Part shown: one piece after another, positions 1 through 64,000 of the stretch
Numbering within the stretch: position 1 is the first letter of the stretch
Layout of the letters: every line of letters begins with the position of its first letter
From: Methylococcus mesophilus
GTDB taxonomy: Bacteria; Pseudomonadota; Gammaproteobacteria; Methylococcales; Methylococcaceae
DNA: 64,000 bases
Assembly: GCF_026247885.1 (NCBI RefSeq)
Contig: NZ_CP110921.1
Span: 3,033,001-3,097,000, forward strand
Direction: 5' to 3'
Notes under the pieces: generated by a model
The model's database searches: none
Seen by the model: only the letters and a program-made list of their open reading frames with translations
What the model was told of the DNA's origin: nothing
Program-made: the position numbers and the translations under genes

Positions 1-26
1 GTTCAATTTTAGGGTGACTGTCAGAC

Positions 27-1088
27 ATGTGGGGCTTCGGAAGGAAGAAACCGCTCCTGCTGGGGATCGACATCAGCGCGGCGGCGGTCAAACTGCTCGA
101 GTTGAGCAGAAAAGACGGCGGCTACCAGGTGGAAAGCTACGGCGTCGTGCCGTTGCCCCGGAACACGGTGGTCGACAATACGATCGCCGAGCCGGACAAC
201 GTGTCGGCGGCGGTTCGGGCCGTGGTCAAACAGTCGGGGACCCCGCTCAGGCACGCGGTGGTCGCGGTGCCCGGCTCCGTAGTCATCACCAAGCACCTTA
301 CCCTGCCCGCCAACCTGGAGGGCGACGAACTCGAGGCGCAGATCGAGCTGGAGGCGGACCAGTACATCCCTCATGCGAGGGAGGAGGTCAGCCTGGATTT
401 CGAGGTGCTGGGAAAGAGCCTGAAGAATCCCGATCTGATGGACGTGCTGCTGGTGGCTACGCGCCGGGAAAACGTGGAAGACCGGGTTTCGGTACTGGAA
501 AATGCGGGCCTCGGTGTCGAGATCGTCGACGTGGAGTCCTATGCCATCGAGCGCGCCTTCAAGCTGGTCAGGGACCAGCTTCCGCCGTCCATGCGCGACC
601 GCGCGATAGCCGTGGCCGATGTGGGCGCCGTGGCCACCACGCTCAACGTCATTCACGGCGGTTCCATCATCTACACCCGCGAACAGGGTTTCGGCGGCAT
701 GCAGTTGACCGACGAGATTCAGCGCCGTTACGGCCTGACCTACGAGGAGGCCGGTCTGGCGAAGAAGGAAGGGAGCCTTCCCGGCAACTATGCCGAGGAA
801 GTGCTGGAGCCGTTCAAGCATGCCCTCGTGCAGCAGATCAGCCGCTCGTTTCAGTTTTATCTGTCGTCCACGGCGCAGTGCGGCTTCGATGCGGTGGTGC
901 TGGCCGGAGGCTGTGCCATGATTCAGGAAATCGACCGTTATGTAGAGGCGGCGTTGCAGGTTCCAACCGTCGTTGCAAATCCCTTCCGTAACATGAGTTT
1001 TTCAGGGAGGGCGCGGCAGGAGCGCCTGAATTACGATTCCTCGGCCTTGATGCTGGCGTGCGGTCTGGCGTTGCGGAGCTTCGACTGA
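27..1088 (+). CDS. pilM: Type IV pilus inner-membrane platform protein PilM
   Basis: Cytoplasmic actin-like ATPase-fold protein that binds the PilN tail and links the pilus motor to the PilNOP alignment complex. The 353-residue length is normal for PilM. The N-terminus has the family pattern with GIDISAAAVKLLEL near residues 13-26, the first phosphate-binding loop of the actin fold, and the C-terminal half has a second glycine-rich loop (VLAGGCAMIQEI). It is the first gene of pilMNOPQ and overlaps pilN by one base (TGATG). The operon promoter would lie at or before the window edge. Identification rests on both sequence and operon order. Confidence 0.96.
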   Translation: MWGFGRKKPLLLGIDISAAAVKLLELSRKDGGYQVESYGVVPLPRNTVVDNTIAEPDNVSAAVRAVVKQSGTPLRHAVVAVPGSVVITKHLTLPANLEGDELEAQIELEADQYIPHAREEVSLDFEVLGKSLKNPDLMDVLLVATRRENVEDRVSVLENAGLGVEIVDVESYAIERAFKLVRDQLPPSMRDRAIAVADVGAVATTLNVIHGGSIIYTREQGFGGMQLTDEIQRRYGLTYEEAGLAKKEGSLPGNYAEEVLEPFKHALVQQISRSFQFYLSSTAQCGFDAVVLAGGCAMIQEIDRYVEAALQVPTVVANPFRNMSFSGRARQERLNYDSSALMLACGLALRSFD

Positions 1089-1693
1089 TGGCGCGTATCA
1101 ACCTTCTGCCCTGGCGTGCTGCTCTCAGGCGCGAACGGCAAAAGGCGTTCGCCATCTGGACCGGGCTCGGTCTTGCCCTGACCGCGGCGATGCTGCTGCT
1201 GGTCCGAACGCAGATCGGCGCCGCCATCGACAGCCAGAGCCGGCGGAACCAGTATCTCGAAGGGGAAATCGGCGCGCTGGAGCGCCAGATCGCCGAAATC
1301 CGGGACTTGGAAACCAAGAAGAGCCGGCTCGTGGCCAAGATGGAAATCATCCAGCAATTGCAGTTGAGCCGGCCGGAAGAAGTGCATCTGTTCGACGAAA
1401 TCGCGCGGACGGTGCCGGAGGGGGTCCGCCTGCAGGATCTGACCCAGGAGGACCGCGCCGTTACGGTCAACGGCATGGCACAGTCCAACGCCCGGGTTTC
1501 CGCCTATATGCGCAACCTGGAAGGATCGGAGTGGCTGTACGAGCCGGTTCTGGAGGTCATTGAAAACAAGCAGGACGGACAGGCGAGGGGTAAGGAAAGG
1601 GACAGGGGCAGCCGGTTCACCCTGCGGATGAAACAGGGCCCCAAGACCCGGACTGGCGAAGACTCTCTGCCGGCGGACAATAAGGCGCCGTGA
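1088..1693 (+). CDS. pilN: Type IV pilus assembly protein PilN
   Basis: Bitopic inner-membrane protein of the pilus alignment subcomplex. The short cytoplasmic tail begins MARINLLPWR, the conserved INLLPWR motif that docks in PilM. One membrane helix follows at about residues 25-45, then a coiled-coil periplasmic stretch and a small ferredoxin-like domain. I start at ATG 1088, which overlaps the pilM stop, because the INLLPWR motif must sit at the very N-terminus. The product is 201 residues. The end overlaps pilO by four bases (GTGA). Confidence 0.95.
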   Translation: MARINLLPWRAALRRERQKAFAIWTGLGLALTAAMLLLVRTQIGAAIDSQSRRNQYLEGEIGALERQIAEIRDLETKKSRLVAKMEIIQQLQLSRPEEVHLFDEIARTVPEGVRLQDLTQEDRAVTVNGMAQSNARVSAYMRNLEGSEWLYEPVLEVIENKQDGQARGKERDRGSRFTLRMKQGPKTRTGEDSLPADNKAP

Positions 1694-2331
1694 ATCTCGC
1701 GAAGATCAATTGGGACCTCGAGTATGCCGGGTCCTGGCCGACACCGGTCAAGCTTGCCGTCATCGCTATGCTGAGCACTGTGCTTGCCGGCGTCTGGTAT
1801 TACCTCGACACCAGCGCCCAGTTGGCCGAACTGGATGCTCAGCAGCACCGGGAGCAGGAACTCAAGGAGACTTTCGAGATCAAGCAGAAAAAGGCGGTCA
1901 ATCTCGAAGAATACAAGCTGCAGCTTTCGGACATCGAGAAGACGTTCGGCGATCTCCTGCGGCAGCTTCCCGACCGCACCCAGGTACCCGATCTGCTGGT
2001 GGACGTGTCCCAGACCGGACTGGCGAGCGGCCTCGAATTTGAACTGTTCAAGCCCGATGGGGAGGTTTCGAAGGATTTCTACGCCGAACTCCCCATCGAG
2101 ATCCGGGTGGTCGGGACCTACATGGAGTTCGGCGCTTTCGTCAGTGGCTTGGCCTCGCTTCCCCGCATCGTCACCGTCCATAACGTGAAGATCGCTTCGC
2201 GTTCCGCCGACGGCGGCGGCCCCAAGCCCGGGGATGCCGAATTGGTCATGACCGCGCTGGTGAAGACCTATCGCTATCTCGACGACGGCGCCGTACCGCC
2301 CTCGTCGGCGGCCGAACGCAGGCGGCGTTGA
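1690..2331 (+). CDS. pilO: Type IV pilus assembly protein PilO
   Basis: Partner of PilN in the periplasmic heterodimer that spaces the inner-membrane platform from the secretin. 213 residues, with a GTG start inside the pilN stop. A single membrane helix at about residues 20-40 is followed by a charged coiled coil (QQHREQELKETFEIKQKKAV) and a C-terminal ferredoxin-like domain containing FKPDGEV and the family pattern LPIEIRVVGTY. The stop overlaps the pilP start (TGATG), so translation is probably coupled. Confidence 0.94.
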   Translation: MNLAKINWDLEYAGSWPTPVKLAVIAMLSTVLAGVWYYLDTSAQLAELDAQQHREQELKETFEIKQKKAVNLEEYKLQLSDIEKTFGDLLRQLPDRTQVPDLLVDVSQTGLASGLEFELFKPDGEVSKDFYAELPIEIRVVGTYMEFGAFVSGLASLPRIVTVHNVKIASRSADGGGPKPGDAELVMTALVKTYRYLDDGAVPPSSAAERRRR

Positions 2332-2882
2332 TGGCGGGTTCGGCCGTCCCGATGAAGAGCGTCGCGGCGCTGGCGGTGCTGGGCTTCTTGTCCGGCTGCG
2401 CCGAGGACGAATTGGCCGACCTCAGGAGCTATGTGGCCGAAATCAAAGCGCGCCAGAAAGTCAACGTCGAGCCATTGCCGGAAATCAAGACAGTGTCGCC
2501 GTTCCTGTTCAATCCGGCTGATCTTCACGACCCATTCAAGCCCATTGACAAGCCCGACGAAGCCGAGGCCGCGGCTGCGGACAACGGCATTCGTCCCGAT
2601 CTGTCCCGCCGCAAGGAGCAGCTCGAGAGCTATGAACTGGACACCTTGAAAATGGTCGGGACGGTCCGGATGTCCGGGAATCTGTGGGCGCTGGTGCGCG
2701 CCGCCGATGGCACGATACACCGGGTTCGGACCGGCAATCACATGGGCAGGAATTTCGGCAGGGTTACACGGATCAGCGAAAGCGGGGTGGAGCTGGTCGA
2801 AATCGTTCCGGATGCACAGGGCGGATGGTTGGAGCGTGCCGCTACGATGACGCTGATCGAGGCGGGGGGTGAAAAAAAGTGA
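2331..2882 (+). CDS. pilP: Type IV pilus assembly lipoprotein PilP
   Basis: Inner-membrane lipoprotein that connects PilNO to the secretin PilQ. The signal peptide ends in a lipobox (LSGC, cysteine near residue 23 from ATG 2331), then comes a disordered linker with PFKPIDKPDE and a C-terminal beta-sandwich (LKMVGTVRMSGNLWALVRA) typical of PilP. The start at 2331 overlaps the pilO stop; a TTG one codon upstream is the only alternative. The length of 183 residues fits the family. Confidence 0.94.
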   Translation: MAGSAVPMKSVAALAVLGFLSGCAEDELADLRSYVAEIKARQKVNVEPLPEIKTVSPFLFNPADLHDPFKPIDKPDEAEAAAADNGIRPDLSRRKEQLESYELDTLKMVGTVRMSGNLWALVRAADGTIHRVRTGNHMGRNFGRVTRISESGVELVEIVPDAQGGWLERAATMTLIEAGGEKK

Positions 2883-5055
2883 AGAGGGTCGCGTGAGACG
2901 GTTTGTCATTCGAGAGTTGGCGGGGGAGCGAATTCCGCTGTGCTGGATCACGGGCCTCTTCGCCCTGTGTTGGGGCTGGGCGGCGTTGGCGGCGGGGCCT
3001 GCTTTGCAAGCCGTCGATTTCACGGCACTGCCCGGCGAAAATTTTCAGCTTCGCCTCAGTTTCGACGGCCCGGTGCCGGAGCCTCAGTCCTTCACCACGG
3101 AACACCCTGCCCGGATCGCGCTGGATCTGGCCGGTGTCCGAAGCAGCCTGGACAAGAAGCCGATCCCGGTGCATCAGGCCGGTGTCGAAACGGTCCAGGC
3201 GATTGCGGCCGGTGGCAGGACGCGGGTGATCATGAATCTGGCCTCCGCGGTTCCATACACCACCCGTGTCGCGGGGCGATACCTGTATGTGACCCTGCAG
3301 AGCGGGAAGGTCGGGAGCGTGGCCGGCAATTCCGTGTCGGCGCCTATCGTGGTGACCGAACGGCCGGTGGTCTCGGGGTCGCAGGTCGAGAGCGTCGACT
3401 TCCGGCGCGGCGAGAAGGGGGAGGGAAGGTTGCTGGTCACGCTGAGCGATCCGAATTCCCTCGTGAGCCTCCGTGAAGAAGGGCGCAGCGTCGTCGCCGA
3501 CCTTCCCGGTACCAGCCTGCCGGGCCGGCTGGCGCGCAGGCTCGAAGTGCTCGATTTCGCCACGCCGGTGAAATGGATCGAGGCGATGCCGGTCGGCCGG
3601 GGCACGAGGCTGCTGATCACCCCGGTTTCGGACGAATACGATTACTCGTCTTACCAGTCCGGCAAACTGCTCACCGTGGAACTGCGCCCCTTGAGCCGTG
3701 CGGAAAAGGAGGAGGCCAAGAAGCGGCGGCGGGTCTTTACCGGGGATCGCCTTTCCCTGAATTTTCAGGACATTCCGGTGCGGAATGTCCTGCAGATTTT
3801 GGCGGACTTCACCAATCTGAACATCGTGGCTTCCGATTCCGTCGAGGGAAACGTCACCTTGAGACTCAATGAGGTTCCCTGGGACGAGGCGCTGGATCTG
3901 GTGCTCAAGGCCAAGGGCCTGGGCAAGCGGCAGGAAGCGAACAGCAACATCATCCGCGTGGCTCCGATGGCCGAGATCAGCCGGCTCGAGCGCGACGAGC
4001 TGGAAGCGATGAAAGTCGTGGAGGATCTGGAGCCGCTGCGTACCGAAATCATCCAGATCAACTACACCAAGGCCGACGACATCAAGAAGGTCATCATGGG
4101 CACGACCGAAAAGGCGGAAAAAGCCATCACGCGACCGGAGGCGCTGACCGGCGGGCCGGGTGTGACTTCCACCGAAGCCTACGACGTCACCCAGTCGATC
4201 CTCTCCAGTCGCGGCAACGTGACCACCGATCCTCGTACCAACCAGCTCATCGTCCAGGATACACCGCGGAATCTCGAACGTATCCGGGACCTGGTGCGGC
4301 AGCTCGACAAACCGGTCCGGCAGGTGATGATCGAGTCGCGGGTGGTGATCGCCAACGTGGATTTTCTGCGCGAACTGGGCGCCAAGCTGGATTTCCGCCC
4401 TAAGGACTGGACGAACAGTGCGCTGCCGCCCACCGGCAGCATGACGGACCTGGGGGTCGATCTGGCGCGGCTGACCACGCTCTCGCCTTACGGCACGGCG
4501 CAGTACGTGGTTTCCATGGGCGACTACCTGCTGGATCTCGAACTGTCGGCGGCCCAGAAGGAGGGCCGCGGAGAGATCGTCGCCAATCCGCGGGTGCTCA
4601 CGGCCGACCAGTCCAAGGCCAAGATCATGCAGGGCGTGGAGCTGCCCTACCAGATCACTCAGCAGGGCACCGGCGGCGGCACGCCGGTGCAGAACGTAGC
4701 GTTCAAGCCCGCCGTGCTGGAGCTCGACGTGACGCCGCACATCACGCCGGACGATCACATTCTGATGGACCTCATGATCAAGAAGGACGACAAGGGCGAA
4801 CTCACGCCCAGCGGCAATTTCGCGATCGACAAGCGCGAAATCGATACCGTGGCGCAGGTGGCCAACGGCGAAACGGTGGTTCTGGGCGGCGTATATGAAG
4901 GCACGCGGCGGAACAACACCGACAAGGTTCCGTTTTTCGGCGATCTTCCCGGGATCGGCTTCATGTTCCGGCGCAATGCGGTCGAGGACAAGAAAAAGGA
5001 ACTCCTCATCTTCATCACGCCGAAGATCGTCAAGCAGACGACGATGAATCCTTGA
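2869..5055 (+). CDS. pilQ: Type IV pilus secretin PilQ
   Basis: Outer-membrane secretin through which the pilus fibre passes. Two N-terminal AMIN-type beta domains (about residues 45-250, possibly binding peptidoglycan) are followed by a secretin N0/N1 region (LNFQDIPVRNVLQILADF near 300) and the secretin core. The core has the LIVQDTPRNLERI and NPRVLTADQSKAKI regions and ends with the pattern PFFGDLPGIGFMFR near the C-terminus. 728 residues is usual. The start is a GTG overlapping pilP; GTG 2893 is also possible and puts the signal peptide closer to the N-terminus. Last gene of the pil operon, followed by 63 bases before aroK. Confidence 0.95.
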   Translation: MKKSEEGRVRRFVIRELAGERIPLCWITGLFALCWGWAALAAGPALQAVDFTALPGENFQLRLSFDGPVPEPQSFTTEHPARIALDLAGVRSSLDKKPIPVHQAGVETVQAIAAGGRTRVIMNLASAVPYTTRVAGRYLYVTLQSGKVGSVAGNSVSAPIVVTERPVVSGSQVESVDFRRGEKGEGRLLVTLSDPNSLVSLREEGRSVVADLPGTSLPGRLARRLEVLDFATPVKWIEAMPVGRGTRLLITPVSDEYDYSSYQSGKLLTVELRPLSRAEKEEAKKRRRVFTGDRLSLNFQDIPVRNVLQILADFTNLNIVASDSVEGNVTLRLNEVPWDEALDLVLKAKGLGKRQEANSNIIRVAPMAEISRLERDELEAMKVVEDLEPLRTEIIQINYTKADDIKKVIMGTTEKAEKAITRPEALTGGPGVTSTEAYDVTQSILSSRGNVTTDPRTNQLIVQDTPRNLERIRDLVRQLDKPVRQVMIESRVVIANVDFLRELGAKLDFRPKDWTNSALPPTGSMTDLGVDLARLTTLSPYGTAQYVVSMGDYLLDLELSAAQKEGRGEIVANPRVLTADQSKAKIMQGVELPYQITQQGTGGGTPVQNVAFKPAVLELDVTPHITPDDHILMDLMIKKDDKGELTPSGNFAIDKREIDTVAQVANGETVVLGGVYEGTRRNNTDKVPFFGDLPGIGFMFRRNAVEDKKKELLIFITPKIVKQTTMNP

Positions 5056-5118
5056 GGCCGCCGGGGATGCCGTCTTGCCGCGTGTTATCATTTCCTGCTT
5101 GATTTAGGGCGGGAAACG

Positions 5119-5658
5119 ATGAGGAACCGTCGAAACATCTTCCTGATAGGCCCGATGGGTGCGGGCAAGACCACCGTGGGCCGCCTGCTTGCCAGGGCAC
5201 TGGGGATGGAGTTCTGGGACAGCGACAAGGAAATCGAACGCCGGACCGGCGTCACGGTGCCGATGATTTTCGAATACGAGGGCGAGGCCGGATTCCGGCG
5301 CCGCGAATCGGAAGTCATCGCCGACCTGACGGGCAAGGAAGGGATCGTGCTGGCCACCGGCGGCGGTTCGGTGCTGATTCCGGAAAACCAGGAATATCTG
5401 GCGGCACGGGGGCTGGTAATTTACTTGCAGTGTTCTGTCCAGAAGCAGTTGGAGCGGACGCACAAGGACATCAACCGGCCCTTGCTGCAGACGGAGAATC
5501 CCAGGCAAAGGCTGGAAGAGCTGCTGCGGGGGCGGGATCCCATCTACCGCGAGCTCGCCGACTACGTCGTCGATACCGGCCAGCATTCGAGCCGCAGTGC
5601 CGTCCGCCGCATCATCAACGCCTACGAGAAATCCGGAACCAGACTGCGGACGGAATGA
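5119..5658 (+). CDS. aroK: Shikimate kinase
   Basis: Phosphorylates shikimate with ATP in the cytoplasmic pathway to chorismate and aromatic amino acids. The Walker A loop GPMGAGKTT lies at residues 11-19. The shikimate-binding aspartate is in DSDKEI, the arginines in FRRRES, and the ATGGG loop precedes the lid. 179 residues is standard. aroKB directly behind pilQ is the common gammaproteobacterial order. The stop overlaps the aroB start (ATGA). Confidence 0.97.
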
Positions 5659-6734
5659 AAACCTTACACGTCGAACTGGGAGAGCGCAGCTACCCCGTTT
5701 ACATCGGGCGCGGCCTGCTGGGCCGCGCGGACCTGATACAGCCGCACCTGCCGGGCAAGCAGGTCATGGTCGTGACCAACGAAGTGGTGGCGCCGCTGTA
5801 CCTCGACCGCATGCTTGCATCCCTGGCCGGCAAGGACACGGGCAGTGTCGTGCTTCCCGACGGCGAGGCCTACAAGACCATGGACTCGGCGATGGCCGTG
5901 TTCGATGCCTTGCTGGCCCGGCGCTTCGGCCGCAACGCCGGCATCGTGGCGCTGGGCGGCGGGGTGATCGGCGATCTGGCCGGTTTCGCGGCAGCCTGCT
6001 ATCAGCGCGGCGTGCCATTCATCCAGGTGCCCACCACCCTGCTGTCCCAGGTCGATTCCTCGGTGGGCGGCAAGACCGCGGTCAACCATCCGCGCGGCAA
6101 GAACATGATCGGCGCCTTCTACCAGCCGCGCTGCGTCCTGGCCGATACCGACACGCTGAACACCCTGCCCGACCGCGAGCTGAGCGCGGGTCTGGCCGAG
6201 GTCATCAAGTACGGCTTCATTCGCGACCCGGAATTCCTGGCCTGGCTCGAAGAGAACGTCGAGCGCTTGCTGCAGCGCGATCCCGAAGCGCTCGCCTATG
6301 CCATCGAGCATTCTTGCATCAACAAGGCGCAAGTCGTGGCGGAAGACGAGACCGAAACCGGTGTGCGGGCGACGCTGAACCTGGGCCACAGCTTCGGCCA
6401 CGCCGTCGAAACCGGCATGGGTTACGGCGTCTATCTGCACGGCGAGGCGGTGGCCATCGGCATGTGCCAGGCGGCCGACCTGTCTCGCCGCCTGGGCTGG
6501 ATCGGCGACGGCGAAGCGGCGAGGGTAGTCCGCCTGTTGGAGCGGGCAGGGTTGCCGGTCGTTCCCCCGCGCGAGCTGGATGCGGATGCCTTCCTCGAGC
6601 ACATGGCGGTCGACAAGAAAAACGTCGACGGCGGCCTGCGCCTGATTCTGCTCAAGACTCTGGGCGAGGCGACGCTGCCGGTGGCGGTGGATGCCGGACC
6701 GCTGCGCGCCACTCTGGAAAGCTACGGCCGTTGA
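5655..6734 (+). CDS. aroB: 3-dehydroquinate synthase
   Basis: NAD- and metal-dependent cyclisation of DAHP to 3-dehydroquinate, the second step of the shikimate pathway. The ATG at 5655 overlaps the aroK stop and gives 359 residues, the usual size. Visible motifs are the dinucleotide loop [11 protein letters not shown], the substrate loop [18 protein letters not shown], and the metal-binding histidines in [12 protein letters not shown] and [11 protein letters not shown]. An open frame extends upstream through aroK but is only shadow. Confidence 0.97.
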
Positions 6735-6760
6735 GGCCTCGAACCGACAAAGGACACGCC

Positions 6761-7813
6761 ATGACTCATTGTTTCATTCGCGCCCTGCTGCGCCAGCCGG
6801 TCGACAGGACCCCGGTCTGGATGATGCGCCAAGCGGGCCGCTACCTGCCGGAATACCGCAAAGTGCGGGAACAGGCTGGCAGCTTCATGAACCTGTGCAC
6901 CACGCCCGACTTGGCGTGCGAGGTGACCTTGCAGCCGCTGGATCGCTACCGGCTGGATGCGGCGATCCTGTTCTCCGACATTCTGACCATCCCCGATGCC
7001 ATGGGGCTGGGGCTGGAATTCGTCGAGGGCGAGGGGCCGAGGTTCCGCAACCCGATCCAGGGGGCTGCGGACATCCACCGGCTGGGCGTGCCGGATCCGG
7101 AAGCGGAGCTGGCCTATGTGCCGGCCGCGGTGCGGCTGATCAAGCAGCGCCTGGGCGACAGAGCGCCGTTGATCGGTTTCTCGGGCAGCCCCTGGACCCT
7201 GGCGACCTACATGGTGGAGGGCGGCAGCAGCCGGGAGTTCCGCAAGGTCAAATGCCTCATGTACGAGGAGCCGGCCTTGATGCATGAATTGCTGAGCAAG
7301 CTCGCCGATGCGGTCGCCCTGTACCTGAATGCCCAGATCGCCGCCGGGGTCGATGCGGTGATGGTGTTCGACACCTGGGGCGGCAATCTGGATACGGAGC
7401 ACTATCTGGAGTTTTCGCTGCGCTACGCCGAGCGCGTGCGCCAGCAGCTTCGGCTGACGGAGCGGGGCCGTATCCCCGCGATCTTCTTCACCAAGGGCGG
7501 CGGGCAATGGCTGGAGGCGATGGCGGACGCCGGCTATGACGCGCTCGGTCTGGACTGGACCACGGACATCGGGTCGGCGCGGCAGCGGGTCGGCGATCGT
7601 GTGGCTTTGCAGGGCAACCTCGATCCGGTGGCGCTCTACGCCAAGCCCGAAGTCATCCGCGGGGAAGTCCGGAAGATCCTGGAGCGTTACGGTACCGGCA
7701 GCGGCCATGTGTTCAATCTCGGCCACGGGGTCACGCCGGACATCAAGCCCGACCACGTCGGCGCGATGATCGAGGCGGTGCACGAATTCAGCCCGGCGTT
7801 CCACCGGACTTGA
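6761..7813 (+). CDS. hemE: Uroporphyrinogen decarboxylase
   Basis: Removes four carboxyl groups from uroporphyrinogen III to give coproporphyrinogen III in haem synthesis, a sensible need in a cytochrome-rich cell. The N-terminal signature [18 protein letters not shown] and the catalytic aspartate region [14 protein letters not shown] are clear, and the C-terminal [10 protein letters not shown] pattern is present. I use ATG 6761 ([18 protein letters not shown]), preceded by AAAGGA, for 350 residues. It lies 26 bases after aroB and may be co-transcribed. Confidence 0.97.
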
Positions 7814-7817
7814 TCCC

Positions 7818-8366
7818 GTGCCGGAGTCGAATCCCTGGCGCCTCCTGAGTCGGCGGGAGATCTACGACAATCCCTGGATTCACCTCGACGAGGACCAAGT
7901 CGTCAATCCCGGCGGCGGCATCAGCCTGTACGGCCGCATCCACTTCAAGAACCAGGCGATCGGTATCATCCCCCTCGACGGCCAGGGTAATACCTGGCTG
8001 GTCGGCCAGTACCGCTATGTGCCCGATGCCTGGTCCTGGGAGATACCGATGGGCGGTTCGCCCGCAGGCGAATCCATATTGGAATCGGCTCGGCGCGAGC
8101 TGAAGGAGGAAACCGGCCTTTCCGCCGCCTCCTGGCGGCTCCTCATGCGGCTCCACACCTCGAATTCCGTCACCGACGAGGAGGGCTTCGTGTTCGTCGC
8201 GGAGGACCTGGAAGAAGGCGAGCCGGAGTTCGAGGAGACCGAAGACCTGCGTATCTGGAAGCTCCCGCTGGCCGATGCTGTCAACATGGTCATGTCCGGG
8301 GAAATCACCGATGCCATCAGTGCGGCGGGATTGCTGAGATTGGCGCTGGATTCCAGCCGGACTTGA
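7818..8366 (+). CDS. NUDIX hydrolase, ADP-ribose pyrophosphatase-like
   Basis: Cleaves a nucleoside diphosphate linked to another moiety; the sequence is most like the ADP-sugar pyrophosphatase group. The full NUDIX box lies near residues 77-99: GGSPAGE, then seven residues, then RELKEETGL. Its glutamates bind the metal. The GTG start sits four bases after the hemE stop, so it is probably translated from the hemE transcript. 182 residues. The exact substrate cannot be read from sequence. Confidence 0.88.
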   Translation: MPESNPWRLLSRREIYDNPWIHLDEDQVVNPGGGISLYGRIHFKNQAIGIIPLDGQGNTWLVGQYRYVPDAWSWEIPMGGSPAGESILESARRELKEETGLSAASWRLLMRLHTSNSVTDEEGFVFVAEDLEEGEPEFEETEDLRIWKLPLADAVNMVMSGEITDAISAAGLLRLALDSSRT

Positions 8367-8395
8367 AAGCCTCGCGGCGGTCGCCGCGAGGCTTT
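8366..8395. terminator. Bidirectional terminator between convergent genes
   Basis: A perfect inverted repeat, AAGCCTCGCGGCG and its complement around a two-base loop, starts at the stop codon of the NUDIX gene and ends eight bases before the stop of the convergent oxidoreductase gene. A-rich and T-rich flanks allow it to work on both strands. Confidence 0.8.
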
Positions 8396-8402
8396 CCATG
8401 AC

Positions 8403-11400
8403 CTACCGGCTCATGAGCCGCTCCAGCCAGAGCGCCGACAACTTCTCCTGCACCGAATTCTGCCGCAGCCTCGCCTGGAGATTCGGGAAATCCACGCGGT
8501 CCAGTTCCTGGTCCTGGTTGTAGCAGGAATACACGAAATACTCGCGTCCCGTTTCCGGGTCGACGTGTTTGCACAGGCATTGCGCGCATACGCCTTTCAT
8601 CATGCACTGCATCGGCGAATTGATGGAGCCGATGGCGGCATGGTGAGGCTTGAGGTAGGGCGCCAGCAGTCCGTGGCGGGCATGCTTGACCGCCTCCATC
8701 ATCCGGTCCGAGCCGATCACGATCATGTGGTCGACGTCGTCGAGATGGATGGGGGTAGAGCCGAGCTCGCCCTTGGCGTAGGCCAGCATGGCTTCGACGA
8801 TGTTGCCCACGAAGGATTTGTCGTCCGGACGGGTCACCGGGATCGGGGTGTTGCCCTCGCGCTTGTCCACGGTCCAGACGAGCAGATCCGACGCCGCTTC
8901 GATTTCTTCAATCTTGAATACGTCCGAGCTGTTGCGGTAACCGGCGAAATAGATCACTTGGTTGCCGGCGCTTCGCAACGCCTTGCCGATCGAGAACAGC
9001 ACCGCGTTGCCTAAGCCTCCGCCGATGAGGGCGATGGTCTGGCCGGAGGGAATCTCGGTCGGCGCGCCGGTGACACCCATCACCACCAGCGGATCGCCGG
9101 GTTTCCATTGCGCGCACAGCCGCGAAGAGCTGCCCATTTCCAGCGCGATTAGCGAGATCAGGCCGTTGTCCTTGTCCACCCAGGCGCCGGTGAGGGCGAT
9201 GCCCTCGGTGGCGAGCACCGTGCCTTCCACCACCGGGGCCAGCGCCTCGTAGTTCTGCACACGGTAGAACTGGCCGGGCTGGAAGTGCTTAGCCGCGGCG
9301 GGGGCGCGGACGACCACTTCGATGATGGTCGGCGTCAGCCGGTTCACCGCCACGATACGGGCAGTCAGGGCATCGTCGATGACCGCCTGGAATGCCTGCA
9401 GGTTCCGGTCGCGGTGGGGCTGTTCCGCGGGGTCGAGCCGGTTCAGCTCCTGTTCGAACAAGCGGACGATGTAAGGATACCCGTCCTTCGCGCTGGCCAT
9501 GGCTTTCACCACGTTGCCGGCGTAGACCGGATGGTTGTCGCCGTAGAAGGTGATGAACTTGCCGCTGCGGTGATAGGAAGTGAATGGCGCGGGCTTGCCG
9601 ATCTTGGGCCAGGCCTCGTCCTGCACCGGCACGAGATCGGGTATCTCGCCGACCCATTCGGGTTCGTGGCGCTTGTAGAACTTGTGGTCCATCTCGAAGG
9701 TCTCGGGGTGCTCCGATTCGTAGATGGTGTTGGGCGAAGTGCCGGCGGCGATGAAGAGGCTCCTTATCGGCACCTCGATTTCGCCCGTTGGTTTCCAGCG
9801 CCCTTCCTGCTCTTCAAGTTTTTCGAAGCGCACCGCTCGCAGGTGGCCGTGGTCGTCTTCCAGCGCGACCAGCGGGCTCAAGCCTTCCGCCAGCACGATG
9901 CCTTCGTCCATGGCTTCCTTGATTTCCTCATGGTTCTGGCGGTAAGCGGGCGAATCCTTGATGCCCTTGCGGTAGAACAAGGTGGCGCCGCCCCATTGAT
10001 TCAGCAGCGGCAGGAAATCCGGCGTCTCGCCTGCGGCCTCGGCGCGCTGCCGCTCGGCCTGGATCGCCCGCCCGTGCGCGAGGAATTCGTCGAGTATTCC
10101 GATCTCCTCGGCGTCATAGCGGGCACGCACGGCCGGCTCGCCATAGGCCACGCAGAGCTTTTGGTAGCGGTGCAGGATCTTCTCGACTTGGACGGGATAA
10201 TAGGCCAGCAGTTCGGTAGCGGTGTCGATGGCGGTGAGTCCGCCGCCGATGACGCCCGCCGGCAGCCGGACCTGCAGGTTCGCCAGCGAGGATTCCTTGG
10301 CCGCGCCGGTGAGCTGCAAGGCCATCAGGAAATCGGAAGCCTTGCGGATGCCGCGGATCAGGTTGTGCTTCAAGTCGATCAGGGTCGGCTTGCCGGCGCC
10401 CGAAGCGATGGCGATGTGGTCGAACCCTAAGTCCCAGGCCTCGTTGATCGTGATCGCCCCGCCAAAGCGCACGCCGCCGTAGCAACGGAAATTCCGGCGT
10501 CGCAGCAGGTTCAGGTAAATCACCTTGAGGAAGTTCTTGTCCCAACGGACCGTGATCCCGTATTCGGCGACGCCGCCGAAGCCGAGCATGATGCGCCGGT
10601 CCAGCCGTTCATAGAGTGCGCCGAAGTCGCGGATCGGTTCCGGCGGACGGTGCTCGTCGCCGACCAGCTCCGGCGGCAGCGGCTCGATCTTGAGTCCGTC
10701 GATGCCCACGACGCCGAAGCCCTCATTCACCAAATAGTGCGAGAGGGTGTAGCCGGCCGGTCCCATGCCGGCCACCAGCACGTTCCTGCCGTTGTAGGGC
10801 AGGGCATACGGGCGCTTGACGTTGAGCGGATTCCAGCGCGTCAGCAGGCTGTAGATCTCGAAGCCGTAGGGCATGAACAGTACGTCGGTGAGGACGTTGG
10901 TCTCGATCTGCGGAATGTTGACCGGCTCGGTCTTCTGGTAGATGCAACCCTTCATGCAGTCGTTGCAGATGCGGTGGCCGGTGCCGGGGCAGAGCGGGTT
11001 GTCCACCGTGACCAGGGCCAGGGCGCCGATGTTGTCGCCCTGGCGCTTGAGCCAGTGCATCTCCGAGATCTTTTCTTCCAGCGGACAGCCGGTGATGTGG
11101 ACGCCCAGCGGATTGGCCTTGAAGCTGCCGTCCTTCTTGTTGCGCATGCCCTTGGAGCAGGAGTCGGTGTCCCGGTCATGGCAGTAGATGCAGTGGTCGA
11201 CCTCGTACAGGACCTTGCGCTCCGGGAAGCGCGGATCGGTCAGGCCGAAGCCGTCGCGGCGGCGGTGATGGCCGGCTTGGGCGGCCCAGACGCCATAGCC
11301 CTTGCGATTTTCCACGACGTGGTGGACCAAGTGCTCGAAGTCGGTCTTTGCCGGGACCTTGAAGCTCACCCAATCTTTGACCTGAGGCCTGAGCCGGTCG

Positions 11401-12095
11401 TCGCGGCTGGCGGCGAAGCACCAGCGCTCGAATTCCCCGAACAGGCCGGCGGCGAAATCGGCATCGCCCATGGAGACCACATCCTTCCAGGCGGTGGCCC
11501 GCGGATGGGCGCCGATCTGGGCACGAAGTTTGGCGATGCGGACTTCAGGCTCGGCGAGCGGGCCGCCTCCCGGCTGTTTCGCTTCTGCGTCGTAATGCGC
11601 CTGGAGATCGCGCAATGCCAAGCCGAGCCTGGATAGCGCCGCCTCGCGGTCGGAAGCCGCATATTCCGGAGCATAGGCTTCGACGAGAACGTCGATCTTC
11701 TCCGTCAGCCCGGCGACATCCCAGTCCGCAGTGGCCACGTTCTTGAAGCGGCTGGGCAATTTCGCCACGATTTCCGTACGGAAGGCCAAGATCGTGGCGA
11801 AGCTGCCCCGAATTTCCGCCATCTGCCGTTGGCGCTCCGCCTCCACGCCGAACAGGCGGGCGACGAACTCTCCCACATGCGGAGCCATTTTTACCAGAAG
11901 CTCCGAGATGGCCTCGGGCGCCATGTTCAAGCCGTTCGAGGCGCGGTAGGCCTGAAAGGCGGTGATCAGATCGGGGTCCCGCTGCCGAGTCCAGTCCTCG
12001 AAAACTTCATGCAGATGCCGAAGCTTTTCGGGTTCGTAGAGGTCGGGGTAGCTGAAACCGGTTATGCCCAGTCTGGGCGTGGCGGCCTCGTTCAT
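8403..12095 (-). CDS. Fused GltD-like flavoprotein / PyrK-like ferredoxin reductase
   Basis: A 1230-residue oxidoreductase. The first ~300 residues form a helical domain of no family known to me, followed by cysteine groups (DHCIYCHDRDTDSCSKG, CPLEEKI, CNDCMKGCIY) resembling the N-terminal 4Fe-4S region of glutamate synthase small subunits. Next come an FAD site (VLVAGMGPAGYTLSHYL) and an NAD(P)-type loop (AGVIGGGLTAIDTATELL). The last ~300 residues look like the PyrK/ferredoxin-reductase family: an FAD domain (HFQPGQFYRVQNYE), an NAD loop (IALIGGGLGNAVLFSIGKAL) and a C-terminal 2Fe-2S cysteine motif (MKGVCAQCLCKH, then C). It probably passes electrons between NAD(P)H and an unknown acceptor. 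No partner subunit is adjacent; substrate unknown. Confidence 0.8.
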   Translation of the reverse strand: MNEAATPRLGITGFSYPDLYEPEKLRHLHEVFEDWTRQRDPDLITAFQAYRASNGLNMAPEAISELLVKMAPHVGEFVARLFGVEAERQRQMAEIRGSFATILAFRTEIVAKLPSRFKNVATADWDVAGLTEKIDVLVEAYAPEYAASDREAALSRLGLALRDLQAHYDAEAKQPGGGPLAEPEVRIAKLRAQIGAHPRATAWKDVVSMGDADFAAGLFGEFERWCFAASRDDRLRPQVKDWVSFKVPAKTDFEHLVHHVVENRKGYGVWAAQAGHHRRRDGFGLTDPRFPERKVLYEVDHCIYCHDRDTDSCSKGMRNKKDGSFKANPLGVHITGCPLEEKISEMHWLKRQGDNIGALALVTVDNPLCPGTGHRICNDCMKGCIYQKTEPVNIPQIETNVLTDVLFMPYGFEIYSLLTRWNPLNVKRPYALPYNGRNVLVAGMGPAGYTLSHYLVNEGFGVVGIDGLKIEPLPPELVGDEHRPPEPIRDFGALYERLDRRIMLGFGGVAEYGITVRWDKNFLKVIYLNLLRRRNFRCYGGVRFGGAITINEAWDLGFDHIAIASGAGKPTLIDLKHNLIRGIRKASDFLMALQLTGAAKESSLANLQVRLPAGVIGGGLTAIDTATELLAYYPVQVEKILHRYQKLCVAYGEPAVRARYDAEEIGILDEFLAHGRAIQAERQRAEAAGETPDFLPLLNQWGGATLFYRKGIKDSPAYRQNHEEIKEAMDEGIVLAEGLSPLVALEDDHGHLRAVRFEKLEEQEGRWKPTGEIEVPIRSLFIAAGTSPNTIYESEHPETFEMDHKFYKRHEPEWVGEIPDLVPVQDEAWPKIGKPAPFTSYHRSGKFITFYGDNHPVYAGNVVKAMASAKDGYPYIVRLFEQELNRLDPAEQPHRDRNLQAFQAVIDDALTARIVAVNRLTPTIIEVVVRAPAAAKHFQPGQFYRVQNYEALAPVVEGTVLATEGIALTGAWVDKDNGLISLIALEMGSSSRLCAQWKPGDPLVVMGVTGAPTEIPSGQTIALIGGGLGNAVLFSIGKALRSAGNQVIYFAGYRNSSDVFKIEEIEAASDLLVWTVDKREGNTPIPVTRPDDKSFVGNIVEAMLAYAKGELGSTPIHLDDVDHMIVIGSDRMMEAVKHARHGLLAPYLKPHHAAIGSINSPMQCMMKGVCAQCLCKHVDPETGREYFVYSCYNQDQELDRVDFPNLQARLRQNSVQEKLSALWLERLMSR

Positions 12096-12307
12096 CGCGC
12101 ATGTTCCTGTGGGTAATCTTTAATACAATAACGTGTTCCAGGCCATGCCGCCTAGAGGGGACTTTGGGTCACACGTCTTTGACGAGGGTGTTTGTCGTCG
12201 TCGCGATGTTTTGCCGCAGGTGCTGCGAACTTCAGCCCGTCGGCAGGCTCTAATCTCAGGTGCGGCATGTAGCGGGCCGTCCGATTCGTACTTAGGGAGA
12301 TTGGTCG
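12096..12307. other. Divergent intergenic region
   Basis: 212 bases between the divergent oxidoreductase and c-di-GMP genes, so promoters for both should lie here. The AT-rich TTTAATACAATAACG around 12120 is the best candidate promoter area. A good ribosome-binding site (AGGGAGATT) precedes ATG 12308. No coding or structured RNA feature is apparent. Confidence 0.4.
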
Positions 12308-12649
12308 ATGAGCCACGAGCGTAATTTCAAACAGCTGCTCCAGGTTCGGGTCAAGGAGTTCAGAATACCCCCGATTTCCGGCGGGGTGGTGCTCGGACGT
12401 GAGGCGCCGATCGGTTGTGCTGCATTCCGGAAGGCGTTGGAGCTTCTAGTGGTATCGCCGTTCGAGCATATCGAGCTGGACGACGAAGTGATCAGCGACA
12501 TCTTGGTCCGGCGGGCGTTTCTACGCCGGGTACCCAGGAATTATCTGGTCCAGTTCGTTCTCCAGCGGATCAAGCCCCTGATGGGCGCGGAGGAGATCAT
12601 GCAGCTGGATCTCAACGCTGAAATTCAAATCGAGGATGAAGCCCTGTGA
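12308..12649 (+). CDS. Small protein upstream of diguanylate cyclase, unknown function
   Basis: 113 residues, soluble, no signal peptide or membrane segment, no family I recognise. It is acidic toward the C-terminus (LDLNAEIQIEDEAL) and basic in the middle (RRAFLRRVPRNYL). ATG 12308 has a clear ribosome-binding site. The stop overlaps the start of the GGDEF protein by four bases (GTGA), so the two are translationally coupled and the small protein probably acts with or modulates the cyclase. That role is inference from context only. Confidence 0.65.
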   Translation: MSHERNFKQLLQVRVKEFRIPPISGGVVLGREAPIGCAAFRKALELLVVSPFEHIELDDEVISDILVRRAFLRRVPRNYLVQFVLQRIKPLMGAEEIMQLDLNAEIQIEDEAL

Positions 12650-14415
12650 GCTCCGTTCGCGCCGGTGATGCCTTATGCGACAGCAGGATCGTCGTCCGCG
12701 TCGAGGCCGATGCCCGTCCGCCCAGAGACCGTCGGAGTCCGGCGATTTATGCGGTTTTCCACACGGAGGAACAGGGCGGCGACAGCCTGTTTCTGGGGCT
12801 CGTGACCGAGCACCAGATCGCCCGGTTTCCGCAACGTATTTTCGCCGACCTGATCGACCCGCGGGTGCCGCCTCCTGTGACCTCGGACGTTACCCTGGAG
12901 CAGTTGATCGATGAGGTCGATGATTGCCGGCGCGTCTTTGGATCGCCGCTGGCGGTATTGGCGCGGGACGGAACTTTCGTCGGTGTGGTTACGCCGCACA
13001 GCATCGTCGAAGTGCTGTTGGAGTCCGAGCGGCGACGGTTGCAGGAGACCCGCGAACTCAACGCGGCCATCTTGAATAAAGCCGCCAGGGCGATCGAGCA
13101 TCTGGATACCAAGGCGCATTACGACAGCGTGACGGGATTACCCAATCGCCAGCTGTTTTGCGATCGGCTGCAGCGGGTGATTGCCGCTCAGAAGCCGAAC
13201 GGCAGACCGGTCGAGCTTCTCTTTCTGGATATCGATAACTTCAAATCCATCAACGACAGTTTCGGCCACCTTGTCGGAGACAAGCTGTTGAAAGCCGCAG
13301 CCGGACGGATCAAGGCGGCCGTCCGCGACAGTGATACGGTAGCGCGGATCGGCGGTGACGAGTTCACCATTCTCTTGAACGGAGTGAAGGAAAGCCTAAA
13401 CGGGGCCTTGGTTGCACAAAAGATCCTCGATAGCCTGGCGCAGCCTTTCATGTTCGGTGAGTTGGAGTTCATCGTCAGCGTCAGCATCGGGATCGCCGTG
13501 TGCCCGACGGACGGAGACACGATGGACCAATTGCTGGGCAATGCAGACACCGCGATGTATCACGCGAAGTCATTGGGCAAGAACAACTACCAGTTCTTTT
13601 CGCCCGACCTCAATCTCCAGGCCTATCGGCGGCAGGAACTCGAGAGAAACCTCCGGTCTGCGCTCTCCAAGCGAGAGTTCGGCCTGCGCTATGCGCCGCA
13701 GGTGGATTTGCGCAGCGGCAGGGTTGCCGCGTTGGAAGTATCACTGTGTTGGAACAGTTCCGCGCTCGGTTCCGTCACGCCGGATGACTTCCTGGCATTG
13801 GCGGAGGAGACCGGGCTCATCCTACCGATCGGCGCCTGGGCTCTGCGGACGGCTTGCGGTCACGCCGCCGAATGGGCTGGGCTGGGGTTTCGCGGTCTGC
13901 GGATCGCTTTGAGGCTGTCTCCGCGCGAACTCGAAGCCCCGCAGCTCAAGGACAACATCCTGGGTGTTTTGGATGCTTGCGGCCTGAAGCCGGAAAATCT
14001 GCAATTCGAGCTTACCGAGCGCATGCTGGTAGCGAGCACGGTACGTACCTTGGCGATGCTGCGCGAACTTAGCGATACAGGCATCCGGTTCTTGGTGGGA
14101 GATTTCGGCACCGGGCATGCTTCGCTGCGAGGCCTTCGGCGGTTTCCGGTCGACGAACTCAAGATCGATATGTCATCCGTCCGCGACCTCAGTTCCGATT
14201 CGGACGATGCAGCCGTTGTTACTGCGATGATCGCCATGGGCAAGAGCCTGCGGATGGATGTCGCCGCCGCCGGCGTGCAAACGCCGGAGCACGCGGCTTT
14301 TCTTCTGGAGCACGGATGCTGCCTCGGACAAGGCTGCCTGTTCGGCGAACCGTTGCCGCCGGAGCGGATCGCCGCCCTGCTGGCGGGTGATGAGACGGGC
14401 TTTTTCGTCGCCTGA
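12646..14415 (+). CDS. CBS-like / GGDEF / degenerate EAL protein
   Basis: 589-residue c-di-GMP enzyme. Residues ~25-125 look like a CBS-type pair (GDSLFLGLVTEHQI, DGTFVGVVTPHSIVEVLL) and should sense a ligand. The GGDEF domain (~165-325) has an intact active site (ARIGGDEF) and an intact RxxD inhibitory site (RDSD) five residues before it. The C-terminal EAL domain (~335-580) has lost key residues: EAL is EVS (LEVSLCW), the DDFGTG motif reads GDFGTG, and the usual AEGVET reads AAGVQT. The protein should therefore make c-di-GMP, with the EAL part acting as a sensor or scaffold. GTG start inside the preceding stop. Confidence 0.87.
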   Translation: MSSVRAGDALCDSRIVVRVEADARPPRDRRSPAIYAVFHTEEQGGDSLFLGLVTEHQIARFPQRIFADLIDPRVPPPVTSDVTLEQLIDEVDDCRRVFGSPLAVLARDGTFVGVVTPHSIVEVLLESERRRLQETRELNAAILNKAARAIEHLDTKAHYDSVTGLPNRQLFCDRLQRVIAAQKPNGRPVELLFLDIDNFKSINDSFGHLVGDKLLKAAAGRIKAAVRDSDTVARIGGDEFTILLNGVKESLNGALVAQKILDSLAQPFMFGELEFIVSVSIGIAVCPTDGDTMDQLLGNADTAMYHAKSLGKNNYQFFSPDLNLQAYRRQELERNLRSALSKREFGLRYAPQVDLRSGRVAALEVSLCWNSSALGSVTPDDFLALAEETGLILPIGAWALRTACGHAAEWAGLGFRGLRIALRLSPRELEAPQLKDNILGVLDACGLKPENLQFELTERMLVASTVRTLAMLRELSDTGIRFLVGDFGTGHASLRGLRRFPVDELKIDMSSVRDLSSDSDDAAVVTAMIAMGKSLRMDVAAAGVQTPEHAAFLLEHGCCLGQGCLFGEPLPPERIAALLAGDETGFFVA

Positions 14416-14426
14416 AAAAAAACTAA

Positions 14427-14455
14427 GGCGTTTCCGACCTCGAGTCGGAAACGCC
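14427..14455 (+). terminator. Terminator after GGDEF/EAL gene
   Basis: Perfect 12-bp stem GGCGTTTCCGAC with a five-base loop, 11 bases after the stop. The A-run before it (AAAAAAAA, 14415-14422) also makes it a strong terminator for transcription coming from the opposite strand. A second inverted repeat (CGTTCGCGG ... CCGCGAACG, 14481-14514) lies between it and the cytochrome stop and lacks a T tract. Confidence 0.75.
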
Positions 14456-14532
14456 CTGCAGATATTTTGGGAGGTTTTATCGTTCGCGGCCAGCTCTTGA
14501 AATGACCGCGAACGTTGCCACTCCCGGCAGTT

Positions 14533-17442
14533 CTACTGCTCGAAGCTCTTGCTCAAACTGTGGCAGAGATTGCAGGCCACAGGCTGGCCGGCTTTGACGC
14601 TGACGGTCTTGCCTTCCACCGAGAAGCTCCGGTCGGCCGCCGCACGCGACAGTACGGTACCGAGGTGGTCACTGCCATGGCAGGAGCCGCAGGTGCCGCC
14701 GCCGGCCTGGCCGTTCTGGCTTTCCGCCAAATCGCCGTGAGCGTCCGCGTAGAAGCGGCTGTCGTTGACCAGGTGCATGCCGTGGGGCCCGCCCTGGGTG
14801 CTGCTCGACAGGCTGCCGGCGGTGTGGCAGGTGCTGCACTCGGCGATCGTGCCGGTGTGGCCCTGCAACTGGTTGGCGGCCAGGTTGTCGTTGGCGTTTG
14901 CCGTGGCGTTCGGCCACTCGGCGTGGGTCGCGCCGTGACAGCCTTCGCACATCACCCCGCCGTGGCCGGTGCTGACCCGGTACAGCTTGGGGTTGCCCGC
15001 GCCGGGGTTGTCGAAGCCGTTGAACTGGGCGGGAATGGCCGGCTCGGCGAAGCGCTTGTTGGTGGGCACGATGGGCGTGGCTTTGGCATCGCCCGTGCGG
15101 AAGGCCTGGCGCAGGCGGATGCCGTCCTTGTTGCCTTTGCTATCGACCTTGTTGGCGATCACGTTGGCGGAACCCGCGAGGTTGCCGTTGGCATCGCCCG
15201 TATGGCAGGAGCCGCAGCCGGGTTCGTTGGCCCAGGGTACCCGGGGCTGACTGCTGGCCGGGTCGTAGAAGTTGCCCTGGTTCAATACGAAGGCGCCTGG
15301 GTTGCTGGGGGAGACGCCGGTGGAGAAGTCGGCGCCGACCTGTTTCATGTCGCCGTGGCAGTCGCTGCACAGCATGCTGCCGTTGAACATGGCGCCGCGC
15401 AGGCACTTGGTTTCCTTGCCCGGATGGCACTGGTAGCAGTTCTGCTCCAGTGCCGTCAGGCGTTCGGCCTGATTCCGGATGGCGCCGGTTGCCGGATCCT
15501 GGTCAGGTGCTGGAATGGCCGTGAACAGGTTGGTGAAAGAGCCGTGGTGGTTGTGCATCACCCGCGAGTTGCTCTGGTGCGCCACCTGGTTGCGGCCGTT
15601 GGCCGGGCTGCCGACGGCGCCGGCTTGCGGTCCGGCCTGGGCCAGGTCCAGGGCCGGGGTGTAGTGGCAGCTCTGGCATACCACCGGCTTGTTCTGTACC
15701 ACCGCCTTGTATGTCAGACAGTTGGCGTCGCCGCTGGAACTGGCGGGGAGGCCCGACTTGATGTCGCAAGGTGTTTTTGCACCGGTGGGATCGACGTAGT
15801 TCGTGCCCTGGCGGAGGTCATGCAGCCGCAGGATGTTGATGTCGGCGGCGTATTCCACGCTGATCTTGTGGGGATTGTTGGTGTCTGGGTCCTGGACGCT
15901 GGTGGCGACTTCCAGGCCGGCTCCCCGCAGTGCATCGGTCGGCCAGCTCGCCCGGCTGTTCGCGACGTCGGCGGGGTCGGAGTGGCAGTTGGTGCAGCTC
16001 GCTTCGCTCGATACGGGGAGCACCGCATCCACCGTGGCCAGTACCGTGTTGCCGTTCTTGGCCTGTACCCTGACCAGCGGGAACGGGTTCTGCCGACCGA
16101 AGTCGTCGAACGGTGCCATCGGGATACCGGCGGCCTCGAACCAGTTGACGCCGTTCGCCACATAGCCGAAGGGGAAATTCACGAACATCGGCTTGTTGGT
16201 GTAATGCTCTTCGACGCGCTGCGGAACGTTGGCAGCGTACGGACCGGAGAATCCCGGCATGCCGTGCTGAGCGACGGTGAGCTGCTCGTCGCCGCTGTTG
16301 ACCTTGCCATCGCCGCCGATATAGAGCTTTTCCGCGTTCGGCACGGGCAACCCCTTGTCGGCCGGTACCAGGTCGCTCAGTTTCGTCCCGGCGGGAAGGT
16401 TCAGCGGCGGCTGATCCAGTGGCGGGTAGAATGCGTCGTAGGCGCCATTGGCGAGGCTGCCCCAGAAATTGGTCTTGAAGGTCGTTCCGTCGACAGCGAT
16501 GCCGTCGAACAGGTCGCTCCGGGATAGGATGGGGTCTTTGGGATTCGACACCGCCGAATAATACAGCTCGACCCCCTGGGGATTGATGACCGGTTTCGCG
16601 CCTTTTTGGATGACCTGTCCGAGCATCACCTGGAAGGGCGGCAGGATATTGACGATCCGGGTGTCGAGATCGACGCAATGCATGCCCAGGTCGTTGACGG
16701 CCAGCACGCTGTAGCTGTTGCTGGCGACCTTGGATTGTTCGGGCACTGGGGTGGTGACCTTTGCCAGCGAGCCGACGCTGGTGGAATTGATCGAACTACC
16801 GGATGCGGCGGGCGGTGCGGCGACGGTGACCTGCACCGTGTCGGCGGCGCCGGCCGTGCCTTTGTTGTCGGTGACGGCGAGTGTGAATACATAAGTGCCC
16901 GCCGTCAGGGTGACGCTGGGGTTGACCGTATCGGCGGGATCGGGGTTGCCGGTCCACTTGTAGGACGCGATGCTGCCGTCCGGGTCGGAGGAGCCGCCGC
17001 CGTTGAGGGCCACGGCGATACTGCTCTGGCCCTGGGCGAGGGTGACGGACTGGTCCGGGCCGGCATTGGCGATCGGCGGCTGGTTGGGGGCGCTGCCGGA
17101 GCAATTGGCGGGAGCGTTGGAGACGTCGCGTTCGGTCGCCGAGTCCTTGGAAGTCGCGCGAACGCGGCACGGTACGGCCGCCGGTTTCGAGAGCGTCTTG
17201 CTCCAGGCGCCCTTCTTGGTGGCCGTTGCCGAGGTGAGTTTCGCATTGGTCCTGGCGTTGGACAGGGTGACCGTGGCCCGGTCTTCGCTGGTGCCGGCAA
17301 GGCTCAGGTTCTTGGTCTTCGCATTCCAGGACGCCGAGGTGATGGTAAGGTCCTTGGCCTGGACCATGCCGGCAAAAGCGGCAATGGAGACGGCGAGTAA
17401 GCTCGCCATCCCCTGTTTGAAACGGTGGTTTGTCGTATACAT
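14533..17442 (-). CDS. Exported nine-haem cytochrome c with PKD domain
   Basis: 969 residues from ATG 17442 (MYTTNHRFKQGMASLLAV), with a signal peptide ending near AGMVQA. After a short Ig-like repeat (AKDLTITSASWNAKTKNL) comes a PKD domain (NQPPIANAGPDQSV ... DNKGTAG, about residues 125-220), then a long region with nine CxxCH sites: CTNCH, CQSCH, CYQCH, CSDCH, CGSCH, CEGCH, CSTCH, CGSCH, CNLCH. It should sit in the periplasm or on the cell surface and carry electrons; the PKD domain suggests surface exposure. An open frame runs on upstream but lacks a signal peptide. It resembles the large surface cytochromes reported for M. capsulatus. Donor and acceptor unknown. Confidence 0.88.
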   Translation of the reverse strand: MYTTNHRFKQGMASLLAVSIAAFAGMVQAKDLTITSASWNAKTKNLSLAGTSEDRATVTLSNARTNAKLTSATATKKGAWSKTLSKPAAVPCRVRATSKDSATERDVSNAPANCSGSAPNQPPIANAGPDQSVTLAQGQSSIAVALNGGGSSDPDGSIASYKWTGNPDPADTVNPSVTLTAGTYVFTLAVTDNKGTAGAADTVQVTVAAPPAASGSSINSTSVGSLAKVTTPVPEQSKVASNSYSVLAVNDLGMHCVDLDTRIVNILPPFQVMLGQVIQKGAKPVINPQGVELYYSAVSNPKDPILSRSDLFDGIAVDGTTFKTNFWGSLANGAYDAFYPPLDQPPLNLPAGTKLSDLVPADKGLPVPNAEKLYIGGDGKVNSGDEQLTVAQHGMPGFSGPYAANVPQRVEEHYTNKPMFVNFPFGYVANGVNWFEAAGIPMAPFDDFGRQNPFPLVRVQAKNGNTVLATVDAVLPVSSEASCTNCHSDPADVANSRASWPTDALRGAGLEVATSVQDPDTNNPHKISVEYAADINILRLHDLRQGTNYVDPTGAKTPCDIKSGLPASSSGDANCLTYKAVVQNKPVVCQSCHYTPALDLAQAGPQAGAVGSPANGRNQVAHQSNSRVMHNHHGSFTNLFTAIPAPDQDPATGAIRNQAERLTALEQNCYQCHPGKETKCLRGAMFNGSMLCSDCHGDMKQVGADFSTGVSPSNPGAFVLNQGNFYDPASSQPRVPWANEPGCGSCHTGDANGNLAGSANVIANKVDSKGNKDGIRLRQAFRTGDAKATPIVPTNKRFAEPAIPAQFNGFDNPGAGNPKLYRVSTGHGGVMCEGCHGATHAEWPNATANANDNLAANQLQGHTGTIAECSTCHTAGSLSSSTQGGPHGMHLVNDSRFYADAHGDLAESQNGQAGGGTCGSCHGSDHLGTVLSRAAADRSFSVEGKTVSVKAGQPVACNLCHSLSKSFEQ

Positions 17443-17680
17443 TGTGTGGTCCCCTTCTTTATCCGTTCGGGTGCCGCCGCAAGGAACGAGCGGAACCCGC
17501 TGTTTTGTTTTCGATGCACCGACAGGATGTCCCCGAATCCAATGTTCCGGCATTGATCCCGGTCAAAGATTTATTCGGAATTCCTAATGTGGTCGAGCGT
17601 CCCCCGCTTGGAAACGGTCTGGCGGGGGAGCGCGCACCCTCGCGTTCAAGATTAGACTATTTTTATATTAATAAAAGATA
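17443..17680. other. Divergent promoter region, cytochrome / rmuC
   Basis: 238 bases between divergent genes. The last 35 are very AT-rich (TAGACTATTTTTATATTAAT near 17654-17673), which suits a -10 region for rmuC. On the other strand AAGAAGGGGACC precedes the cytochrome ATG as ribosome-binding site. No other feature seen. Confidence 0.45.
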
Positions 17681-19108
17681 ATGTCATTGATCGAAGACTT
17701 TGCTCCATTTGTCGCTGTTGCAGTTCTCGTCGGTATCGTTTTGCCGCTGTGGCTGTGTTTGCTTCTCTGTTTCCGCCAAGGACGGCGGCTGGCGTCCGTC
17801 GTATCGGAGCGCGAACACGTGGAGCGCATGCTGCGCGAGGAGCTGAGCCAGCTTAGAGCCGAGATAGGCCGCGCTTCCCGCGACAACCGCGAGGAAATCG
17901 GCGGCGCGATCGGCCGGTTCCAGGCGGCGCAGCAGGATCAGGCAGAGCGGATGCGACTGCTGATGGACGAAAAGCTCGTGCGGGTTCAGGCCGACGCCCG
18001 CGAGGGGCGGGAGGAAATGGGGCTGGGGTTGAAGCGTTTTGGCGAGTTGCAGAAGGAGCAACTCGACAGCGTCGGCCTGCTGCTGAAAAACCAGCTCGAA
18101 GCCCTCGCCGGGGCGAATGAAAAGAGTATCGAACGCTTGCGTCTCACCATCGAGGAGCGGTTACAGGCGCTGCAGAACGACAACGGCCAGAAGCTTGAGC
18201 AGATGCGCCAGACTGTCGACGAGAAGCTCCACAATACGCTGGAGCAGCGCCTGGGCGAATCGTTCAAGCTGGTCAGCGAGCGCCTGGAACAGGTGCACAA
18301 GGGGCTGGGGGAGATGCAGACCCTCGCTTCCGGTGTGGGCGATCTCAAGCGGGTGCTCACCAACGTCAAGACCCGCGGCACCTGGGGCGAGGTGCAGCTC
18401 GATGCCCTGCTGGAGCAGATCCTGACGCCCGAACAGTACGGCAAGAACGTGGCGACCCGGCCGAGCGGCGCGGAACGGGTCGAATTCGCGATCCGGCTGC
18501 CGGGGCGCGACAGCGATGCGCCGGTGTGGCTGCCGATCGACGCCAAGTTTCCGGTCGAGGACTACCAGAAGCTGCTGGATGCGCAGGACAGCGTGGATCA
18601 CGCCGGCATCGAGGCGAACGGCAAGGCCCTGGAGCAGCGCTTGAAGAGCGAGGCCCGCACCATTCGCGACAAATACGTGGAGCCGCCCCACACCACCGAC
18701 TTCGCCATCCTCTACCTGCCGATCGAGGGTCTGTACGCCGAGGCGCTACGCCGGCCGGGGTTGGCCGAGGTCTTGCAGCGGGATTACCGGGTGACGGTGG
18801 CCGGCCCGACTACCCTGGCCGCCATGCTGAACAGCCTGCAGATGGGGTTCCGGACCCTGGCCATCGAGCAGCGCTCCTCGGAGGTGTGGACCATCCTGGG
18901 GGCGGTCAAGACCGAATTCGGCAAGTTCGGCGATGCCCTGGCCTATACCCGCAAGAAGCTTGAGGAGGCGACCAGCTCCATCGACAAGGCGGAAACCCGC
19001 ACCCGCGTGCTGAGCCGCAAACTCAAGGACGTCGAGGCCATCCCGGCGCAGGAGGCGGGATGGCTGCTGCCTCAGGCCGGGGAGGCGGATGAGGCCGCGG
19101 CGGACTGA
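17681..19108 (+). CDS. rmuC: DNA recombination protein RmuC family
   Basis: Membrane-anchored coiled-coil protein with a restriction-endonuclease-like core, known to limit recombination at inverted repeats. 475 residues. A membrane helix at about residues 8-30 (VAVAVLVGIVLPLWLCLLL), a long coiled coil at 40-210, then the RmuC domain with conserved stretches LTNVKTRGTWGEVQLDALLE, LPIDAKFPVEDYQKLLDA and FAILYLPIEGLYAEAL. Start ATG 17681 directly precedes the membrane helix. Monocistronic, with a convergent neighbour. Confidence 0.93.
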   Translation: MSLIEDFAPFVAVAVLVGIVLPLWLCLLLCFRQGRRLASVVSEREHVERMLREELSQLRAEIGRASRDNREEIGGAIGRFQAAQQDQAERMRLLMDEKLVRVQADAREGREEMGLGLKRFGELQKEQLDSVGLLLKNQLEALAGANEKSIERLRLTIEERLQALQNDNGQKLEQMRQTVDEKLHNTLEQRLGESFKLVSERLEQVHKGLGEMQTLASGVGDLKRVLTNVKTRGTWGEVQLDALLEQILTPEQYGKNVATRPSGAERVEFAIRLPGRDSDAPVWLPIDAKFPVEDYQKLLDAQDSVDHAGIEANGKALEQRLKSEARTIRDKYVEPPHTTDFAILYLPIEGLYAEALRRPGLAEVLQRDYRVTVAGPTTLAAMLNSLQMGFRTLAIEQRSSEVWTILGAVKTEFGKFGDALAYTRKKLEEATSSIDKAETRTRVLSRKLKDVEAIPAQEAGWLLPQAGEADEAAAD

Positions 19109-19112
19109 GCGC

Positions 19113-21023
19113 TCAGTCGGCGCTCAGTGTCTCGAGATCCCGGTCCAGTTCCAGCCGCATGTCGCCATTGCGCCACACCGCCCGGCCGACGTCCTGCCAA
19201 GGCTGGCTGAGGTTGTAACGGCGCAGGCCCGGCTCCCAGTCCATCGGCGCCTTGATGGTCTTGAGCTTCAGGACGAACGTGGTGCCGTTCAGGTCCAGTC
19301 CAAGCCGGGCGCCCCAGAACGCGGTCACCTTGCGCACGAATTTGTCGAGCCGGCGCTGATCCATGTGCCTGGTCACCGCGACGTTGGCCCACATGGAATG
19401 CACCCGTCCCCAGTTTGGCGAAACGATGCGGCCCTCCTCGTCGACGAACGGGAGCCAGTGTTCCTTGCCGTCGGCGTCGAGATAGGTGATCCCCAGGATG
19501 TGCTCATAACCCTGGAAATGGTCGTGCAGATAGAGCGGATGCGGGGTGATGCCCAAGAACGTGTGCGAGGCCGAAATCAGCGCATTGCTGAGCATCGTCA
19601 ACACCTGTCCGGCTTCATTGGCCTTGGTGTCCACGCCCAGCCGGTAGAGGATGGCGTAGTGCAGGGTGCAGTTGAGCTGCAGGATCAGCACGACGACCAG
19701 CATCCGGCTGATGCGGTTTGCCCGCTGACGCAGGCTGCCGCCGACCCACAGGGCGATGCGCTGGGCCAGGTCGGGCTCCGTCAGGCGCGGCGCCGGCGCG
19801 CAGGACGCATCGCAGCCCAGCCGGACGCGGCTGTCGGCGATACGCCGGTAGACCCGGTTGGCGATCGCATTGAGGCCCGGCAGCAGCATCGCCAGTCCGA
19901 TGAGTGCCGGATAGCGCATGGCGATCAAGATTCGGGCATAGGTCGCCACCCCCGAGTGCGTCCGTCCCGTCCGGTCGACGGCGTAGAGATCGCCCAGCAA
20001 GTCCTGTTCGGGAATGTCCTTGAGGGCGGATACCGCCGCGGCGTGGGTCTGCAGTCCGCGGAAAGCCACGGCGCGGAACACGTCGAAATGCTCGACGGCG
20101 AGGACGGTCTTCAGGCACAGCGGGCAGCGTTCGTCGTAGAACACCTGTAACACCGGCTCCGCCGGGCGCAGGGTTCGCCCGAGGGCCCGCCACCAACGGA
20201 ACGGCACCATCAGGAAATAATGCACCAGCATGCCGAAACCGAACGGGTAGATGTTCAGCGACACGATGATGCCCGCGTGCAGCGACATGCCGACCAGCAG
20301 CAGGGGCACGCGGAAGCGGCGGAAATAGAGCAGGAACAGGAAGGCGAACTGGAACGCGATGATCGTGTAGCCGATCGCCCGCTGCAACGGCTCGATTTCC
20401 AGCAGCCAGCTCATGTCCAGCGGCGACATGTAATAAGGCAGCGAGGAGGGCAGCCAGGGCCCCAAGCCGTTGCGCCAGAATTCGGCGAACAGCTTGTGGA
20501 TCACCGAATCCAGGTAGATGAAGCCGAGGGATACCGCCAGCGGCAGGAAATAACACAGCACCGGCACCGTCTGCGGCAGCAGGTAGCGCCGATCCACCGT
20601 CGAATGGCGCCAAGCCAGGCGCAGCCGGTCCAACGACCAGGCGCGTTCCGACGGCAGGAAGATCAAGAGAAGGCTCGATCCCAGCATGAGCTGGTCGAAG
20701 CCGCCGTCGAAGTCCTTCCACATCGGCGTGAACACCGTGAAGGCTAGCCAGAGCGAATAGTTGGCGATGGCGGCGAGCCGCGTGTGGAGCCCCAGCGCCA
20801 GGCACAGCGCGGCGATGCCCCACAACACCAGGAACAGGTGGACCGAAGGCGAGGCGATGTCCAGATAGGGCACCGGATCGAAGATCAGCTGGCGGAAGTA
20901 ATACAGGAAGCAGACTTCCTGGAACGCGACCAGACCGAACGCCATCCGGAACAGGCCGAGGCCGGTGGCCGGCACCTGCTTTTCCAGGCCGCGCAGAACG
21001 AGATTGAACAAGGCTTTTTGCAT
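19113..21023 (-). CDS. HTTM / DCC fusion membrane protein
   Basis: 636 residues. The N-terminal ~290 residues are a polytopic HTTM domain (relatives of vitamin K-dependent gamma-carboxylase) with many hydrophobic helices (GLGLFRMAFGLVAFQEV onward). Residues ~300-410 match the DCC (DUF393) thiol-redox domain, with FYDERCPLCLKTVLAVEHFD holding the CxxC pair. One or two more helices and a soluble C-terminal domain follow. Such fusions are usually annotated as predicted membrane proteins of unknown substrate. It stands alone, ending four bases after the convergent rmuC stop. Confidence 0.82.
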   Translation of the reverse strand: MQKALFNLVLRGLEKQVPATGLGLFRMAFGLVAFQEVCFLYYFRQLIFDPVPYLDIASPSVHLFLVLWGIAALCLALGLHTRLAAIANYSLWLAFTVFTPMWKDFDGGFDQLMLGSSLLLIFLPSERAWSLDRLRLAWRHSTVDRRYLLPQTVPVLCYFLPLAVSLGFIYLDSVIHKLFAEFWRNGLGPWLPSSLPYYMSPLDMSWLLEIEPLQRAIGYTIIAFQFAFLFLLYFRRFRVPLLLVGMSLHAGIIVSLNIYPFGFGMLVHYFLMVPFRWWRALGRTLRPAEPVLQVFYDERCPLCLKTVLAVEHFDVFRAVAFRGLQTHAAAVSALKDIPEQDLLGDLYAVDRTGRTHSGVATYARILIAMRYPALIGLAMLLPGLNAIANRVYRRIADSRVRLGCDASCAPAPRLTEPDLAQRIALWVGGSLRQRANRISRMLVVVLILQLNCTLHYAILYRLGVDTKANEAGQVLTMLSNALISASHTFLGITPHPLYLHDHFQGYEHILGITYLDADGKEHWLPFVDEEGRIVSPNWGRVHSMWANVAVTRHMDQRRLDKFVRKVTAFWGARLGLDLNGTTFVLKLKTIKAPMDWEPGLRRYNLSQPWQDVGRAVWRNGDMRLELDRDLETLSAD

Positions 21024-21204
21024 AGGGGCTCTTCGAGGGTTCGCCGGATTTTCCGGCGCCCGGATGCGGGCGGCTAATGGTATGCGCAGCCGGGGGTTGC
21101 CTCAAGTTCGGATCGGCGTGGCAGGAACCTTGGTACGCGGAGCGGATCGCCCTTGCGACGGGGCAAAAGGATTTCCAATAATCCCTGTGGAGAAAACGCT
21201 CGGG

Positions 21205-21573
21205 TTATCCCGTTCGGAAAGCCAAGTTCAGGGATTCGGCTACCGCATTGAGCCGCGTGTCCCGTGTCCACAGCCGTGCAGTTCCCGCCAGGGAGGTTGC
21301 GGCCAGCAGGTGGGCGTCGATATAACCGATGCCGCGCCCGATGAGTGCGTGGTGTTCGATAAAGAACAGCACCTCCTCGTCGCTTGCCAGGGGAGCGGCA
21401 GGCATTTACCGGAAAAGGGACAAGATCGACGCCCGGTTCTTGAGGTTGCCACATGCCAACTCGCCGGCAACGAAAGGATGGGCTAAGACGCGGCGGTCGT
21501 TCAGCAATTCCGCCAACAGCGGATCGCCGGCGCGAAAGTGATCTATCCAGATCGAAGTATCGACCAGGATCAC
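21205..21573 (-). pseudogene. vapC: VapC-type PIN toxin with in-frame stop
   Basis: Reading from GTG 21573 gives 55 residues beginning VILVDTSIWIDHFRAGD, the PIN-domain start with its first acidic residue, then TAA at 21406-21408. The same frame continues at once with MPAAPLASDEEVLFFIEHH ... GIGYIDAHLLAA ... LWTRDTRLNAVA, the second half of the PIN fold with the remaining acidic residues. So a single nonsense codon splits an otherwise full-length (~122 codon) VapC ribonuclease. The ATG straight after the TAA could allow restart of the C-terminal half only. The start overlaps vapB by GTGA, as in intact vapBC operons. Confidence 0.82.
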
Positions 21574-21767
21574 GCCGGTTCCGTTTGGCGGCGGGGGATA
21601 TTTTGCAACTGGGGTTCGCTGCCAGCCAGCAGCGCGAGGCGCCGCGCGCTTTCCCGTTCGACCAGGGCTTTGAGCCCCTCCCGTACCAAGACCGATTTTT
21701 CCACCAGACCGGTCATACGCTGGGCTTCGGCCAACAAGCGATCGTCAATATTCAATGTAGTCCGCAT
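21570..21767 (-). CDS. vapB: VapB-type antitoxin
   Basis: 65-residue ribbon-helix-helix/VapB antitoxin: MRTTLNIDDRLLAEAQRMTG is the DNA-binding N-terminus that autoregulates these operons, and the C-terminal tail would bind VapC. Start ATG 21767; a longer open frame upstream lacks family resemblance. It remains intact although its toxin gene is interrupted. Confidence 0.87.
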   Translation of the reverse strand: MRTTLNIDDRLLAEAQRMTGLVEKSVLVREGLKALVERESARRLALLAGSEPQLQNIPRRQTEPA

Positions 21768-21891
21768 CGAATCGCCTCCAATGGTTAACCATCCAACAAA
21801 GCATACATCGTTTGATGCTTGAATCGATGACGGCCCGGTCGCCGCTTTTTGCTTTCCTCCGCCCAACCGGTACAAAATCGTATTTTATGAG

Positions 21892-23520
21892 TTGAGCGAG
21901 GGGGCTTTAGTGGAATCCATCAATGTCCGGGGCTACCCGACGATTTTAAGGTCCGACAGCAAGGAACCGCCCAAGATCCCATCGGTCGCGCCGGGGCGGA
22001 CCGGCGAGGCGGCGCTGGACGAGCAGGTTTTCCGGGTCATCGAGGTCGACAAGCTGTTCGAGGCCGCCGACCATGCCACCACGGCCATCGGGCGGGCTGT
22101 CCTGTACCGCTCCCTCGCGCAGCCGCCGGTCGATGCCGGGCTGATCCGCGCCAAGCAGGAGGCGGTGCGGGAACTGGAGCGGAACGGAGAGCTGCGGGCG
22201 GGACTCGAAGTCCTGTTGGCCGAAGCCGCCAAGCTGGAAGGGGAGTTCTACAATCTCCTCTACGCCCAGTTCCTGGGGCTGATCAGTTCACCTGCGCATC
22301 CGCTGGAAATCGACGGCTACGGCTACGCCACCTATATCAAAGGCACGCGCTTCATGCTCGACCTGGTCGAGCGCGCCAACCGTTTGCCCGAACCTGACAG
22401 CGCCTATCTCAAGGCGCTGGTACAGGAAGTCCGGGATTTCGCCCGGTCACGGTCCTACGCCCTGATGAAGGGGCCGGTGTACCGGACCGAGAAGCGGGTC
22501 TGCACCCGCGCCGAAAAGGGCTGGCTCACGCCGGGCATCCGGTTCCGGTCGTCCTTGTTCAAGCCCGTGGGGCTGACCGTCACGGGCTTGCTGATCCTGG
22601 CGGCGCTGGAATTCCTGCCTTTCGCCCTGGACATCGCCGCCTCCATCGCGCCGGTGTTCTGGCTGTTCCTGCTGCCGATCGGCTTCGTCTACGTGCCGAT
22701 CGTCGGCGGCATGGATCGTGACGGCATCATCTATCCTCTGCGCGAGGTTTACCGCCGCTCCGAGGAGGTACAAGCCACGCTGGATACGCTGGGCCAGCTC
22801 GACGAACTGATGAGCTTCATCCGGTTCCGCGAGGCCTTCGTGCATTTCATGACACTGCCGAGCATCCTGGACGGGGAGCGGCATCGGATGTCTCTGCATG
22901 GCGTCCGCAATCCGGTGCTGGCCAAGAACAATCCGCTCTACGTGCCCAACGACATCGATCTGACGGAGCAGCGGCTGACTTTCATCACCGGTCCCAACAG
23001 CGGCGGCAAGACCGCGTTCTGCAAGACCCTGGCGCAGGTCCAGATCCTGGCCCAGGCCGGCTGCCACGTGCCGGCGGAGCGGGCCGAGCTGACCGTCGCC
23101 GACCGGGTGTTCTACCAGGTGCCCGAGATCAGCCATCTGGCGGACGGCGAAGGCCGCTTCGGCACCGAGCTCAAACGGACCAAGGACATCTTCCTGGCCT
23201 CGACGCCGCGCAGCTTGGTCATCATGGACGAGCTGTCGGAGGGGACGACCAACGAGGAAAAGATGGACATCTCCGTCGCGATCCTCGACGGGTTCCGGGA
23301 GAAGGGCAATACCACGGTTCTCATCACCCACAACCACGAACTGGTAGACGTCTACCAAGGGAAGAAGGTCGGGCAGGCGCGGCAGGTGGAATTCCGCAAT
23401 GAACAGCCGACCTATCGATTGATCGAGGGCGTATCGCGGGTCAGCCATGCCGACCGCATCGCCAGGAAGATCGGATTTTCCAAGGAAGACATCGCCAGAT
23501 ACCTGAAAGGCAAGCCCTGA
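21892..23520 (+). CDS. MutS-like ATPase with membrane segments
   Basis: 542 residues. The C-terminal ~200 residues are a MutS ATPase domain: Walker A TGPNSGGKTAFCKTL (~365), Walker B LVIMDELSEGTTNEE, and the H-loop TVLITHNHEL. The N-terminal part lacks mismatch-recognition domains and instead has two adjacent hydrophobic helices near residues 225-265 (GLTVTGLLILAALEFLPFAL, VFWLFLLPIGFVYVPIV), so the protein is probably membrane-bound. Not canonical MutS or MutS2; role unknown. Start TTG 21892, but GTG 21910, with a better-placed GAGGGGG, may be the true start. The stop overlaps gloB (TGATG). Confidence 0.8.
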   Translation: MSEGALVESINVRGYPTILRSDSKEPPKIPSVAPGRTGEAALDEQVFRVIEVDKLFEAADHATTAIGRAVLYRSLAQPPVDAGLIRAKQEAVRELERNGELRAGLEVLLAEAAKLEGEFYNLLYAQFLGLISSPAHPLEIDGYGYATYIKGTRFMLDLVERANRLPEPDSAYLKALVQEVRDFARSRSYALMKGPVYRTEKRVCTRAEKGWLTPGIRFRSSLFKPVGLTVTGLLILAALEFLPFALDIAASIAPVFWLFLLPIGFVYVPIVGGMDRDGIIYPLREVYRRSEEVQATLDTLGQLDELMSFIRFREAFVHFMTLPSILDGERHRMSLHGVRNPVLAKNNPLYVPNDIDLTEQRLTFITGPNSGGKTAFCKTLAQVQILAQAGCHVPAERAELTVADRVFYQVPEISHLADGEGRFGTELKRTKDIFLASTPRSLVIMDELSEGTTNEEKMDISVAILDGFREKGNTTVLITHNHELVDVYQGKKVGQARQVEFRNEQPTYRLIEGVSRVSHADRIARKIGFSKEDIARYLKGKP

Positions 23521-24290
23521 TGCTCGAAATTCTTCAAATCCCCGTGCTTGAAGACAACTATGTCTATCTTCTCCACGAGCCCGACAGCGGCGCCACCGCG
23601 GCGGTGGATCCGGCCGTTGCCGGGCCGGTGCTGGAGGCGCTCGATGCCAGGGGCTGGCGGCTCAGCCACGTACTCAACACCCATCACCACGGCGACCATG
23701 TCGGCGGCAACCTTGAACTCAAGGCGGCGACCGGCTGCGCCATCGTCGGTGCGGCAGGAGATCGTCACCGCATTCCGGGAATCGATGTCGCGTTGAAAGA
23801 CGGCGAGGAATTCCGGCTCGGTTCCGCATCGGCCCGGATGCTGGAGGTCCCGGGGCATACCTCCGGCCATGTCGCCTTCTGGTTCGAGGACGATGCCGCC
23901 CTGTTCTGCGGGGACACGTTGTTCGCGTTGGGCTGCGGCCGACTGTTGGAGGGCAGCGCAGAGCAGATGTGGCGCTCCCTGGAGCGGCTGCGCGCGCTGC
24001 CGCCGAAGGCGAAGGTCTTCTGCGCCCATGAATACACCCAGGCCAATGCCCGATTCGCCGTTACGATCGAGCCCGGCAACACCGCCTTGCGCGAACGCCT
24101 GGGCCGGGTCGAGGCCTTGCGGCGTGAAGGGCTGGCCACGGTGCCTTCGAGCCTGGGCGAAGAGCTGGCGACGAACCCCTTCCTGCGGCCGGAAAGTCCG
24201 GAGATCAGGCAGGGGCTGGGGATCGTGCAAGCGCCGGATGTCGAGGTGTTCGCTGAAATCCGGCGCAGGAAGGACGGTTTTCGGGGTTAA
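23520..24290 (+). CDS. gloB: Hydroxyacylglutathione hydrolase (glyoxalase II)
   Basis: Metallo-beta-lactamase-fold hydrolase that releases D-lactate and glutathione from S-lactoylglutathione in methylglyoxal detoxification. The binuclear metal motif THHHGDHVGG lies at about residues 53-62, and the other ligands are in VPGHTSGHVAFW, FCGDTLFALGCGRLLEG and CAHEYT. 256 residues is standard. The start overlaps the MutS-like stop, so the two are co-translated. The 3' end overlaps the convergent permease gene by four bases. Confidence 0.95.
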   Translation: MLEILQIPVLEDNYVYLLHEPDSGATAAVDPAVAGPVLEALDARGWRLSHVLNTHHHGDHVGGNLELKAATGCAIVGAAGDRHRIPGIDVALKDGEEFRLGSASARMLEVPGHTSGHVAFWFEDDAALFCGDTLFALGCGRLLEGSAEQMWRSLERLRALPPKAKVFCAHEYTQANARFAVTIEPGNTALRERLGRVEALRREGLATVPSSLGEELATNPFLRPESPEIRQGLGIVQAPDVEVFAEIRRRKDGFRG

Positions 24291-25696
24291 TCCGCTGTCT
24301 GTTCCGCCAACTTGCTGTGGCGGTAGGAATAGGCGAAATAGATCATGATGCCCACCACCAGCCAGATCACGAAGCGCAGCCAGGTCAGGGTTGGCAGAAA
24401 GGCCATGAGGGCACCGCAGGACAAGGCGCCCAGGATCGGAAACCAGGGCACGACCGGTGTCTTGAACGGCCGATCCAGATCCGGCCGGGTGATGCGGAGC
24501 ATGATGACCCCAAGGCAGACCAGGACGAAGGCGAACAGGGTACCGATGTTGACGAGTTCGGCCAGTTCCCCCAAGGGGACCAAGCCGGCGACCACCGAAA
24601 TAAAGACCCCGCACAGAACGATGACCCGCACCGGCGTCTGGGTGCGGCGGTTGACCGTGGAAAACCACGGCGACATCAGCCCGTCGCGGGACATGGCGAA
24701 GATGATTCGCGTCAGGGCGTAGTAGAGCACCAGCATGACCGTGGTCAGGCCTGCGATCACCCCAGTGGCGACCAGCCCGGATGCCCAGCGGATGCCGAGC
24801 AGCTGCAGCGCATGGGCGACCGGCGAGGAAACGTTGAGTTCGGTGTAGGGCACCACGCCGGTGAGGAGTCCTGCCACCAGGATGTAGATCAGGGTGCAGA
24901 ACACCAGTGAACCGATAATGCCGATCGGCACGTCGCGCATCGGATTGCGCGCTTCCTCCGCGGCGGTCGAGACCGCATCGAATCCCACGTAGGCAAAGAA
25001 CACGATCGAAGCCCCGGCCATCACGCCGATCGGCTTACCGTCGACATCGTGGCCGAACCAGCCGAAGGGCATGAACGGGTCCCAATGGGTGGGATCGACG
25101 TGGGCGCTGGCGACGGCGACGAACACGGCGATGGCCAGTACCTTGATTGATACCATGACGGTGTTTAGGCGGGCGCTCTCCTTCACGCCGACGATGAGCA
25201 GGGCCATCAGCAGGAAGATGATCGCGGAAGCCGGCAAGTTGATGATTCCCCCCTGTTCCGGCGCCGTGGTCAGATAGTCCGGCAATGCCAGACCGGCTGC
25301 GGTCAGGGCGTTGGCGAAATACCCCGACCATCCGTTGGCGACCGCGGCCACCGAGATCGCATACTCCAGAATGAGGTCCCAGCCGATGATCCAGGCGATC
25401 AGTTCGCCGAAAGCCGCATAGCTGTAGCCGTACGCGCTGCCGCAGCCGCCTACGCAGGCCGCCAGCTCGGCGTACGCCAGGGCGGCGAAGGCGCACGCGA
25501 TTCCGGCGAAGACGAAGGATAGGACGACGGCGGGGCCGGCCTGGGTCGCGGCGGCGATGCCGGTCAGCACGAAGATGCCGGTTCCGATGATCGCGCCGAT
25601 CCCGAGCAGGGTCAGGTCGAGCGCCCCCAGGCAGCGCTTGAGGCCGCTGCCGGTGCAGTCGTCCGTGGAAACCGCCTTGGTTCGAAAGATTCGCAT
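24287..25696 (-). CDS. APC-family amino acid permease
   Basis: 469 residues with about 12 membrane helices. The N-terminus has the family signature LDLTLLGIGAIIGTGIFVLTG, and LAYAELAACVGGCGSAYGYSY and FFAYVGFDAVSTAAEEARNP mark it as the cationic amino acid transporter/YfnA type. I start at ATG 25696 (MRIFRTKAVSTDD), preceded by GGAGAGG; the open frame upstream is spurious. Substrate not certain. Confidence 0.9.
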   Translation of the reverse strand: MRIFRTKAVSTDDCTGSGLKRCLGALDLTLLGIGAIIGTGIFVLTGIAAATQAGPAVVLSFVFAGIACAFAALAYAELAACVGGCGSAYGYSYAAFGELIAWIIGWDLILEYAISVAAVANGWSGYFANALTAAGLALPDYLTTAPEQGGIINLPASAIIFLLMALLIVGVKESARLNTVMVSIKVLAIAVFVAVASAHVDPTHWDPFMPFGWFGHDVDGKPIGVMAGASIVFFAYVGFDAVSTAAEEARNPMRDVPIGIIGSLVFCTLIYILVAGLLTGVVPYTELNVSSPVAHALQLLGIRWASGLVATGVIAGLTTVMLVLYYALTRIIFAMSRDGLMSPWFSTVNRRTQTPVRVIVLCGVFISVVAGLVPLGELAELVNIGTLFAFVLVCLGVIMLRITRPDLDRPFKTPVVPWFPILGALSCGALMAFLPTLTWLRFVIWLVVGIMIYFAYSYRHSKLAEQTAD

Positions 25697-25867
25697 GTCG
25701 CCTCTCCGTATTCTTTGGATGTTTGGGGCGATTATGCCTGAACCGCAGTATCCGCCGAACGGCGCTCGCGGTCTACGGCCGGAAATGTTGCAGGACGTTG
25801 AAATTCTCCCCTCGGGCACCATGTCAAACCTATGAGGCGCCCGCGATTCCGGGCGAGGAGAATTCTG

Positions 25868-26119
25868 ATGACTATCGAAATCACGATGTATCTGCTGTTT
25901 CTGGCGGTCGGCTTCGGCCTGGGCGTCGTGGTAAGCCTGAACGTGTCTGCGCAGCGGCTGGAGAAGAGAATGCAGCGGCTGAGCGAGCCTGCGCCGCCGC
26001 CGCATGTCGAGATCAACGTCAATGAGGAACTGGTAGCGCGCTATCTGGACTCGTTCGATCTGGTCGCAATACCCAAGGATCTGGTGGTGCGGGCGGGACA
26101 GGCGCCGACCCGGCACTGA
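25868..26119 (+). CDS. Small single-pass membrane protein, unknown
   Basis: 83 residues from ATG 25868, preceded by a strong GAGGAG. One N-terminal helix (MYLLFLAVGFGLGVVVSL), then a short coiled coil (AQRLEKRMQRL) and a soluble tail (VEINVNEELVARYLDSFDL). No family recognised. Confidence 0.6.
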   Translation: MTIEITMYLLFLAVGFGLGVVVSLNVSAQRLEKRMQRLSEPAPPPHVEINVNEELVARYLDSFDLVAIPKDLVVRAGQAPTRH

Positions 26120-26135
26120 CCCGGCTGTGGGGCGG

Positions 26136-26164
26136 TTGCAAACTAGCGCGTAATTCCCTATAAG
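26136..26164 (+). promoter_or_regulatory. Candidate sigma-70 promoter of the cytochrome peroxidase
   Basis: TTGCAA at 26136-26141 and TATAAG at 26159-26164 with a 17-base spacer, about 60 bases before the ATG of the peroxidase. A GCGCG ... CGCGC inverted repeat overlaps the -10 region (about 26146-26172) and could bind a regulator. Confidence 0.5.
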
Positions 26165-26226
26165 AACGCGCTGGACCCGGCGATGCCGCCGTTTGAAAAC
26201 AACACCACACCGAGGAGGAAGTCACC

Positions 26227-27258
26227 ATGTTCATTCTACGTTTGCTGACCTGCGCCCTGGCCCTGGCCGGAGCGTCGGCGGCGGTTGCCGACTGGCAGGC
26301 GCTGCCCGCCAAGGCCCCCGAGCCCGCGGCCAATCCGAGCACCGCGGCCAAGGTGGAACTGGGCAAGATGCTTTACCTGGACCCTCGCCTGTCCTCGACC
26401 GGCACGGTCTCGTGCAACTCCTGCCATAACGTGATGCTGGGCGGCGAAGACAACCGCGGCGGATCGGTCGGCGTCCACGGTCAGGTCGGCGGACGCAGCG
26501 CGCCGACGGTCTGGAATTCCGCCTTCAACTCCGTGCAGTTCTGGGATGGCCGCGCACCCAGCCTGGAAGCGCAGGCCAAGGGACCCGTGACCAACCCCAT
26601 CGAGATGGGCATGAAGAGCTGGGACGACGTCGTGGTCCGGCTCAAGGCCATTCCGGGGTATCCGGAAGCCTTCGCCGCCGCCTTCGGCGGCGGGGACGCG
26701 GTGACGGCGGACAACGCCGCCAAGGCCATCGCCGCCTACGAGCGCACTTTGATCACGCCGAACAGCGCCTACGACAAATACGTCACCGGGGATAAGACCG
26801 CCCTGACCGAGCAGCAGGTGCGGGGCATGAACACCTTCGCCGAGACGGGCTGCTCGAACTGCCATAGCGGGCCGGCGTTCAACGGTCCCACCCTGCCGGA
26901 GGGAACGCCGTTCTTCATGAAGTTCCCGACCTTCGAGAACGGCATGTTCGAGGCCAAATACGGCTTCACCCAGGACAAGGGCCGCGCCGAGGTCACCAAG
27001 AAGGCCGAGGACGAACATTTGTTCAAGGTGCCGACCCTGCGCAACGTCGCCCTGACCGCCCCGTATTTCCACAACGGCAAGGTCAAGACGCTGGACGAGG
27101 CGGTACGGGTGATGGCCAAGCTGCAGCTCAACAAGGACCTGAGCGATCAGCAGATCGCCGACGTGGTCGCGTTCCTGAACGCGTTGACCGGCGAATTCCC
27201 CAAGCAGCAGATGCCGCAGCTGCCCGGCTTGCCGAACAAGACCTTCGACTACAACTAA
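26227..27258 (+). CDS. Di-haem cytochrome c peroxidase
   Basis: Periplasmic peroxidase that reduces H2O2 with electrons from c-type cytochromes. The signal peptide ends near AAVADW. The first haem site is CNSCHNV in the N-terminal domain (~67), the second CSNCHSG (~208) in the C-terminal domain, with the family motifs GGSVGVHGQVGGRSAPTVWN and KVPTLRNVALTAPYFHNG. 343 residues fits bacterial di-haem peroxidases. ATG 26227 follows GAGGAGGAAG. Monocistronic, ended by a strong terminator. Confidence 0.95.
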   Translation: MFILRLLTCALALAGASAAVADWQALPAKAPEPAANPSTAAKVELGKMLYLDPRLSSTGTVSCNSCHNVMLGGEDNRGGSVGVHGQVGGRSAPTVWNSAFNSVQFWDGRAPSLEAQAKGPVTNPIEMGMKSWDDVVVRLKAIPGYPEAFAAAFGGGDAVTADNAAKAIAAYERTLITPNSAYDKYVTGDKTALTEQQVRGMNTFAETGCSNCHSGPAFNGPTLPEGTPFFMKFPTFENGMFEAKYGFTQDKGRAEVTKKAEDEHLFKVPTLRNVALTAPYFHNGKVKTLDEAVRVMAKLQLNKDLSDQQIADVVAFLNALTGEFPKQQMPQLPGLPNKTFDYN

Positions 27259-27285
27259 ACGGTCCGCCCGGTTCTCGGCGTACGG

Positions 27286-27313
27286 AGCCAGCCCCTCGGG
27301 GGCTGGCTTTTTT
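27286..27313 (+). terminator. Rho-independent terminator of the peroxidase gene
   Basis: Perfect 10-bp stem AGCCAGCCCC / GGGGCTGGCT with a three-base loop and a T6 tract. Confidence 0.9.
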
Positions 27314-27333
27314 GCGCCGGGCGCATCGGAAAG

Positions 27334-28578
27334 TCAAGGGGCGGTGTAAAGCGAAAGACGGTCGATACGCTCGTCGATGAGCTGTTTCAGCCGTTCGAAC
27401 TCCGGGCTGTAGACATCCCGGAACCGCTCGAAAAATTCGGCGCCGCGAAGGCGCTCCGGCAGATCCCCGACATTCGGCATGAAGACCGCGTCGTCGGTGC
27501 CGGCGGCCAGAATGCCCTGGATGCGGCGGGCGTAACGTGGCTGGGTCGCGCGCTTGCCGAACACCGTGCCGGCGCGATCGGCAGCCAGGTCGGTAAAGCT
27601 GAACCCGCTGCCGCTGTGCGTGTCGTTCAATTCCTTGGCCAGTCCGATGGCGTCGGCCAGTGTGCGCTGGCCTGCCAGGGCGAAGGCGGCGGAGGTCATG
27701 AAATGCCTGCCGAGGTCCTGGCGTCCCTGCAGAAGCACGGACCGTTCCGGCAGCGGGGCAGCATCGCCGCCCGCGGCGCCCATCAGATCGTAGCCATTCA
27801 CGTAGGCCGCGAGCAGCAGGATGACCGCCCGGTTTTCCGCCGCCGGATCGGTTGCCTCGGACCGCTGTTCGGCCAGAGTGAACAGCGCCCGCATCAATAT
27901 CCCCAGGCGGACGAAGTGACGGGTGTTGGATTCGCTCAGCGCATTGGCGAGCCGGTCATGGTAGGAGCGAATCCGTTCGGCGCCGGCGGCTTCGGTAATC
28001 AGCGCGCGAAGGCGCTCGGTCGTCTGCGATTCGCCGGTGAAAGTCAGTTCCAGCTTCCCGTCGCGTATATGCGCCGACAGGATGAGGCCGTGGTCGCCCG
28101 GCACGTTCGGCAGCAAGCCCTTCCTTTCCATCTGGTGAATCACGAAGGCGTTTACCACTTTGGGCGGCAGAGGGAGCGACCCCACGCGCAGGCCGGTCAC
28201 GGCGGGCAAGGGATCTCCGTCCTCGACGGTCAGCCGGATGTTCAGAAACCAGTCCGCTAAGTAAGGGGACCGCAGGGTGACGGCCGCAGTCAAACACCCG
28301 CCTTGCATGTCGGTGCGGATGGCGCCGTCGAGTTTCTTTCGGGCCATCAGATCGTTGACCGCGGCTTCGATGTCGCTGGCAGTCAACTGAACCGCTCTTG
28401 CTTCTCCTCCGCGCTTGCGTGCCCTGAGCAATTCCTGTCCGTCATAGGCATGCGAGGCTGGGGTCGGAGCGTTCACCAGCGGTTTCGGCTCCAGGGCAGA
28501 CCAGAGTGCCGCCATGGGTAGCAGGACGAGCGCGGCCAGGATGACGCGGACGATTGCTGCTCGGCTGGGGCGTTTCAC
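27334..28578 (-). CDS. Orphan membrane-anchored periplasmic protein
   Basis: 414 residues, no family recognised. An N-terminal membrane helix (IVRVILAALVLLPMAALW, residues ~9-26) with no clear cleavage site, then a soluble periplasmic domain of mixed composition. RRIQGILAAGTDDAVFMPNV and ADAIGLAKELNDTHSGSGFS in the second half resemble parts of a mostly helical, enzyme-like fold, but I cannot name it. Monocistronic, convergent with the peroxidase gene. Confidence 0.7.
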   Translation of the reverse strand: MKRPSRAAIVRVILAALVLLPMAALWSALEPKPLVNAPTPASHAYDGQELLRARKRGGEARAVQLTASDIEAAVNDLMARKKLDGAIRTDMQGGCLTAAVTLRSPYLADWFLNIRLTVEDGDPLPAVTGLRVGSLPLPPKVVNAFVIHQMERKGLLPNVPGDHGLILSAHIRDGKLELTFTGESQTTERLRALITEAAGAERIRSYHDRLANALSESNTRHFVRLGILMRALFTLAEQRSEATDPAAENRAVILLLAAYVNGYDLMGAAGGDAAPLPERSVLLQGRQDLGRHFMTSAAFALAGQRTLADAIGLAKELNDTHSGSGFSFTDLAADRAGTVFGKRATQPRYARRIQGILAAGTDDAVFMPNVGDLPERLRGAEFFERFRDVYSPEFERLKQLIDERIDRLSLYTAP

Positions 28579-28950
28579 ACGGTTTCGTTGGCGGAGGCGA
28601 GGGTGGCCATGGGGGCGAATTTTCCGTTCGCAGGGATATTAACAGAGTGTGGATGGTCAAACGGTTGCGATACAGAACCGGCGAACCTCCAAGATAGTGC
28701 GGGGCCATGGGAATCGCAAGTGATGCCGTGGCTCGCGGGCTATGTGAATTGCCTTGCCGTCGTGAGTGAATTCACGCCTGGATGTGAGGGGAATAACGCA
28801 TAAGATGTGTGAAATGCCGCATGTCGTCATTGCATGTAATAGGAATGTATCGTTTTATCATGTAGTTGCAATATTGTTGGCTGTGGCACGCTTAGTGTCT
28901 CATTCAGTGGGCTTCGCCCTTTTGAGAACGCATAGTTGAGAGAAATAACA
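28579..28950. other. AT-rich intergenic region with promoters
   Basis: 372 bases between divergent genes, clearly more AT-rich than the surroundings from about 28790 (TTATCATGTAGTTGCAATATTGTTGG). No open frame with a family match. It holds the sigma-54-like site listed separately. TTGAGAGAAATAACA just before ATG 28951 provides a weak ribosome-binding site. Confidence 0.45.
28884..28899 (+). promoter_or_regulatory. Sigma-54-like -24/-12 element (weak)
   Basis: TGGCACGCTTAGTGTC: the -24 half TGGCACG is perfect, but the -12 half has GTGTC where TTGCW is expected, so the match is partial. It lies 51 bases before ATG 28951. Confidence 0.25.
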
Positions 28951-29694
28951 ATGTCCAATACGAACAAATTTCTGTCGTTGTCCCTGCTGAGCGCAGGAAT
29001 CGCCTTGAGCACCGGCCAGGTGTTCGGCCATGCCGGTTTTCAGGCTTTCCCGGACGGCTCCTCGGTGAAGTACATCGAAGGCAAGACCGTCTATCCGACG
29101 GCGATCATTCCCCATGACTGCAGCGAAGGCGAGAAGCACTTCCCGGTCGTCGAGGTCGTCGTGATGCCGCCGCAGGGGCATACTCTGAACCGCATTGCCA
29201 AGCCGGTTTCGGGCCAGCCCGTCCAGGTCATCGAGAATGCGATGATGTGGGACTGGGGAACCGCGCTTCCCTCGATGACCGCGGGGTTCGGCAAGGTCGA
29301 AACCCGTAACGGCCCCATTCATCCGAGCGGCGATGGCACTCGGGCAATGGCGTGGAAGAACGGCAACCTTCCCGGTACCCAGTACGCCGGTTTCCCGTTC
29401 CGGGCCAAGGCCGGCTGGCAGACGAAACTCTTCCCCGCTGACGCCTGCGTCAATCAAGCGGTGTATTACATGCCGACAGTCCAGTACTGCAGCAAGAAGA
29501 AGGTCGAGGCTTGGCTGCTGGAGCCGACCACGAGCTTCCCCGCCTCCTCCCTGGGTGATGCCAACGGCGCCTCTCCGTCCGTGACCGTGGCGCGTGATAC
29601 GGCCAGCAATCCGCTGCCGGAAGGTTGTACCTCGCCGGAAACTTGGTACTTCTACCCCTCTTCCAGCGACATCGATCAGTTCATGTATCGCTGA
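28951..29694 (+). CDS. Exported YcnI-like (DUF1775-like) copper-binding candidate
   Basis: 247 residues. The signal peptide ends GQVFG, so the predicted mature protein begins [10 protein letters not shown] with histidine 1. YcnI proteins bind copper through an N-terminal histidine. Family-like stretches are [20 protein letters not shown] near the start and [17 protein letters not shown] ... [11 protein letters not shown] later, which align with the PHGC, FxFR and W-x-E pattern of YcnI. Four cysteines could form disulfides. A role in periplasmic copper binding would suit a methanotroph, but the family call is by eye and the homology is distant. Confidence 0.55.
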
Positions 29695-31240
29695 TCGCGC
29701 TACGCCCGTTCTGAGCAACGAGCCCTTCCGGCCGAGAGTCGGAAGGGCTTTTTGCTGCCCGCTCCGAAGTCAACGCTGGGGGGGTTGCCCCCGATGCCGG
29801 TTTCCAGGCCAGATCCGGATGGCGGGCGGCGCGCACCTCGTCCAGCCGGCGGACGGGGGCATGGTGCGGCGCCTGTTTGAGCCGTTCCGGCTCCTCCGCG
29901 GCCTCCTTCAGGATCGCGGCCATGGCGTCGGCGAAAGCGTCCAGGGTCTCTTTGTTCTCGGTCTCGGTAGGCTCGATCATCAGGCACTCGGGAATCAGCA
30001 GCGGAAAATAAACGGTCGGCGCGTGGAAGCCGTAATCGAGCAGCCGCTTGGCAAAATCGAGGGCGGTGACGTGATGCTCCTTTTTCTGCCGCTGCACGCT
30101 GATGATGAATTCGTGGGCGGCGCGGCGGGCCGGAAAAGCGGTGTCGAATCCGGCCTCCACCAGTTTCTTCTGCAAATAGTTGGCGTTGAGGGCGGCGTAT
30201 TCGGCGACTCGCCGCAGGCCTGGATATCCAAGCAGGCGGATGTAAACGTAGGCCCGCAGCAGCACGCCGATATTGCCGGCGAAGGCGGACAGGCGCCCGA
30301 TGCTTTGCGGGCAGTCGCTTTCGGCGAGCCAGCGGTAGCCGTTCCCGCTTCTTGCCACCATCGGCAGCGGCAGGAACGGCTGCAGCCTGGCGTTGACGCC
30401 GACCGGCCCGGCACCGGGGCCGCCGCCGCCGTGCGGAGTCGAGAAGGTCTTGTGCAGGTTCAGGTGGATGACGTCGAAACCCATGTCGCCGGGGAGGACC
30501 TTGCCCAGGATGGCGTTGAGGTTGGCGCCGTCGTAATAGAGCAGGCCGCCCGCCTCGTGGACCAGCGCCGCGATTTCGGGGATGCGGTGTTCGAACACCC
30601 CCAGTGTCGAGGGGTTGGTGAGCATGATGCCGGCGGTTTTCGGTCCCACTGCCTGCTTCAGTGCATCCAGATCGACGTCGCCGCCCGCGTTGGTGGGAAT
30701 CTCCCTGACTTGGTAGCCGCACATGGCGGCCGAGGCGGGATTGGTGCCATGGGCCGCATCGGGGACGAGGATTTCGTTGCGCTCGTGGTCGTTGCGGGCG
30801 TCATGGTAGGCGCGGATCATGGCGACGCCGCAGAATTCGCCCTGGGCGCCGGCAGCCGGGCTGAGGCTGACGGCGGTCATGCCGGTGAGCGTTTTCAAAT
30901 ATTCCTGCAGTTCGTAAAGGCAGCTCATGGTGCCTTGGCCGAAGCGTTCGACCCCGAGGGGATGGACCGCTGCGAAGCCGGGCTGCCGCGCCAGCACGTT
31001 CGCCGCCTTGGGGTTGTATTTCATGGTGCAGGAGCCCAAGGGATAGAAGTGGGTGTCGATGGAGAAATTCTTCTGGGACAAACGGGTGTAGTGCCTCACC
31101 ACGTCGAGCTCGGTCACTTCCGGCAGCGGTGGCGGCGTCTGGCGCAGCAGATGGCCGGGCAGGCCGCGGATGTCGGCCGGGATTTGCGGAAACAGGATGG
31201 CGCAGGCGCGGCCTTCGCGGGAGCGGTCGAAAATCAGCAT
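29681..31240 (-). CDS. gcvPB: Glycine dehydrogenase (decarboxylating) subunit 2
   Basis: PLP-dependent P-protein, second half, of the glycine cleavage complex; decarboxylates glycine and loads the aminomethyl group on GcvH. The PLP lysine is in [20 protein letters not shown]. 519 residues from ATG 31240; the family is usually about 480-490. The extra ~30 residues after [12 protein letters not shown] run through the terminator hairpin and the stop overlaps the convergent YcnI-like gene by 14 bases. The tail looks like read-through of old intergenic DNA. Starts seven bases inside gcvPA. Confidence 0.93.
29721..29753 (+). terminator. Terminator after YcnI-like gene, inside gcvPB tail
   Basis: Stem AGCCCTTCCG / CGGAAGGGCT followed by TTTTT. 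On the other strand it lies within the last codons of gcvPB. Confidence 0.8.
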
Positions 31241-32595
31241 TTGAGTACCTCCGCCAGCGTGGCTGCATAGCGGTCCATGTCCTCCGGACTGCGGGTTTCG
31301 GTGACGCAAATCAGGAGGGCGTCGCCGAGCTCGGGATAATCGGCCGAAAGACCATGGCCGCCGAGTATCCCTCGCTCGGCCAGAGCGGCCAGCACACGGT
31401 CCGCCGCCCGAGGCAGGCGGATCGCGGCTTCGTGGAAGAACGGAGCCGGGAAGACCGGTTCGACGCCGTCGATGCGGGTCAGCCGCTCGAGCAGCGCCGA
31501 GGCGTTGGCGTGGCAGGCGGCGGCGACGCTGCGCAGTCCTTTGGGGCCCATCAATGCCATATAGAGGGTTGCCGCCGTCACCATCAGTCCCTGGTTGGTG
31601 CAGATGTTGGAGGTCGCCTTGCCGCGGCGGATGTGCTGCTCGCGGGGTTGCAGCGCGAGGGTGAAGCCCTCGCGGCCGTCCACATCGACGGTGCGTCCGA
31701 CCAGGCGTCCGGGAAGCTGGTGGACGAAGGCCTGGCGGCTGCAGAGGAATCCGAAGTAAGGGCCCCCGGCGGAAAGCGGAATTCCCAGGGGCTGGCCTTC
31801 GCCGCAGGCAAGGTCGGCGCCGTGCTCGCCCCATTCTCCCGGCGGTTTCAGCAGGGCCATGGCGGTCGGGTTGACCACGGCGATGCTGCGGGCGCCGTGG
31901 CGGTGGGCCCAGTCGGCGAGGATGTCCACCTCTTCGAGCACGCCGAAGTAGTTGGGCTGCGGAATGACCACGGCGGCGAACTCTTCCCCCTCGAAGGCTG
32001 CCAGTGCGTTTTCGGCAATCCGTCCCAAGCTCCGGTCGTAGTCCAGATCGACCAGTTCGACCTGCTGGTTGCGGGTGAGGGTCTGGGCGACGCGCTTGTA
32101 GACCGGATTGAGGCTTCGCGGCAGCAGGATCTTGCACGAACGGGAATCCGGGTTCGTGCGCAGCGCCATCAGGATCGCCTCGCCCAGCGCGGAGGCGCCG
32201 TCGTAGAGCGAGGCATTGGAGACGTCCATGGCCATCAGGCCCGCCATCATGGACTGGTATTCGTAGAAGACCTGCAGGCTGCCCTGGCTCGCTTCGGCCT
32301 GGTAAGGCGTGTAGGCGCTGTAAAACTCGCCGCGCAGGGCGATCTCCCACACCGCCGCTGGAATGTAGTGCTCGTAGGCGCCGGCGCCCGCGAAGCAGAG
32401 GGCGCTGCGGTTCTCGGCCGCGCGTTCCTCCATCAGCCGGCAGACCTCCATTTCCGACAGCGCCTCGGGCAGGTCTTTCAGCTCGCCGCAGCGCAGGTCC
32501 GGCGGGATTTCGGCGAACAGCTCGTCGATCGATCCGGCGCCGATGGCCGCGAGCATGTCGCGGACTTCCGTTTCGGTGTGGGGGATGAATGGCAT
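31234..32595 (-). CDS. gcvPA: Glycine dehydrogenase (decarboxylating) subunit 1
   Basis: First half of the split P-protein, partner of GcvPB. N-terminus [19 protein letters not shown] with IDELFAEIP is the family signature; [20 protein letters not shown] and [20 protein letters not shown] follow. 453 residues is normal. ATG 32595 is preceded by GAGGAAAC; the open frame upstream is shadow of gcvT. Confidence 0.95.
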
Positions 32596-32690
32596 GGCGA
32601 AGTTTCCTCGCTGTTTCAGCAGGCGGTTTCGTACCCGCGTGATGACCGGTCTTGGGACTCTTTCGACCGGCACCCCTCGTAGCGATGCTA

Positions 32691-33770
32691 TCAGATATCG
32701 ATCAGCGATTTGCCGTGGCGGACGAAGCGAGGTTTCACGACCGTTGCGCGCTTGAGGCTGCCGCGGATTTCCACCCGGCACTCGCGCCCGGTCGCCGCGG
32801 GTACCCGGGCCAGGCCGATCGAGCGCCGCAGCGTGGGGGAGAAGCCGCCGCTGGTCACGATGCCTTCGCCCACATTCTCGACGGCCACCTTCTGCCCGCT
32901 GCGAAGGATTCCCGCTTCCTCCAGGATCAATCCGACGAATTTGGAAGGCGAGCCCCCGATGCGTTCCCGTTCCAGGGCTGCGCGGCCGATGAAATCGCGC
33001 TCTTCGGGTTCCCAGGCAACCGTCCAGCCGAGGCCGCAGGCGAGGGGCGTGACCGTCTCGTCCATGTCTTGCCCGTAGAGGCGCATGCCGGCTTCCAGCC
33101 GAAGGGTGTCGCGGGCGCCGAGTCCGCAGGGCTGGACGCCGGCCGTCAGAAGCTGGCGCCACAGCGAGCCTGCTTCGGCGTGGGGCAGGATGATTTCGAA
33201 GCCGTCCTCGCCGGTATAGCCGGTACGGGCGATGAAGCGGTCGCCTCGCTGCGTGGCGGTGAAGGGTTTCAGTCCAGAGCTCCCGGCGGCGATCACGGCG
33301 TCGGCGATGCGGGGGGAGTCCGGGCCTTGGAGGGCTATCATGGCCAAATCGTCGCGGGGAGTGACGGTCGCTGAAAAGGGGGTGGCCTGACGGCGAAGCC
33401 AGCTCAGGTCTTTTTCCCGTCTTCCGGCATTGAGAATGAGGCGGAAGCGCCGATCGTCGACGATGCCCGCGACGAGGTCGTCGATGATGCCGCCGTCCTG
33501 GTTGAGCATGCAGGCGTAGAGCATCCGTCCCGGCTCGGCGAGCCTGGCGATGTCGTTGGCGAGGATTCGGCGCAGGAACGGGGCGGCCTGAAGTCCCTCG
33601 ACCTCGACCACGCCCAGATGGGAAACGTCGAACATGCCGGCGGCGCGGCGTACGGCATGGTGTTCGGCGATCTGCGAGCCGTAATGGAGCGGCAAGTCCC
33701 AGCCCGAGAACTCGGTCATCCGGGCTCCCAGCGCCAGGTGTTCTTCGTGGAGTGCGGTGTGTTTGCCCAT
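32691..33770 (-). CDS. gcvT: Aminomethyltransferase (glycine cleavage T-protein)
   Basis: Transfers the methylene group from aminomethyl-GcvH to tetrahydrofolate, releasing ammonia. 359 residues; [44 protein letters not shown] and the C-terminal [19 protein letters not shown] are conserved T-protein motifs. First gene of gcvT-gcvPA-gcvPB; gcvH, which usually lies between gcvT and gcvP, is absent here. I see no glycine-riboswitch core in the 138 bases upstream. Confidence 0.96.
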
Positions 33771-33908
33771 GGTGTCGTGTCCTCGCAGCCGTGGGGTTGG
33801 GGGTCTTCCTCAGCGGAGCGTAGTATGGGCACCGGCGTGCCGGCCGGGGAAGGATCGAGCGCCGAAGCGCCCCGAACGAAGTCCGCAACCCAATACGGGG
33901 AGATCATT

Positions 33909-34235
33909 ATGAACAAAGACAGGCTTCCGAAGAATTATGTGCTGCTGCAAAAGGAACATCCGGGTTTCATTGCGGCCGTGGAGCGGCTGGGAGCGGTCTT
34001 GAGGGAGCAAGGTCCCATTGACGACAAGACGGCACACCTCGTCCAACTTGCGGCAGCCGTCGCGATACATTCGGAGGGCTCGGTTCACAGTCACGTAAGA
34101 AGAGCGTTGGCAGCGGGCGCCTCGCGCGAGGAAATCAACCATGCCATCATCTTGCTGACCAGTACGATAGGATTTCCGACCGTCAGCGCGGCGCTGAGTT
34201 GGGCTCAGGATGTCTTTGGCGAAGGCAAGGACTGA
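33909..34235 (+). CDS. Carboxymuconolactone decarboxylase/AhpD-like protein
   Basis: 108-residue all-helical AhpD/CMD-fold protein from ATG 33909: VQLAAAVAIHSEGSVHSHVRRALAAGASREEI is the core. The redox CxxC of AhpD is missing; the motif reads EGSVHSHV, so it belongs to the cysteine-free branch with E and H residues only. Not expected to act as a peroxiredoxin reductase. May be co-transcribed with the DsrE-like gene 70 bases on. Confidence 0.82.
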   Translation: MNKDRLPKNYVLLQKEHPGFIAAVERLGAVLREQGPIDDKTAHLVQLAAAVAIHSEGSVHSHVRRALAAGASREEINHAIILLTSTIGFPTVSAALSWAQDVFGEGKD

Positions 34236-34305
34236 AACCGGCGCGGCGTTGCCCGATGCGTTCGGCGGAAGCTGAATTCACGTTAACCGAGGTGCAGGAG
34301 GAGCT

Positions 34306-34665
34306 ATGAAGACTTTGATCATTTCCGGCAGTCGGGGAACCGACGATCCGACGATGGCGACCCTTCCGTTCATTGCGGCCAAGGCGGCTCATGAACAAGG
34401 CCACGACGTGATCCTTTGGCTGTGGAACGAGGCCGTCACGCTGGCCCGCAGAGGAACCGCCGATCACGTCGTTGGCGTCAACCTGACGCCTCTCAAGGAC
34501 CTGCTGGCCGCCGTTCAGGCGGCGGGAATTCCGATCTGGGTCTGCGGCGCCTGCGCGGTGGCGCGCCAGGTAGGCGAAGCCGATTTGATCGGCGGGGCGG
34601 CGATCAAGGGAATGCCCGACTACATCGCGACCGTGCTGGAACGCGACCGGAACATCGCGTTCTGA
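34306..34665 (+). CDS. DsrE-like small sulfur-relay family protein
   Basis: 119 residues, Rossmann-like DsrE/DsrF fold: MKTLIISGSRGTDDPTMATLPFIAAKAAHEQGHDV at the N-terminus and IPIWVCGACAVARQVGEADLI with a CGAC pair in the active loop where family members carry the persulfide cysteine. GGAGGAG precedes ATG 34306. A role in sulfur transfer is possible, but no tus/dsr genes are near. Confidence 0.8.
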   Translation: MKTLIISGSRGTDDPTMATLPFIAAKAAHEQGHDVILWLWNEAVTLARRGTADHVVGVNLTPLKDLLAAVQAAGIPIWVCGACAVARQVGEADLIGGAAIKGMPDYIATVLERDRNIAF

Positions 34666-34815
34666 TGTCCCGCTACCTCGCTCGCCGGGGCTAATGTACC
34701 GTCCCCAACATTTCTTTACTTTCTGAACGGTGGCGATTTGTAGGCGCGAGAGGATCAGCGAAGAGTCGCTACCGCGACGAGATTTTTTTGAATCGGGTTT
34801 CCGCACCCGAAGGCG

Positions 34816-34851
34816 GGTTACTTTCTTTTGCTCGGCCAAAAGAAAGTAACC
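34816..34851. repeat. Perfect 15-bp inverted repeat
   Basis: GGTTACTTTCTTTTG, a six-base loop CTCGGC, and its exact complement. It resembles a repetitive hairpin scattered in intergenic regions of many proteobacterial genomes. Short open frames over it are not believable genes. Confidence 0.7.
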
Positions 34852-34891
34852 AAAGAAAAGGCCGCCCGACTGCCGCGAGAGCCCCCGAGTG

Positions 34892-34994
34892 CCAAGGCTT
34901 TTACCAGGGGGCGATCGAAGGGGCCTCCTTCCCCTCGATCGCCGAGCCGCGTCCCTGCGGCTCCCCTTCGGGCTATTCCCGGTAAAAGCCTTGG
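34892..34994. repeat. Nested inverted repeats downstream of putA
   Basis: Outer arms CCAAGGCTTTTACC (34892-34905) and GGTAAAAGCCTTGG (34981-34994) are perfect complements about 75 bases apart. Inside lies a second inverted repeat, GCGATCGAAGGGG with CCCCTCGATCGC (34911-34942, one unpaired base). With the hairpin at 34816 this forms a ~180-base structured element filling the 400-base gap between the DsrE-like gene and putA. No protein-coding support. Confidence 0.65.
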
Positions 34995-35065
34995 CGCTCG
35001 GGCGCGGCATACGGGACTCTTTGCCACCCGAACGTCGATTACTAAAGCTTTGTTGGGACGTTACC

Positions 35066-38011
35066 CTAGGACACGTCCTGCGGCGTGAAGCCGCGGCGCA
35101 AGGTGTTTTCGGTCAGCGTTCTCGGCACTATGAACTGTTGCAGATAATCCGGGCCGCCGGCCTTCGAGCCCATCCCCGACATCTTGAACCCGCCGAAGGG
35201 CTGCCGGCCGACCAGGGCTCCGGTGATGGGGCGGTTGACGTAGAGGTTGCCGGCCTGGAAAGCCCGGGCCGTTTTCCGGACGTTGCCGGGGCTGCGCGAG
35301 TACAGGCCTCCGGTCAGGGCATAGGCCGAGGCATTGGCGGCAGCGATGGCTTCGCCGATGTTCTCGGCCCTGATCACGGCGAGCACGGGCCCGAAGATTT
35401 CCTCGCGAAGGATTCTGGAATCCGCCGGCAGATCGGCGAAGACGGTGGGAGGCGCGTAGTATCCATCGGCGGGGACGGGTGCCTGGGCCAGCACGCGGCC
35501 TTCCCGTTTCCCGAGTTCGATGTATTCGAGAATTCTTTCCTGTGCCGCACCATCCACCACCGGGCCGATGAAGTTCTTCGGGTCCTCGGGGCTGCCGGCA
35601 GGCAGGTCCCTCACCGCTTCGGCCAAGCGTTCGCAGAAGCGATCGTAGGTCTCCCGCAACACGATCACCCGCGAGCAGGCCGAGCATTTCTGTCCCTGGA
35701 AACCGAAGGCGGACTGGATGACGCCGGGCACCGCCTGGTCGAGGTCCGCGTCCGCATCGACGATGATGGCGTTCTTGCCGCCGGTTTCGATCACCACCTT
35801 TTTCGGCCCCGCCTGGCCGGGCCCGGTCCTGCCGGCTTTTTCCACGATTCCCAGGCCCACCTGGAGCGAGCCGGTAAAGAGAATGAAATCGGTCGAAGGG
35901 TGTTGCACCAGGTAATCGCCCACGGTGGAGCCCGAGCCGGGAACAAAGTTGAGGACGCCTTCAGGTATTCCCGCCGCGGCGAATATCTCGTACACCAGCC
36001 GCCCCGACATCGGCGACAGGCTGGACGGCTTGTAGAGCACGGCGTTGCCGGTGACGAGGGCGGCAGAGACCATTCCCGCAGAAATGGCGATGGGAAAGTT
36101 CCAAGGAGCGACGACCAGCCCGACGCCGCGGGGTTCGTACCAGTAGCGGTTCTCCTCGCCGGGAACCTTGCCCAGCTTCTGCGGTGCGCCCAGGCGGAGC
36201 ATTTCGCGGCCGTAATACTCGAGAAAATCGATCGCCTCGCAGACGTCCGCATCGGCCTCCACCCGGTTCTTGCCGACTTCCAGCAGTTCCCAGGCCGCCA
36301 GCTCGAAACGTCTTCGCCGGGCGATGGCCGCCGCCCGGAAAAGGAGTTCGGCGCGCTCCGCGGGAGGGCGTTGCCCCCAGTCCGCCTGGGCGGTCCGTGC
36401 CGCCGCCAGCGCCCGGTCGGCCATGTCGCGGTCGAGGGCGGAAGCCGTGCAGACCACCTCGCCGGGAGCCGCCGGATTCAGCGACACCAGGCGCTCGGTG
36501 GTCGTGTATTCCTTGCCGCCGTACACGATGGAGACATGCCGGCCCATTTGGTCTCGCACCGCCCGGATCGCTGCCGCAAACGTCTCCCGATTGTCCCGCC
36601 GGGGAAAGTCCAGCGGCGGTTCATTGGCGAAGGCGTTGGTTTCCGGGGGAGGGGCCTCGAGCGCGCCGGCCTCGGCCCGGGGATCCGCCAGCAGAACCTC
36701 CGGTGCCAAACCGGCGGCGAACGTCTTGCGCAGGAAGCTTTCGTTCGAGGTGTTTTCCAGCAGGCGGCGCACCAGGTAGGCCATGCCCGGCAACAGTTCG
36801 CCGATCGGCACGTATTCGCGGACGGGAAAGCCCAGAATCTGGAGCGCCTGCCGGACCGGACCGGCCATGCCGTAGAGCGCCTGGAATTCGAAGTGCTCCG
36901 GCGGCACGCCCAGCGTTTCGGCCGCCGCCAGGGTCCAGGCGATCGAACGTACGTTATGGGTGGCCGCCGCCAGGCTGACGTCGGCGTGATGGGCCAGCAG
37001 AAGCCCGACGCACCGTTCATAGCTGGCGTCGGTATCCGATTTCCTCTCAAACACCGGCAGCGGCCAGCCTTTCTGGGCGGCGACGGCTCTTTCGTACTCC
37101 CAGTAGGCCCCTTTGACCAAGCGGATGTGTATCCTGCGTTTACGCCGTCTTGCCCAGTGGACGAGCCGCCGAACGTCGTCCTCCGCGCTCTTCAAATAAG
37201 CCTGAAGGGCGATCCCCGCGTGCTCCCATTCCTGGAACTCCGGTTCCTCCAGCAGGCTGGTGAACGCTTCGATGGTGAGTTCCTTGAGGCTCACGGTCTC
37301 CATGTCGATGAACACCTGGCCGCCGGCCCGCATCAGCTTGCGGCAGATCGGGCGCAGCCTCGTCTTGACCTGCAGCAGGCTGTCCTCGTAATTCGACGGA
37401 CCGATCCGGGAATACAGCGAGCTGAGCTTGATCGACAGATTGAGGCGCGGAAAAAACCGCTCCCGTGCGGCGTCGTGGGCCGGCCAGCCCGGCAGTTCCT
37501 CCGCCAGGACGTCGATCGTCCTGAGGTATCGGTCCCGGTATCTGTCGGCCTCGCTTTCGGAAATCGCGGCTTCACCGAGCAGGTCGACGGTGAAGGCGCC
37601 GCCCCGGCTCCAGAGGGCTTTCAGCTTCCCCAGCGCCGCCTCCGGGGTTTCGCCGATGATGAAACCGGCGGCCAGACGGCGGACATTCCGCCGCAGGAGG
37701 CCGGCAGCCAGTCCCGCAGGGAGCGCGGCACCGGCACTGGAAATCAGGAACTTGGGGAGGCCGGAGAGCCTTGTGTCCCCGGCCAGGAAATATTCCTTGA
37801 GATGCCCCACTACCTGCCCGCTCGTCGCGAGGCTGGGCAGCACGTCGATGAAATGGAACAGCGGAAGTTTGAGTTCCGGATGTTCCATCGCCGCCTGCAT
37901 GAGCTTCCCTTCCCAGAATCTCCGGTCGAATACCGCCGGCGGCTCGGAGCTCATCAGCCGGAAAATTTCCAGTCCCTTGGCGACGACAAGATCGTTGCTG
38001 ACGATTTCCAC
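35066..38011 (-). CDS. putA: Bifunctional proline dehydrogenase / P5C dehydrogenase
   Basis: Oxidises proline to glutamate in two steps. 981 residues. The N-terminal FAD-dependent proline dehydrogenase barrel (to ~460) has SIKLSSLYSR, QAYLKSAEDDV and RLVKGAYWEYE; the C-terminal aldehyde dehydrogenase (~510-970) has PWNFPIAISAGMV, the TGSLQVGL NAD loop, ETGGKNAI and the catalytic cysteine in FQGQKCSACSRVIV. No N-terminal ribbon-helix-helix domain, so it is not a PutA autorepressor. GTG start preceded by GGGAG. Monocistronic. Confidence 0.95.
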   Translation of the reverse strand: MEIVSNDLVVAKGLEIFRLMSSEPPAVFDRRFWEGKLMQAAMEHPELKLPLFHFIDVLPSLATSGQVVGHLKEYFLAGDTRLSGLPKFLISSAGAALPAGLAAGLLRRNVRRLAAGFIIGETPEAALGKLKALWSRGGAFTVDLLGEAAISESEADRYRDRYLRTIDVLAEELPGWPAHDAARERFFPRLNLSIKLSSLYSRIGPSNYEDSLLQVKTRLRPICRKLMRAGGQVFIDMETVSLKELTIEAFTSLLEEPEFQEWEHAGIALQAYLKSAEDDVRRLVHWARRRKRRIHIRLVKGAYWEYERAVAAQKGWPLPVFERKSDTDASYERCVGLLLAHHADVSLAAATHNVRSIAWTLAAAETLGVPPEHFEFQALYGMAGPVRQALQILGFPVREYVPIGELLPGMAYLVRRLLENTSNESFLRKTFAAGLAPEVLLADPRAEAGALEAPPPETNAFANEPPLDFPRRDNRETFAAAIRAVRDQMGRHVSIVYGGKEYTTTERLVSLNPAAPGEVVCTASALDRDMADRALAAARTAQADWGQRPPAERAELLFRAAAIARRRRFELAAWELLEVGKNRVEADADVCEAIDFLEYYGREMLRLGAPQKLGKVPGEENRYWYEPRGVGLVVAPWNFPIAISAGMVSAALVTGNAVLYKPSSLSPMSGRLVYEIFAAAGIPEGVLNFVPGSGSTVGDYLVQHPSTDFILFTGSLQVGLGIVEKAGRTGPGQAGPKKVVIETGGKNAIIVDADADLDQAVPGVIQSAFGFQGQKCSACSRVIVLRETYDRFCERLAEAVRDLPAGSPEDPKNFIGPVVDGAAQERILEYIELGKREGRVLAQAPVPADGYYAPPTVFADLPADSRILREEIFGPVLAVIRAENIGEAIAAANASAYALTGGLYSRSPGNVRKTARAFQAGNLYVNRPITGALVGRQPFGGFKMSGMGSKAGGPDYLQQFIVPRTLTENTLRRGFTPQDVS

Positions 38012-38161
38012 CGCGCTACTCCCGTCGGCCTGTGATGTTCTTTCAATGCGCCGTTTACGGGATCAGACTTTACGCCCTTGCGGGCCATGGGAGATAGTCG
38101 CTTCGCCTCGCGCACTCTGAGCCAACGATCGAGAGTGTAATCACTGAGCAGGATCGCCTCG

Positions 38162-39154
38162 TTATCGGCGACGCTTGCCTTGCCCTTTGGTCTCGATCCG
38201 CTTGTAGTGGTAAAGCGTAACGTTCAAATGCGGATTGGAGAGGTTCTGGCCGGATTTGTCGGGATCGACGATCATTTCTACATACAAGTCCAATTCGTCA
38301 TCCTCTCCTTCGCGGACGGCAATGCCTTCCACTTCCCGGTCGCCGTCGGGGGTAGGCAGGCGGAACAGCTCTTCTACATGACCGTTTTTGAGATTGGCAC
38401 GATACACCGACTGCGTAGCGTTGTTGGACGACATGTACAGCCAGTTGCCGTGGACTTTCGCGCCTTGAATGTTTTCCAGCGCCATGTCCAGCGTCAGCGT
38501 GTGATCGAAGCTCCAGTCCTGCAGGTTATAGACGTTGATGGTATTGCCGCTCTGCCATTCCTTGCCGTAGCCGACGTGCCGTTTTGCGTCGACCGCCACC
38601 CAACTGGCGATGTCTTTCTTCGGATTGCTGGGTGCGCCGGTCAGTTCGTAGGCGATGCCGGTAAAACTCAGGTCCGATGCGTTGTAGAGGGCGACATGGC
38701 CATTGGTGTAGCCGGCGGTGGTGTCGAGAGAGGCGTAGATGATGCCGTCGTAGTAATCGATGTCGCCGATATGGTTCAAGCCCTGTTGCAGTAGCGCCGG
38801 CGGAATGCCAGGGACGAGATTCATCGGCAGCTGGAACGACGAATTGCGCAGGACCGAGGTGAAATTTTCGTCGGCGATCTCCAGTCCGTACTGCCAGGAG
38901 AAAAACCATTGCTGACCATCGGTGGCGATGCCTTGGGAGCGATATAAGCCGGTGAACGAGTTAGGCGGATCTTGCAAGAAGAACTGTTTTTCGTCGACCA
39001 ATTGCCACTGCTCGGAGGGAGGTTTGGCCGTCCGTCTATGCTCCGCGTGCGGTTCCAATTGCAGGTGTTCCTCGACGGCAAGCACCGGCGCGCTTACAGC
39101 CGCTGCCAGTGCCAGCAGGGCCGAGATATGGGAGTGGTTGTGGATTGATGTCAT
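38162..39154 (-). CDS. Secreted protein, possible beta-propeller, unknown
   Basis: 330 residues with a signal peptide (ISALLALAAAVSAPVLA). The mature part has spaced repeats of the form GQQWFFSWQYGLEIAD, DGIIYASLDTTAGYTNGHVALY, KVHGNWLYMSSNNATQSVYRAN and VEGIAVREGEDDELDLYVEM, suggesting a beta-propeller. Ends with a very basic tail (KGQGKRRR). No enzyme motif seen. Monocistronic. Confidence 0.65.
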   Translation of the reverse strand: MTSIHNHSHISALLALAAAVSAPVLAVEEHLQLEPHAEHRRTAKPPSEQWQLVDEKQFFLQDPPNSFTGLYRSQGIATDGQQWFFSWQYGLEIADENFTSVLRNSSFQLPMNLVPGIPPALLQQGLNHIGDIDYYDGIIYASLDTTAGYTNGHVALYNASDLSFTGIAYELTGAPSNPKKDIASWVAVDAKRHVGYGKEWQSGNTINVYNLQDWSFDHTLTLDMALENIQGAKVHGNWLYMSSNNATQSVYRANLKNGHVEELFRLPTPDGDREVEGIAVREGEDDELDLYVEMIVDPDKSGQNLSNPHLNVTLYHYKRIETKGQGKRRR

Positions 39155-39366
39155 AAAGGAATTCTCGAGTCATGGTTCGGGGTTCATCCCATTGCTGGGG
39201 TGTGAACGCATGATAGGAGCGTCCCGTGACGGCGCTGTGAATGTAAAAAGTCGAGCTGTTACCACGTGTCGGGGCGGGTCAGGTTTGAAGATAATACGAG
39301 CGGTGTAGAGAAGACTCGGCAAAGTCCTTGAGTCTGCGGAAAATGTTTGTAAACGAGGGAGAAAGC

Positions 39367-39825
39367 ATGCGCTACTGGCTGATGAAAACCGAGCCCGGCG
39401 AGTTCGGGATCGACGATCTGGCGGCACGTCCGGGCCAGATCGAACACTGGGATGGGGTCCGCAACTACCAGGCCCGCAACATGATGCGGGACGAAATGAA
39501 AGAAGGGGACGGCGTGCTGTTCTACCACTCGAACTGCGACGTGCCGGGCGTGGTCGGCATCGCCGAAATCGCGCGGGAAGCCTATCCGGACTTCACGGCC
39601 TTTGACCCCGACAACAAGCACTACGATCCCGCCAGCAAGCCGGACGATCCGCGCTGGTTCATGGTGGACGTCCGCTTCGTGCGCAAGCTCCGCCGCACCA
39701 TCGCCCTGAGCGAATTGAGGGACCGGCCGGAGCTGGAAGGACTGGCGCTGGTGCGCAAGGCCAACCGGCTGTCGGTGATGCCGGTCGGCCCGGATCAGTG
39801 GAACTTCATCCTGTCCCTGGAGTAA
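39367..39825 (+). CDS. EVE domain protein
   Basis: 152-residue PUA-like EVE-fold protein: MRYWLMKTEPGEFGIDDL, WDGVRNYQARNMMRDEM, GVVGIAEIAREAYPD and DPRWFMVDVRFV are the standard family blocks. EVE domains bind modified bases in DNA or RNA. ATG 39367, with GAGGGAGAAAG before it, is chosen because the family starts at this MRYWL motif. Confidence 0.93.
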   Translation: MRYWLMKTEPGEFGIDDLAARPGQIEHWDGVRNYQARNMMRDEMKEGDGVLFYHSNCDVPGVVGIAEIAREAYPDFTAFDPDNKHYDPASKPDDPRWFMVDVRFVRKLRRTIALSELRDRPELEGLALVRKANRLSVMPVGPDQWNFILSLE

Positions 39826-39842
39826 TCCCACAGGACAGTTCA

Positions 39843-39873
39843 CGTAGGTCCGATTAGCGCAGCGTAATCGGAC
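39843..39873. repeat. REP sequence, left of transposase
   Basis: 31-base REP-type palindrome (CGTAGGTCCGATTAGCGCAG then CGTAATCGGAC). It matches the reverse complement of the right copy with one difference. It sits 28 bases before the transposase start. Confidence 0.85.
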
Positions 39874-39901
39874 GAATGACCTTCAAGAACGGGAGAAGGA
39901 C

Positions 39902-40431
39902 ATGCCCAACTATCGACGCGCGTTCGCGCCCGGCGGTGCTTGGTTCTTTACGTCAATCTGCTGCAACGATACGGTAACGATCTGCTGGTCCGCGAGATCG
40001 GCTTGTTACGCGACATGGTGAGGCGGGTACGTTCGCGTCACCCTTTCCGAATCGATGCTTGGGTGGTGTTGCCGGATCACTTGCATTGCGTGTGGACCTT
40101 GCCGCCCGATGATAGCGATTTCAGCCTGCGATGGCGATTGATCAAGAGCGGGTTCTCGCGTGCATTGCCCAAAGCCGAACCCCGGTCGGACATCCGCAAA
40201 GCTGCCGGGGAGCGTGGAGTATGGCAGCGTCACTATTGGGAGCACTTGATCCGAGACGATGCCGACTACCAACGGCATGTGGATTATGTGCACTTGAATC
40301 CGCTGAAACATGGCCATGTCCTGCGTACACAGGATTGGCCCTATTCCGCCTTTCACCGGTACGTTGCAAAAGGGGTTTATCCGGCGGACTGGTGCGGCGA
40401 TGTAGGTGTTTCGGCGGGTGGCGGCGAATGA
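39902..40431 (+). pseudogene. REP-associated tyrosine transposase, frameshifted
   Basis: Reading from ATG 39902 gives MPNYRRAFAPGGAWFFTS and then a wrong frame; the rest of the gene (NLLQRYGNDLLVREIGLLRD ... DAWVVLPDHLHCVWTLPPDD ... ERGVWQRHYWEHLIRDDADY ... HLNPLKHG) is in the next frame. Restoring one G at ACG|TC (39952/39953) joins both parts into the usual RAYT sequence. The HUH-type motif HLHCVW and the downstream tyrosines are intact. Single-strand DNA transposase of the IS200-like fold that acts on flanking REP sequences; probably inactive here. Confidence 0.88.
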
Positions 40432-40436
40432 CATTT

Positions 40437-40467
40437 GTCCGATTGCGCTGCGCTAATCGGACCTACG
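40437..40467. repeat. REP sequence, right of transposase, inverted
   Basis: Inverted copy of the left REP (one mismatch in 31 bases), starting six bases after the transposase stop. The pair forms a complete RAYT/REP unit. Confidence 0.85.
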
Positions 40468-40513
40468 CGGGCTAACCCCCCTTTCACCAGTTTGGGTGGC
40501 GTCGTCGCAAATG

Positions 40514-40543
40514 AAAAGGGGAGCGGACTTTCATCCGCTCCCC
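40514..40543 (-). terminator. Terminator of the chitinase-like gene
   Basis: Stem GGGGAGCGGA / TCCGCTCCCC with a six-base loop; on the minus strand it is followed by TTTTC. Lies 32 bases after the stop. Confidence 0.8.
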
Positions 40544-40574
40544 CTGGGGGCAGCGCTTCGACCGGGGGCGGCCG

Positions 40575-42590
40575 TTACAGGCCCAGATCGCTGATGAAGC
40601 GGTAGGTGTAGCCCCAGGCCGGCACGCTGGGGACCGAGCTGCAGGTCGGCGAGGCCGAGGCTTGGCTGCACGGCGTGTCGCGGTCGGCCGACCAGAAGTG
40701 GATGCCGGCGATACCGTTGGCGAGTGCCCACTGCACCATGGTGTCGGTGTCCTGCAGCGAGAACAACTCGTCGGAAACGTCGTTCACGCCTATCATCGGG
40801 GTCAGCTCGATCCGCGCGTAAGGAATGCCGTACTTGGCCTTCAGGTTCTTGGCCGCCTGGATGGCCGTCTGACCCATGTCACACAGGCCGTTCACGACGA
40901 CGCAGTTTCCGGCGTTGGCCGTGCCGTAGTCCATGACCATCAGGTTGATGGTGTAGTTGGCGACGCCATATTGCTGAACCGCCTTGACCACGTTGTGCCC
41001 CGTGACGTTCAGGTCGCCGTAGGGGTTCGACGTGACGGTCCCGTTGGACGATCCCAAGGTGGCCACGGTGAAGCTGAAGCGCAGGTTGGGATAGTCCGAC
41101 TGCACCGCGGCCACCTGCTGGACCAGACTGGCGATGGCGGCCTGGCTTTGGCCGGCTTCGATGTCGAAATCGATGCCCACCAGACGGTTCGAGGCATAGC
41201 GGTTGATGAAGGCCCGCATGCCGGCTTCGCTCGAACAGGTGAAAGCGCCTGCCGCGCCGCCGGTTGAGACGACGTAGTCCATGCCGGCATCGACGAAGGC
41301 TTGCAGGTTGGCCTGGACCAGAACATCGGGCTGGATGCCGGCCCAGTTCTCCTTGCCGCACTCGCCGGTCGCGAAGGCCCAGGTCACTGCGGATACCTTA
41401 GCCGGCAGCACGCTCAGGAGCGGCGACAGCGTGCCGGTCACCGCGGTCGACATGACGTTGCTGTTCCAGTTCATCGAGATCGTGACGTCCTTGTAGGGGC
41501 TGAACAGCAGGCTGCCGGCGCCTCCGGTCGGCGGGGTGGTCGGTACCGGCGTCGGACTCGGACTCGGCGTCGCCGATGCGCCCGGCGTCGGGCTCGGGGT
41601 AGCCGTGGGGCTCGGAGTGGCTGTCGGATTCGGGGTCGGCGTCGGGTTCGAATTCGGCACCGAGGGTGCGAACAGCACCGTCACCGTGGAGTCTGCAGCG
41701 GCTGCCTTCTGCAGGTTGGCCGGCGACCCACCGTTGAAGCCGCTTGCCGCCACGTCGCCGGGTGCTAGGGCCGCCACCCAGGATTTCGGCTTGAGCGTTG
41801 CGGTACCGTCGCCGGCGATGTTGACAGAAAAGTTCCAAGGTCCGCTCTTGAACACGTCCTGGGCAGTGGCTGCATCGGGAAATTGCAGCGGGGCCTGCCA
41901 GCCGTTGGCTCCGGCCTTCAAAGTCTTCGAGGACAGGTTCTTGACTGCGACGTTGCCGCTGTAGCCGCCATCCCACGAGCTGCTGATGGAAAACAGCACT
42001 TCCAGTTTCGGGCTTGCGATCGGAACCGGTGTTGCAGACGGGGACGGTGTCACCGAAGGTGCGGGTGTCGGCGTGGCCGATCCACCGCCCTGGTAGCCGG
42101 CTTTCAGGTTGGCCAGGGTCTGCTGGGCCGACTGGGACGTCATGGCCGAGATCACACAGGGCTGGCCGTTGAATTTGCAGTTGGCCAGATCGACAGAGGT
42201 GTCGAACGCGCCATTGGCGTTGAAGCCGACGTCCAGCACGCTGTTTGCGGCCACGTCGCTGCCCCAGGAAGGCGAAGTGAGGGTGAACGTGTTGGTTGCG
42301 GCGTCGAAAACGGCATTGGCGTTCCAGAAGGAAGAGGCCTGTGCCTGCCGGCCGAGGCCGGCCGACTGGAACGTCAGGGTCCAGCCGCCGCTGACCGCGT
42401 CGGGTACCCAGATTTGCAGGGCGCCGGTGTAGCCGGCCCAGGAATCGCTCGCGGTGCCCCAGGAGGAAGACGCGCTGACGATCGCGTTGGGTACCGGCGC
42501 GGGCAGCGTGGCGGCCTGCGCCGGTGTTCCTTCCGCGAGCGTAGCCACGAGGACCAGGCCGGACAGGGGGGCAAGAAATCTTGTGTTCAT
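40575..42590 (-). CDS. Secreted GH18 chitinase-like enzyme with two CBM2-like domains
   Basis: 671 residues. Signal peptide ending AQA; a first CBM2-like domain (~30-150, WAGYTGALQIWVPDAVSGGW); a Pro/Thr/Ser linker; a second (~200-310, SSSWDGGYSGNVAVKNLSSK); a long TPSPTATPSPTP linker (~315-350); then a GH18-type barrel (~360-670). The catalytic motif reads VGIDFDIEAG, with the DxDxE acid/base glutamate intact. MVMDYG and FWSADRD fit barrel strands of this family. It would hydrolyse beta-1,4 N-acetylglucosamine polymers or bind them outside the cell. AAGGAG precedes ATG 42590. Confidence 0.87.
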   Translation of the reverse strand: MNTRFLAPLSGLVLVATLAEGTPAQAATLPAPVPNAIVSASSSWGTASDSWAGYTGALQIWVPDAVSGGWTLTFQSAGLGRQAQASSFWNANAVFDAATNTFTLTSPSWGSDVAANSVLDVGFNANGAFDTSVDLANCKFNGQPCVISAMTSQSAQQTLANLKAGYQGGGSATPTPAPSVTPSPSATPVPIASPKLEVLFSISSSWDGGYSGNVAVKNLSSKTLKAGANGWQAPLQFPDAATAQDVFKSGPWNFSVNIAGDGTATLKPKSWVAALAPGDVAASGFNGGSPANLQKAAAADSTVTVLFAPSVPNSNPTPTPNPTATPSPTATPSPTPGASATPSPSPTPVPTTPPTGGAGSLLFSPYKDVTISMNWNSNVMSTAVTGTLSPLLSVLPAKVSAVTWAFATGECGKENWAGIQPDVLVQANLQAFVDAGMDYVVSTGGAAGAFTCSSEAGMRAFINRYASNRLVGIDFDIEAGQSQAAIASLVQQVAAVQSDYPNLRFSFTVATLGSSNGTVTSNPYGDLNVTGHNVVKAVQQYGVANYTINLMVMDYGTANAGNCVVVNGLCDMGQTAIQAAKNLKAKYGIPYARIELTPMIGVNDVSDELFSLQDTDTMVQWALANGIAGIHFWSADRDTPCSQASASPTCSSVPSVPAWGYTYRFISDLGL

Positions 42591-42963
42591 TTGCTCAACT
42601 CCTTCTTGGACTCACCAAGTTCGATGACGCCGGATGGCCATTGCGGCTGCGATAGAGCTGTAACAAGCTAATATGTCCTGCAGCGGAGAGCGGTTACATG
42701 ACATTGGCCACAGCCGTATGACATGGGGCACGCTAAATTGTTGCACCTGACTATTACTCCGGCCCAATTTTTTCGTACGCCGAACCCACTGCAGGCCGCA
42801 GCCGGCGTGAGGTGGCCGGTACGCTCAATTCGGGCCGGACCAATACGTTCTTTGCGGTGTTGCTGAAGATAATGTATTGAAGAATGGGGAGGAGTGAATC
42901 CTCCGGGGGGCGGCGCAGGTTTTCGGGTGCGGAAGGGCAGCGTAGCGCCCTCCCGCCAAGGCG
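42591..42963. other. Intergenic region between cbbQ and chitinase gene
   Basis: 373 bases between two genes on the minus strand. It should hold the cbbQ terminator and the chitinase promoter, but I see no strong hairpin-T tract. Weakly AT-rich around 42735-42775 (GCACGCTAAATTGTTGCACC). No gene supported. Confidence 0.4.
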
Positions 42964-43770
42964 TCAGAAAAACGTTGCTACGGCGGCGTCAAGGGTATCG
43001 CGTATATCCGGGTCGTCGGTGAGGGGACGGACGAGCGCCATCATGCAGGCTGCCCGGGGGGCGATGCCCTTGGCGATGAGATGGCCGGCGTAGACCAGCA
43101 ACCGGGTCGAGATGCCTTCGTCCAAGCCGTGGCCCTTGAGGTTCCGGGCACGATGGGCGATCTGCACCAGCTTCTCGGCGATCTTGGGATCGATGCCGGT
43201 CTCGTGCGACACCACATCGACCTCGACCGCGGTTTCGGGATAGCCGAAATCCAGTGCGCCGAAGCGCTGCTTGGTCGATTGCTTGAGGTCTTTCAGCAGG
43301 TTCTGGTAGCCGGGATTGTAGGAAATCACCAACTGGAAATCCGGATGTGCGTGAACCAGTTCGCCCTTTTTGTCCAGCGGCAGGGTGCGGCGGTGGTCGG
43401 TCAGCGGGTGGATGACCACGGTGGTGTCCTGGCGGGCCTCCACGACTTCGTCGAGATAGCAGATGGCGCCGATACGGGCGGCGAGAGTCAGCGGACCGTC
43501 CTGCCAGCGGGTGCCGCTGGCGTCGAGCAGGAAGCGGCCGACCAGGTCCGAAGCCGTCATGTCCTCGTTGCAGGCCACCGTGATCAGCGGGCGCTTCAGC
43601 TTCCAGGCCATGTACTCCACGAACCGGGTCTTGCCGCAGCCGGTCGGGCCCTTGAGCATCACCGGCATGCGCGCGGCGTAGGCGGCCTCGAACAGTTCCA
43701 CTTCGTCGGCGGTGGGGCGGTAATAGGGTTGTCCCTCGATCAGGTATTGGTCCGCGGATTGTGCGGTCAT
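42964..43770 (-). CDS. cbbQ: RuBisCO-activase-type MoxR ATPase CbbQ
   Basis: AAA+ ATPase of the CbbQ/NirQ/NorQ group; with CbbO it remodels inhibited RuBisCO. 268 residues. Walker [18 protein letters not shown] (~37-53), Walker [17 protein letters not shown] (~103), sensor region [19 protein letters not shown], arginine finger in STKQRFG. NorQ/NirQ are alternatives by sequence alone, but cbbLS lies upstream on the same strand, 8.8 kb away. CbbO is not in the window. It ends without an obvious terminator before the chitinase gene. Confidence 0.87.
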
Positions 43771-43807
43771 CGGTGCATGCTCTTTCTGGGGGGATCGGCC
43801 GGTCAGA

Positions 43808-44584
43808 TTACCCCAAACTTTGCGGCGTTGTCAGCTCGCCGATCGCCGCTTGCGGGTGGGCTCCCGTTGCGAAAGGCAGCAAGCGATAGCCCACGCATCT
43901 CTCCGCTTGAATGGGCAGAGCCAGGCCGCTGTGCCGGTATACGCGTTCCCGCAGGCGGCTGAAAATTACCTCCGTCCGATGCTTGTTGTAGTCCTCTGGC
44001 ATCGAGCCCAACGCGGCAGCCAGCTCGGCATGCGTACACGGCTCGCCCTGGTGGGCGAGGAGGGCATGCAGAAGCTGAGCCTCGCTCAAGGAAAGCCGTA
44101 TCCGCGTGCCGTTGGGCGTAACCAGCATGCCTAATCCGCTATCCAACTCCCATTGCCCGTCCATGGAGGCGCGCACCGGCCGCGGTTCCGCCGTTGCTGC
44201 AGTGGTCAGACGTTGCCCCAGCCGGCGCAGGATCAGCACCAGTTCGTCCAAGTCGACGGGCTTGACCAAATAGGCATCCGCCCCTGCATCGAGGCCGCTA
44301 AGGCGGTCGTCGCGCAATCCGCGGGCCGTCACGAACACGATGCCCATGCCGGTGTCATGCGAGCGCAGGTACTGGCATACCGACAGGCCGTCTTCTCCGG
44401 CGAGGCCAATGTCCAGCACGGCCACCGTTTTCGGCCGCACGGCCAGGTAACGGTAGAATTGCGCGGCATTTTCGAAGGTCTCCACGGCAAAGCCGTGATG
44501 TGCGAGCTGGAACGCCAGCTCTTCGCGCAGGACAGGCTCGTCCTCGACGATCGACACGGTGTAGGGCGGGGCTTTCTCAATCAT
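43808..44584 (-). CDS. OmpR-family response regulator
   Basis: 258 residues from ATG 44584 ([20 protein letters not shown]). The receiver domain (~8-122) has the acidic pair EDE, the phosphoacceptor aspartate in [15 protein letters not shown], the threonine in VFVTARG and the lysine in YLVKPVD. The winged-helix domain (~150-240) reads [20 protein letters not shown] and [13 protein letters not shown]. An upstream start (44596) is less likely because it would nearly meet the kinase start. Divergent from the kinase by 15 bases. Likely targets are discussed in the findings. Confidence 0.9.
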
Positions 44585-44599
44585 TTGGGAGAACACGGA

Positions 44600-45940
44600 T
44601 TGATCGACGTCCTTACTCTAGCCTTGGCCGCGGGCCTGGGCAATCTCGCCTTCGCAGCTCTCGCCGCGGTGTATGCCCGCTCCGCCCGTAATGCCAATCC
44701 GCCGCTGGCGATCTGGCGCTGGGCGCGCACCGTGGCCGGCGTCGCCTTCCTGCTGATCTGGCTGCGGCCGGCGATCCCGGCCTGGCTGTCGATGACCGCT
44801 TCGCACCTCCTGCTGCCGCCGGCCTGGGCGCTGGAGTTCGCCGCCTATGCCGGCCTGCTCGGCCTTAGCGGCTGGCGCCGGCCGCTGATCGGACTGACCG
44901 CCCTGGCGCTGGCCGTGCAGCTTGCCCTGCACGCTTTCGAGGTCGGGCGGCGCATCGACCTGATCTATTTCTCCTCGATCAACACCGCCTATTTCGAGGC
45001 CATGGCGGCCGTGCTGCTGCTCAGCCGTCAGCACGGCCGGCTGGCCCGGATGATGGCGTTCACCAATGCCGTGCTGGGCCTGCTGTTCTTGCTGCGCGTC
45101 GTGCATCTGGTCTGGATCGGCGACCATACGCTCGACAGCTACAAGGTTCTGCATACCCTGCTCTGGGTGGTCGGCTATCTGATCGTCACCGTCAACGGCT
45201 TCGGCTTCCTGCTCTTGTCCAAGCAGGACGACGACCGCAAGCTGCGCGAGGCCCTGGCCGACGTCTCCCTGGCCGAAGCCGAGCAGCGTCAATTGCTGTC
45301 CCTGGCCTCGCACGAATTCCGCACCCCTGCCGCCATGATCCAGGCCTCGCTCGACTCCTTGAAGCTATTGGCGGTCAGTCTTCCGCCGGCCGCCGCCGGG
45401 CGGCTGGACAACATCGGCAAAGCCACCCAGCGCCTCACCCATCTCGCCAACACCCTGATCGCCCAGGACCGGCTGCGCGAACTGCGCTTCGGCCTGGTGC
45501 GGCAGGAGGCCGACCTCAACGCCGTGGCGGCCCAGGTGGCGGAGCGCTATGCCCCGCCCATCCCCTGGCGCGGCCTGGACGGCGCGGCGCGCGTGGCGGT
45601 GGACGCCGAACTGCTGGCGATCGCCCTGCACAACCTGATCGACAACGCCCTGCGCCACAGCGCCGCCGGCGGGCCGCCCGAAGTCCGGCTCGAAAGGCGG
45701 GGAGACCTGCTGGAAATCGCCGTCGCCGACCGCGGGCCCGGCGTGCCGGACGCGGACAAGGAGGCCGTGTTCGAGCGCTTCTACCGCCGCGACGCCGGCC
45801 CCGGCAGCGGCCTGGGCCTCTCCATCGTCCGCACCATCGCCCGCCTGCACGGCGGCGAAGCCCTGGTCCGCGACAACGCGCCGCACGGCGCGGTGTTTGC
45901 CATCCGTCTGCCCTTCTCAACCTTCCCCGGTGCTGTCTGA
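44600..45940 (+). CDS. Sensor histidine kinase with polytopic N-terminus
   Basis: 446 residues from TTG 44600. The first ~210 residues form about six or seven membrane helices with very short loops, so the signal is probably sensed in or at the membrane. The H box is SLASHEFRTPAAMIQ (~233-247); the N box HNLIDNALRHS, G1 ADRGPGVPDADKEAVFERFY and G2 GSGLGLSIV are intact. It pairs with the divergent response regulator. A longer open frame upstream overlaps the regulator and is shadow. The TTG start is weakly supported by a nearby GGGAG. Confidence 0.88.
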   Translation: MIDVLTLALAAGLGNLAFAALAAVYARSARNANPPLAIWRWARTVAGVAFLLIWLRPAIPAWLSMTASHLLLPPAWALEFAAYAGLLGLSGWRRPLIGLTALALAVQLALHAFEVGRRIDLIYFSSINTAYFEAMAAVLLLSRQHGRLARMMAFTNAVLGLLFLLRVVHLVWIGDHTLDSYKVLHTLLWVVGYLIVTVNGFGFLLLSKQDDDRKLREALADVSLAEAEQRQLLSLASHEFRTPAAMIQASLDSLKLLAVSLPPAAAGRLDNIGKATQRLTHLANTLIAQDRLRELRFGLVRQEADLNAVAAQVAERYAPPIPWRGLDGAARVAVDAELLAIALHNLIDNALRHSAAGGPPEVRLERRGDLLEIAVADRGPGVPDADKEAVFERFYRRDAGPGSGLGLSIVRTIARLHGGEALVRDNAPHGAVFAIRLPFSTFPGAV

Positions 45941-45974
45941 GCCTCAGAGCGGTTTGCCGCTCGCCTTCCAAACG

Positions 45975-45999
45975 CTCTCATACTGAGAGTTATTGAGAG
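45975..45999. promoter_or_regulatory. Palindrome plus direct repeat, candidate response-regulator operator
   Basis: CTCTCA-TAC-TGAGAG is an inverted repeat, followed four bases later by another TGAGAG (45994-45999). The two TGAGAG copies start ten bases apart, one helical turn, as is typical for OmpR-type regulators. It lies between the kinase stop and the first exported protein gene, ~190 bases before its ATG. Confidence 0.4.
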
Positions 46000-46189
46000 C
46001 CAAAAAGGCTTGAGTTTGCTCTATTCTCGGTTCGTTCCCGCCCGCTATTAAGCAGGCATAGACGAACCCGCAGCGCGCGCCGCAAAGGGCGCGGGCAGGC
46101 TTCTATGTCAACCGGCAGAAGAGCGTCGGGATTCGGGCGGTACAGGAACCAGCCCCGGTTGGGGCAGCACTCACACGAAGAGGTGACGC

Positions 46190-47317
46190 ATGAGAGCAGG
46201 TACGAAACGGCCGGGGTTTTGGAACCGGCGGGATTTGGGAGCGGGGGCCGCGGTCTTGCTGGCCGCGGGTATGTGGCCGTCCGCCGGCGCCGCCGATCCG
46301 GCGCCGCGCGACACCGTGTTACTGCAGGATCTGAACGCGCATTATCCGCAGCAGTGCAAGCGCCCCATGGCGGGCAATACCGGCGCCACCGGGCTATGCC
46401 TCTTGGTCAGCATCAATCCCAAGGTGAGCGGCGATTTCCGTGTGCGCCCGTACAAGGATCCCAGGTCGGGAAAGCCGGCAGCGGATGTGCCCATGCCCGT
46501 CAACACCGTTCTGGCGCTTCCCCCCGGCGACTACGAGATTTTCAAAGCCACCGGCATAGACAGCCAAAACGTGGCCAAGGTCACGGTGCGGGAGAACCGG
46601 GTCGCCACGGTAACGACCATGACCCTGCGTTTCAAGAAAACCAAGCCGACGGTCACCTATAAAATCCAGCGCTTCCAGGCGGTGCCCGGCACCAACAACG
46701 GCGGCTGTCTGGCCGAATTCGTGAACGCGGGCGCACATGCCTACCTGCCGGGCAATTTCCTGATCAACCCCACCAACGGCGGCGAGCAGGTCAACCCGAA
46801 ATGCGAGCTCGGCGGCGTCACCTTCAACGCCGTGTCCGGCCAAGGCTATACCGTCAAGCCCGGACAAGTGACCGAGCAGGTGCTGACCGAGGCGGAAACC
46901 TACGTACACCCGAACAAGGTCAGTGCACTGACTTCCATCGCTCCTGCCATGCACGGTATTTCCAAGATCGGCTGGCTCACGAATTGGGGTTCCCATCAAG
47001 GTATTCCCAACCCCGATGCCAAGCCGCATGCGGCCTTGGCTTTCTACGGGCCCGGCAATTACACCTACATCGTGCCGTTCCGGTTCCGCCGCGACGCGAA
47101 AGCCTGCGGTCTGTCACTGGCGCAAGGGCTGATGCCGGAGGCCAAACTGCTGACCGGCTGCACCTTCAAGCAGGGACGGCTCAGCGGTTTCACCGTGAAC
47201 AAAGGCAGCTACTTCACCTACCACAACATGTACGGGATACCCGGCATCGCAGCCAACAACATCCGCAACGCCTTCACGGTGGAAAACGTCAACTTCAAGC
47301 TGCCCAAGGGGAACTGA
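46190..47317 (+). CDS. Exported protein of unknown function, 375 aa
   Basis: Signal peptide with a twin-arginine-like start (FWNRRDLGAGAAVLLAAG) ending AGAAD. The mature protein has six cysteines (QQCKRP, GLCLLV, GGCLAEF, PKCELGG, KACGLS, TGCTFK), which suggests disulfides in the periplasm or outside the cell. Beta-rich; an early LPPGDYEIFKATGIDSQNV stretch resembles carboxypeptidase-regulatory-like or PEGA-type beta domains, but weakly. No catalytic motif recognised. One base separates its stop from the next gene. It is preceded by the candidate operator. Confidence 0.7.
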   Translation: MRAGTKRPGFWNRRDLGAGAAVLLAAGMWPSAGAADPAPRDTVLLQDLNAHYPQQCKRPMAGNTGATGLCLLVSINPKVSGDFRVRPYKDPRSGKPAADVPMPVNTVLALPPGDYEIFKATGIDSQNVAKVTVRENRVATVTTMTLRFKKTKPTVTYKIQRFQAVPGTNNGGCLAEFVNAGAHAYLPGNFLINPTNGGEQVNPKCELGGVTFNAVSGQGYTVKPGQVTEQVLTEAETYVHPNKVSALTSIAPAMHGISKIGWLTNWGSHQGIPNPDAKPHAALAFYGPGNYTYIVPFRFRRDAKACGLSLAQGLMPEAKLLTGCTFKQGRLSGFTVNKGSYFTYHNMYGIPGIAANNIRNAFTVENVNFKLPKGN

Positions 47318-47318
47318 C

Positions 47319-49721
47319 ATGAAACGCAAACTTTTGGTCTGCGCTATCGCGCAAACATGCATCCTCGGCAGTGCCGACGGATCCAATTACACGTGGCAGG
47401 AGGGGGCCGGACGGCTGGCCTATAGCGTATTCAACCTGTCGGGCAATGATTGCAACATGGATCCGTATACTGCCGGCGCCAATGGCTATGCGCCCTCCGG
47501 CAGCCCGGCTCAGGCCGTGGGCTGGAACAGCTCGGGTTCTGTCCTGAGTTTCTTCCTCAATCCACTTACTGGTTTTTTGGACCCCGATCCGATAAATCCC
47601 CCGAATCAGTCACAAACAGGGACGTTGATCCCGGCCTTTGCGAGCGCTCAGACTTTCGAAACCAGTCAGGAATTCAAGGCCGGTGGCAATGCTATCGCGA
47701 TAGCCGACAGTTGGCTGGTGCCTTGCCTGATTCCTGGAACTCAGGATTCGTATACCTACATGGTTATGGCCAATATGGCCTCGGCGGGAAGCGGATTCTC
47801 GAATATTATTGATAACGATACTGTGTTCGATAACAGCCAGATCGACCCGCCATTCACCGCAAGCGACAGCAATCCGGGTGGCGCGGGATTCGTGAACAGC
47901 GCCAACGCCGTTTTCAACTTCAACGTCGACAGCGGTGCGAGCTACTATCAGGCCACCGGGGGGCTTTGGTCCGGCCTGCAGCCTTCCACGCTGAACACAC
48001 CCGCCTCCGGTTTCCCGGCAGTAAACGCGATTAGCGCGGCCATGTATCCCATCAATCTGGCGTCCTATACCACCAGCGAATCCAGCAACGGCGTGTCGAC
48101 GAACTATAACCCGATCTTCGGAGGCTTTTTCACGCTGGCGATCGGAGACCCCTTCATCGTCAGCAGCTTCAATGCGAAAATCCTGTGGTTTCTCGCCGCA
48201 TCGATCGGCTCTCCAAGTGGCGATCCCGCATTCCAATGGAACGACAGCTCGTTTCCATTCAGTAAAACGTCAACGTCGGCCGGAAACCAGTTGATCTTGG
48301 CCGCCTTGAACGGCACTTGTTCGGGATGCACCCCCGTGTTTGGGAGCAGCACCAACGCGGAAGCCTACACCAAATGGCTGATTTACGCGCCCCATCAAGC
48401 CGCGTATGAGGTTGTACAGTCCTTTAAAGCAGCCAACTCTCCGACCCTGACTTTCTGGGGCAAGCTCTTCGAGGGATTATGGTCGGCGACGGCTATCGCT
48501 CTGGATGCGGCCGCTGCAGTGGAGACCGGCGGCGCTTCCGCAGCGGCCCAGATAGCTGCGATCACCGCTGTAAGTGCGACGACGGGTAGTCTTACCTCGG
48601 TGGTCGATAACGGCATAAGCAATACGTTCGCCCAGCCCACGCCGACCTATCAGACGGCGCCGCTCGTCGTCAATTCCACCTATAGCGCCTCTAACCTGTT
48701 GGGCATGCTGCTGGCGAACTATGCTGTACAGTCCTGGGTTCAGGTGCTAGGCGTTCAGCCGTTTAACGAGGCTGCCAATCCGTTGTGGGCGAACTTCTCG
48801 ATCTATACCGAGAGCCTATGTAGTAATTTGCAGGTGAGCGCCAATCAGTTTTCATCGTCAATTACTTGTCAGAAAACAGAACAATCGAGTTTGTCCCCGC
48901 CGCCTACCTATAACAACGTCTACACAACAACGGCTGGTAGTAACAGTTCCCAACTCAACATCTGGGACGCCATACTTACCGGCTCGAACGTGACCGCAGC
49001 GACCAATCAGACGAGCACGAGCAGTGAAGCGAACGGCATGCTGGTGTTGGCCAATCCGCTGACAGCGTCCTTTCAGCCGCCGACGCAGATCGCCAGCGAC
49101 AGTGATGGCGTTACCTACTCAGCCGTGACGACGAACTTCAATCTGAGCAGCGGTTCTTTGTCGCTCACGGACGCTTACGCGTACACGAATCCGCCGAGCG
49201 CGGCACCGACGATAGAATCCTATACTTATCCGTATCCCATTACCTCAGATTGTTCTTCTATGACTTTTAGCCCTACAGGCGTTTCCTACACTCCCACATC
49301 AGGTGTGCTAACAGTGTCGGGGTGGTCTGCGGTATGCAACAAGCCGTCGGGAGAAACTTGGGAAGGGCAAGCTACGGCAATGCTGAATATGGCGACCTGT
49401 ACGGAAGGGTCAGCCGTACAGTTTGGTGTCGACGTGGTGCCGCCAAGTGCGACGAATCAATTTAGCCCAGTCGTTTCAAGCGTGTCCTTGGAATGCGCGA
49501 CCCCAAATCCGAACTTGGTTAGCAGTAGCAGCGGACCGTCGCTGGACTATAATCAATGCGTGTCCGATATCAATGCCACCGGCGGAGTGGTCGCGATGCC
49601 CATCAACGGTTCTCCTGGATTGGCCTGCGTCTGTATTCCCGGGTACCTAGCCGGCTCATCAGCGCAGTTGACTACCGGTGTGTCCACCGTGCCTAGCCCC
49701 AGTCCATGCCCTAGCCCGTAA
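47319..49721 (+). CDS. Large exported orphan protein, 800 aa
   Basis: 800 residues starting MKRKLLVCAIAQTCILGS, a short signal peptide. The mature protein is rich in Ser, Thr, Asn, Ala and Tyr and poor in charge, like surface or fibre-forming proteins. The central part (~375-440) contains hydrophobic alanine-rich helices (SATAIALDAAAAVETGGASAAAQIAAITA) that could insert in a membrane. The C-terminus has cysteine-containing YNQCVSDINATGGVV and GLACVCIPGYL, then a PSPSPCPSP tail. The coding DNA is less GC-rich than its neighbours, a hint of transfer. Translationally coupled to the 375-aa exported protein; the two probably act together. No family recognised. Confidence 0.7.
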   Translation: MKRKLLVCAIAQTCILGSADGSNYTWQEGAGRLAYSVFNLSGNDCNMDPYTAGANGYAPSGSPAQAVGWNSSGSVLSFFLNPLTGFLDPDPINPPNQSQTGTLIPAFASAQTFETSQEFKAGGNAIAIADSWLVPCLIPGTQDSYTYMVMANMASAGSGFSNIIDNDTVFDNSQIDPPFTASDSNPGGAGFVNSANAVFNFNVDSGASYYQATGGLWSGLQPSTLNTPASGFPAVNAISAAMYPINLASYTTSESSNGVSTNYNPIFGGFFTLAIGDPFIVSSFNAKILWFLAASIGSPSGDPAFQWNDSSFPFSKTSTSAGNQLILAALNGTCSGCTPVFGSSTNAEAYTKWLIYAPHQAAYEVVQSFKAANSPTLTFWGKLFEGLWSATAIALDAAAAVETGGASAAAQIAAITAVSATTGSLTSVVDNGISNTFAQPTPTYQTAPLVVNSTYSASNLLGMLLANYAVQSWVQVLGVQPFNEAANPLWANFSIYTESLCSNLQVSANQFSSSITCQKTEQSSLSPPPTYNNVYTTTAGSNSSQLNIWDAILTGSNVTAATNQTSTSSEANGMLVLANPLTASFQPPTQIASDSDGVTYSAVTTNFNLSSGSLSLTDAYAYTNPPSAAPTIESYTYPYPITSDCSSMTFSPTGVSYTPTSGVLTVSGWSAVCNKPSGETWEGQATAMLNMATCTEGSAVQFGVDVVPPSATNQFSPVVSSVSLECATPNPNLVSSSSGPSLDYNQCVSDINATGGVVAMPINGSPGLACVCIPGYLAGSSAQLTTGVSTVPSPSPCPSP

Positions 49722-49828
49722 TCTGGCGTGTTCTCATAGTTGCCTGATTCGTGGGCATGCAAAAGTATGCGGCGTCCGTGTTCCGGGCGCCGTTCCCGTA
49801 TCCTCTCTTGGTATCCAGCAGATATTGA

Positions 49829-49858
49829 AAAAAGCCCCTGCCCGGTTTCCCGTGCAGG
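49829..49858 (-). terminator. Terminator split by IS insertion
   Basis: AAAAAGCCCCTGC ... GTGCAGG is one arm and part of the loop of a terminator whose other arm, CAGGGGCTTTTT, is now at 51041-51052 on the far side of the IS element. The uninterrupted form is seen at 51854-51891. Confidence 0.85.
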
Positions 49859-49874
49859 TGACCTGCTCCCCGAT

Positions 49875-50723
49875 TTAGTCCGAAACGGACATAGAGTCTG
49901 CGGTTAAAAATGTGTCTGCAAACTGATCTGGCGTCAGGTAAGCCAACGAACTGTGGGGGCGTTGCTCATTGTATTCCCGACGCCACTCCTCAATGACTTG
50001 GCGAGCATGGCACATCGAGACGAACCAATGCTCGTTCAGGCATTCATCCCGGAATTTGCCGTTGAAGCTTTCGATGTAGGCGTTCTGCTGTGGCTTACCT
50101 GGCTGGATGAAGCTCAAGCACAGTCCTTGGCTATCGGCCCATTCATCCAAAGCCTTGCCGGCAAACTCGGGGCCGTTGTCGACGGTGACTGATTTGGGCA
50201 ATCCGCGGATCTCTGCCAGCCGTTGCAGCACACCGACTACACGTCTGCCAGGCAGCGAAGTATCGACTTCGATGGCCAAGCACTGCTTCGTGAAGTCATC
50301 GACGATATTCAGGCACCGCAGCCGCCGACCATCGGCCAAACCGTCCGAAACATAGTCCATAGACCAACTCTCGTTAGGCGCCGATGGCGCGACCTTGATT
50401 TGGCGCTCCACGCCGGCAATGCGCTTCCGCTTTCGTTTGCGGACCATCAGGCCGGCCTCGTGATACACGCGATAGGTGCGCTTTCGGTTGATTTCCCAAC
50501 CCTCTCGGCAAAGTAGCACGTGCAGCCGGCGATACCCATAGCGCCGCTTCTGCGCTGCCAATTCGCACAGTCGTTCCTTGAGCTCCTGGTCTGCTGGCCG
50601 CTTAGCTTCGTAGCGATACAGCGACCGAGAAATACCGATCAGCCCACAAGCCCGCGTGACGCCCATCTGGTGCTTTGTCATCAGATGGGAGACCGCCACC
50701 CTCTTGGCTTGTGGGCTTACCAC
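49875..50723 (-). CDS. IS3-family transposase OrfB (DDE integrase)
   Basis: Integrase-core transposase, 282 residues if read from GTG 50723, with a possible upstream extension by frameshifting from orfA. The HTH-like region RRYGYRRLHVLLCREGWEIN precedes the DDE core: SMDYVSDGLADGRRL (first D), VTVDNGPEFAGKAL (second D) and QNAYIESFNGKFRDECLNEH (E). The C-terminus reaches 11 bases from the left inverted repeat. All catalytic residues are present. Confidence 0.92.
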   Translation of the reverse strand: MVSPQAKRVAVSHLMTKHQMGVTRACGLIGISRSLYRYEAKRPADQELKERLCELAAQKRRYGYRRLHVLLCREGWEINRKRTYRVYHEAGLMVRKRKRKRIAGVERQIKVAPSAPNESWSMDYVSDGLADGRRLRCLNIVDDFTKQCLAIEVDTSLPGRRVVGVLQRLAEIRGLPKSVTVDNGPEFAGKALDEWADSQGLCLSFIQPGKPQQNAYIESFNGKFRDECLNEHWFVSMCHARQVIEEWRREYNEQRPHSSLAYLTPDQFADTFLTADSMSVSD

Positions 50724-50980
50724 TTTCGGCCTACAACCTCTTTCAACGCAGCATTGTCCAGCATCGCCTCCGCCAGCAGGCGCTTGAGCCGGGCATTCTC
50801 GGTCTCCAGTGCCTTGAGCCGCTGCGCATCCGACACTGTCAGGCCGCCGTATTTCGCTTTCCAGTTGTAGTACGTCGCCTCGCTGAGCCCGTGCTTGCGG
50901 CACAGCTCCGCTACTTTTAGGCCGGCTTCGGCTTCCTTCAGGATGCCAATGATCTGTTCTTCGGTGAAACGCTTCTTCAT
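50717..50980 (-). CDS. IS3-family transposase OrfA
   Basis: 87-residue helix-turn-helix protein (KKRFTEEQIIGILKEAEAG ... LCRKHGLSEATYYNWKAKYG) with a leucine-zipper-like C-terminal part (LKALETENARLKRLLAEAML). It overlaps the orfB frame near GRKW-stop, where a frameshift would make the OrfAB fusion. Confidence 0.92.
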   Translation of the reverse strand: MKKRFTEEQIIGILKEAEAGLKVAELCRKHGLSEATYYNWKAKYGGLTVSDAQRLKALETENARLKRLLAEAMLDNAALKEVVGRKW

Positions 50981-51079
50981 GCTGCCTCCTATCGAGGCAG
51001 ACTCTACATCACGACCGGACTAATCTCGGGGAGCAGGTCACAGGGGCTTTTTCTTGCGGCATCTTGCGCCGGAGGATGA

Positions 51080-51165
51080 TCAGACCATGGCCGCGCCTTG
51101 GCTCTGCTTGAAGTTGTCGCAGCCGACCAGACGGACATGATTATGTGTGGCAGGCTTCGGCGCGT
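51080..51165 (-). pseudogene. Remnant of cbbS 3' end (copy B)
   Basis: In the minus reading the last codons give [20 protein letters not shown] then V and stop; the real CbbS has [20 protein letters not shown] followed by IYRGPSV. Here the last six residues before the final V are deleted, and a further short deletion lies just upstream (AEACH joins HNHV). Upstream of that, similarity fades. It is followed by the same terminator as cbbS, now cut by the IS. Direct sequence comparison within the window supports common origin. Confidence 0.88.
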
Positions 51166-51229
51166 CGATGCCCGATTGTCCGGAAAAAAGGGATAAGCGT
51201 GCAGATGAACCGGACCGGGAAGTCGGCGT

Positions 51230-51547
51230 TCAGATTCCCGTCAGCAGGATGTCCAACGCGGCGAGGACGGTTTCCCGCGCTTGGCGTAAATCGCCGATTT
51301 TGAGCGGGAGTCGTTTTCTGGGGACGCCTGTCAGTTCCGGCGTCACCAGCACCAGGGACCGGCCTTCGAATTCCAATACCGGCATCAGGCCGCGAACCGG
51401 AGGCACGTCGACTTCGGCGGGATCGTAGAGGGGAATGAGAACGGTCGTTTTCAAGACGGCCAGGAGGTCGCTTTGTATTTCCAGCAGATACGGAATGCGT
51501 AGGTTCGTTTGCCGGTCCGGGTTGGGATAGACATCGAATTGAGCCAT
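51230..51547 (-). CDS. ccdB: CcdB-type toxin
   Basis: 105-residue CcdB, a gyrase poison in the characterised family: MAQFDVYPNPDRQTNLRIPY at the N-terminus, VLIPLYDPAEV, RGLMPVLEFEGRSLVLVTPE and the C-terminal LDILLTGI, the helix that contacts gyrase. The ATG at 51547 overlaps the ccdA stop (TGATG). Appears intact. Confidence 0.92.
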   Translation of the reverse strand: MAQFDVYPNPDRQTNLRIPYLLEIQSDLLAVLKTTVLIPLYDPAEVDVPPVRGLMPVLEFEGRSLVLVTPELTGVPRKRLPLKIGDLRQARETVLAALDILLTGI

Positions 51548-51783
51548 CAGAAACTGCGCCAGCCGTCGCCGAATACTCCGGTTTCTTCGATGCGCCGATT
51601 GTAGGCTTCGATGGCGCTGAGATTTTCCGCGAGCCATTGCTCTTGCTTTCGGGCCCTGATCAGTTCGGCCAGATGGGTTTCGAAGGCTTGCGAAAGATTG
51701 ATGTTCAGGGCTTTGGCTTCGCGCAACAGCTCGGCGTTGGCCGAGAGGTTGACGGCTTTTTTGCTGGCGTTGGGGAAGGACAT
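51547..51783 (-). CDS. ccdA: CcdA-type antitoxin
   Basis: 78 residues, the usual length: ribbon-helix-helix N-terminus (KKAVNLSANAELLREAKALN) and a C-terminal toxin-binding tail with NLSAIEAYNRRIEETGVFGD, a motif strongly conserved in CcdA. Expected to repress its own operon with CcdB. Confidence 0.92.
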   Translation of the reverse strand: MSFPNASKKAVNLSANAELLREAKALNINLSQAFETHLAELIRARKQEQWLAENLSAIEAYNRRIEETGVFGDGWRSF

Positions 51784-51853
51784 GGCGTGTCTCTTGCGTG
51801 CTATTCGTGCGCAGAAATTATGCGCACTATGACCCTCGGGCGCAATGGTCTGA

Positions 51854-51891
51854 AAAAAGCCCCTGCCCGGTTTGCCGTGCAGGGGCTTTTT
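51854..51891 (-). terminator. Terminator copy C, intact
   Basis: Stem AAAAAGCCCCTGC / GCAGGGGCTTTTT with a 12-base loop (CCGGTTTGCCGT). It closely matches the terminator split by the IS and resembles the functional cbbS terminator. Confidence 0.85.
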
Positions 51892-51918
51892 CTTGCGGTC
51901 TTGTGCGCCGGAGGAGGA

Positions 51919-51948
51919 TCAGAGCGCGGGTCCCCGTTAGCTCACCAC
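51919..51948 (-). pseudogene. Remnant of cbbS 3' end (copy C)
   Basis: In the cbbS frame the minus strand reads VVS-stop-RGPAL-stop, against MVIYRGPSV-stop at the end of the real CbbS. About 30 bases of coding sequence remain, directly upstream of terminator copy C, in the same orientation and at the same distance as in cbbS. Confidence 0.75.
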
Positions 51949-52053
51949 CGAATATTTCGTTAACGAGTCGTTATGATCAAGCCCGACGGGGTATGCTCAA
52001 GTCTGGACACGCCTGCTGGGCGTGAAACCGCAACCTACTCGGGAGGCAAGATC

Positions 52054-52437
52054 ATGATTGAATCGATCGAGACAGGTAGCAGCAAGATACTGGGTGTGAA
52101 ATTGAGCGGCAAACTGCGTGAGGAGGACTACAAGATATTCATGCCGTTGGTCGAGAACGCACTTGCGACCGCGGGCAAGCTATCTCTGTTTATTCGGTTT
52201 GAGGATTTCCATGGTTGGGATCTCGGTGCCGCATGGGAGGATCTTAAATTCGCGACGCGGCACTACGGCGATTTCGAGCGCATCGCTATGGTAGGAGAGA
52301 GCCGATGGCAGGAATGGATGGCCAAGCTGAGCATACCGTTCACCCAGGCTGCGGTGAGATATTTCGATGCGGTGGAGACCGAGCAGGCTTGGGCTTGGCT
52401 GCGCGAAACGGATCAGGCTCTATCGCAGTCCGATTGA
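52054..52437 (+). CDS. SpoIIAA-like (STAS-fold) protein
   Basis: 127 residues from ATG 52054 (MIESIETGSSKILGVKLSGK), preceded by GGGAGGC. LREEDYKIFMPLVENALATAGKLSL, FEDFHGWDLGAAWEDLKF and RIAMVGESRWQEWM are the blocks of the SpoIIAA-like family common in proteobacteria. Role unknown; it may bind membrane or partner proteins. It sits between two cbbS 3'-end repeats, opposite in strand to cbbLS. Confidence 0.85.
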   Translation: MIESIETGSSKILGVKLSGKLREEDYKIFMPLVENALATAGKLSLFIRFEDFHGWDLGAAWEDLKFATRHYGDFERIAMVGESRWQEWMAKLSIPFTQAAVRYFDAVETEQAWAWLRETDQALSQSD

Positions 52438-52480
52438 TTTCTCGGCCCTTGGCGGCCATTCGACATGGACGGAACAAACG

Positions 52481-52512
52481 AAAGCCCCTGCCGGTTTCCC
52501 GCCAGGGGCTTT
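52481..52512 (-). terminator. cbbLS terminator (copy A)
   Basis: Stem AAAGCCCCTG / CAGGGGCTTT about 30 bases after the cbbS stop. Parent form of the two other copies at 49829/51041 and 51854. Confidence 0.85.
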
Positions 52513-52541
52513 TCATTTCAGTCTTGCAGGCTAGAGGCGAA

Positions 52542-52898
52542 TCAGACCGACGGTCCCCTGTAGATCACCATGGCGGCGCCCTGGCTCTGCTTGAAGTTGT
52601 CGTAGCCGACCAGGCGGACGTGGTTGTGCGGATGCGCCTTGTGGCAGGCTTCGGCTTCGGCCAGGATGGCGTCGACGTCGGTCTCGCCGAACATCGGCAG
52701 TTTCCACATGTACCAATAGTGATCGAACGCGTTCTCCGGCTCGGTGTGCTCCACGGCCGGGTTCCAGCCGCGGCTGACGATGTATTCCACCTGGCGGCGG
52801 ATCTTCGCCGGGTCCATCGGCGGCAGGTACGAAAAGGTCTCGAATTTGCGTGAGCCGGTGTCGGACAGGCTGGATTTGTAGTCTTGCATATCGCTCAT
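52542..52898 (-). CDS. cbbS: Ribulose bisphosphate carboxylase small subunit
   Basis: 118-residue form I RuBisCO small subunit: [53 protein letters not shown] and [20 protein letters not shown] are conserved family blocks. It follows cbbL by 25 bases and is ended by a terminator. Its 3' end has two decayed copies further downstream. Confidence 0.97.
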
Positions 52899-52923
52899 GG
52901 TATTCCCCGAATCCTCTTGAAGC

Positions 52924-54345
52924 TTACCGGTGGGCCACGTCGAGCTTGTCGACGGTGTCGAACTCGAACTTGATTTCCTTCCAGGTTTCCATCGCGGCCT
53001 TGAGTTCCGGGCTGCTCTTGGCGGCTTCGGTCAGGATTTCCTTGCCTTCCTTCTCAAGCTGGCGGCCTTCGTTGCGCGCCTCGACACAGGCTTCCAGCGC
53101 CACGCGGTTGGCTGCGGCGCCGGCTGCGTTGCCCCAGGGATGGCCCAGGGTGCCGCCGCCGAACTGGAACACCGCGTCGTCGCCGAAGATCGAAAGCAGT
53201 GCCGGCATGTGCCAGACGTGAATCCCGCCGGAGGCGACCGCGAATGCGCCGGGCATGGAGCCCCATTCCTGGTCGAAGAAGATGCCGCGGCTGCGGTCTT
53301 CCTTGATGGTGCGCTCGCGCAGCAGGTCGATCCAGCCCAGGGTGGCCTGGCGGTCGCCTTCCAACTTGCCGACGACGGTACCGGTGTGCAGGTGGTCGCC
53401 GCCGGACAGGCGCAGCAGCTTGGTGAAGACGCGGAAGTGGATGCCGTGGTTGGGGTTGCGGTCCATCACCGCGTGCATGGCGCGGTGGATATGCAGCAGC
53501 ATGCCGTTCTCGCGGCACCAGTTGGCCAGGCCCGTGTTGGCGCAGAAGCCGCCGGTGATGAAGTCGTGCATGATGATGGGCGCGCCGATTTCCTTGGCGT
53601 ATTCCGCGCGCTTGTACATCTCTTCCGGGGTCGGCGCGGTCACGTTCAAATAGTGGCCCTTGCGCTCGCCGGTTTCGATCTCGGCCTTTTCGGTGGCTTC
53701 CATGACGAAGTCGAAGCGCTGGCGCCAGCGCATGAACGGCTGGCTGTTGACGTTCTCGTCGTCCTTGGTGAAGTCCAGACCGCCTCTGAGGCACTCGTAC
53801 ACGGCGCGGCCGTAGTTCTTTGCCGACAGGCCCAGCTTGGGCTTGATGGTGCAGCCGAGCAGCGGACGGCCGTACTTGTTCATGATGTCGCGCTCGACTT
53901 GGATGCCGTTCGGCGGGCCGCCGCAGGTCATCACGTAGGCGATGGGGAAGCGGATGTCTTCCAGGCGCAAGCCGCGCACGGCCTTGAAGCCGAAGACGTT
54001 GCCCACCAGCGAGGTGAACACGTTGACGACCGAGCCTTCCTCGAACAGGTCGATTGGATAGGCGATGAAGGCGTAGAACTGTTCGTCCTGGCCGGGCACG
54101 TCTTCGATCCGGTAGGCGCGGCCCTTGTAATAGTCGAGGTCGGTCAGCAGGTCGGTCCAGACGGTGGTCCAGGTGCCGGTCGAGGATTCCGCAGCCACGG
54201 CGGCGGCGGCTTCTTCGCGCGGCACACCCGGCTGCGGGGTGATCTTGAAGACCGCCAGCAGATCGGTGTCGGCGGGGGTGTAGTTCGGGTCCCAGTAGGT
54301 TTCGCGGTATTCCTTGACGCCCGCGTTATAAGTTTTGACAGCCAT
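52924..54345 (-). CDS. cbbL: Ribulose bisphosphate carboxylase large subunit, form I
   Basis: 473 residues, form I of the green-like (IA) type. It carboxylates ribulose bisphosphate. Active-site stretches: [20 protein letters not shown], the carbamylated lysine and metal ligands in [43 protein letters not shown] (loop 6 lysine) and [19 protein letters not shown] precedes ATG 54345. All catalytic residues I can check are present. In a methanotroph it probably supplements RuMP carbon assimilation. Confidence 0.98.
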
Positions 54346-54431
54346 GGTTTTCTCCTACTCGTTTAGCAGAGCGCTGTGGCAATGAACCGCCGTTCCCTAG
54401 CCGGCATCGGGTCGATCCCTTTTCGCGAGGC

Positions 54432-54474
54432 ACTATAAGCGCTGGCATCCATAAACGGAACTAAATTGTCATAA
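54432..54474 (-). promoter_or_regulatory. Candidate cbbL promoter and CbbR box
   Basis: On the minus strand TTCCGT (54460-54455), 17 bases, TATAGT (54437-54432) form a weak sigma-70 promoter about 90 bases before cbbL. Immediately upstream, TTATGACAATTTA (54474-54462) fits the LysR-type CbbR pattern TNA-N7-TNA. No cbbR gene is adjacent. Confidence 0.4.
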
Positions 54475-54618
54475 TCACGACAATAAGCTCGCGTTATACT
54501 GAAAAGCCTGCCTTGCCGGCTCCGGGCCAGGGGGCGGATAGCATAATCCATGCGGTCCCATCGCTCCAAACCCGGCTCGCAGTCCGCACGACGCGTGGAA
54601 TTCCCGCGCCGGACACGA

Positions 54619-55209
54619 TCAGGTGTCCGGGGTGTGATCCGCATCGTTCCGGTTGCGGTCGCCGATATGCCGCCATCGGTAGAGAGCCAGGCCCGAACCG
54701 ATGATGAACAGCCCGCCGACCAGCAGGGATTCGTACTGGCGCAGATCGTCGATCATGCCGGCGATGGCTTTCCCGAACACCAGTCCCAGCCCCGTCGTTA
54801 CCACCGCCCAGACCCCCACGGCGATCACGTTGACCGTGGCATAGCGGGCCGGCGAGAACCGGCTCATGCCGATCAGGATGGGCGTCACCACCCGCAGGCC
54901 GTAGAAGAAGCGGAAGCCGAAGATGAAGTAGGAATGGTAGCGATGGAACAGCGTCGATGCCCGTTCCACCGCCGGCGCCAGGGACGGGAAGCGGCGCAGC
55001 AGCGCATCTCCGTGCTTGTAACCCAGCCAGAAGTAGCCTTGATCCGCCGCGAGCGTCACGACGAAGGCCAGCAGCACAATATGGTGGAAGGAAAAATAGC
55101 CGCGTCCCACCAAAAATCCCGCGATCAACAGGACGGTTTCGCCCTCCAAGAGCAGCCCGGCGATGAGGGCCGGGAAGCCGTACTCGGTTATCAGCGATTC
55201 GAAAGACAT
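54619..55209 (-). CDS. DedA-family membrane protein
   Basis: 196 residues from ATG 55209 (MSFESLITEYGFPALIAGLL). FLVGRGYFSF, DQGYFWLGYKHG, the F/Y-rich HRYHSYFIFGFRFFYGLRVVTPILIGMSRF segment with the conserved arginines, and four to five membrane helices are typical of DedA/SNARE-associated proteins, which are membrane flippases or proton-linked transporters. Divergent from the MoxR gene. Confidence 0.9.
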   Translation of the reverse strand: MSFESLITEYGFPALIAGLLLEGETVLLIAGFLVGRGYFSFHHIVLLAFVVTLAADQGYFWLGYKHGDALLRRFPSLAPAVERASTLFHRYHSYFIFGFRFFYGLRVVTPILIGMSRFSPARYATVNVIAVGVWAVVTTGLGLVFGKAIAGMIDDLRQYESLLVGGLFIIGSGLALYRWRHIGDRNRNDADHTPDT

Positions 55210-55355
55210 ACGGGGCGCATCTGCCTGGTAGCTTAAACGTTCGAATTCTAGAGTGCCAAGGTTAAGGCTGCGTGTAACCGGCTGGCGTGAATGCGGGGCC
55301 GCGGACACGCTTTATAATGTCCGTCCCGATCTACCAGCCAGCAAATCCCAAACGC

Positions 55356-56360
55356 ATGAATGCTACTCCCCAATCCTCTGCGGCGCCGGTTTCCAACGCG
55401 CGGCGGGACCTTCAGCGGCTCCGGACCTATCTCAACGCCCAGATCATCGGTCAAAGCGATCTGGTCGACGCCATGCTCATCGCCCTGCTGGCGGACGGCC
55501 ACATGCTGGTCGAAGGCGCGCCGGGCCTGGCGAAGACGCGGGCCATCCACGTCTTGAGCCGCGGCGTGGAAGCCGATTTCCAGCGCATCCAGTTCACGCC
55601 CGACCTGCTGCCGGCAGACCTGACCGGCACCGAAATCTACCGCCCCCAGGAGGGTTCGTTCCATTTCCAGCCGGGTCCGCTGTTCCACAACCTGGTGCTG
55701 GCCGACGAAATCAACCGCTCCCCGGCCAAGGTGCAGTCGGCCCTGCTCGAAGCCATGGCGGAACGGCAGATCACGGTGGGCAGCAAGACCTATCCGCTGC
55801 CCGGACTGTTCCTGGTGATGGCGACCCAGAACCCGATCGAGCAGGAGGGTACCTATCCCTTGCCGGAGGCGCAGCTCGACCGTTTCCTGATGTATGTGCG
55901 CATCGGCTATCCCAGCGCGGACCAGGAAAAGGCCATCCTGCACCTGGTGCGGGGCGAGGCCCGCCAGCCGGAGCGCAAGACCGCCGACGCGATGGTGCCG
56001 GTGAGCCAGCAGACACTGTTCGCTGCGCGGGAGGAAGTGCTCGGCGTCTACATGACCGAGGCGCTGGAGGATTACCTGCTGCAGCTCATTCTTGCCACGC
56101 GCGAGCCGGCCCGCTACGGCGATTCCCTGGCGCGCTGGATACTCTATGGCGCCAGCCCGCGCGCGACGCTGGCCCTGGACCGCTGCGCCCGTGCCCGCGC
56201 CTGGCTCGACGGCCGCGACTACGTGACTCCCGACGACATCCATGCCCTGGCGCCGTGCATCCTGCGCCACCGCTTGATTCTTAGCTACGAGGCGGAAGCC
56301 GAAGGCATCTCCACCGACCACGTCGTCAAGGACCTACTGCGGCGGGTGGCCGTGCCCTGA
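55356..56360 (+). CDS. MoxR-type AAA+ ATPase
   Basis: 334 residues from ATG 55356; a GTG/ATG further upstream is possible. Walker A MLVEGAPGLAKTRAIHVL, TPDLLPADLTGTEIYRP, Walker B LVLADEINRSPAKVQSALLE and ATQNPIEQEGTYPLPEAQLDRF identify the MoxR subfamily. These chaperones usually sit beside DUF58 and VWA-domain genes; here none follows and the next gene is pyrE 24 bases on. Function therefore uncertain. Confidence 0.9.
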   Translation: MNATPQSSAAPVSNARRDLQRLRTYLNAQIIGQSDLVDAMLIALLADGHMLVEGAPGLAKTRAIHVLSRGVEADFQRIQFTPDLLPADLTGTEIYRPQEGSFHFQPGPLFHNLVLADEINRSPAKVQSALLEAMAERQITVGSKTYPLPGLFLVMATQNPIEQEGTYPLPEAQLDRFLMYVRIGYPSADQEKAILHLVRGEARQPERKTADAMVPVSQQTLFAAREEVLGVYMTEALEDYLLQLILATREPARYGDSLARWILYGASPRATLALDRCARARAWLDGRDYVTPDDIHALAPCILRHRLILSYEAEAEGISTDHVVKDLLRRVAVP

Positions 56361-56384
56361 AATCTGACTTTCATTATCCGTTTC

Positions 56385-57026
56385 ATGCAAACCTATCAGA
56401 AAGAGTTCATCGATTTCGTCCTCGGCTGCGAGGTGCTCCGTTTCGGCGATTTCACCCTCAAATCCGGCCGGCAGAGTCCTTATTTCTTCAACGCCGGATT
56501 GTTCAACACGGGCGCCCGGCTGGGCAGGCTGGGCGAGTTCTACGCCCAGACCCTGACCTCGGGCGGCATCCGGGCCGACGTGCTGTATGGCCCGGCCTAC
56601 AAAGGGATCCCCCTGGTTGCTGCCACGGCGATCGCCCTGGCCAGGGCCAGCGGCGAGGAAATCCCCTACGCCTTCAACCGCAAGGAGCCGAAAGACCACG
56701 GCGAAGGCGGCACCCTGGTCGGCGCACCGCTGCACGGCGACGTGCTGATCGTCGACGACGTCATCACCGCCGGCACATCGGTGCGGGAGTCGATCGAGAT
56801 CATTCGCGGCGCCGGTGCCACGCCGTGCGGCGTCTTGATCGCTTTGGACCGCGAGGAGATCGGCCAGTCGGGCAAGTCCGCCGTGCAGGAAGTGCGGGAC
56901 AGCCTCGGAATTCCCGTCCACGCCATCGTCGGTTTCCGCCACCTCATCGACTACCTGCGCAGCTCCGGCCGGGCCGAGGAGCTGGGGGCGCTGGAGGTCT
57001 ACCGCAACCGATACGGCACCGCCTGA
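56385..57026 (+). CDS. pyrE: Orotate phosphoribosyltransferase
   Basis: Makes OMP from orotate and PRPP in pyrimidine synthesis. 213 residues. [21 protein letters not shown] at the N-terminus, [32 protein letters not shown] with the catalytic loop lysine, and the PRPP site [13 protein letters not shown]. Gammaproteobacterial type. Confidence 0.97.
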
Positions 57027-57030
57027 ACCC

Positions 57031-58074
57031 ATGGTCCGCGGCGCGCATCCCATCGCCCGCACCGGGAACACGCTTCCCGCGCGGGCGCTGGGCTGGGCGC
57101 TGTGCGGAGCACTCGCCCTGCCTTGGGCCGCAACGGCGGCAACCTACAAATGGGTGGACGAGCAAGGGAATGCGCATTATTCGGACAGCGTTCCGCCGGA
57201 ACAGACCCGGCAGAAACATTTCCGGCTCGATGTGCAGGGACGCCAGATCGAGGTCATCGAGGGCGCGAAGAGTCCGGAAATGCTGCAGCGGGAACAGATG
57301 CTGAGCCGCCTCAGAGCGGAAACGGCGGGTCTCGTCGAAGAGCAGCGCAACCGCGACACGGCGTTGCTGCGAACCTACGCCAGCGAAGAAGACATGCGGC
57401 TGGCCTTGAACGACCAGATCGCCCAGAGCGACGCATCCGTCCATATTCTGGAAAAATACCGGGCGCGGCATGCGGACATTCTGCGGACCCAGGAAAAGCG
57501 CGCTGCCGATATGGAACGCCAGGGCCAGGCCGTCGCTGCGCAGGTCTTGAAGGCCATTGAGGACGAGCGCCGCCGGATTGCCGATTACGAAGACAAAATC
57601 CGGGTCCTGGAAAACAAGAAACGCATCATCGCCGACCGTTTCGGCCGCGACATCGAGCGTTTCCGCTCGCTCAAGGCGGAACAGGCGCGTGCCAGCCACG
57701 GCGCCCTCGGCGAGGTGTTCGCGGCCTACGGCGACAGCGGCGTGCTCAGTGCGGTGGCCTGCTCTTCCGAGGCGATCTGCGCCAAGGCCTGGGCGCTGGC
57801 TAGCAGCTACGTGCTCAACTACGTGCTCAGCAAGACCGCTACGCCGCTGGCGATGGAAACCGAACGCCTGGTGTACACTTCGGTTCCGTTGTCGGACCAG
57901 GAAATTGCCTTGACGCTGGCCCGCATCGCCGGGTCCAAAGAAGAAACGGTTTTCCTCGACATCCGCTGCCGCCGGTCGAGCCTCGGCCGTGAGCTGTGCG
58001 CAAGTCCCCGCGTGCAGGAAATCCGCGCCGGCTTCCGCGCCAGCGTCGAGGCGGGAATGGGCGCCGTGCCCTGA
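57031..58074 (+). CDS. Exported DUF4124 coiled-coil protein
   Basis: 347 residues. A signal peptide (ALCGALALPWAATAA) is followed at once by a DUF4124 domain (TYKWVDEQGNAHYSDSVPPE), a coiled coil (~85-225, rich in QEK/RAE) and a C-terminal region with a cysteine pair (VACSSEAICAKAW) and CRRSSLGRELC. Periplasmic, role unknown. The start is 5 bases after pyrE. Confidence 0.8.
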   Translation: MVRGAHPIARTGNTLPARALGWALCGALALPWAATAATYKWVDEQGNAHYSDSVPPEQTRQKHFRLDVQGRQIEVIEGAKSPEMLQREQMLSRLRAETAGLVEEQRNRDTALLRTYASEEDMRLALNDQIAQSDASVHILEKYRARHADILRTQEKRAADMERQGQAVAAQVLKAIEDERRRIADYEDKIRVLENKKRIIADRFGRDIERFRSLKAEQARASHGALGEVFAAYGDSGVLSAVACSSEAICAKAWALASSYVLNYVLSKTATPLAMETERLVYTSVPLSDQEIALTLARIAGSKEETVFLDIRCRRSSLGRELCASPRVQEIRAGFRASVEAGMGAVP

Positions 58075-58203
58075 GGGGAGACCCGAGGGTTCTGGACCGG
58101 GCTTTAACCGCTTGGCAAACTTGCCGTCCGGAAGCGGACGGCTCGATCCCGGCGTTCCGGGCATCGCCCCAGTTCACACCAAAAGTCTATTGGAGGATCG
58201 CTC

Positions 58204-59373
58204 ATGGCAAGACCACTCATTCAGTTGGCCCTGGATTCGCTGGATCGCAACCAGACCCTCGAACTTGCGCGCCTCACGGCGCCATACGTCGACATCTTCG
58301 AGATCGGCACGCCCTGCATCAAGCACAACGGCATCGAAATCGTCCGCGAGCTCAAGCGTCGTCATCCGGACCGGCTCATTCTGGTCGATCTCAAGACCAT
58401 GGACGCCGGCGAATACGAGGCCGCGCCATTCTATGCTGCGGGCGCAGACATCTGCACCGTGCTCGGGGTGTCGGGACCGGCGACCATTGCCGGGGTGGTC
58501 AAGGCGGCTCAGGCGCATAACGCGGAAGTCCAGGTCGATCTCATCAACGTGCCGGACAAGGCCGCCTGCGCGCGAGAGGCCGCCCGGCTCGGCGCCCAGA
58601 TCATCGGCGTGCATACTGGCCTCGACGCCCAGGCCCAAGGCCAGACGCCGTTCGCCGACCTCGAGAGCATCGCCCGCCTGAAGCTGCCGGTCAGGATCTC
58701 CGTCGCCGGCGGCATCAACCAGAACACCGCTTCGCGGGTCGCCAAGGCGGGTGCAGACATCGTCGTGGTCGGCGCGGCGATTTACGGGGCGCCTTGTCCG
58801 GCCACGGCCGCGCGCACGATCCGCGAGCTGCTGGACGGCGCCCACCACAAGTTCATCATGTCGAAGATCGGCGGCGTGCTCGGCGCGACCGACAAGACCC
58901 ACGAGGCGCGCCTGACCGGCTTGCTCGAACGTTCGCGCCGCGTCTTCGTCGCCGGCGCCGGGCGTTCGGGGCTGGTCGGCCGTTTCTTCGCCATGCGCCT
59001 GATGCACGGGGGCTATCAGGCCTACCTCGTCGGTGAAATCGTCACTCCCAGCATCCAGAAGGGTGATCTCCTGATCGTGATCTCCGGTTCGGGCGAAACC
59101 GAGACCATGATCGCCTACACCAAGAAAGCCAAGGAACAGGGCGCCAACATCGCCCTTATCTCCACCCGCGACAAATCCACGATCGGCGATATGGCGGACA
59201 TGGTGTTCCGGATCGGCACCCCCGAGCAGTACGGGAAGGTCGTCGGCATGCCGATGGGCACCACTTTCGAGCTTTCCACCCTGGTGCTGCTCGAAGCCAC
59301 GATCTCCCACATCATCCATACCAAGAAGATCCCGGAAGAGCAGATGCGGACGCGCCACGCCAATCTGGAATAG
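58204..59373 (+). CDS. Fused hexulose-6-phosphate synthase / 6-phospho-3-hexuloisomerase
   Basis: Catalyses both entry steps of the RuMP cycle: condensation of formaldehyde with ribulose 5-phosphate, then isomerisation to fructose 6-phosphate. 389 residues. HPS barrel (~1-205): LILVDLKTMDAGEYEAAPFY and HTGLDAQAQGQTPF, IAGGINQNTA-type phosphate loop (ISVAGGINQNTASRV). SIS-fold isomerase (~215-389): RVFVAGAGRSGLVGRFFAMR, VISGSGETETMIAYTKKAKE and the helix after LISTRDKSTIGDMAD. TTGGAGGATCGCTC precedes ATG 58204. Such fusions keep formaldehyde-derived hexulose phosphate channelled. Confidence 0.96.
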   Translation: MARPLIQLALDSLDRNQTLELARLTAPYVDIFEIGTPCIKHNGIEIVRELKRRHPDRLILVDLKTMDAGEYEAAPFYAAGADICTVLGVSGPATIAGVVKAAQAHNAEVQVDLINVPDKAACAREAARLGAQIIGVHTGLDAQAQGQTPFADLESIARLKLPVRISVAGGINQNTASRVAKAGADIVVVGAAIYGAPCPATAARTIRELLDGAHHKFIMSKIGGVLGATDKTHEARLTGLLERSRRVFVAGAGRSGLVGRFFAMRLMHGGYQAYLVGEIVTPSIQKGDLLIVISGSGETETMIAYTKKAKEQGANIALISTRDKSTIGDMADMVFRIGTPEQYGKVVGMPMGTTFELSTLVLLEATISHIIHTKKIPEEQMRTRHANLE

Positions 59374-59410
59374 GTCTTGGGGTTCTGGCATCCAGCCGCG
59401 ATTCGATGGG

Positions 59411-59440
59411 GGGCCGGCTTTCACGCCGGCCCGTTTTCTT
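59411..59440 (+). terminator. Terminator after hps-phi
   Basis: Stem GGGCCGGC / GCCGGCCC with loop TTTCAC, then GTTTTCTTT. Confidence 0.8.
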
Positions 59441-59536
59441 TGGGGGCGAGTGTCGCCATGGCCTTGGGGCGGTGCTAACGTGTATCTGCCAGCCAAGCCT
59501 TTTCGCGTTTCAAAGCGCGGTAATAGGAGGTACGCA

Positions 59537-60013
59537 ATGAACTCCGAAGCTGATCCGATCGTCGGCAACTGGTACCGGCATCTGGACAAGGGGCAGTCGT
59601 TTACCGTCGTCGCCATCGACGACGACGCCCGCACCGTCGAAATCCAGCATTTCGACGGCGACCTGGAAGAGATCGACCTCGACACCTGGTACCTGCTTCC
59701 GATCGAACTCATCGAAGAACCCGAAAACTGGAGCGGCCCGATGGACGTCGCCGAACTGGACGATCTCGGCGGCACCGAGATTACCGACACGCGCCCCGAG
59801 GACTGGTCGGAACCGCTGGAAGAAGTGGTCAAACAGGAAGAGCGGCCGACGGAAGAGATTTCGGACGAAGCCGGGGAAGAAGAAGCCCTGTTCGAGGAAG
59901 AAGGGCCCGAGACGATACCGCTGGAGACCGAGCCTTCGGCGGAGGCGCCCGAAAAAACCGAGGAAGAGGAGCGGGCGAAGGGAGGCGGAACCGCCTATTC
60001 GGAAGACGAATAG
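59537..60013 (+). CDS. Small acidic protein, DUF6763-like
   Basis: 158 residues from ATG 59537, with a strong TAGGAGG. The N-terminal ~95 residues form a compact domain (PIVGNWYRHLDKGQSFTVVA, EIDLDTWYLLPIELIEEPENW) like a family of short proteins common in methanotrophs; the last ~60 residues are very acidic and probably disordered (EEEALFEEEGPE). Function unknown. Confidence 0.7.
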   Translation: MNSEADPIVGNWYRHLDKGQSFTVVAIDDDARTVEIQHFDGDLEEIDLDTWYLLPIELIEEPENWSGPMDVAELDDLGGTEITDTRPEDWSEPLEEVVKQEERPTEEISDEAGEEEALFEEEGPETIPLETEPSAEAPEKTEEEERAKGGGTAYSEDE

Positions 60014-60089
60014 CCTGCGGCTTTCCAACCTGGGCTCGATCGTGCTCTTGCTCCTGCGCTGACAGGAACCGAACTCGAGAAACACCGCC

Positions 60090-61127
60090 GTGAAACCGGT
60101 CTTCCATCCCGCCCTGGTGAACGGCCCCTGTGGGGACCCGGCGGTCTATGTGGATTTCCTATTCGAGAAGCGCGCGGTGTTGTTCGATCTCGGCGATATA
60201 TGCGCGTTGCCGGTCCGCAAGATTCTGCGCCTGAGCGATGTGTTCGTATCCCATGCCCACATGGATCACTTCTTCGGATTCGACTGGCTGCTACGGCTGT
60301 GCCTGGGGCGCGATCTCCGCATCCGCCTGTTCGGGCCGGTGGGTTTCCTGGCCCAGGTCGAGCACAAACTCTCGGCTTATACCTGGAATCTGGTAGGAAA
60401 CTACGCCACCGATTTCTCCCTCGAAGTGACCGAGGTGCTGACCGAAACCCTCGGGCGCAGGGCGTCGTTTCGCTGCCGCACCGCCTTTCGCCGGGAGGCG
60501 GAAACCGAATTTCCGATAGAAAATCGCCGGCTGCTGGACGAGCTCAATCTGGCGGTCGAATTTGCGGTCCTGGACCATGCGACGCCCTGCCTCGCGTTCG
60601 CCCTGCGGGAGAAACGCCACCTCAACGTGTGGAAAAACCGCTTGGCGGAACGCGGCTTGGAGCCGGGCGCCTGGGTGCGCGACCTCAAGCACGCCTTGCT
60701 GACGGGGCAGCACGAAGACACGCCGATCCGGGCGGTGAGGCGTGACGGAGGCTGTTTGGGGGAGGCGGACTATCGCCTGGGGGAACTGGCCCGATCCATC
60801 GTGCATGTCTCGGCAGGGCAGAAAGCGGCCTACGTCACCGACGCCGTCTATCACGAGGCGAACGCAGGGCGTATAGTGGCACTGGCATCGGGTGCCGACC
60901 AGTGCTTCATCGAGGCGGTGTTCGGCGACGAACTCAAGGAGCGCGCGGCCCGGAAGTACCACCTCACCGCCCGCCAGGCCGGAACCATCGCACGTAGGGC
61001 CGGCGTCAAGTTCCCGACGCCGTTTCATTTTTCGCCGGTCTACCAGGGGCGCGAGTTCGAACTGGAGCGGGAGTTCTGGCAAGCTTTCCACACGGCTGAG
61101 CCCGTGGCGGACTCCAAATTTACTTGA
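60090..61127 (+). CDS. RNase Z-like metallo-beta-lactamase-fold protein
   Basis: 345 residues from GTG 60090. The metal motif SHAHMDHFFGFDWLLR (~54) and the strand order of the ribonuclease Z/ElaC type are present, with later metal ligands in VLDHATPCLAF, YVTDAVYH and TPFHFSP. It lacks the typical GGxGT-like flap region I would expect in true RNase Z, so the substrate is unclear. Confidence 0.78.
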   Translation: MKPVFHPALVNGPCGDPAVYVDFLFEKRAVLFDLGDICALPVRKILRLSDVFVSHAHMDHFFGFDWLLRLCLGRDLRIRLFGPVGFLAQVEHKLSAYTWNLVGNYATDFSLEVTEVLTETLGRRASFRCRTAFRREAETEFPIENRRLLDELNLAVEFAVLDHATPCLAFALREKRHLNVWKNRLAERGLEPGAWVRDLKHALLTGQHEDTPIRAVRRDGGCLGEADYRLGELARSIVHVSAGQKAAYVTDAVYHEANAGRIVALASGADQCFIEAVFGDELKERAARKYHLTARQAGTIARRAGVKFPTPFHFSPVYQGREFELEREFWQAFHTAEPVADSKFT

Positions 61128-61201
61128 CCAGGGCGAGTCGGAGCTGGCTGAGGAGCGCGAAGTTGCCCGCGACAGGCTCTTCAATGCCACATCTGGGCCA
61201 A

Positions 61202-61855
61202 CTAAATAACCATGCGCCCTCGTAAATATCGGAAGGCCACGAAGCCGGTTAGTGCCAGGCTAAATGGTATGCTGAGTATGGCCGTGATTTGTTTGATCGA
61301 AAGTCTTGCGCCAGAGTCGACGCCTACGCTAAGTGGTATTTTCAGTTTGTCTTCTTCTGAGGTTGAGTCTGCACCACCTCTAATCAAGTAAATGGAGTAA
61401 TACCCATTTTTGTTAAGTTCAAAATTCGATTCGATGATGCCTTTGGAATAAATTGTGGGTGGTACTGTCACCACCGTGCGTTGCTCCTTTAGGCTCCCTG
61501 CGTCTCCACCGCTGTCTGCGGACTGCTGCTCGGTGACACTGATTACAATGGGAGATTTTCTGAGCTCGTTACCAATCAGGTCGGCTGTAAAAAATATCTT
61601 GCCTGGTGCTGGTATGTCATTGCAGTAAGACTGAAACAGCTCCCTTGTTATTCTTGTATCCCCTGATTGACCGGACGGTTGGACATGCAAGCTGAAATAA
61701 ACCGAAAAAAAATCCGTGGCCCCGAGGCAGCCGACCCTGGCGTTTGTAATCTGCTGGGAGGGATTGTTGTTGTAGCCCGGACTGGTGCAAGCAGTTATTA
61801 GCGCCGTGCAGGCTATCAGCGCATAAAAGGGGAATTCTGGCCGGAAAGCTTTCAT
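61202..61855 (-). CDS. Orphan lipoprotein with C-terminal membrane helix
   Basis: 217 residues from ATG 61855 (MKAFRPEFPFYALIACTALITAC). Lipobox LITAC near residue 23. The middle is soluble and beta-rich with no recognised family; a C-terminal membrane helix (ITAILSIPFSLALTGFVAFRYL) is followed by RGRMVI. The coding DNA is less GC-rich than its neighbours. Confidence 0.6.
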   Translation of the reverse strand: MKAFRPEFPFYALIACTALITACTSPGYNNNPSQQITNARVGCLGATDFFSVYFSLHVQPSGQSGDTRITRELFQSYCNDIPAPGKIFFTADLIGNELRKSPIVISVTEQQSADSGGDAGSLKEQRTVVTVPPTIYSKGIIESNFELNKNGYYSIYLIRGGADSTSEEDKLKIPLSVGVDSGARLSIKQITAILSIPFSLALTGFVAFRYLRGRMVI

Positions 61856-62343
61856 GGCATGCCTCGTTGGCCTGTATAAGGGGGACATAGGCCGGTAGGG
61901 CAATAAACCCCGCGATTTTGCAAAGCTTCATAACGAAGCCAAGAGACTCGATAGGGTTGGCTGCCTGTTTCGAGCAAAATGGTGCGCTCGGCATGAGCCG
62001 CCGTCAAGCGGTGTTGGGGGCGCCGAAAAGAACGGTGCCAGGAGAATGAGCCGGCGGAATTCAAGGGTGCGGACAAAGGCTGTCCCTGGTGATCGCCATC
62101 CTGAGAGCGTCCAGTGATGGTATCTTCACGACACGAAAGCCGGGTTCTGAAAGTGGTTTCAGAGCCGAGCTTCGCCGCTCTCCAATTTCTTTTCGGACTA
62201 TCGGCAGCTGGAGGTTTCAAAACCTCCGTTGCCCATTTGCCGCGGATCGGCGCCGAATTTCGTTTGCGGTGTGGCGTTATATCATCCGTCTCGCCTGATT
62301 CTGGCGCAGCAGGTCGAGGGTGAAATAATCTAGGCTCACCGTC
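61856..62343. other. Intergenic region without recognised gene
   Basis: 488 bases. Short open frames here lack ribosome-binding sites and family resemblance. A hairpin (GGAGGTTTCAAAACCTCC, near 62209-62226) is the only clear structure. Confidence 0.4.
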
Positions 62344-63831
62344 CTAGAAGTACGACCGGTTGATCAAGAAGTGCGCGCCGATGCTGGCGAAATAGCCCAG
62401 CAGGATCACCGGTCCCCATTTCAGGTGGGCGCCGAAGGAGTAGTAACCCTTGGTTTGGCCGAGCAAGCCGACCCCGGCGGCCGAGCCGATGGCGAGGAGG
62501 CTGCCTCCCACGCCGGCCGTGAGGGTCACCAGGAGCCATTGGCCCTGCGAGATGTGCGGGTCCATGGAGAGTACCGCCAGCATGATGGTGCCGTTGTCGA
62601 TGAAGGCCGAGGCGATGCCGACGAGAATGTTGGCAAAGGTGGTCCGGTCCGGATCGGCGTAGAGGAATTCGGAGATGTATTCCAGATAGCCGATGAAACT
62701 CAGCCCACCCATGCTCAACATCACGCCGTAGAAGAACAGCAAGGTGTCCCATTCCAGCCGGGACACCTTCTTGAAGATGTCGAACTCGTCGTTCCCGGTC
62801 AATGATTCATCTTCGGCGACGCGCTCGTCCGGTTCTGCTTCGGCTACCATACGGGCCATCTTCTTTTGCAGGTAGAAGCTGTAGAACTTCAGATACGTCA
62901 GTCCCGCCATCATGCCGGCCGCGGGCGGGAGATGCAGGAAGTTTTCGAAGCACACCGCCGTGACGATGGTCAGCAGGAACAGCAAGATGATGGGCTTTCC
63001 GCCTTTTTTGATGGGGATGGACTTGTCCACCGCGGCCGGCCGGTGCCGGGGGAGGAACAGGAACATGCAGGCCGCGGGCAAGGCGAAATTGACGATCGAC
63101 GGGACCAGCAGATGAAAGAAGCTGATGAAGGGTACTTTTTCCTTCTGCCACACCAGCAGTGTCGTGATGTCGCCGAAGGGGCTGAACGATCCGCCGGCGT
63201 TGGCCGCGATGACAATGTTGATGCAGGAAAGCGTGACGAAGCGCGGACAGTCCTTGCCCAGCGCCATGACGACTGCGCCCATCAGGAGCGCCGTGGTCAG
63301 GTTGTTGCAGACCGAGGAAATCATGAAGGCGAGGATGCCGGTCAGCCAGAACAGTTGCCGGTAACTGTATCCCTTGCCCAGCAGCCAGCAGCGCAGGGCC
63401 TCGAACACGTCTAGGTCTTCCATGGCGTTGAGGTAGGTCATCGACACCAGGATGAACAGCAAGAGTTCCGCATAGGTCAGCAGGGAGGCGCGGAACGCCA
63501 CGCCAGCCTGCTCCGGCATTCCGCCGCCCACATAAACCGCCGCGATCAGGCCCCAGATCACGCTGGCGGCGAACACCATCGGCTTGGACTTCCGAAGTTC
63601 CGTCACTTCCTCGGCCATGGCGAGGAAATAGGCGAGGAAGAAAATCAGCACGGCAAGGTAGCCGGCCCAATGCCGGGTCAGGTCCAAGGGGCCCACCGGG
63701 CCGTGATCGCCCGCAAGACAAAGCTTCGGCACGCCGACGAAAAGGGCGCATGCCGCCAAAATTGGAAACAGTATGCGCATCAGGGGAAGCTTACGCAGAT
63801 GGTGCAGTTGGAACAGGGAGAGAGGCAGCAT
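62344..63831 (-). CDS. NhaD-type Na+/H+ antiporter
   Basis: 495 residues with about 12-13 membrane helices. AANAGGSFSPFGDITTLLVW carries the family's cation-site signature, ISSVCNNLTTALLMGAVVMAL and STGALFIDNG-like AFIDNGTIMLAVLSMD follow. NhaD antiporters export Na+/Li+ in exchange for protons. ATG 63831 has AGGAATCC; ATG 63780 (MRILFPILAACALF) is an equally plausible start and brings a signal-like helix to the front. Confidence 0.92.
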   Translation of the reverse strand: MLPLSLFQLHHLRKLPLMRILFPILAACALFVGVPKLCLAGDHGPVGPLDLTRHWAGYLAVLIFFLAYFLAMAEEVTELRKSKPMVFAASVIWGLIAAVYVGGGMPEQAGVAFRASLLTYAELLLFILVSMTYLNAMEDLDVFEALRCWLLGKGYSYRQLFWLTGILAFMISSVCNNLTTALLMGAVVMALGKDCPRFVTLSCINIVIAANAGGSFSPFGDITTLLVWQKEKVPFISFFHLLVPSIVNFALPAACMFLFLPRHRPAAVDKSIPIKKGGKPIILLFLLTIVTAVCFENFLHLPPAAGMMAGLTYLKFYSFYLQKKMARMVAEAEPDERVAEDESLTGNDEFDIFKKVSRLEWDTLLFFYGVMLSMGGLSFIGYLEYISEFLYADPDRTTFANILVGIASAFIDNGTIMLAVLSMDPHISQGQWLLVTLTAGVGGSLLAIGSAAGVGLLGQTKGYYSFGAHLKWGPVILLGYFASIGAHFLINRSYF

Positions 63832-64000
63832 TCGGATTCCTGTTTGAAAGGCCGGGGGCGCGCCTACCTGCCTGCGCCCGCAGTACGAAGATATCGATGA
63901 ATTCGCGAGGCGGAAAACCAGGAACGGCGGCTGCTTCGGGGTCGGGGCTGGCGTTTGCTTTCCGCGTCAGAAGTGCTTTTCGTAAGGGGCATCGCCCTGT
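63832..64000. other. Upstream region of nhaD, window edge
   Basis: 169 bases to the window edge with no gene resolved; promoter of nhaD expected here. Confidence 0.4.

What the first reader, a model, noticed from the sequence alone, without database searches (positions are those of the whole stretch)
51041..52898. The 3' end of cbbS is repeated three times, bracketing ccdAB and a SpoIIAA-like gene
Seen directly: the real cbbS end plus terminator (52481-52650) has two decayed copies in the same orientation. Copy B (51041-51165) still reads [20 protein letters not shown] and copy C (51854-51948) still reads RGPAL-stop, each followed by the same GCCCCTG hairpin. ccdAB lies between B and C, and the SpoIIAA-like gene between C and A. 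This is the pattern left when gene modules enter at, and duplicate, the 3' end of a host gene, as integrative elements do at tRNA genes; here the target would be a RuBisCO gene. A decayed tandem cbbS duplication that later picked up genes is the main alternative. No integrase is visible.
Basis: partly seen in the sequence, partly recalled or inferred. Interest (0 to 1): 0.75.

Follow-up and report, generated by a model that had tools for sequence, protein, structure and literature searches.

The report
RuBisCO-gene end stubs mark stacked insertions
In this methane-eating bacterium, extra genes have piled up between two carbon-fixation genes, and broken copies of the end of the RuBisCO small-subunit gene mark the seams; DNA exchange between related species explains this better than a dedicated integrating element.

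Summary
Two decayed same-strand copies of the cbbS 3' end plus terminator lie downstream of cbbS (86.0 and 65.3 bits; best of 100 shuffles 28.3). Among six genomes of the genus this interval is empty in two, holds a ccdA remnant or ccdAB in two, and is 6-9 kb with three cbbS ends in two (window and G014).

The window is a recombination mosaic here. Upstream of cbbL and in the cbbQ body its closest genome is G011, which has no modules; in cbbS, 14 of 14 informative sites side with module-bearing G014. No integrase, cbbL remnant or 5' cbbS remnant was found, and the stubs start at different cbbS positions.

Best reading: a homologous-recombination hotspot anchored on cbbLS, with modules stacked by one-sided, homology-facilitated illegitimate recombination that left stubs. 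Recombination is moderately well supported (cbbLS p-AU 0.041); the stacking is inferred, and the direction of transfer is open. A dedicated insertion site or cbbLS duplication is less likely.

The parts
52924..54345 (-). cbbL, RuBisCO large subunit; proposed left recombination anchor
   Evidence: Pfam PF00016/PF02788; site patterns are mixed inside it, 34 for G011 and 42 for G014
52542..52898 (-). cbbS, intact RuBisCO small subunit
   Evidence: Pfam PF00101; 14 of 14 informative sites side with G014 over G011
52481..52513 (-). terminator A, the real cbbS terminator, between convergent cbbS and SpoIIAA-like gene
   Evidence: fold -30.2 kcal/mol, z -6.3
52054..52437 (+). SpoIIAA-like gene (module 1)
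   Evidence: PF11964 E 4e-32; of six genus genomes only window and G014 have it
51854..51948 (-). copy C: last 29 nt of cbbS (decayed) plus terminator C; lies between the divergent SpoIIAA-like and ccdA genes
   Evidence: 65.3 bits versus shuffle maximum 28.3; fold z -6.4
51547..51783 (-). ccdA antitoxin (module 2)
   Evidence: PF07362 E 5e-27; window 94% to G013, 96% to G014
51230..51547 (-). ccdB toxin (module 2)
   Evidence: PF01845 E 8e-28; window 95% to G013 and to G014
51041..51165 (-). copy B: right half of terminator B plus decayed cbbS fragment reaching back about 114 nt from the gene end; outer edge uncertain (match ends at 51161)
   Evidence: 86.0 bits versus shuffle maximum 28.3
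49859..51040 (-). IS3-family insertion sequence, later insertion into terminator B; target duplication CAGG
   Evidence: Pfam PF13683/PF00665/PF01527; 25 matches in the genome among 40 of 68 candidates scored, 23 near full length; absent from copy B of G014
49829..49858 (-). left half of terminator B, cut off by the insertion sequence
   Evidence: repeat D5, 97% to terminator C over 33 nt
47319..49721 (+). 800-aa predicted protein without Pfam match (module 3; not found in the five other genus genomes)
46190..47317 (+). 375-aa predicted protein without Pfam match (module 3; not found in the five other genus genomes)
44618..45940 (+). sensor histidine kinase (start codon uncertain), shared with G014
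   Evidence: PF02518; 92.5% to G014
43808..44596 (-). response regulator, shared with G014
   Evidence: PF00072, PF00486; 78% to G014 over 726 nt
42964..43770 (-). cbbQ, proposed right anchor; body closest to G011, leader like the module-bearing genomes
   Evidence: CbbQ_C PF08406

Best explanation
The cbbS-cbbQ interval of this genus is a homologous-recombination hotspot. The conserved cbbLS genes on one side and cbbQ on the other let DNA from related species recombine in, bringing whatever lies between. Shown: the interval varies among the six genus genomes, and the window's cbbS does not share the history of its flanks. Inferred: modules were stacked one after another. In each round incoming DNA carrying [cbbS - terminator - module] paired with the resident cbbLS on one side and joined illegitimately inside the resident cbbS 3' end on the other. 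The cell keeps one intact cbbS, and the old module is pushed downstream behind a stub of the old cbbS end plus its terminator. By position and decay, B would be the older stub and C the younger. Terminators A and B lie between convergent genes and may be kept as insulators; C does not. The IS later jumped into terminator B.
For: Interval in six genus genomes, cbbS stop to cbbQ match: 90 bp G011, 118 bp G010, 254 bp with a ccdA remnant G012, 803 bp with ccdAB G013, 6.3 kb G014, and 8.77 kb in the window. Mosaic: upstream of cbbL the tree pairs window+G011 (99; window+G014 p-AU 0.0019); cbbLS pairs window+G014 (91; window+G011 p-AU 0.041); the cbbQ body pairs window+G011 again (92; window+G014 p-AU 0.016). 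In cbbS 0 informative sites favour G011 and 14 favour G014, against 308 and 37 upstream (Fisher 2.5e-13). Window-to-G014 identity is 95-96% in ccdAB, 97% in cbbS and 92.5% in the kinase, but 80-86% in three genes upstream of cbbL. The first aligned 100 columns at cbbQ (mostly leader) match G014, G013 and G012 at 68-74% but G010 and G011 at 37%. G013's two cbbLS loci are 98.8% identical over 1,798 nt and part abruptly about 45 nt before the cbbS end, while their cbbQ genes are 84% identical: cbbLS recombines with an edge inside the cbbS end. No integrase among nine genes scanned. ComEC and DprA are encoded. The same stacking logic is proposed for V. cholerae T6SS arrays (PMC5361080, passages).
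Against: No genome with cbbS-terminator-SpoIIAA alone was found, so that donor state is missing. Only six genus genomes are held, one 87% complete. The tree conflict is moderate: cbbLS p-AU 0.041, cbbL alone 0.052, and for cbbS alone or the cbbQ 5' end alone neither pairing is rejected; the pairs were chosen after seeing identities, and of the branches named here only the upstream one is clearly supported. Sites in cbbL are mixed, 34 for G011 and 42 for G014. The response regulator is only 78% identical to G014's, so one recent transfer of the whole block does not fit; several exchanges would be needed. ccdAB at 94-95% to G013 is only a little above that genome's flanks (89-92%). On the upstream tree ccdAB could also be ancestral and lost in G010 and G011, so the direction of transfer is open. 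Linkers of A, B and C do not pair by position between window and G014. Terminator C is not between convergent genes, and terminator B of G014 is weak (z -2.95; 3 of 200 shuffles fold as well). Competence-family genes also ring in 10-11 of 14 control genomes.
Confidence: 0.55

Rival explanations
1. Integrative elements used the cbbS 3' end as attachment site and each brought a replacement 3' end, as elements do at tRNA genes; the integrases were lost or acted in trans.
For: Intact cbbS with displaced 3' ends in the same orientation at module edges; the outer edge of copy C reads alike in window and G014.
Against: No site-specific recombinase among the nine genes scanned; recognisable stubs of 29 and about 114 nt, though decay limits this; ccdAB in G013 has no second cbbS end; of 92 loci tested only G014 (two records of one genome) has such copies.
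Confidence: 0.13
2. Partial tandem duplications of the cbbS 3' end and terminator arose first in the chromosome; unrelated genes were later inserted between them.
For: Copies in tandem orientation; the left half of terminator B is 97% identical to terminator C over 33 nt.
Against: No cbbL remnant and nothing of the first 200 nt of cbbS in the interval at E <= 0.01; G013 and G012 have the ccdAB module or its remnant without extra cbbS ends; it needs several independent insertions placed between the copies.
Confidence: 0.2
3. The insertion sequence built the arrangement, for example as a composite transposon or by adjacent rearrangement.
For: An IS3-family element sits in copy B's terminator and has many copies in the genome.
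Against: G014 has all three copies and both modules with an uninterrupted terminator B; the IS has a 4-bp duplication and only one of its matches lies in the interval.
Confidence: 0.03

Closest known systems
Homologous-recombination hotspots flanked by core genes (Oliveira et al. 2017, PMC5635113; passages seen)
   Same: Variable gene content between conserved genes, no integrase found, tree conflict in a flanking gene.
   Different: Here the insertions have left repeated stubs of the flanking gene; six genomes, one per species, do not allow turnover rates.
Stacked effector-immunity arrays of Vibrio cholerae T6SS clusters, proposed to form by homology-facilitated illegitimate recombination (Kirchberger et al. 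2017, PMC5361080; passages seen; authors' names recalled)
   Same: New modules enter at a conserved anchor and push older ones, with truncated 3' ends, downstream in one direction.
   Different: The anchor is a metabolic gene (RuBisCO), the stubs carry a terminator, and the modules are unrelated to the anchor.
Integrative elements at 3' ends of genes (recalled, no call)
   Same: Intact host gene with a displaced 3' end beyond the insert.
   Different: No recombinase found, no fixed core site seen.

Membership tests
Homologous-recombination hotspot | Different gene content between the same two conserved genes in relatives | tested here: met
   Six genus genomes, intervals from 90 bp to 8.77 kb
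Homologous-recombination hotspot | No integrase or mobile-element machinery explains the insertion | tested here: met
   Nine predicted genes scanned; only an IS3 transposase that G014 lacks in copy B. Short ORFs were not scanned
Homologous-recombination hotspot | Flanking conserved genes show recombination (tree conflict) | tested here: met
   moderate, cbbLS p-AU 0.041 and cbbL alone 0.052
Stacking by homology-facilitated illegitimate recombination | Truncated resident 3' ends at the edge of displaced modules, same orientation | tested here: met
   Copies B and C
Stacking by homology-facilitated illegitimate recombination | Homologous joint on one side, non-homologous joint on the other | tested here: inconclusive
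   A switch of history inside cbbLS is seen; the other joint cannot be compared with a donor, none was found
Integrative element at gene 3' end | Site-specific recombinase gene | tested here: not met
   Nine genes of the interval scanned
Integrative element at gene 3' end | Identical attachment core at each copy | tested here: inconclusive
   Recognisable stubs of 29 and about 114 nt of cbbS, but both are decayed
Tandem cbbLS duplication and decay | Remnants of cbbL or 5' cbbS between the copies | tested here: not met
   E <= 0.01

The most novel reading that the evidence does not exclude
The cbbS 3' end with its terminator hairpin is a preferred landing place for small integrase-less gene cassettes that travel between methanotrophs as [gene end - terminator - cargo] units, with the hairpin itself promoting the joining.
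Probability: 0.07. Interest if true: 0.65.

Novelty: new member of a known kind. Interest (0 to 1): 0.36.

Why it matters
It is a partly readable record of how accessory genes can accumulate beside a central carbon-fixation operon without a recognisable mobile element: the stubs give the direction and perhaps the order of arrivals. It suggests that conserved RuBisCO genes can serve as the anchor by which neighbouring cargo (a toxin-antitoxin pair, a two-component system) moves between species, which bears on the use of cbbLS trees to follow organisms.

Tried and rejected
Simple cbbLS duplication: searched the interval of window and G014 with cbbL, cbbS and cbbQ. In the window only the cbbS 3' part in copy B matched well. 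Weaker hits were 37 nt (E 0.001) and 15 nt in the kinase gene on the other strand and 26 nt (E 0.004) inside the IS; in G014 one 15-nt hit. I take these as chance. IS as the cause: rejected because G014 has the same copies without the IS. IS targeting of hairpins: 20 of the 22 other near-full-length copies were fetched; 19 had both ends detected, 14 of these a 4-bp duplication and 5 none; none reached the window site's hairpin z of -3.7 (next -1.9), so the terminator insertion looks accidental. Terminator as a dispersed repeat: the own genome holds it only here. L014/L115, L042, L055 and L071 gave short local repeats or hairpins instead. The window was not among the 94. In several other genera of the family a gene that I read by eye as an alpha/beta hydrolase fills a cbbS-cbbQ interval of about 1-2 kb, without cbbS copies. 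Plasmid search: the 20 of 31 records listed match only the IS. Order of events from linker sequences: inconclusive.

Full report
1. The observation. Downstream of cbbS (52542-52898, minus strand) there are two decayed copies of the cbbS 3' end with its terminator, both in the cbbS orientation. Against 40001-52470, the A-to-B match scores 86.0 bits and the A-to-C match 65.3 bits, while the best of 100 dinucleotide shuffles of A reached 28.3. In the own genome (4,343,116 bases, one contig) a 121-bp query around copy C matches only this locus (5 places). The window's hairpins fold strongly: A -30.2 kcal/mol, z -6.3; C -28.8 kcal/mol, z -6.4. Correction: terminator B is split by an IS3-family element of 1,182 bp at 49859-51040 with the 4-bp duplication CAGG. 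Most rows listed by the plasmid search that match it are annotated as IS476-family. It has 25 matches in the genome, 23 near full length; 40 of 68 candidates were scored, so this is a lower bound.

2. The surroundings. The extra DNA does not stop at copy B. It continues through two predicted proteins without Pfam match (46190-47317, 47319-49721), a sensor kinase (44618-45940) and a response regulator (43808-44596) to cbbQ (42964-43770). So 8.77 kb separates cbbS from cbbQ. In 85 of 94 loci from other records a cbbQ was found downstream of cbbS, and the gap was mostly 60-600 bp (six genomes occur twice in the 94).

3. Relatives. Six genomes of the genus are held, the window's included. The name Methylococcus rests on L006, whose contig has the same length as G014's. 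G010 and G011: cbbS, a short spacer, cbbQ (118 and 90 bp). G012: cbbS, terminator, remnant of ccdA, cbbQ (254 bp). G013: cbbS, terminator, ccdAB, cbbQ (803 bp). G014: 6.3 kb with the SpoIIAA-like gene, ccdAB and three terminators in the same order as the window, no IS in copy B, but different genes just beyond copy B. Further on, kinase and regulator are again shared by window and G014. Of 92 loci that could be tested, only G014 (as L006 and L104) has downstream copies of its own cbbS end. From its size and second cbbLSQ copy, G013 is probably strain Mc7 of PMC8527097 (inference; passages seen).

4. A mosaic. Over 54346-56300, upstream of cbbL, 308 informative sites pair the window with G011 and 37 with G014. 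In cbbL the counts are 34 and 42, in cbbS 0 and 14 (cbbS against upstream, Fisher 2.5e-13). Trees (quick method): upstream window+G011, support 99, window+G014 rejected (p-AU 0.0019); cbbLS window+G014, support 91, window+G011 p-AU 0.041; cbbL alone window+G014, 91, window+G011 p-AU 0.052; cbbQ body window+G011, 92, window+G014 p-AU 0.016. For cbbS alone (0.083 and 0.39) and for the cbbQ 5' end alone (0.16 and 0.49) neither pairing is rejected. The pairs were chosen after the identities had been seen. The first aligned 100 columns at cbbQ, mostly leader, match G014, G013 and G012 at 68-74% and G010 and G011 at 37%.

5. Identities to G014: cbbS 97%, cbbL 96%, ccdAB 95-96%, kinase 92.5%, SpoIIAA-like 87.5%, cbbQ 89%, response regulator 78%, and 80-86% for three genes upstream of cbbL. 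The unevenness argues for several exchanges rather than one recent transfer of the whole block. ccdAB is 94-95% identical to G013's, little above G013's flanks (89-92%). On the upstream tree ccdAB could be ancestral in the genus and lost in G010 and G011, or G011 could have received an empty interval; the direction is open.

6. cbbLS recombines. G013 has two cbbLSQ loci about 74 kb apart. Their cbbLS are 98.8% identical over 1,798 nt and part abruptly about 45 nt before the cbbS end, while the cbbQ genes are 84% identical. This looks like gene conversion with an edge inside the cbbS 3' end.

7. Mechanism. The recognisable stubs differ in length: 29 nt of cbbS in C and about 114 nt in B, both decayed. 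No site-specific recombinase was found among nine genes of the interval (short ORFs not scanned). No cbbL remnant and nothing of the first 200 nt of cbbS was found at E <= 0.01. The stubs lie at the cbbS-proximal edge of the downstream modules, and the only intact cbbS is next to cbbL. This is what one-sided homologous joining with an illegitimate joint in the resident cbbS end would leave. It was proposed, not proven, for V. cholerae effector-immunity arrays (PMC5361080, passages). ComEC and DprA homologues are encoded, as in most control genomes, so DNA uptake is possible but not shown. What is shown is the variable interval and the mosaic; the stacking steps are inferred.

8. Against. No donor-like strain with cbbS-terminator-SpoIIAA alone was found. 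The linkers between stop codon and hairpin do not sort by position between window and G014 (one row there holds a few extra bases from a mis-cut). Copy B of G014 keeps only about 20 nt of cbbS before unrelated sequence, and its hairpin is weaker (z -2.95). A partial tandem duplication before gene entry cannot be excluded.

9. Novelty. Integrase-less hotspots with recombining flanks are known (PMC5635113, passages). I found no description of this locus with (Methylococcus, cbbS, cbbQ: five papers listed, passages of one seen; RuBisCO, cbbLS, homologous recombination, horizontal: one paper listed, not opened). It is a new example of a known kind.

Noticed in passing
window 49859-51040 and other genome copies (L134-L153): IS3-family element with at least 25 matches in the genome; 14 of 19 fetched copies with both ends show a 4-bp duplication, and none of the 19 lies in a hairpin as strong as the window's.
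   Followed up: yes
L106 and L107 (G013): Two cbbLSQ loci about 74 kb apart with near-identical cbbLS but diverged cbbQ and a different cbbS C-terminus: apparent gene conversion ending about 45 nt before the cbbS end.
   Followed up: partly
window 46190-49721 versus L104 5636-8049: Different pairs of predicted proteins without Pfam match sit at the same place beyond copy B in the window and G014.
   Followed up: partly
L104 8163-8222: In G014 copy B the short cbbS stub is followed by what reads like the last 20 residues of an unrelated protein; no source found among the loci held.
   Followed up: partly
L110, L111, L112, L116, L117: A gene read by eye as an alpha/beta hydrolase (not scanned) lies between cbbS and cbbQ in several other genera of the family and is not at this place in G010/G011.
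   Followed up: no
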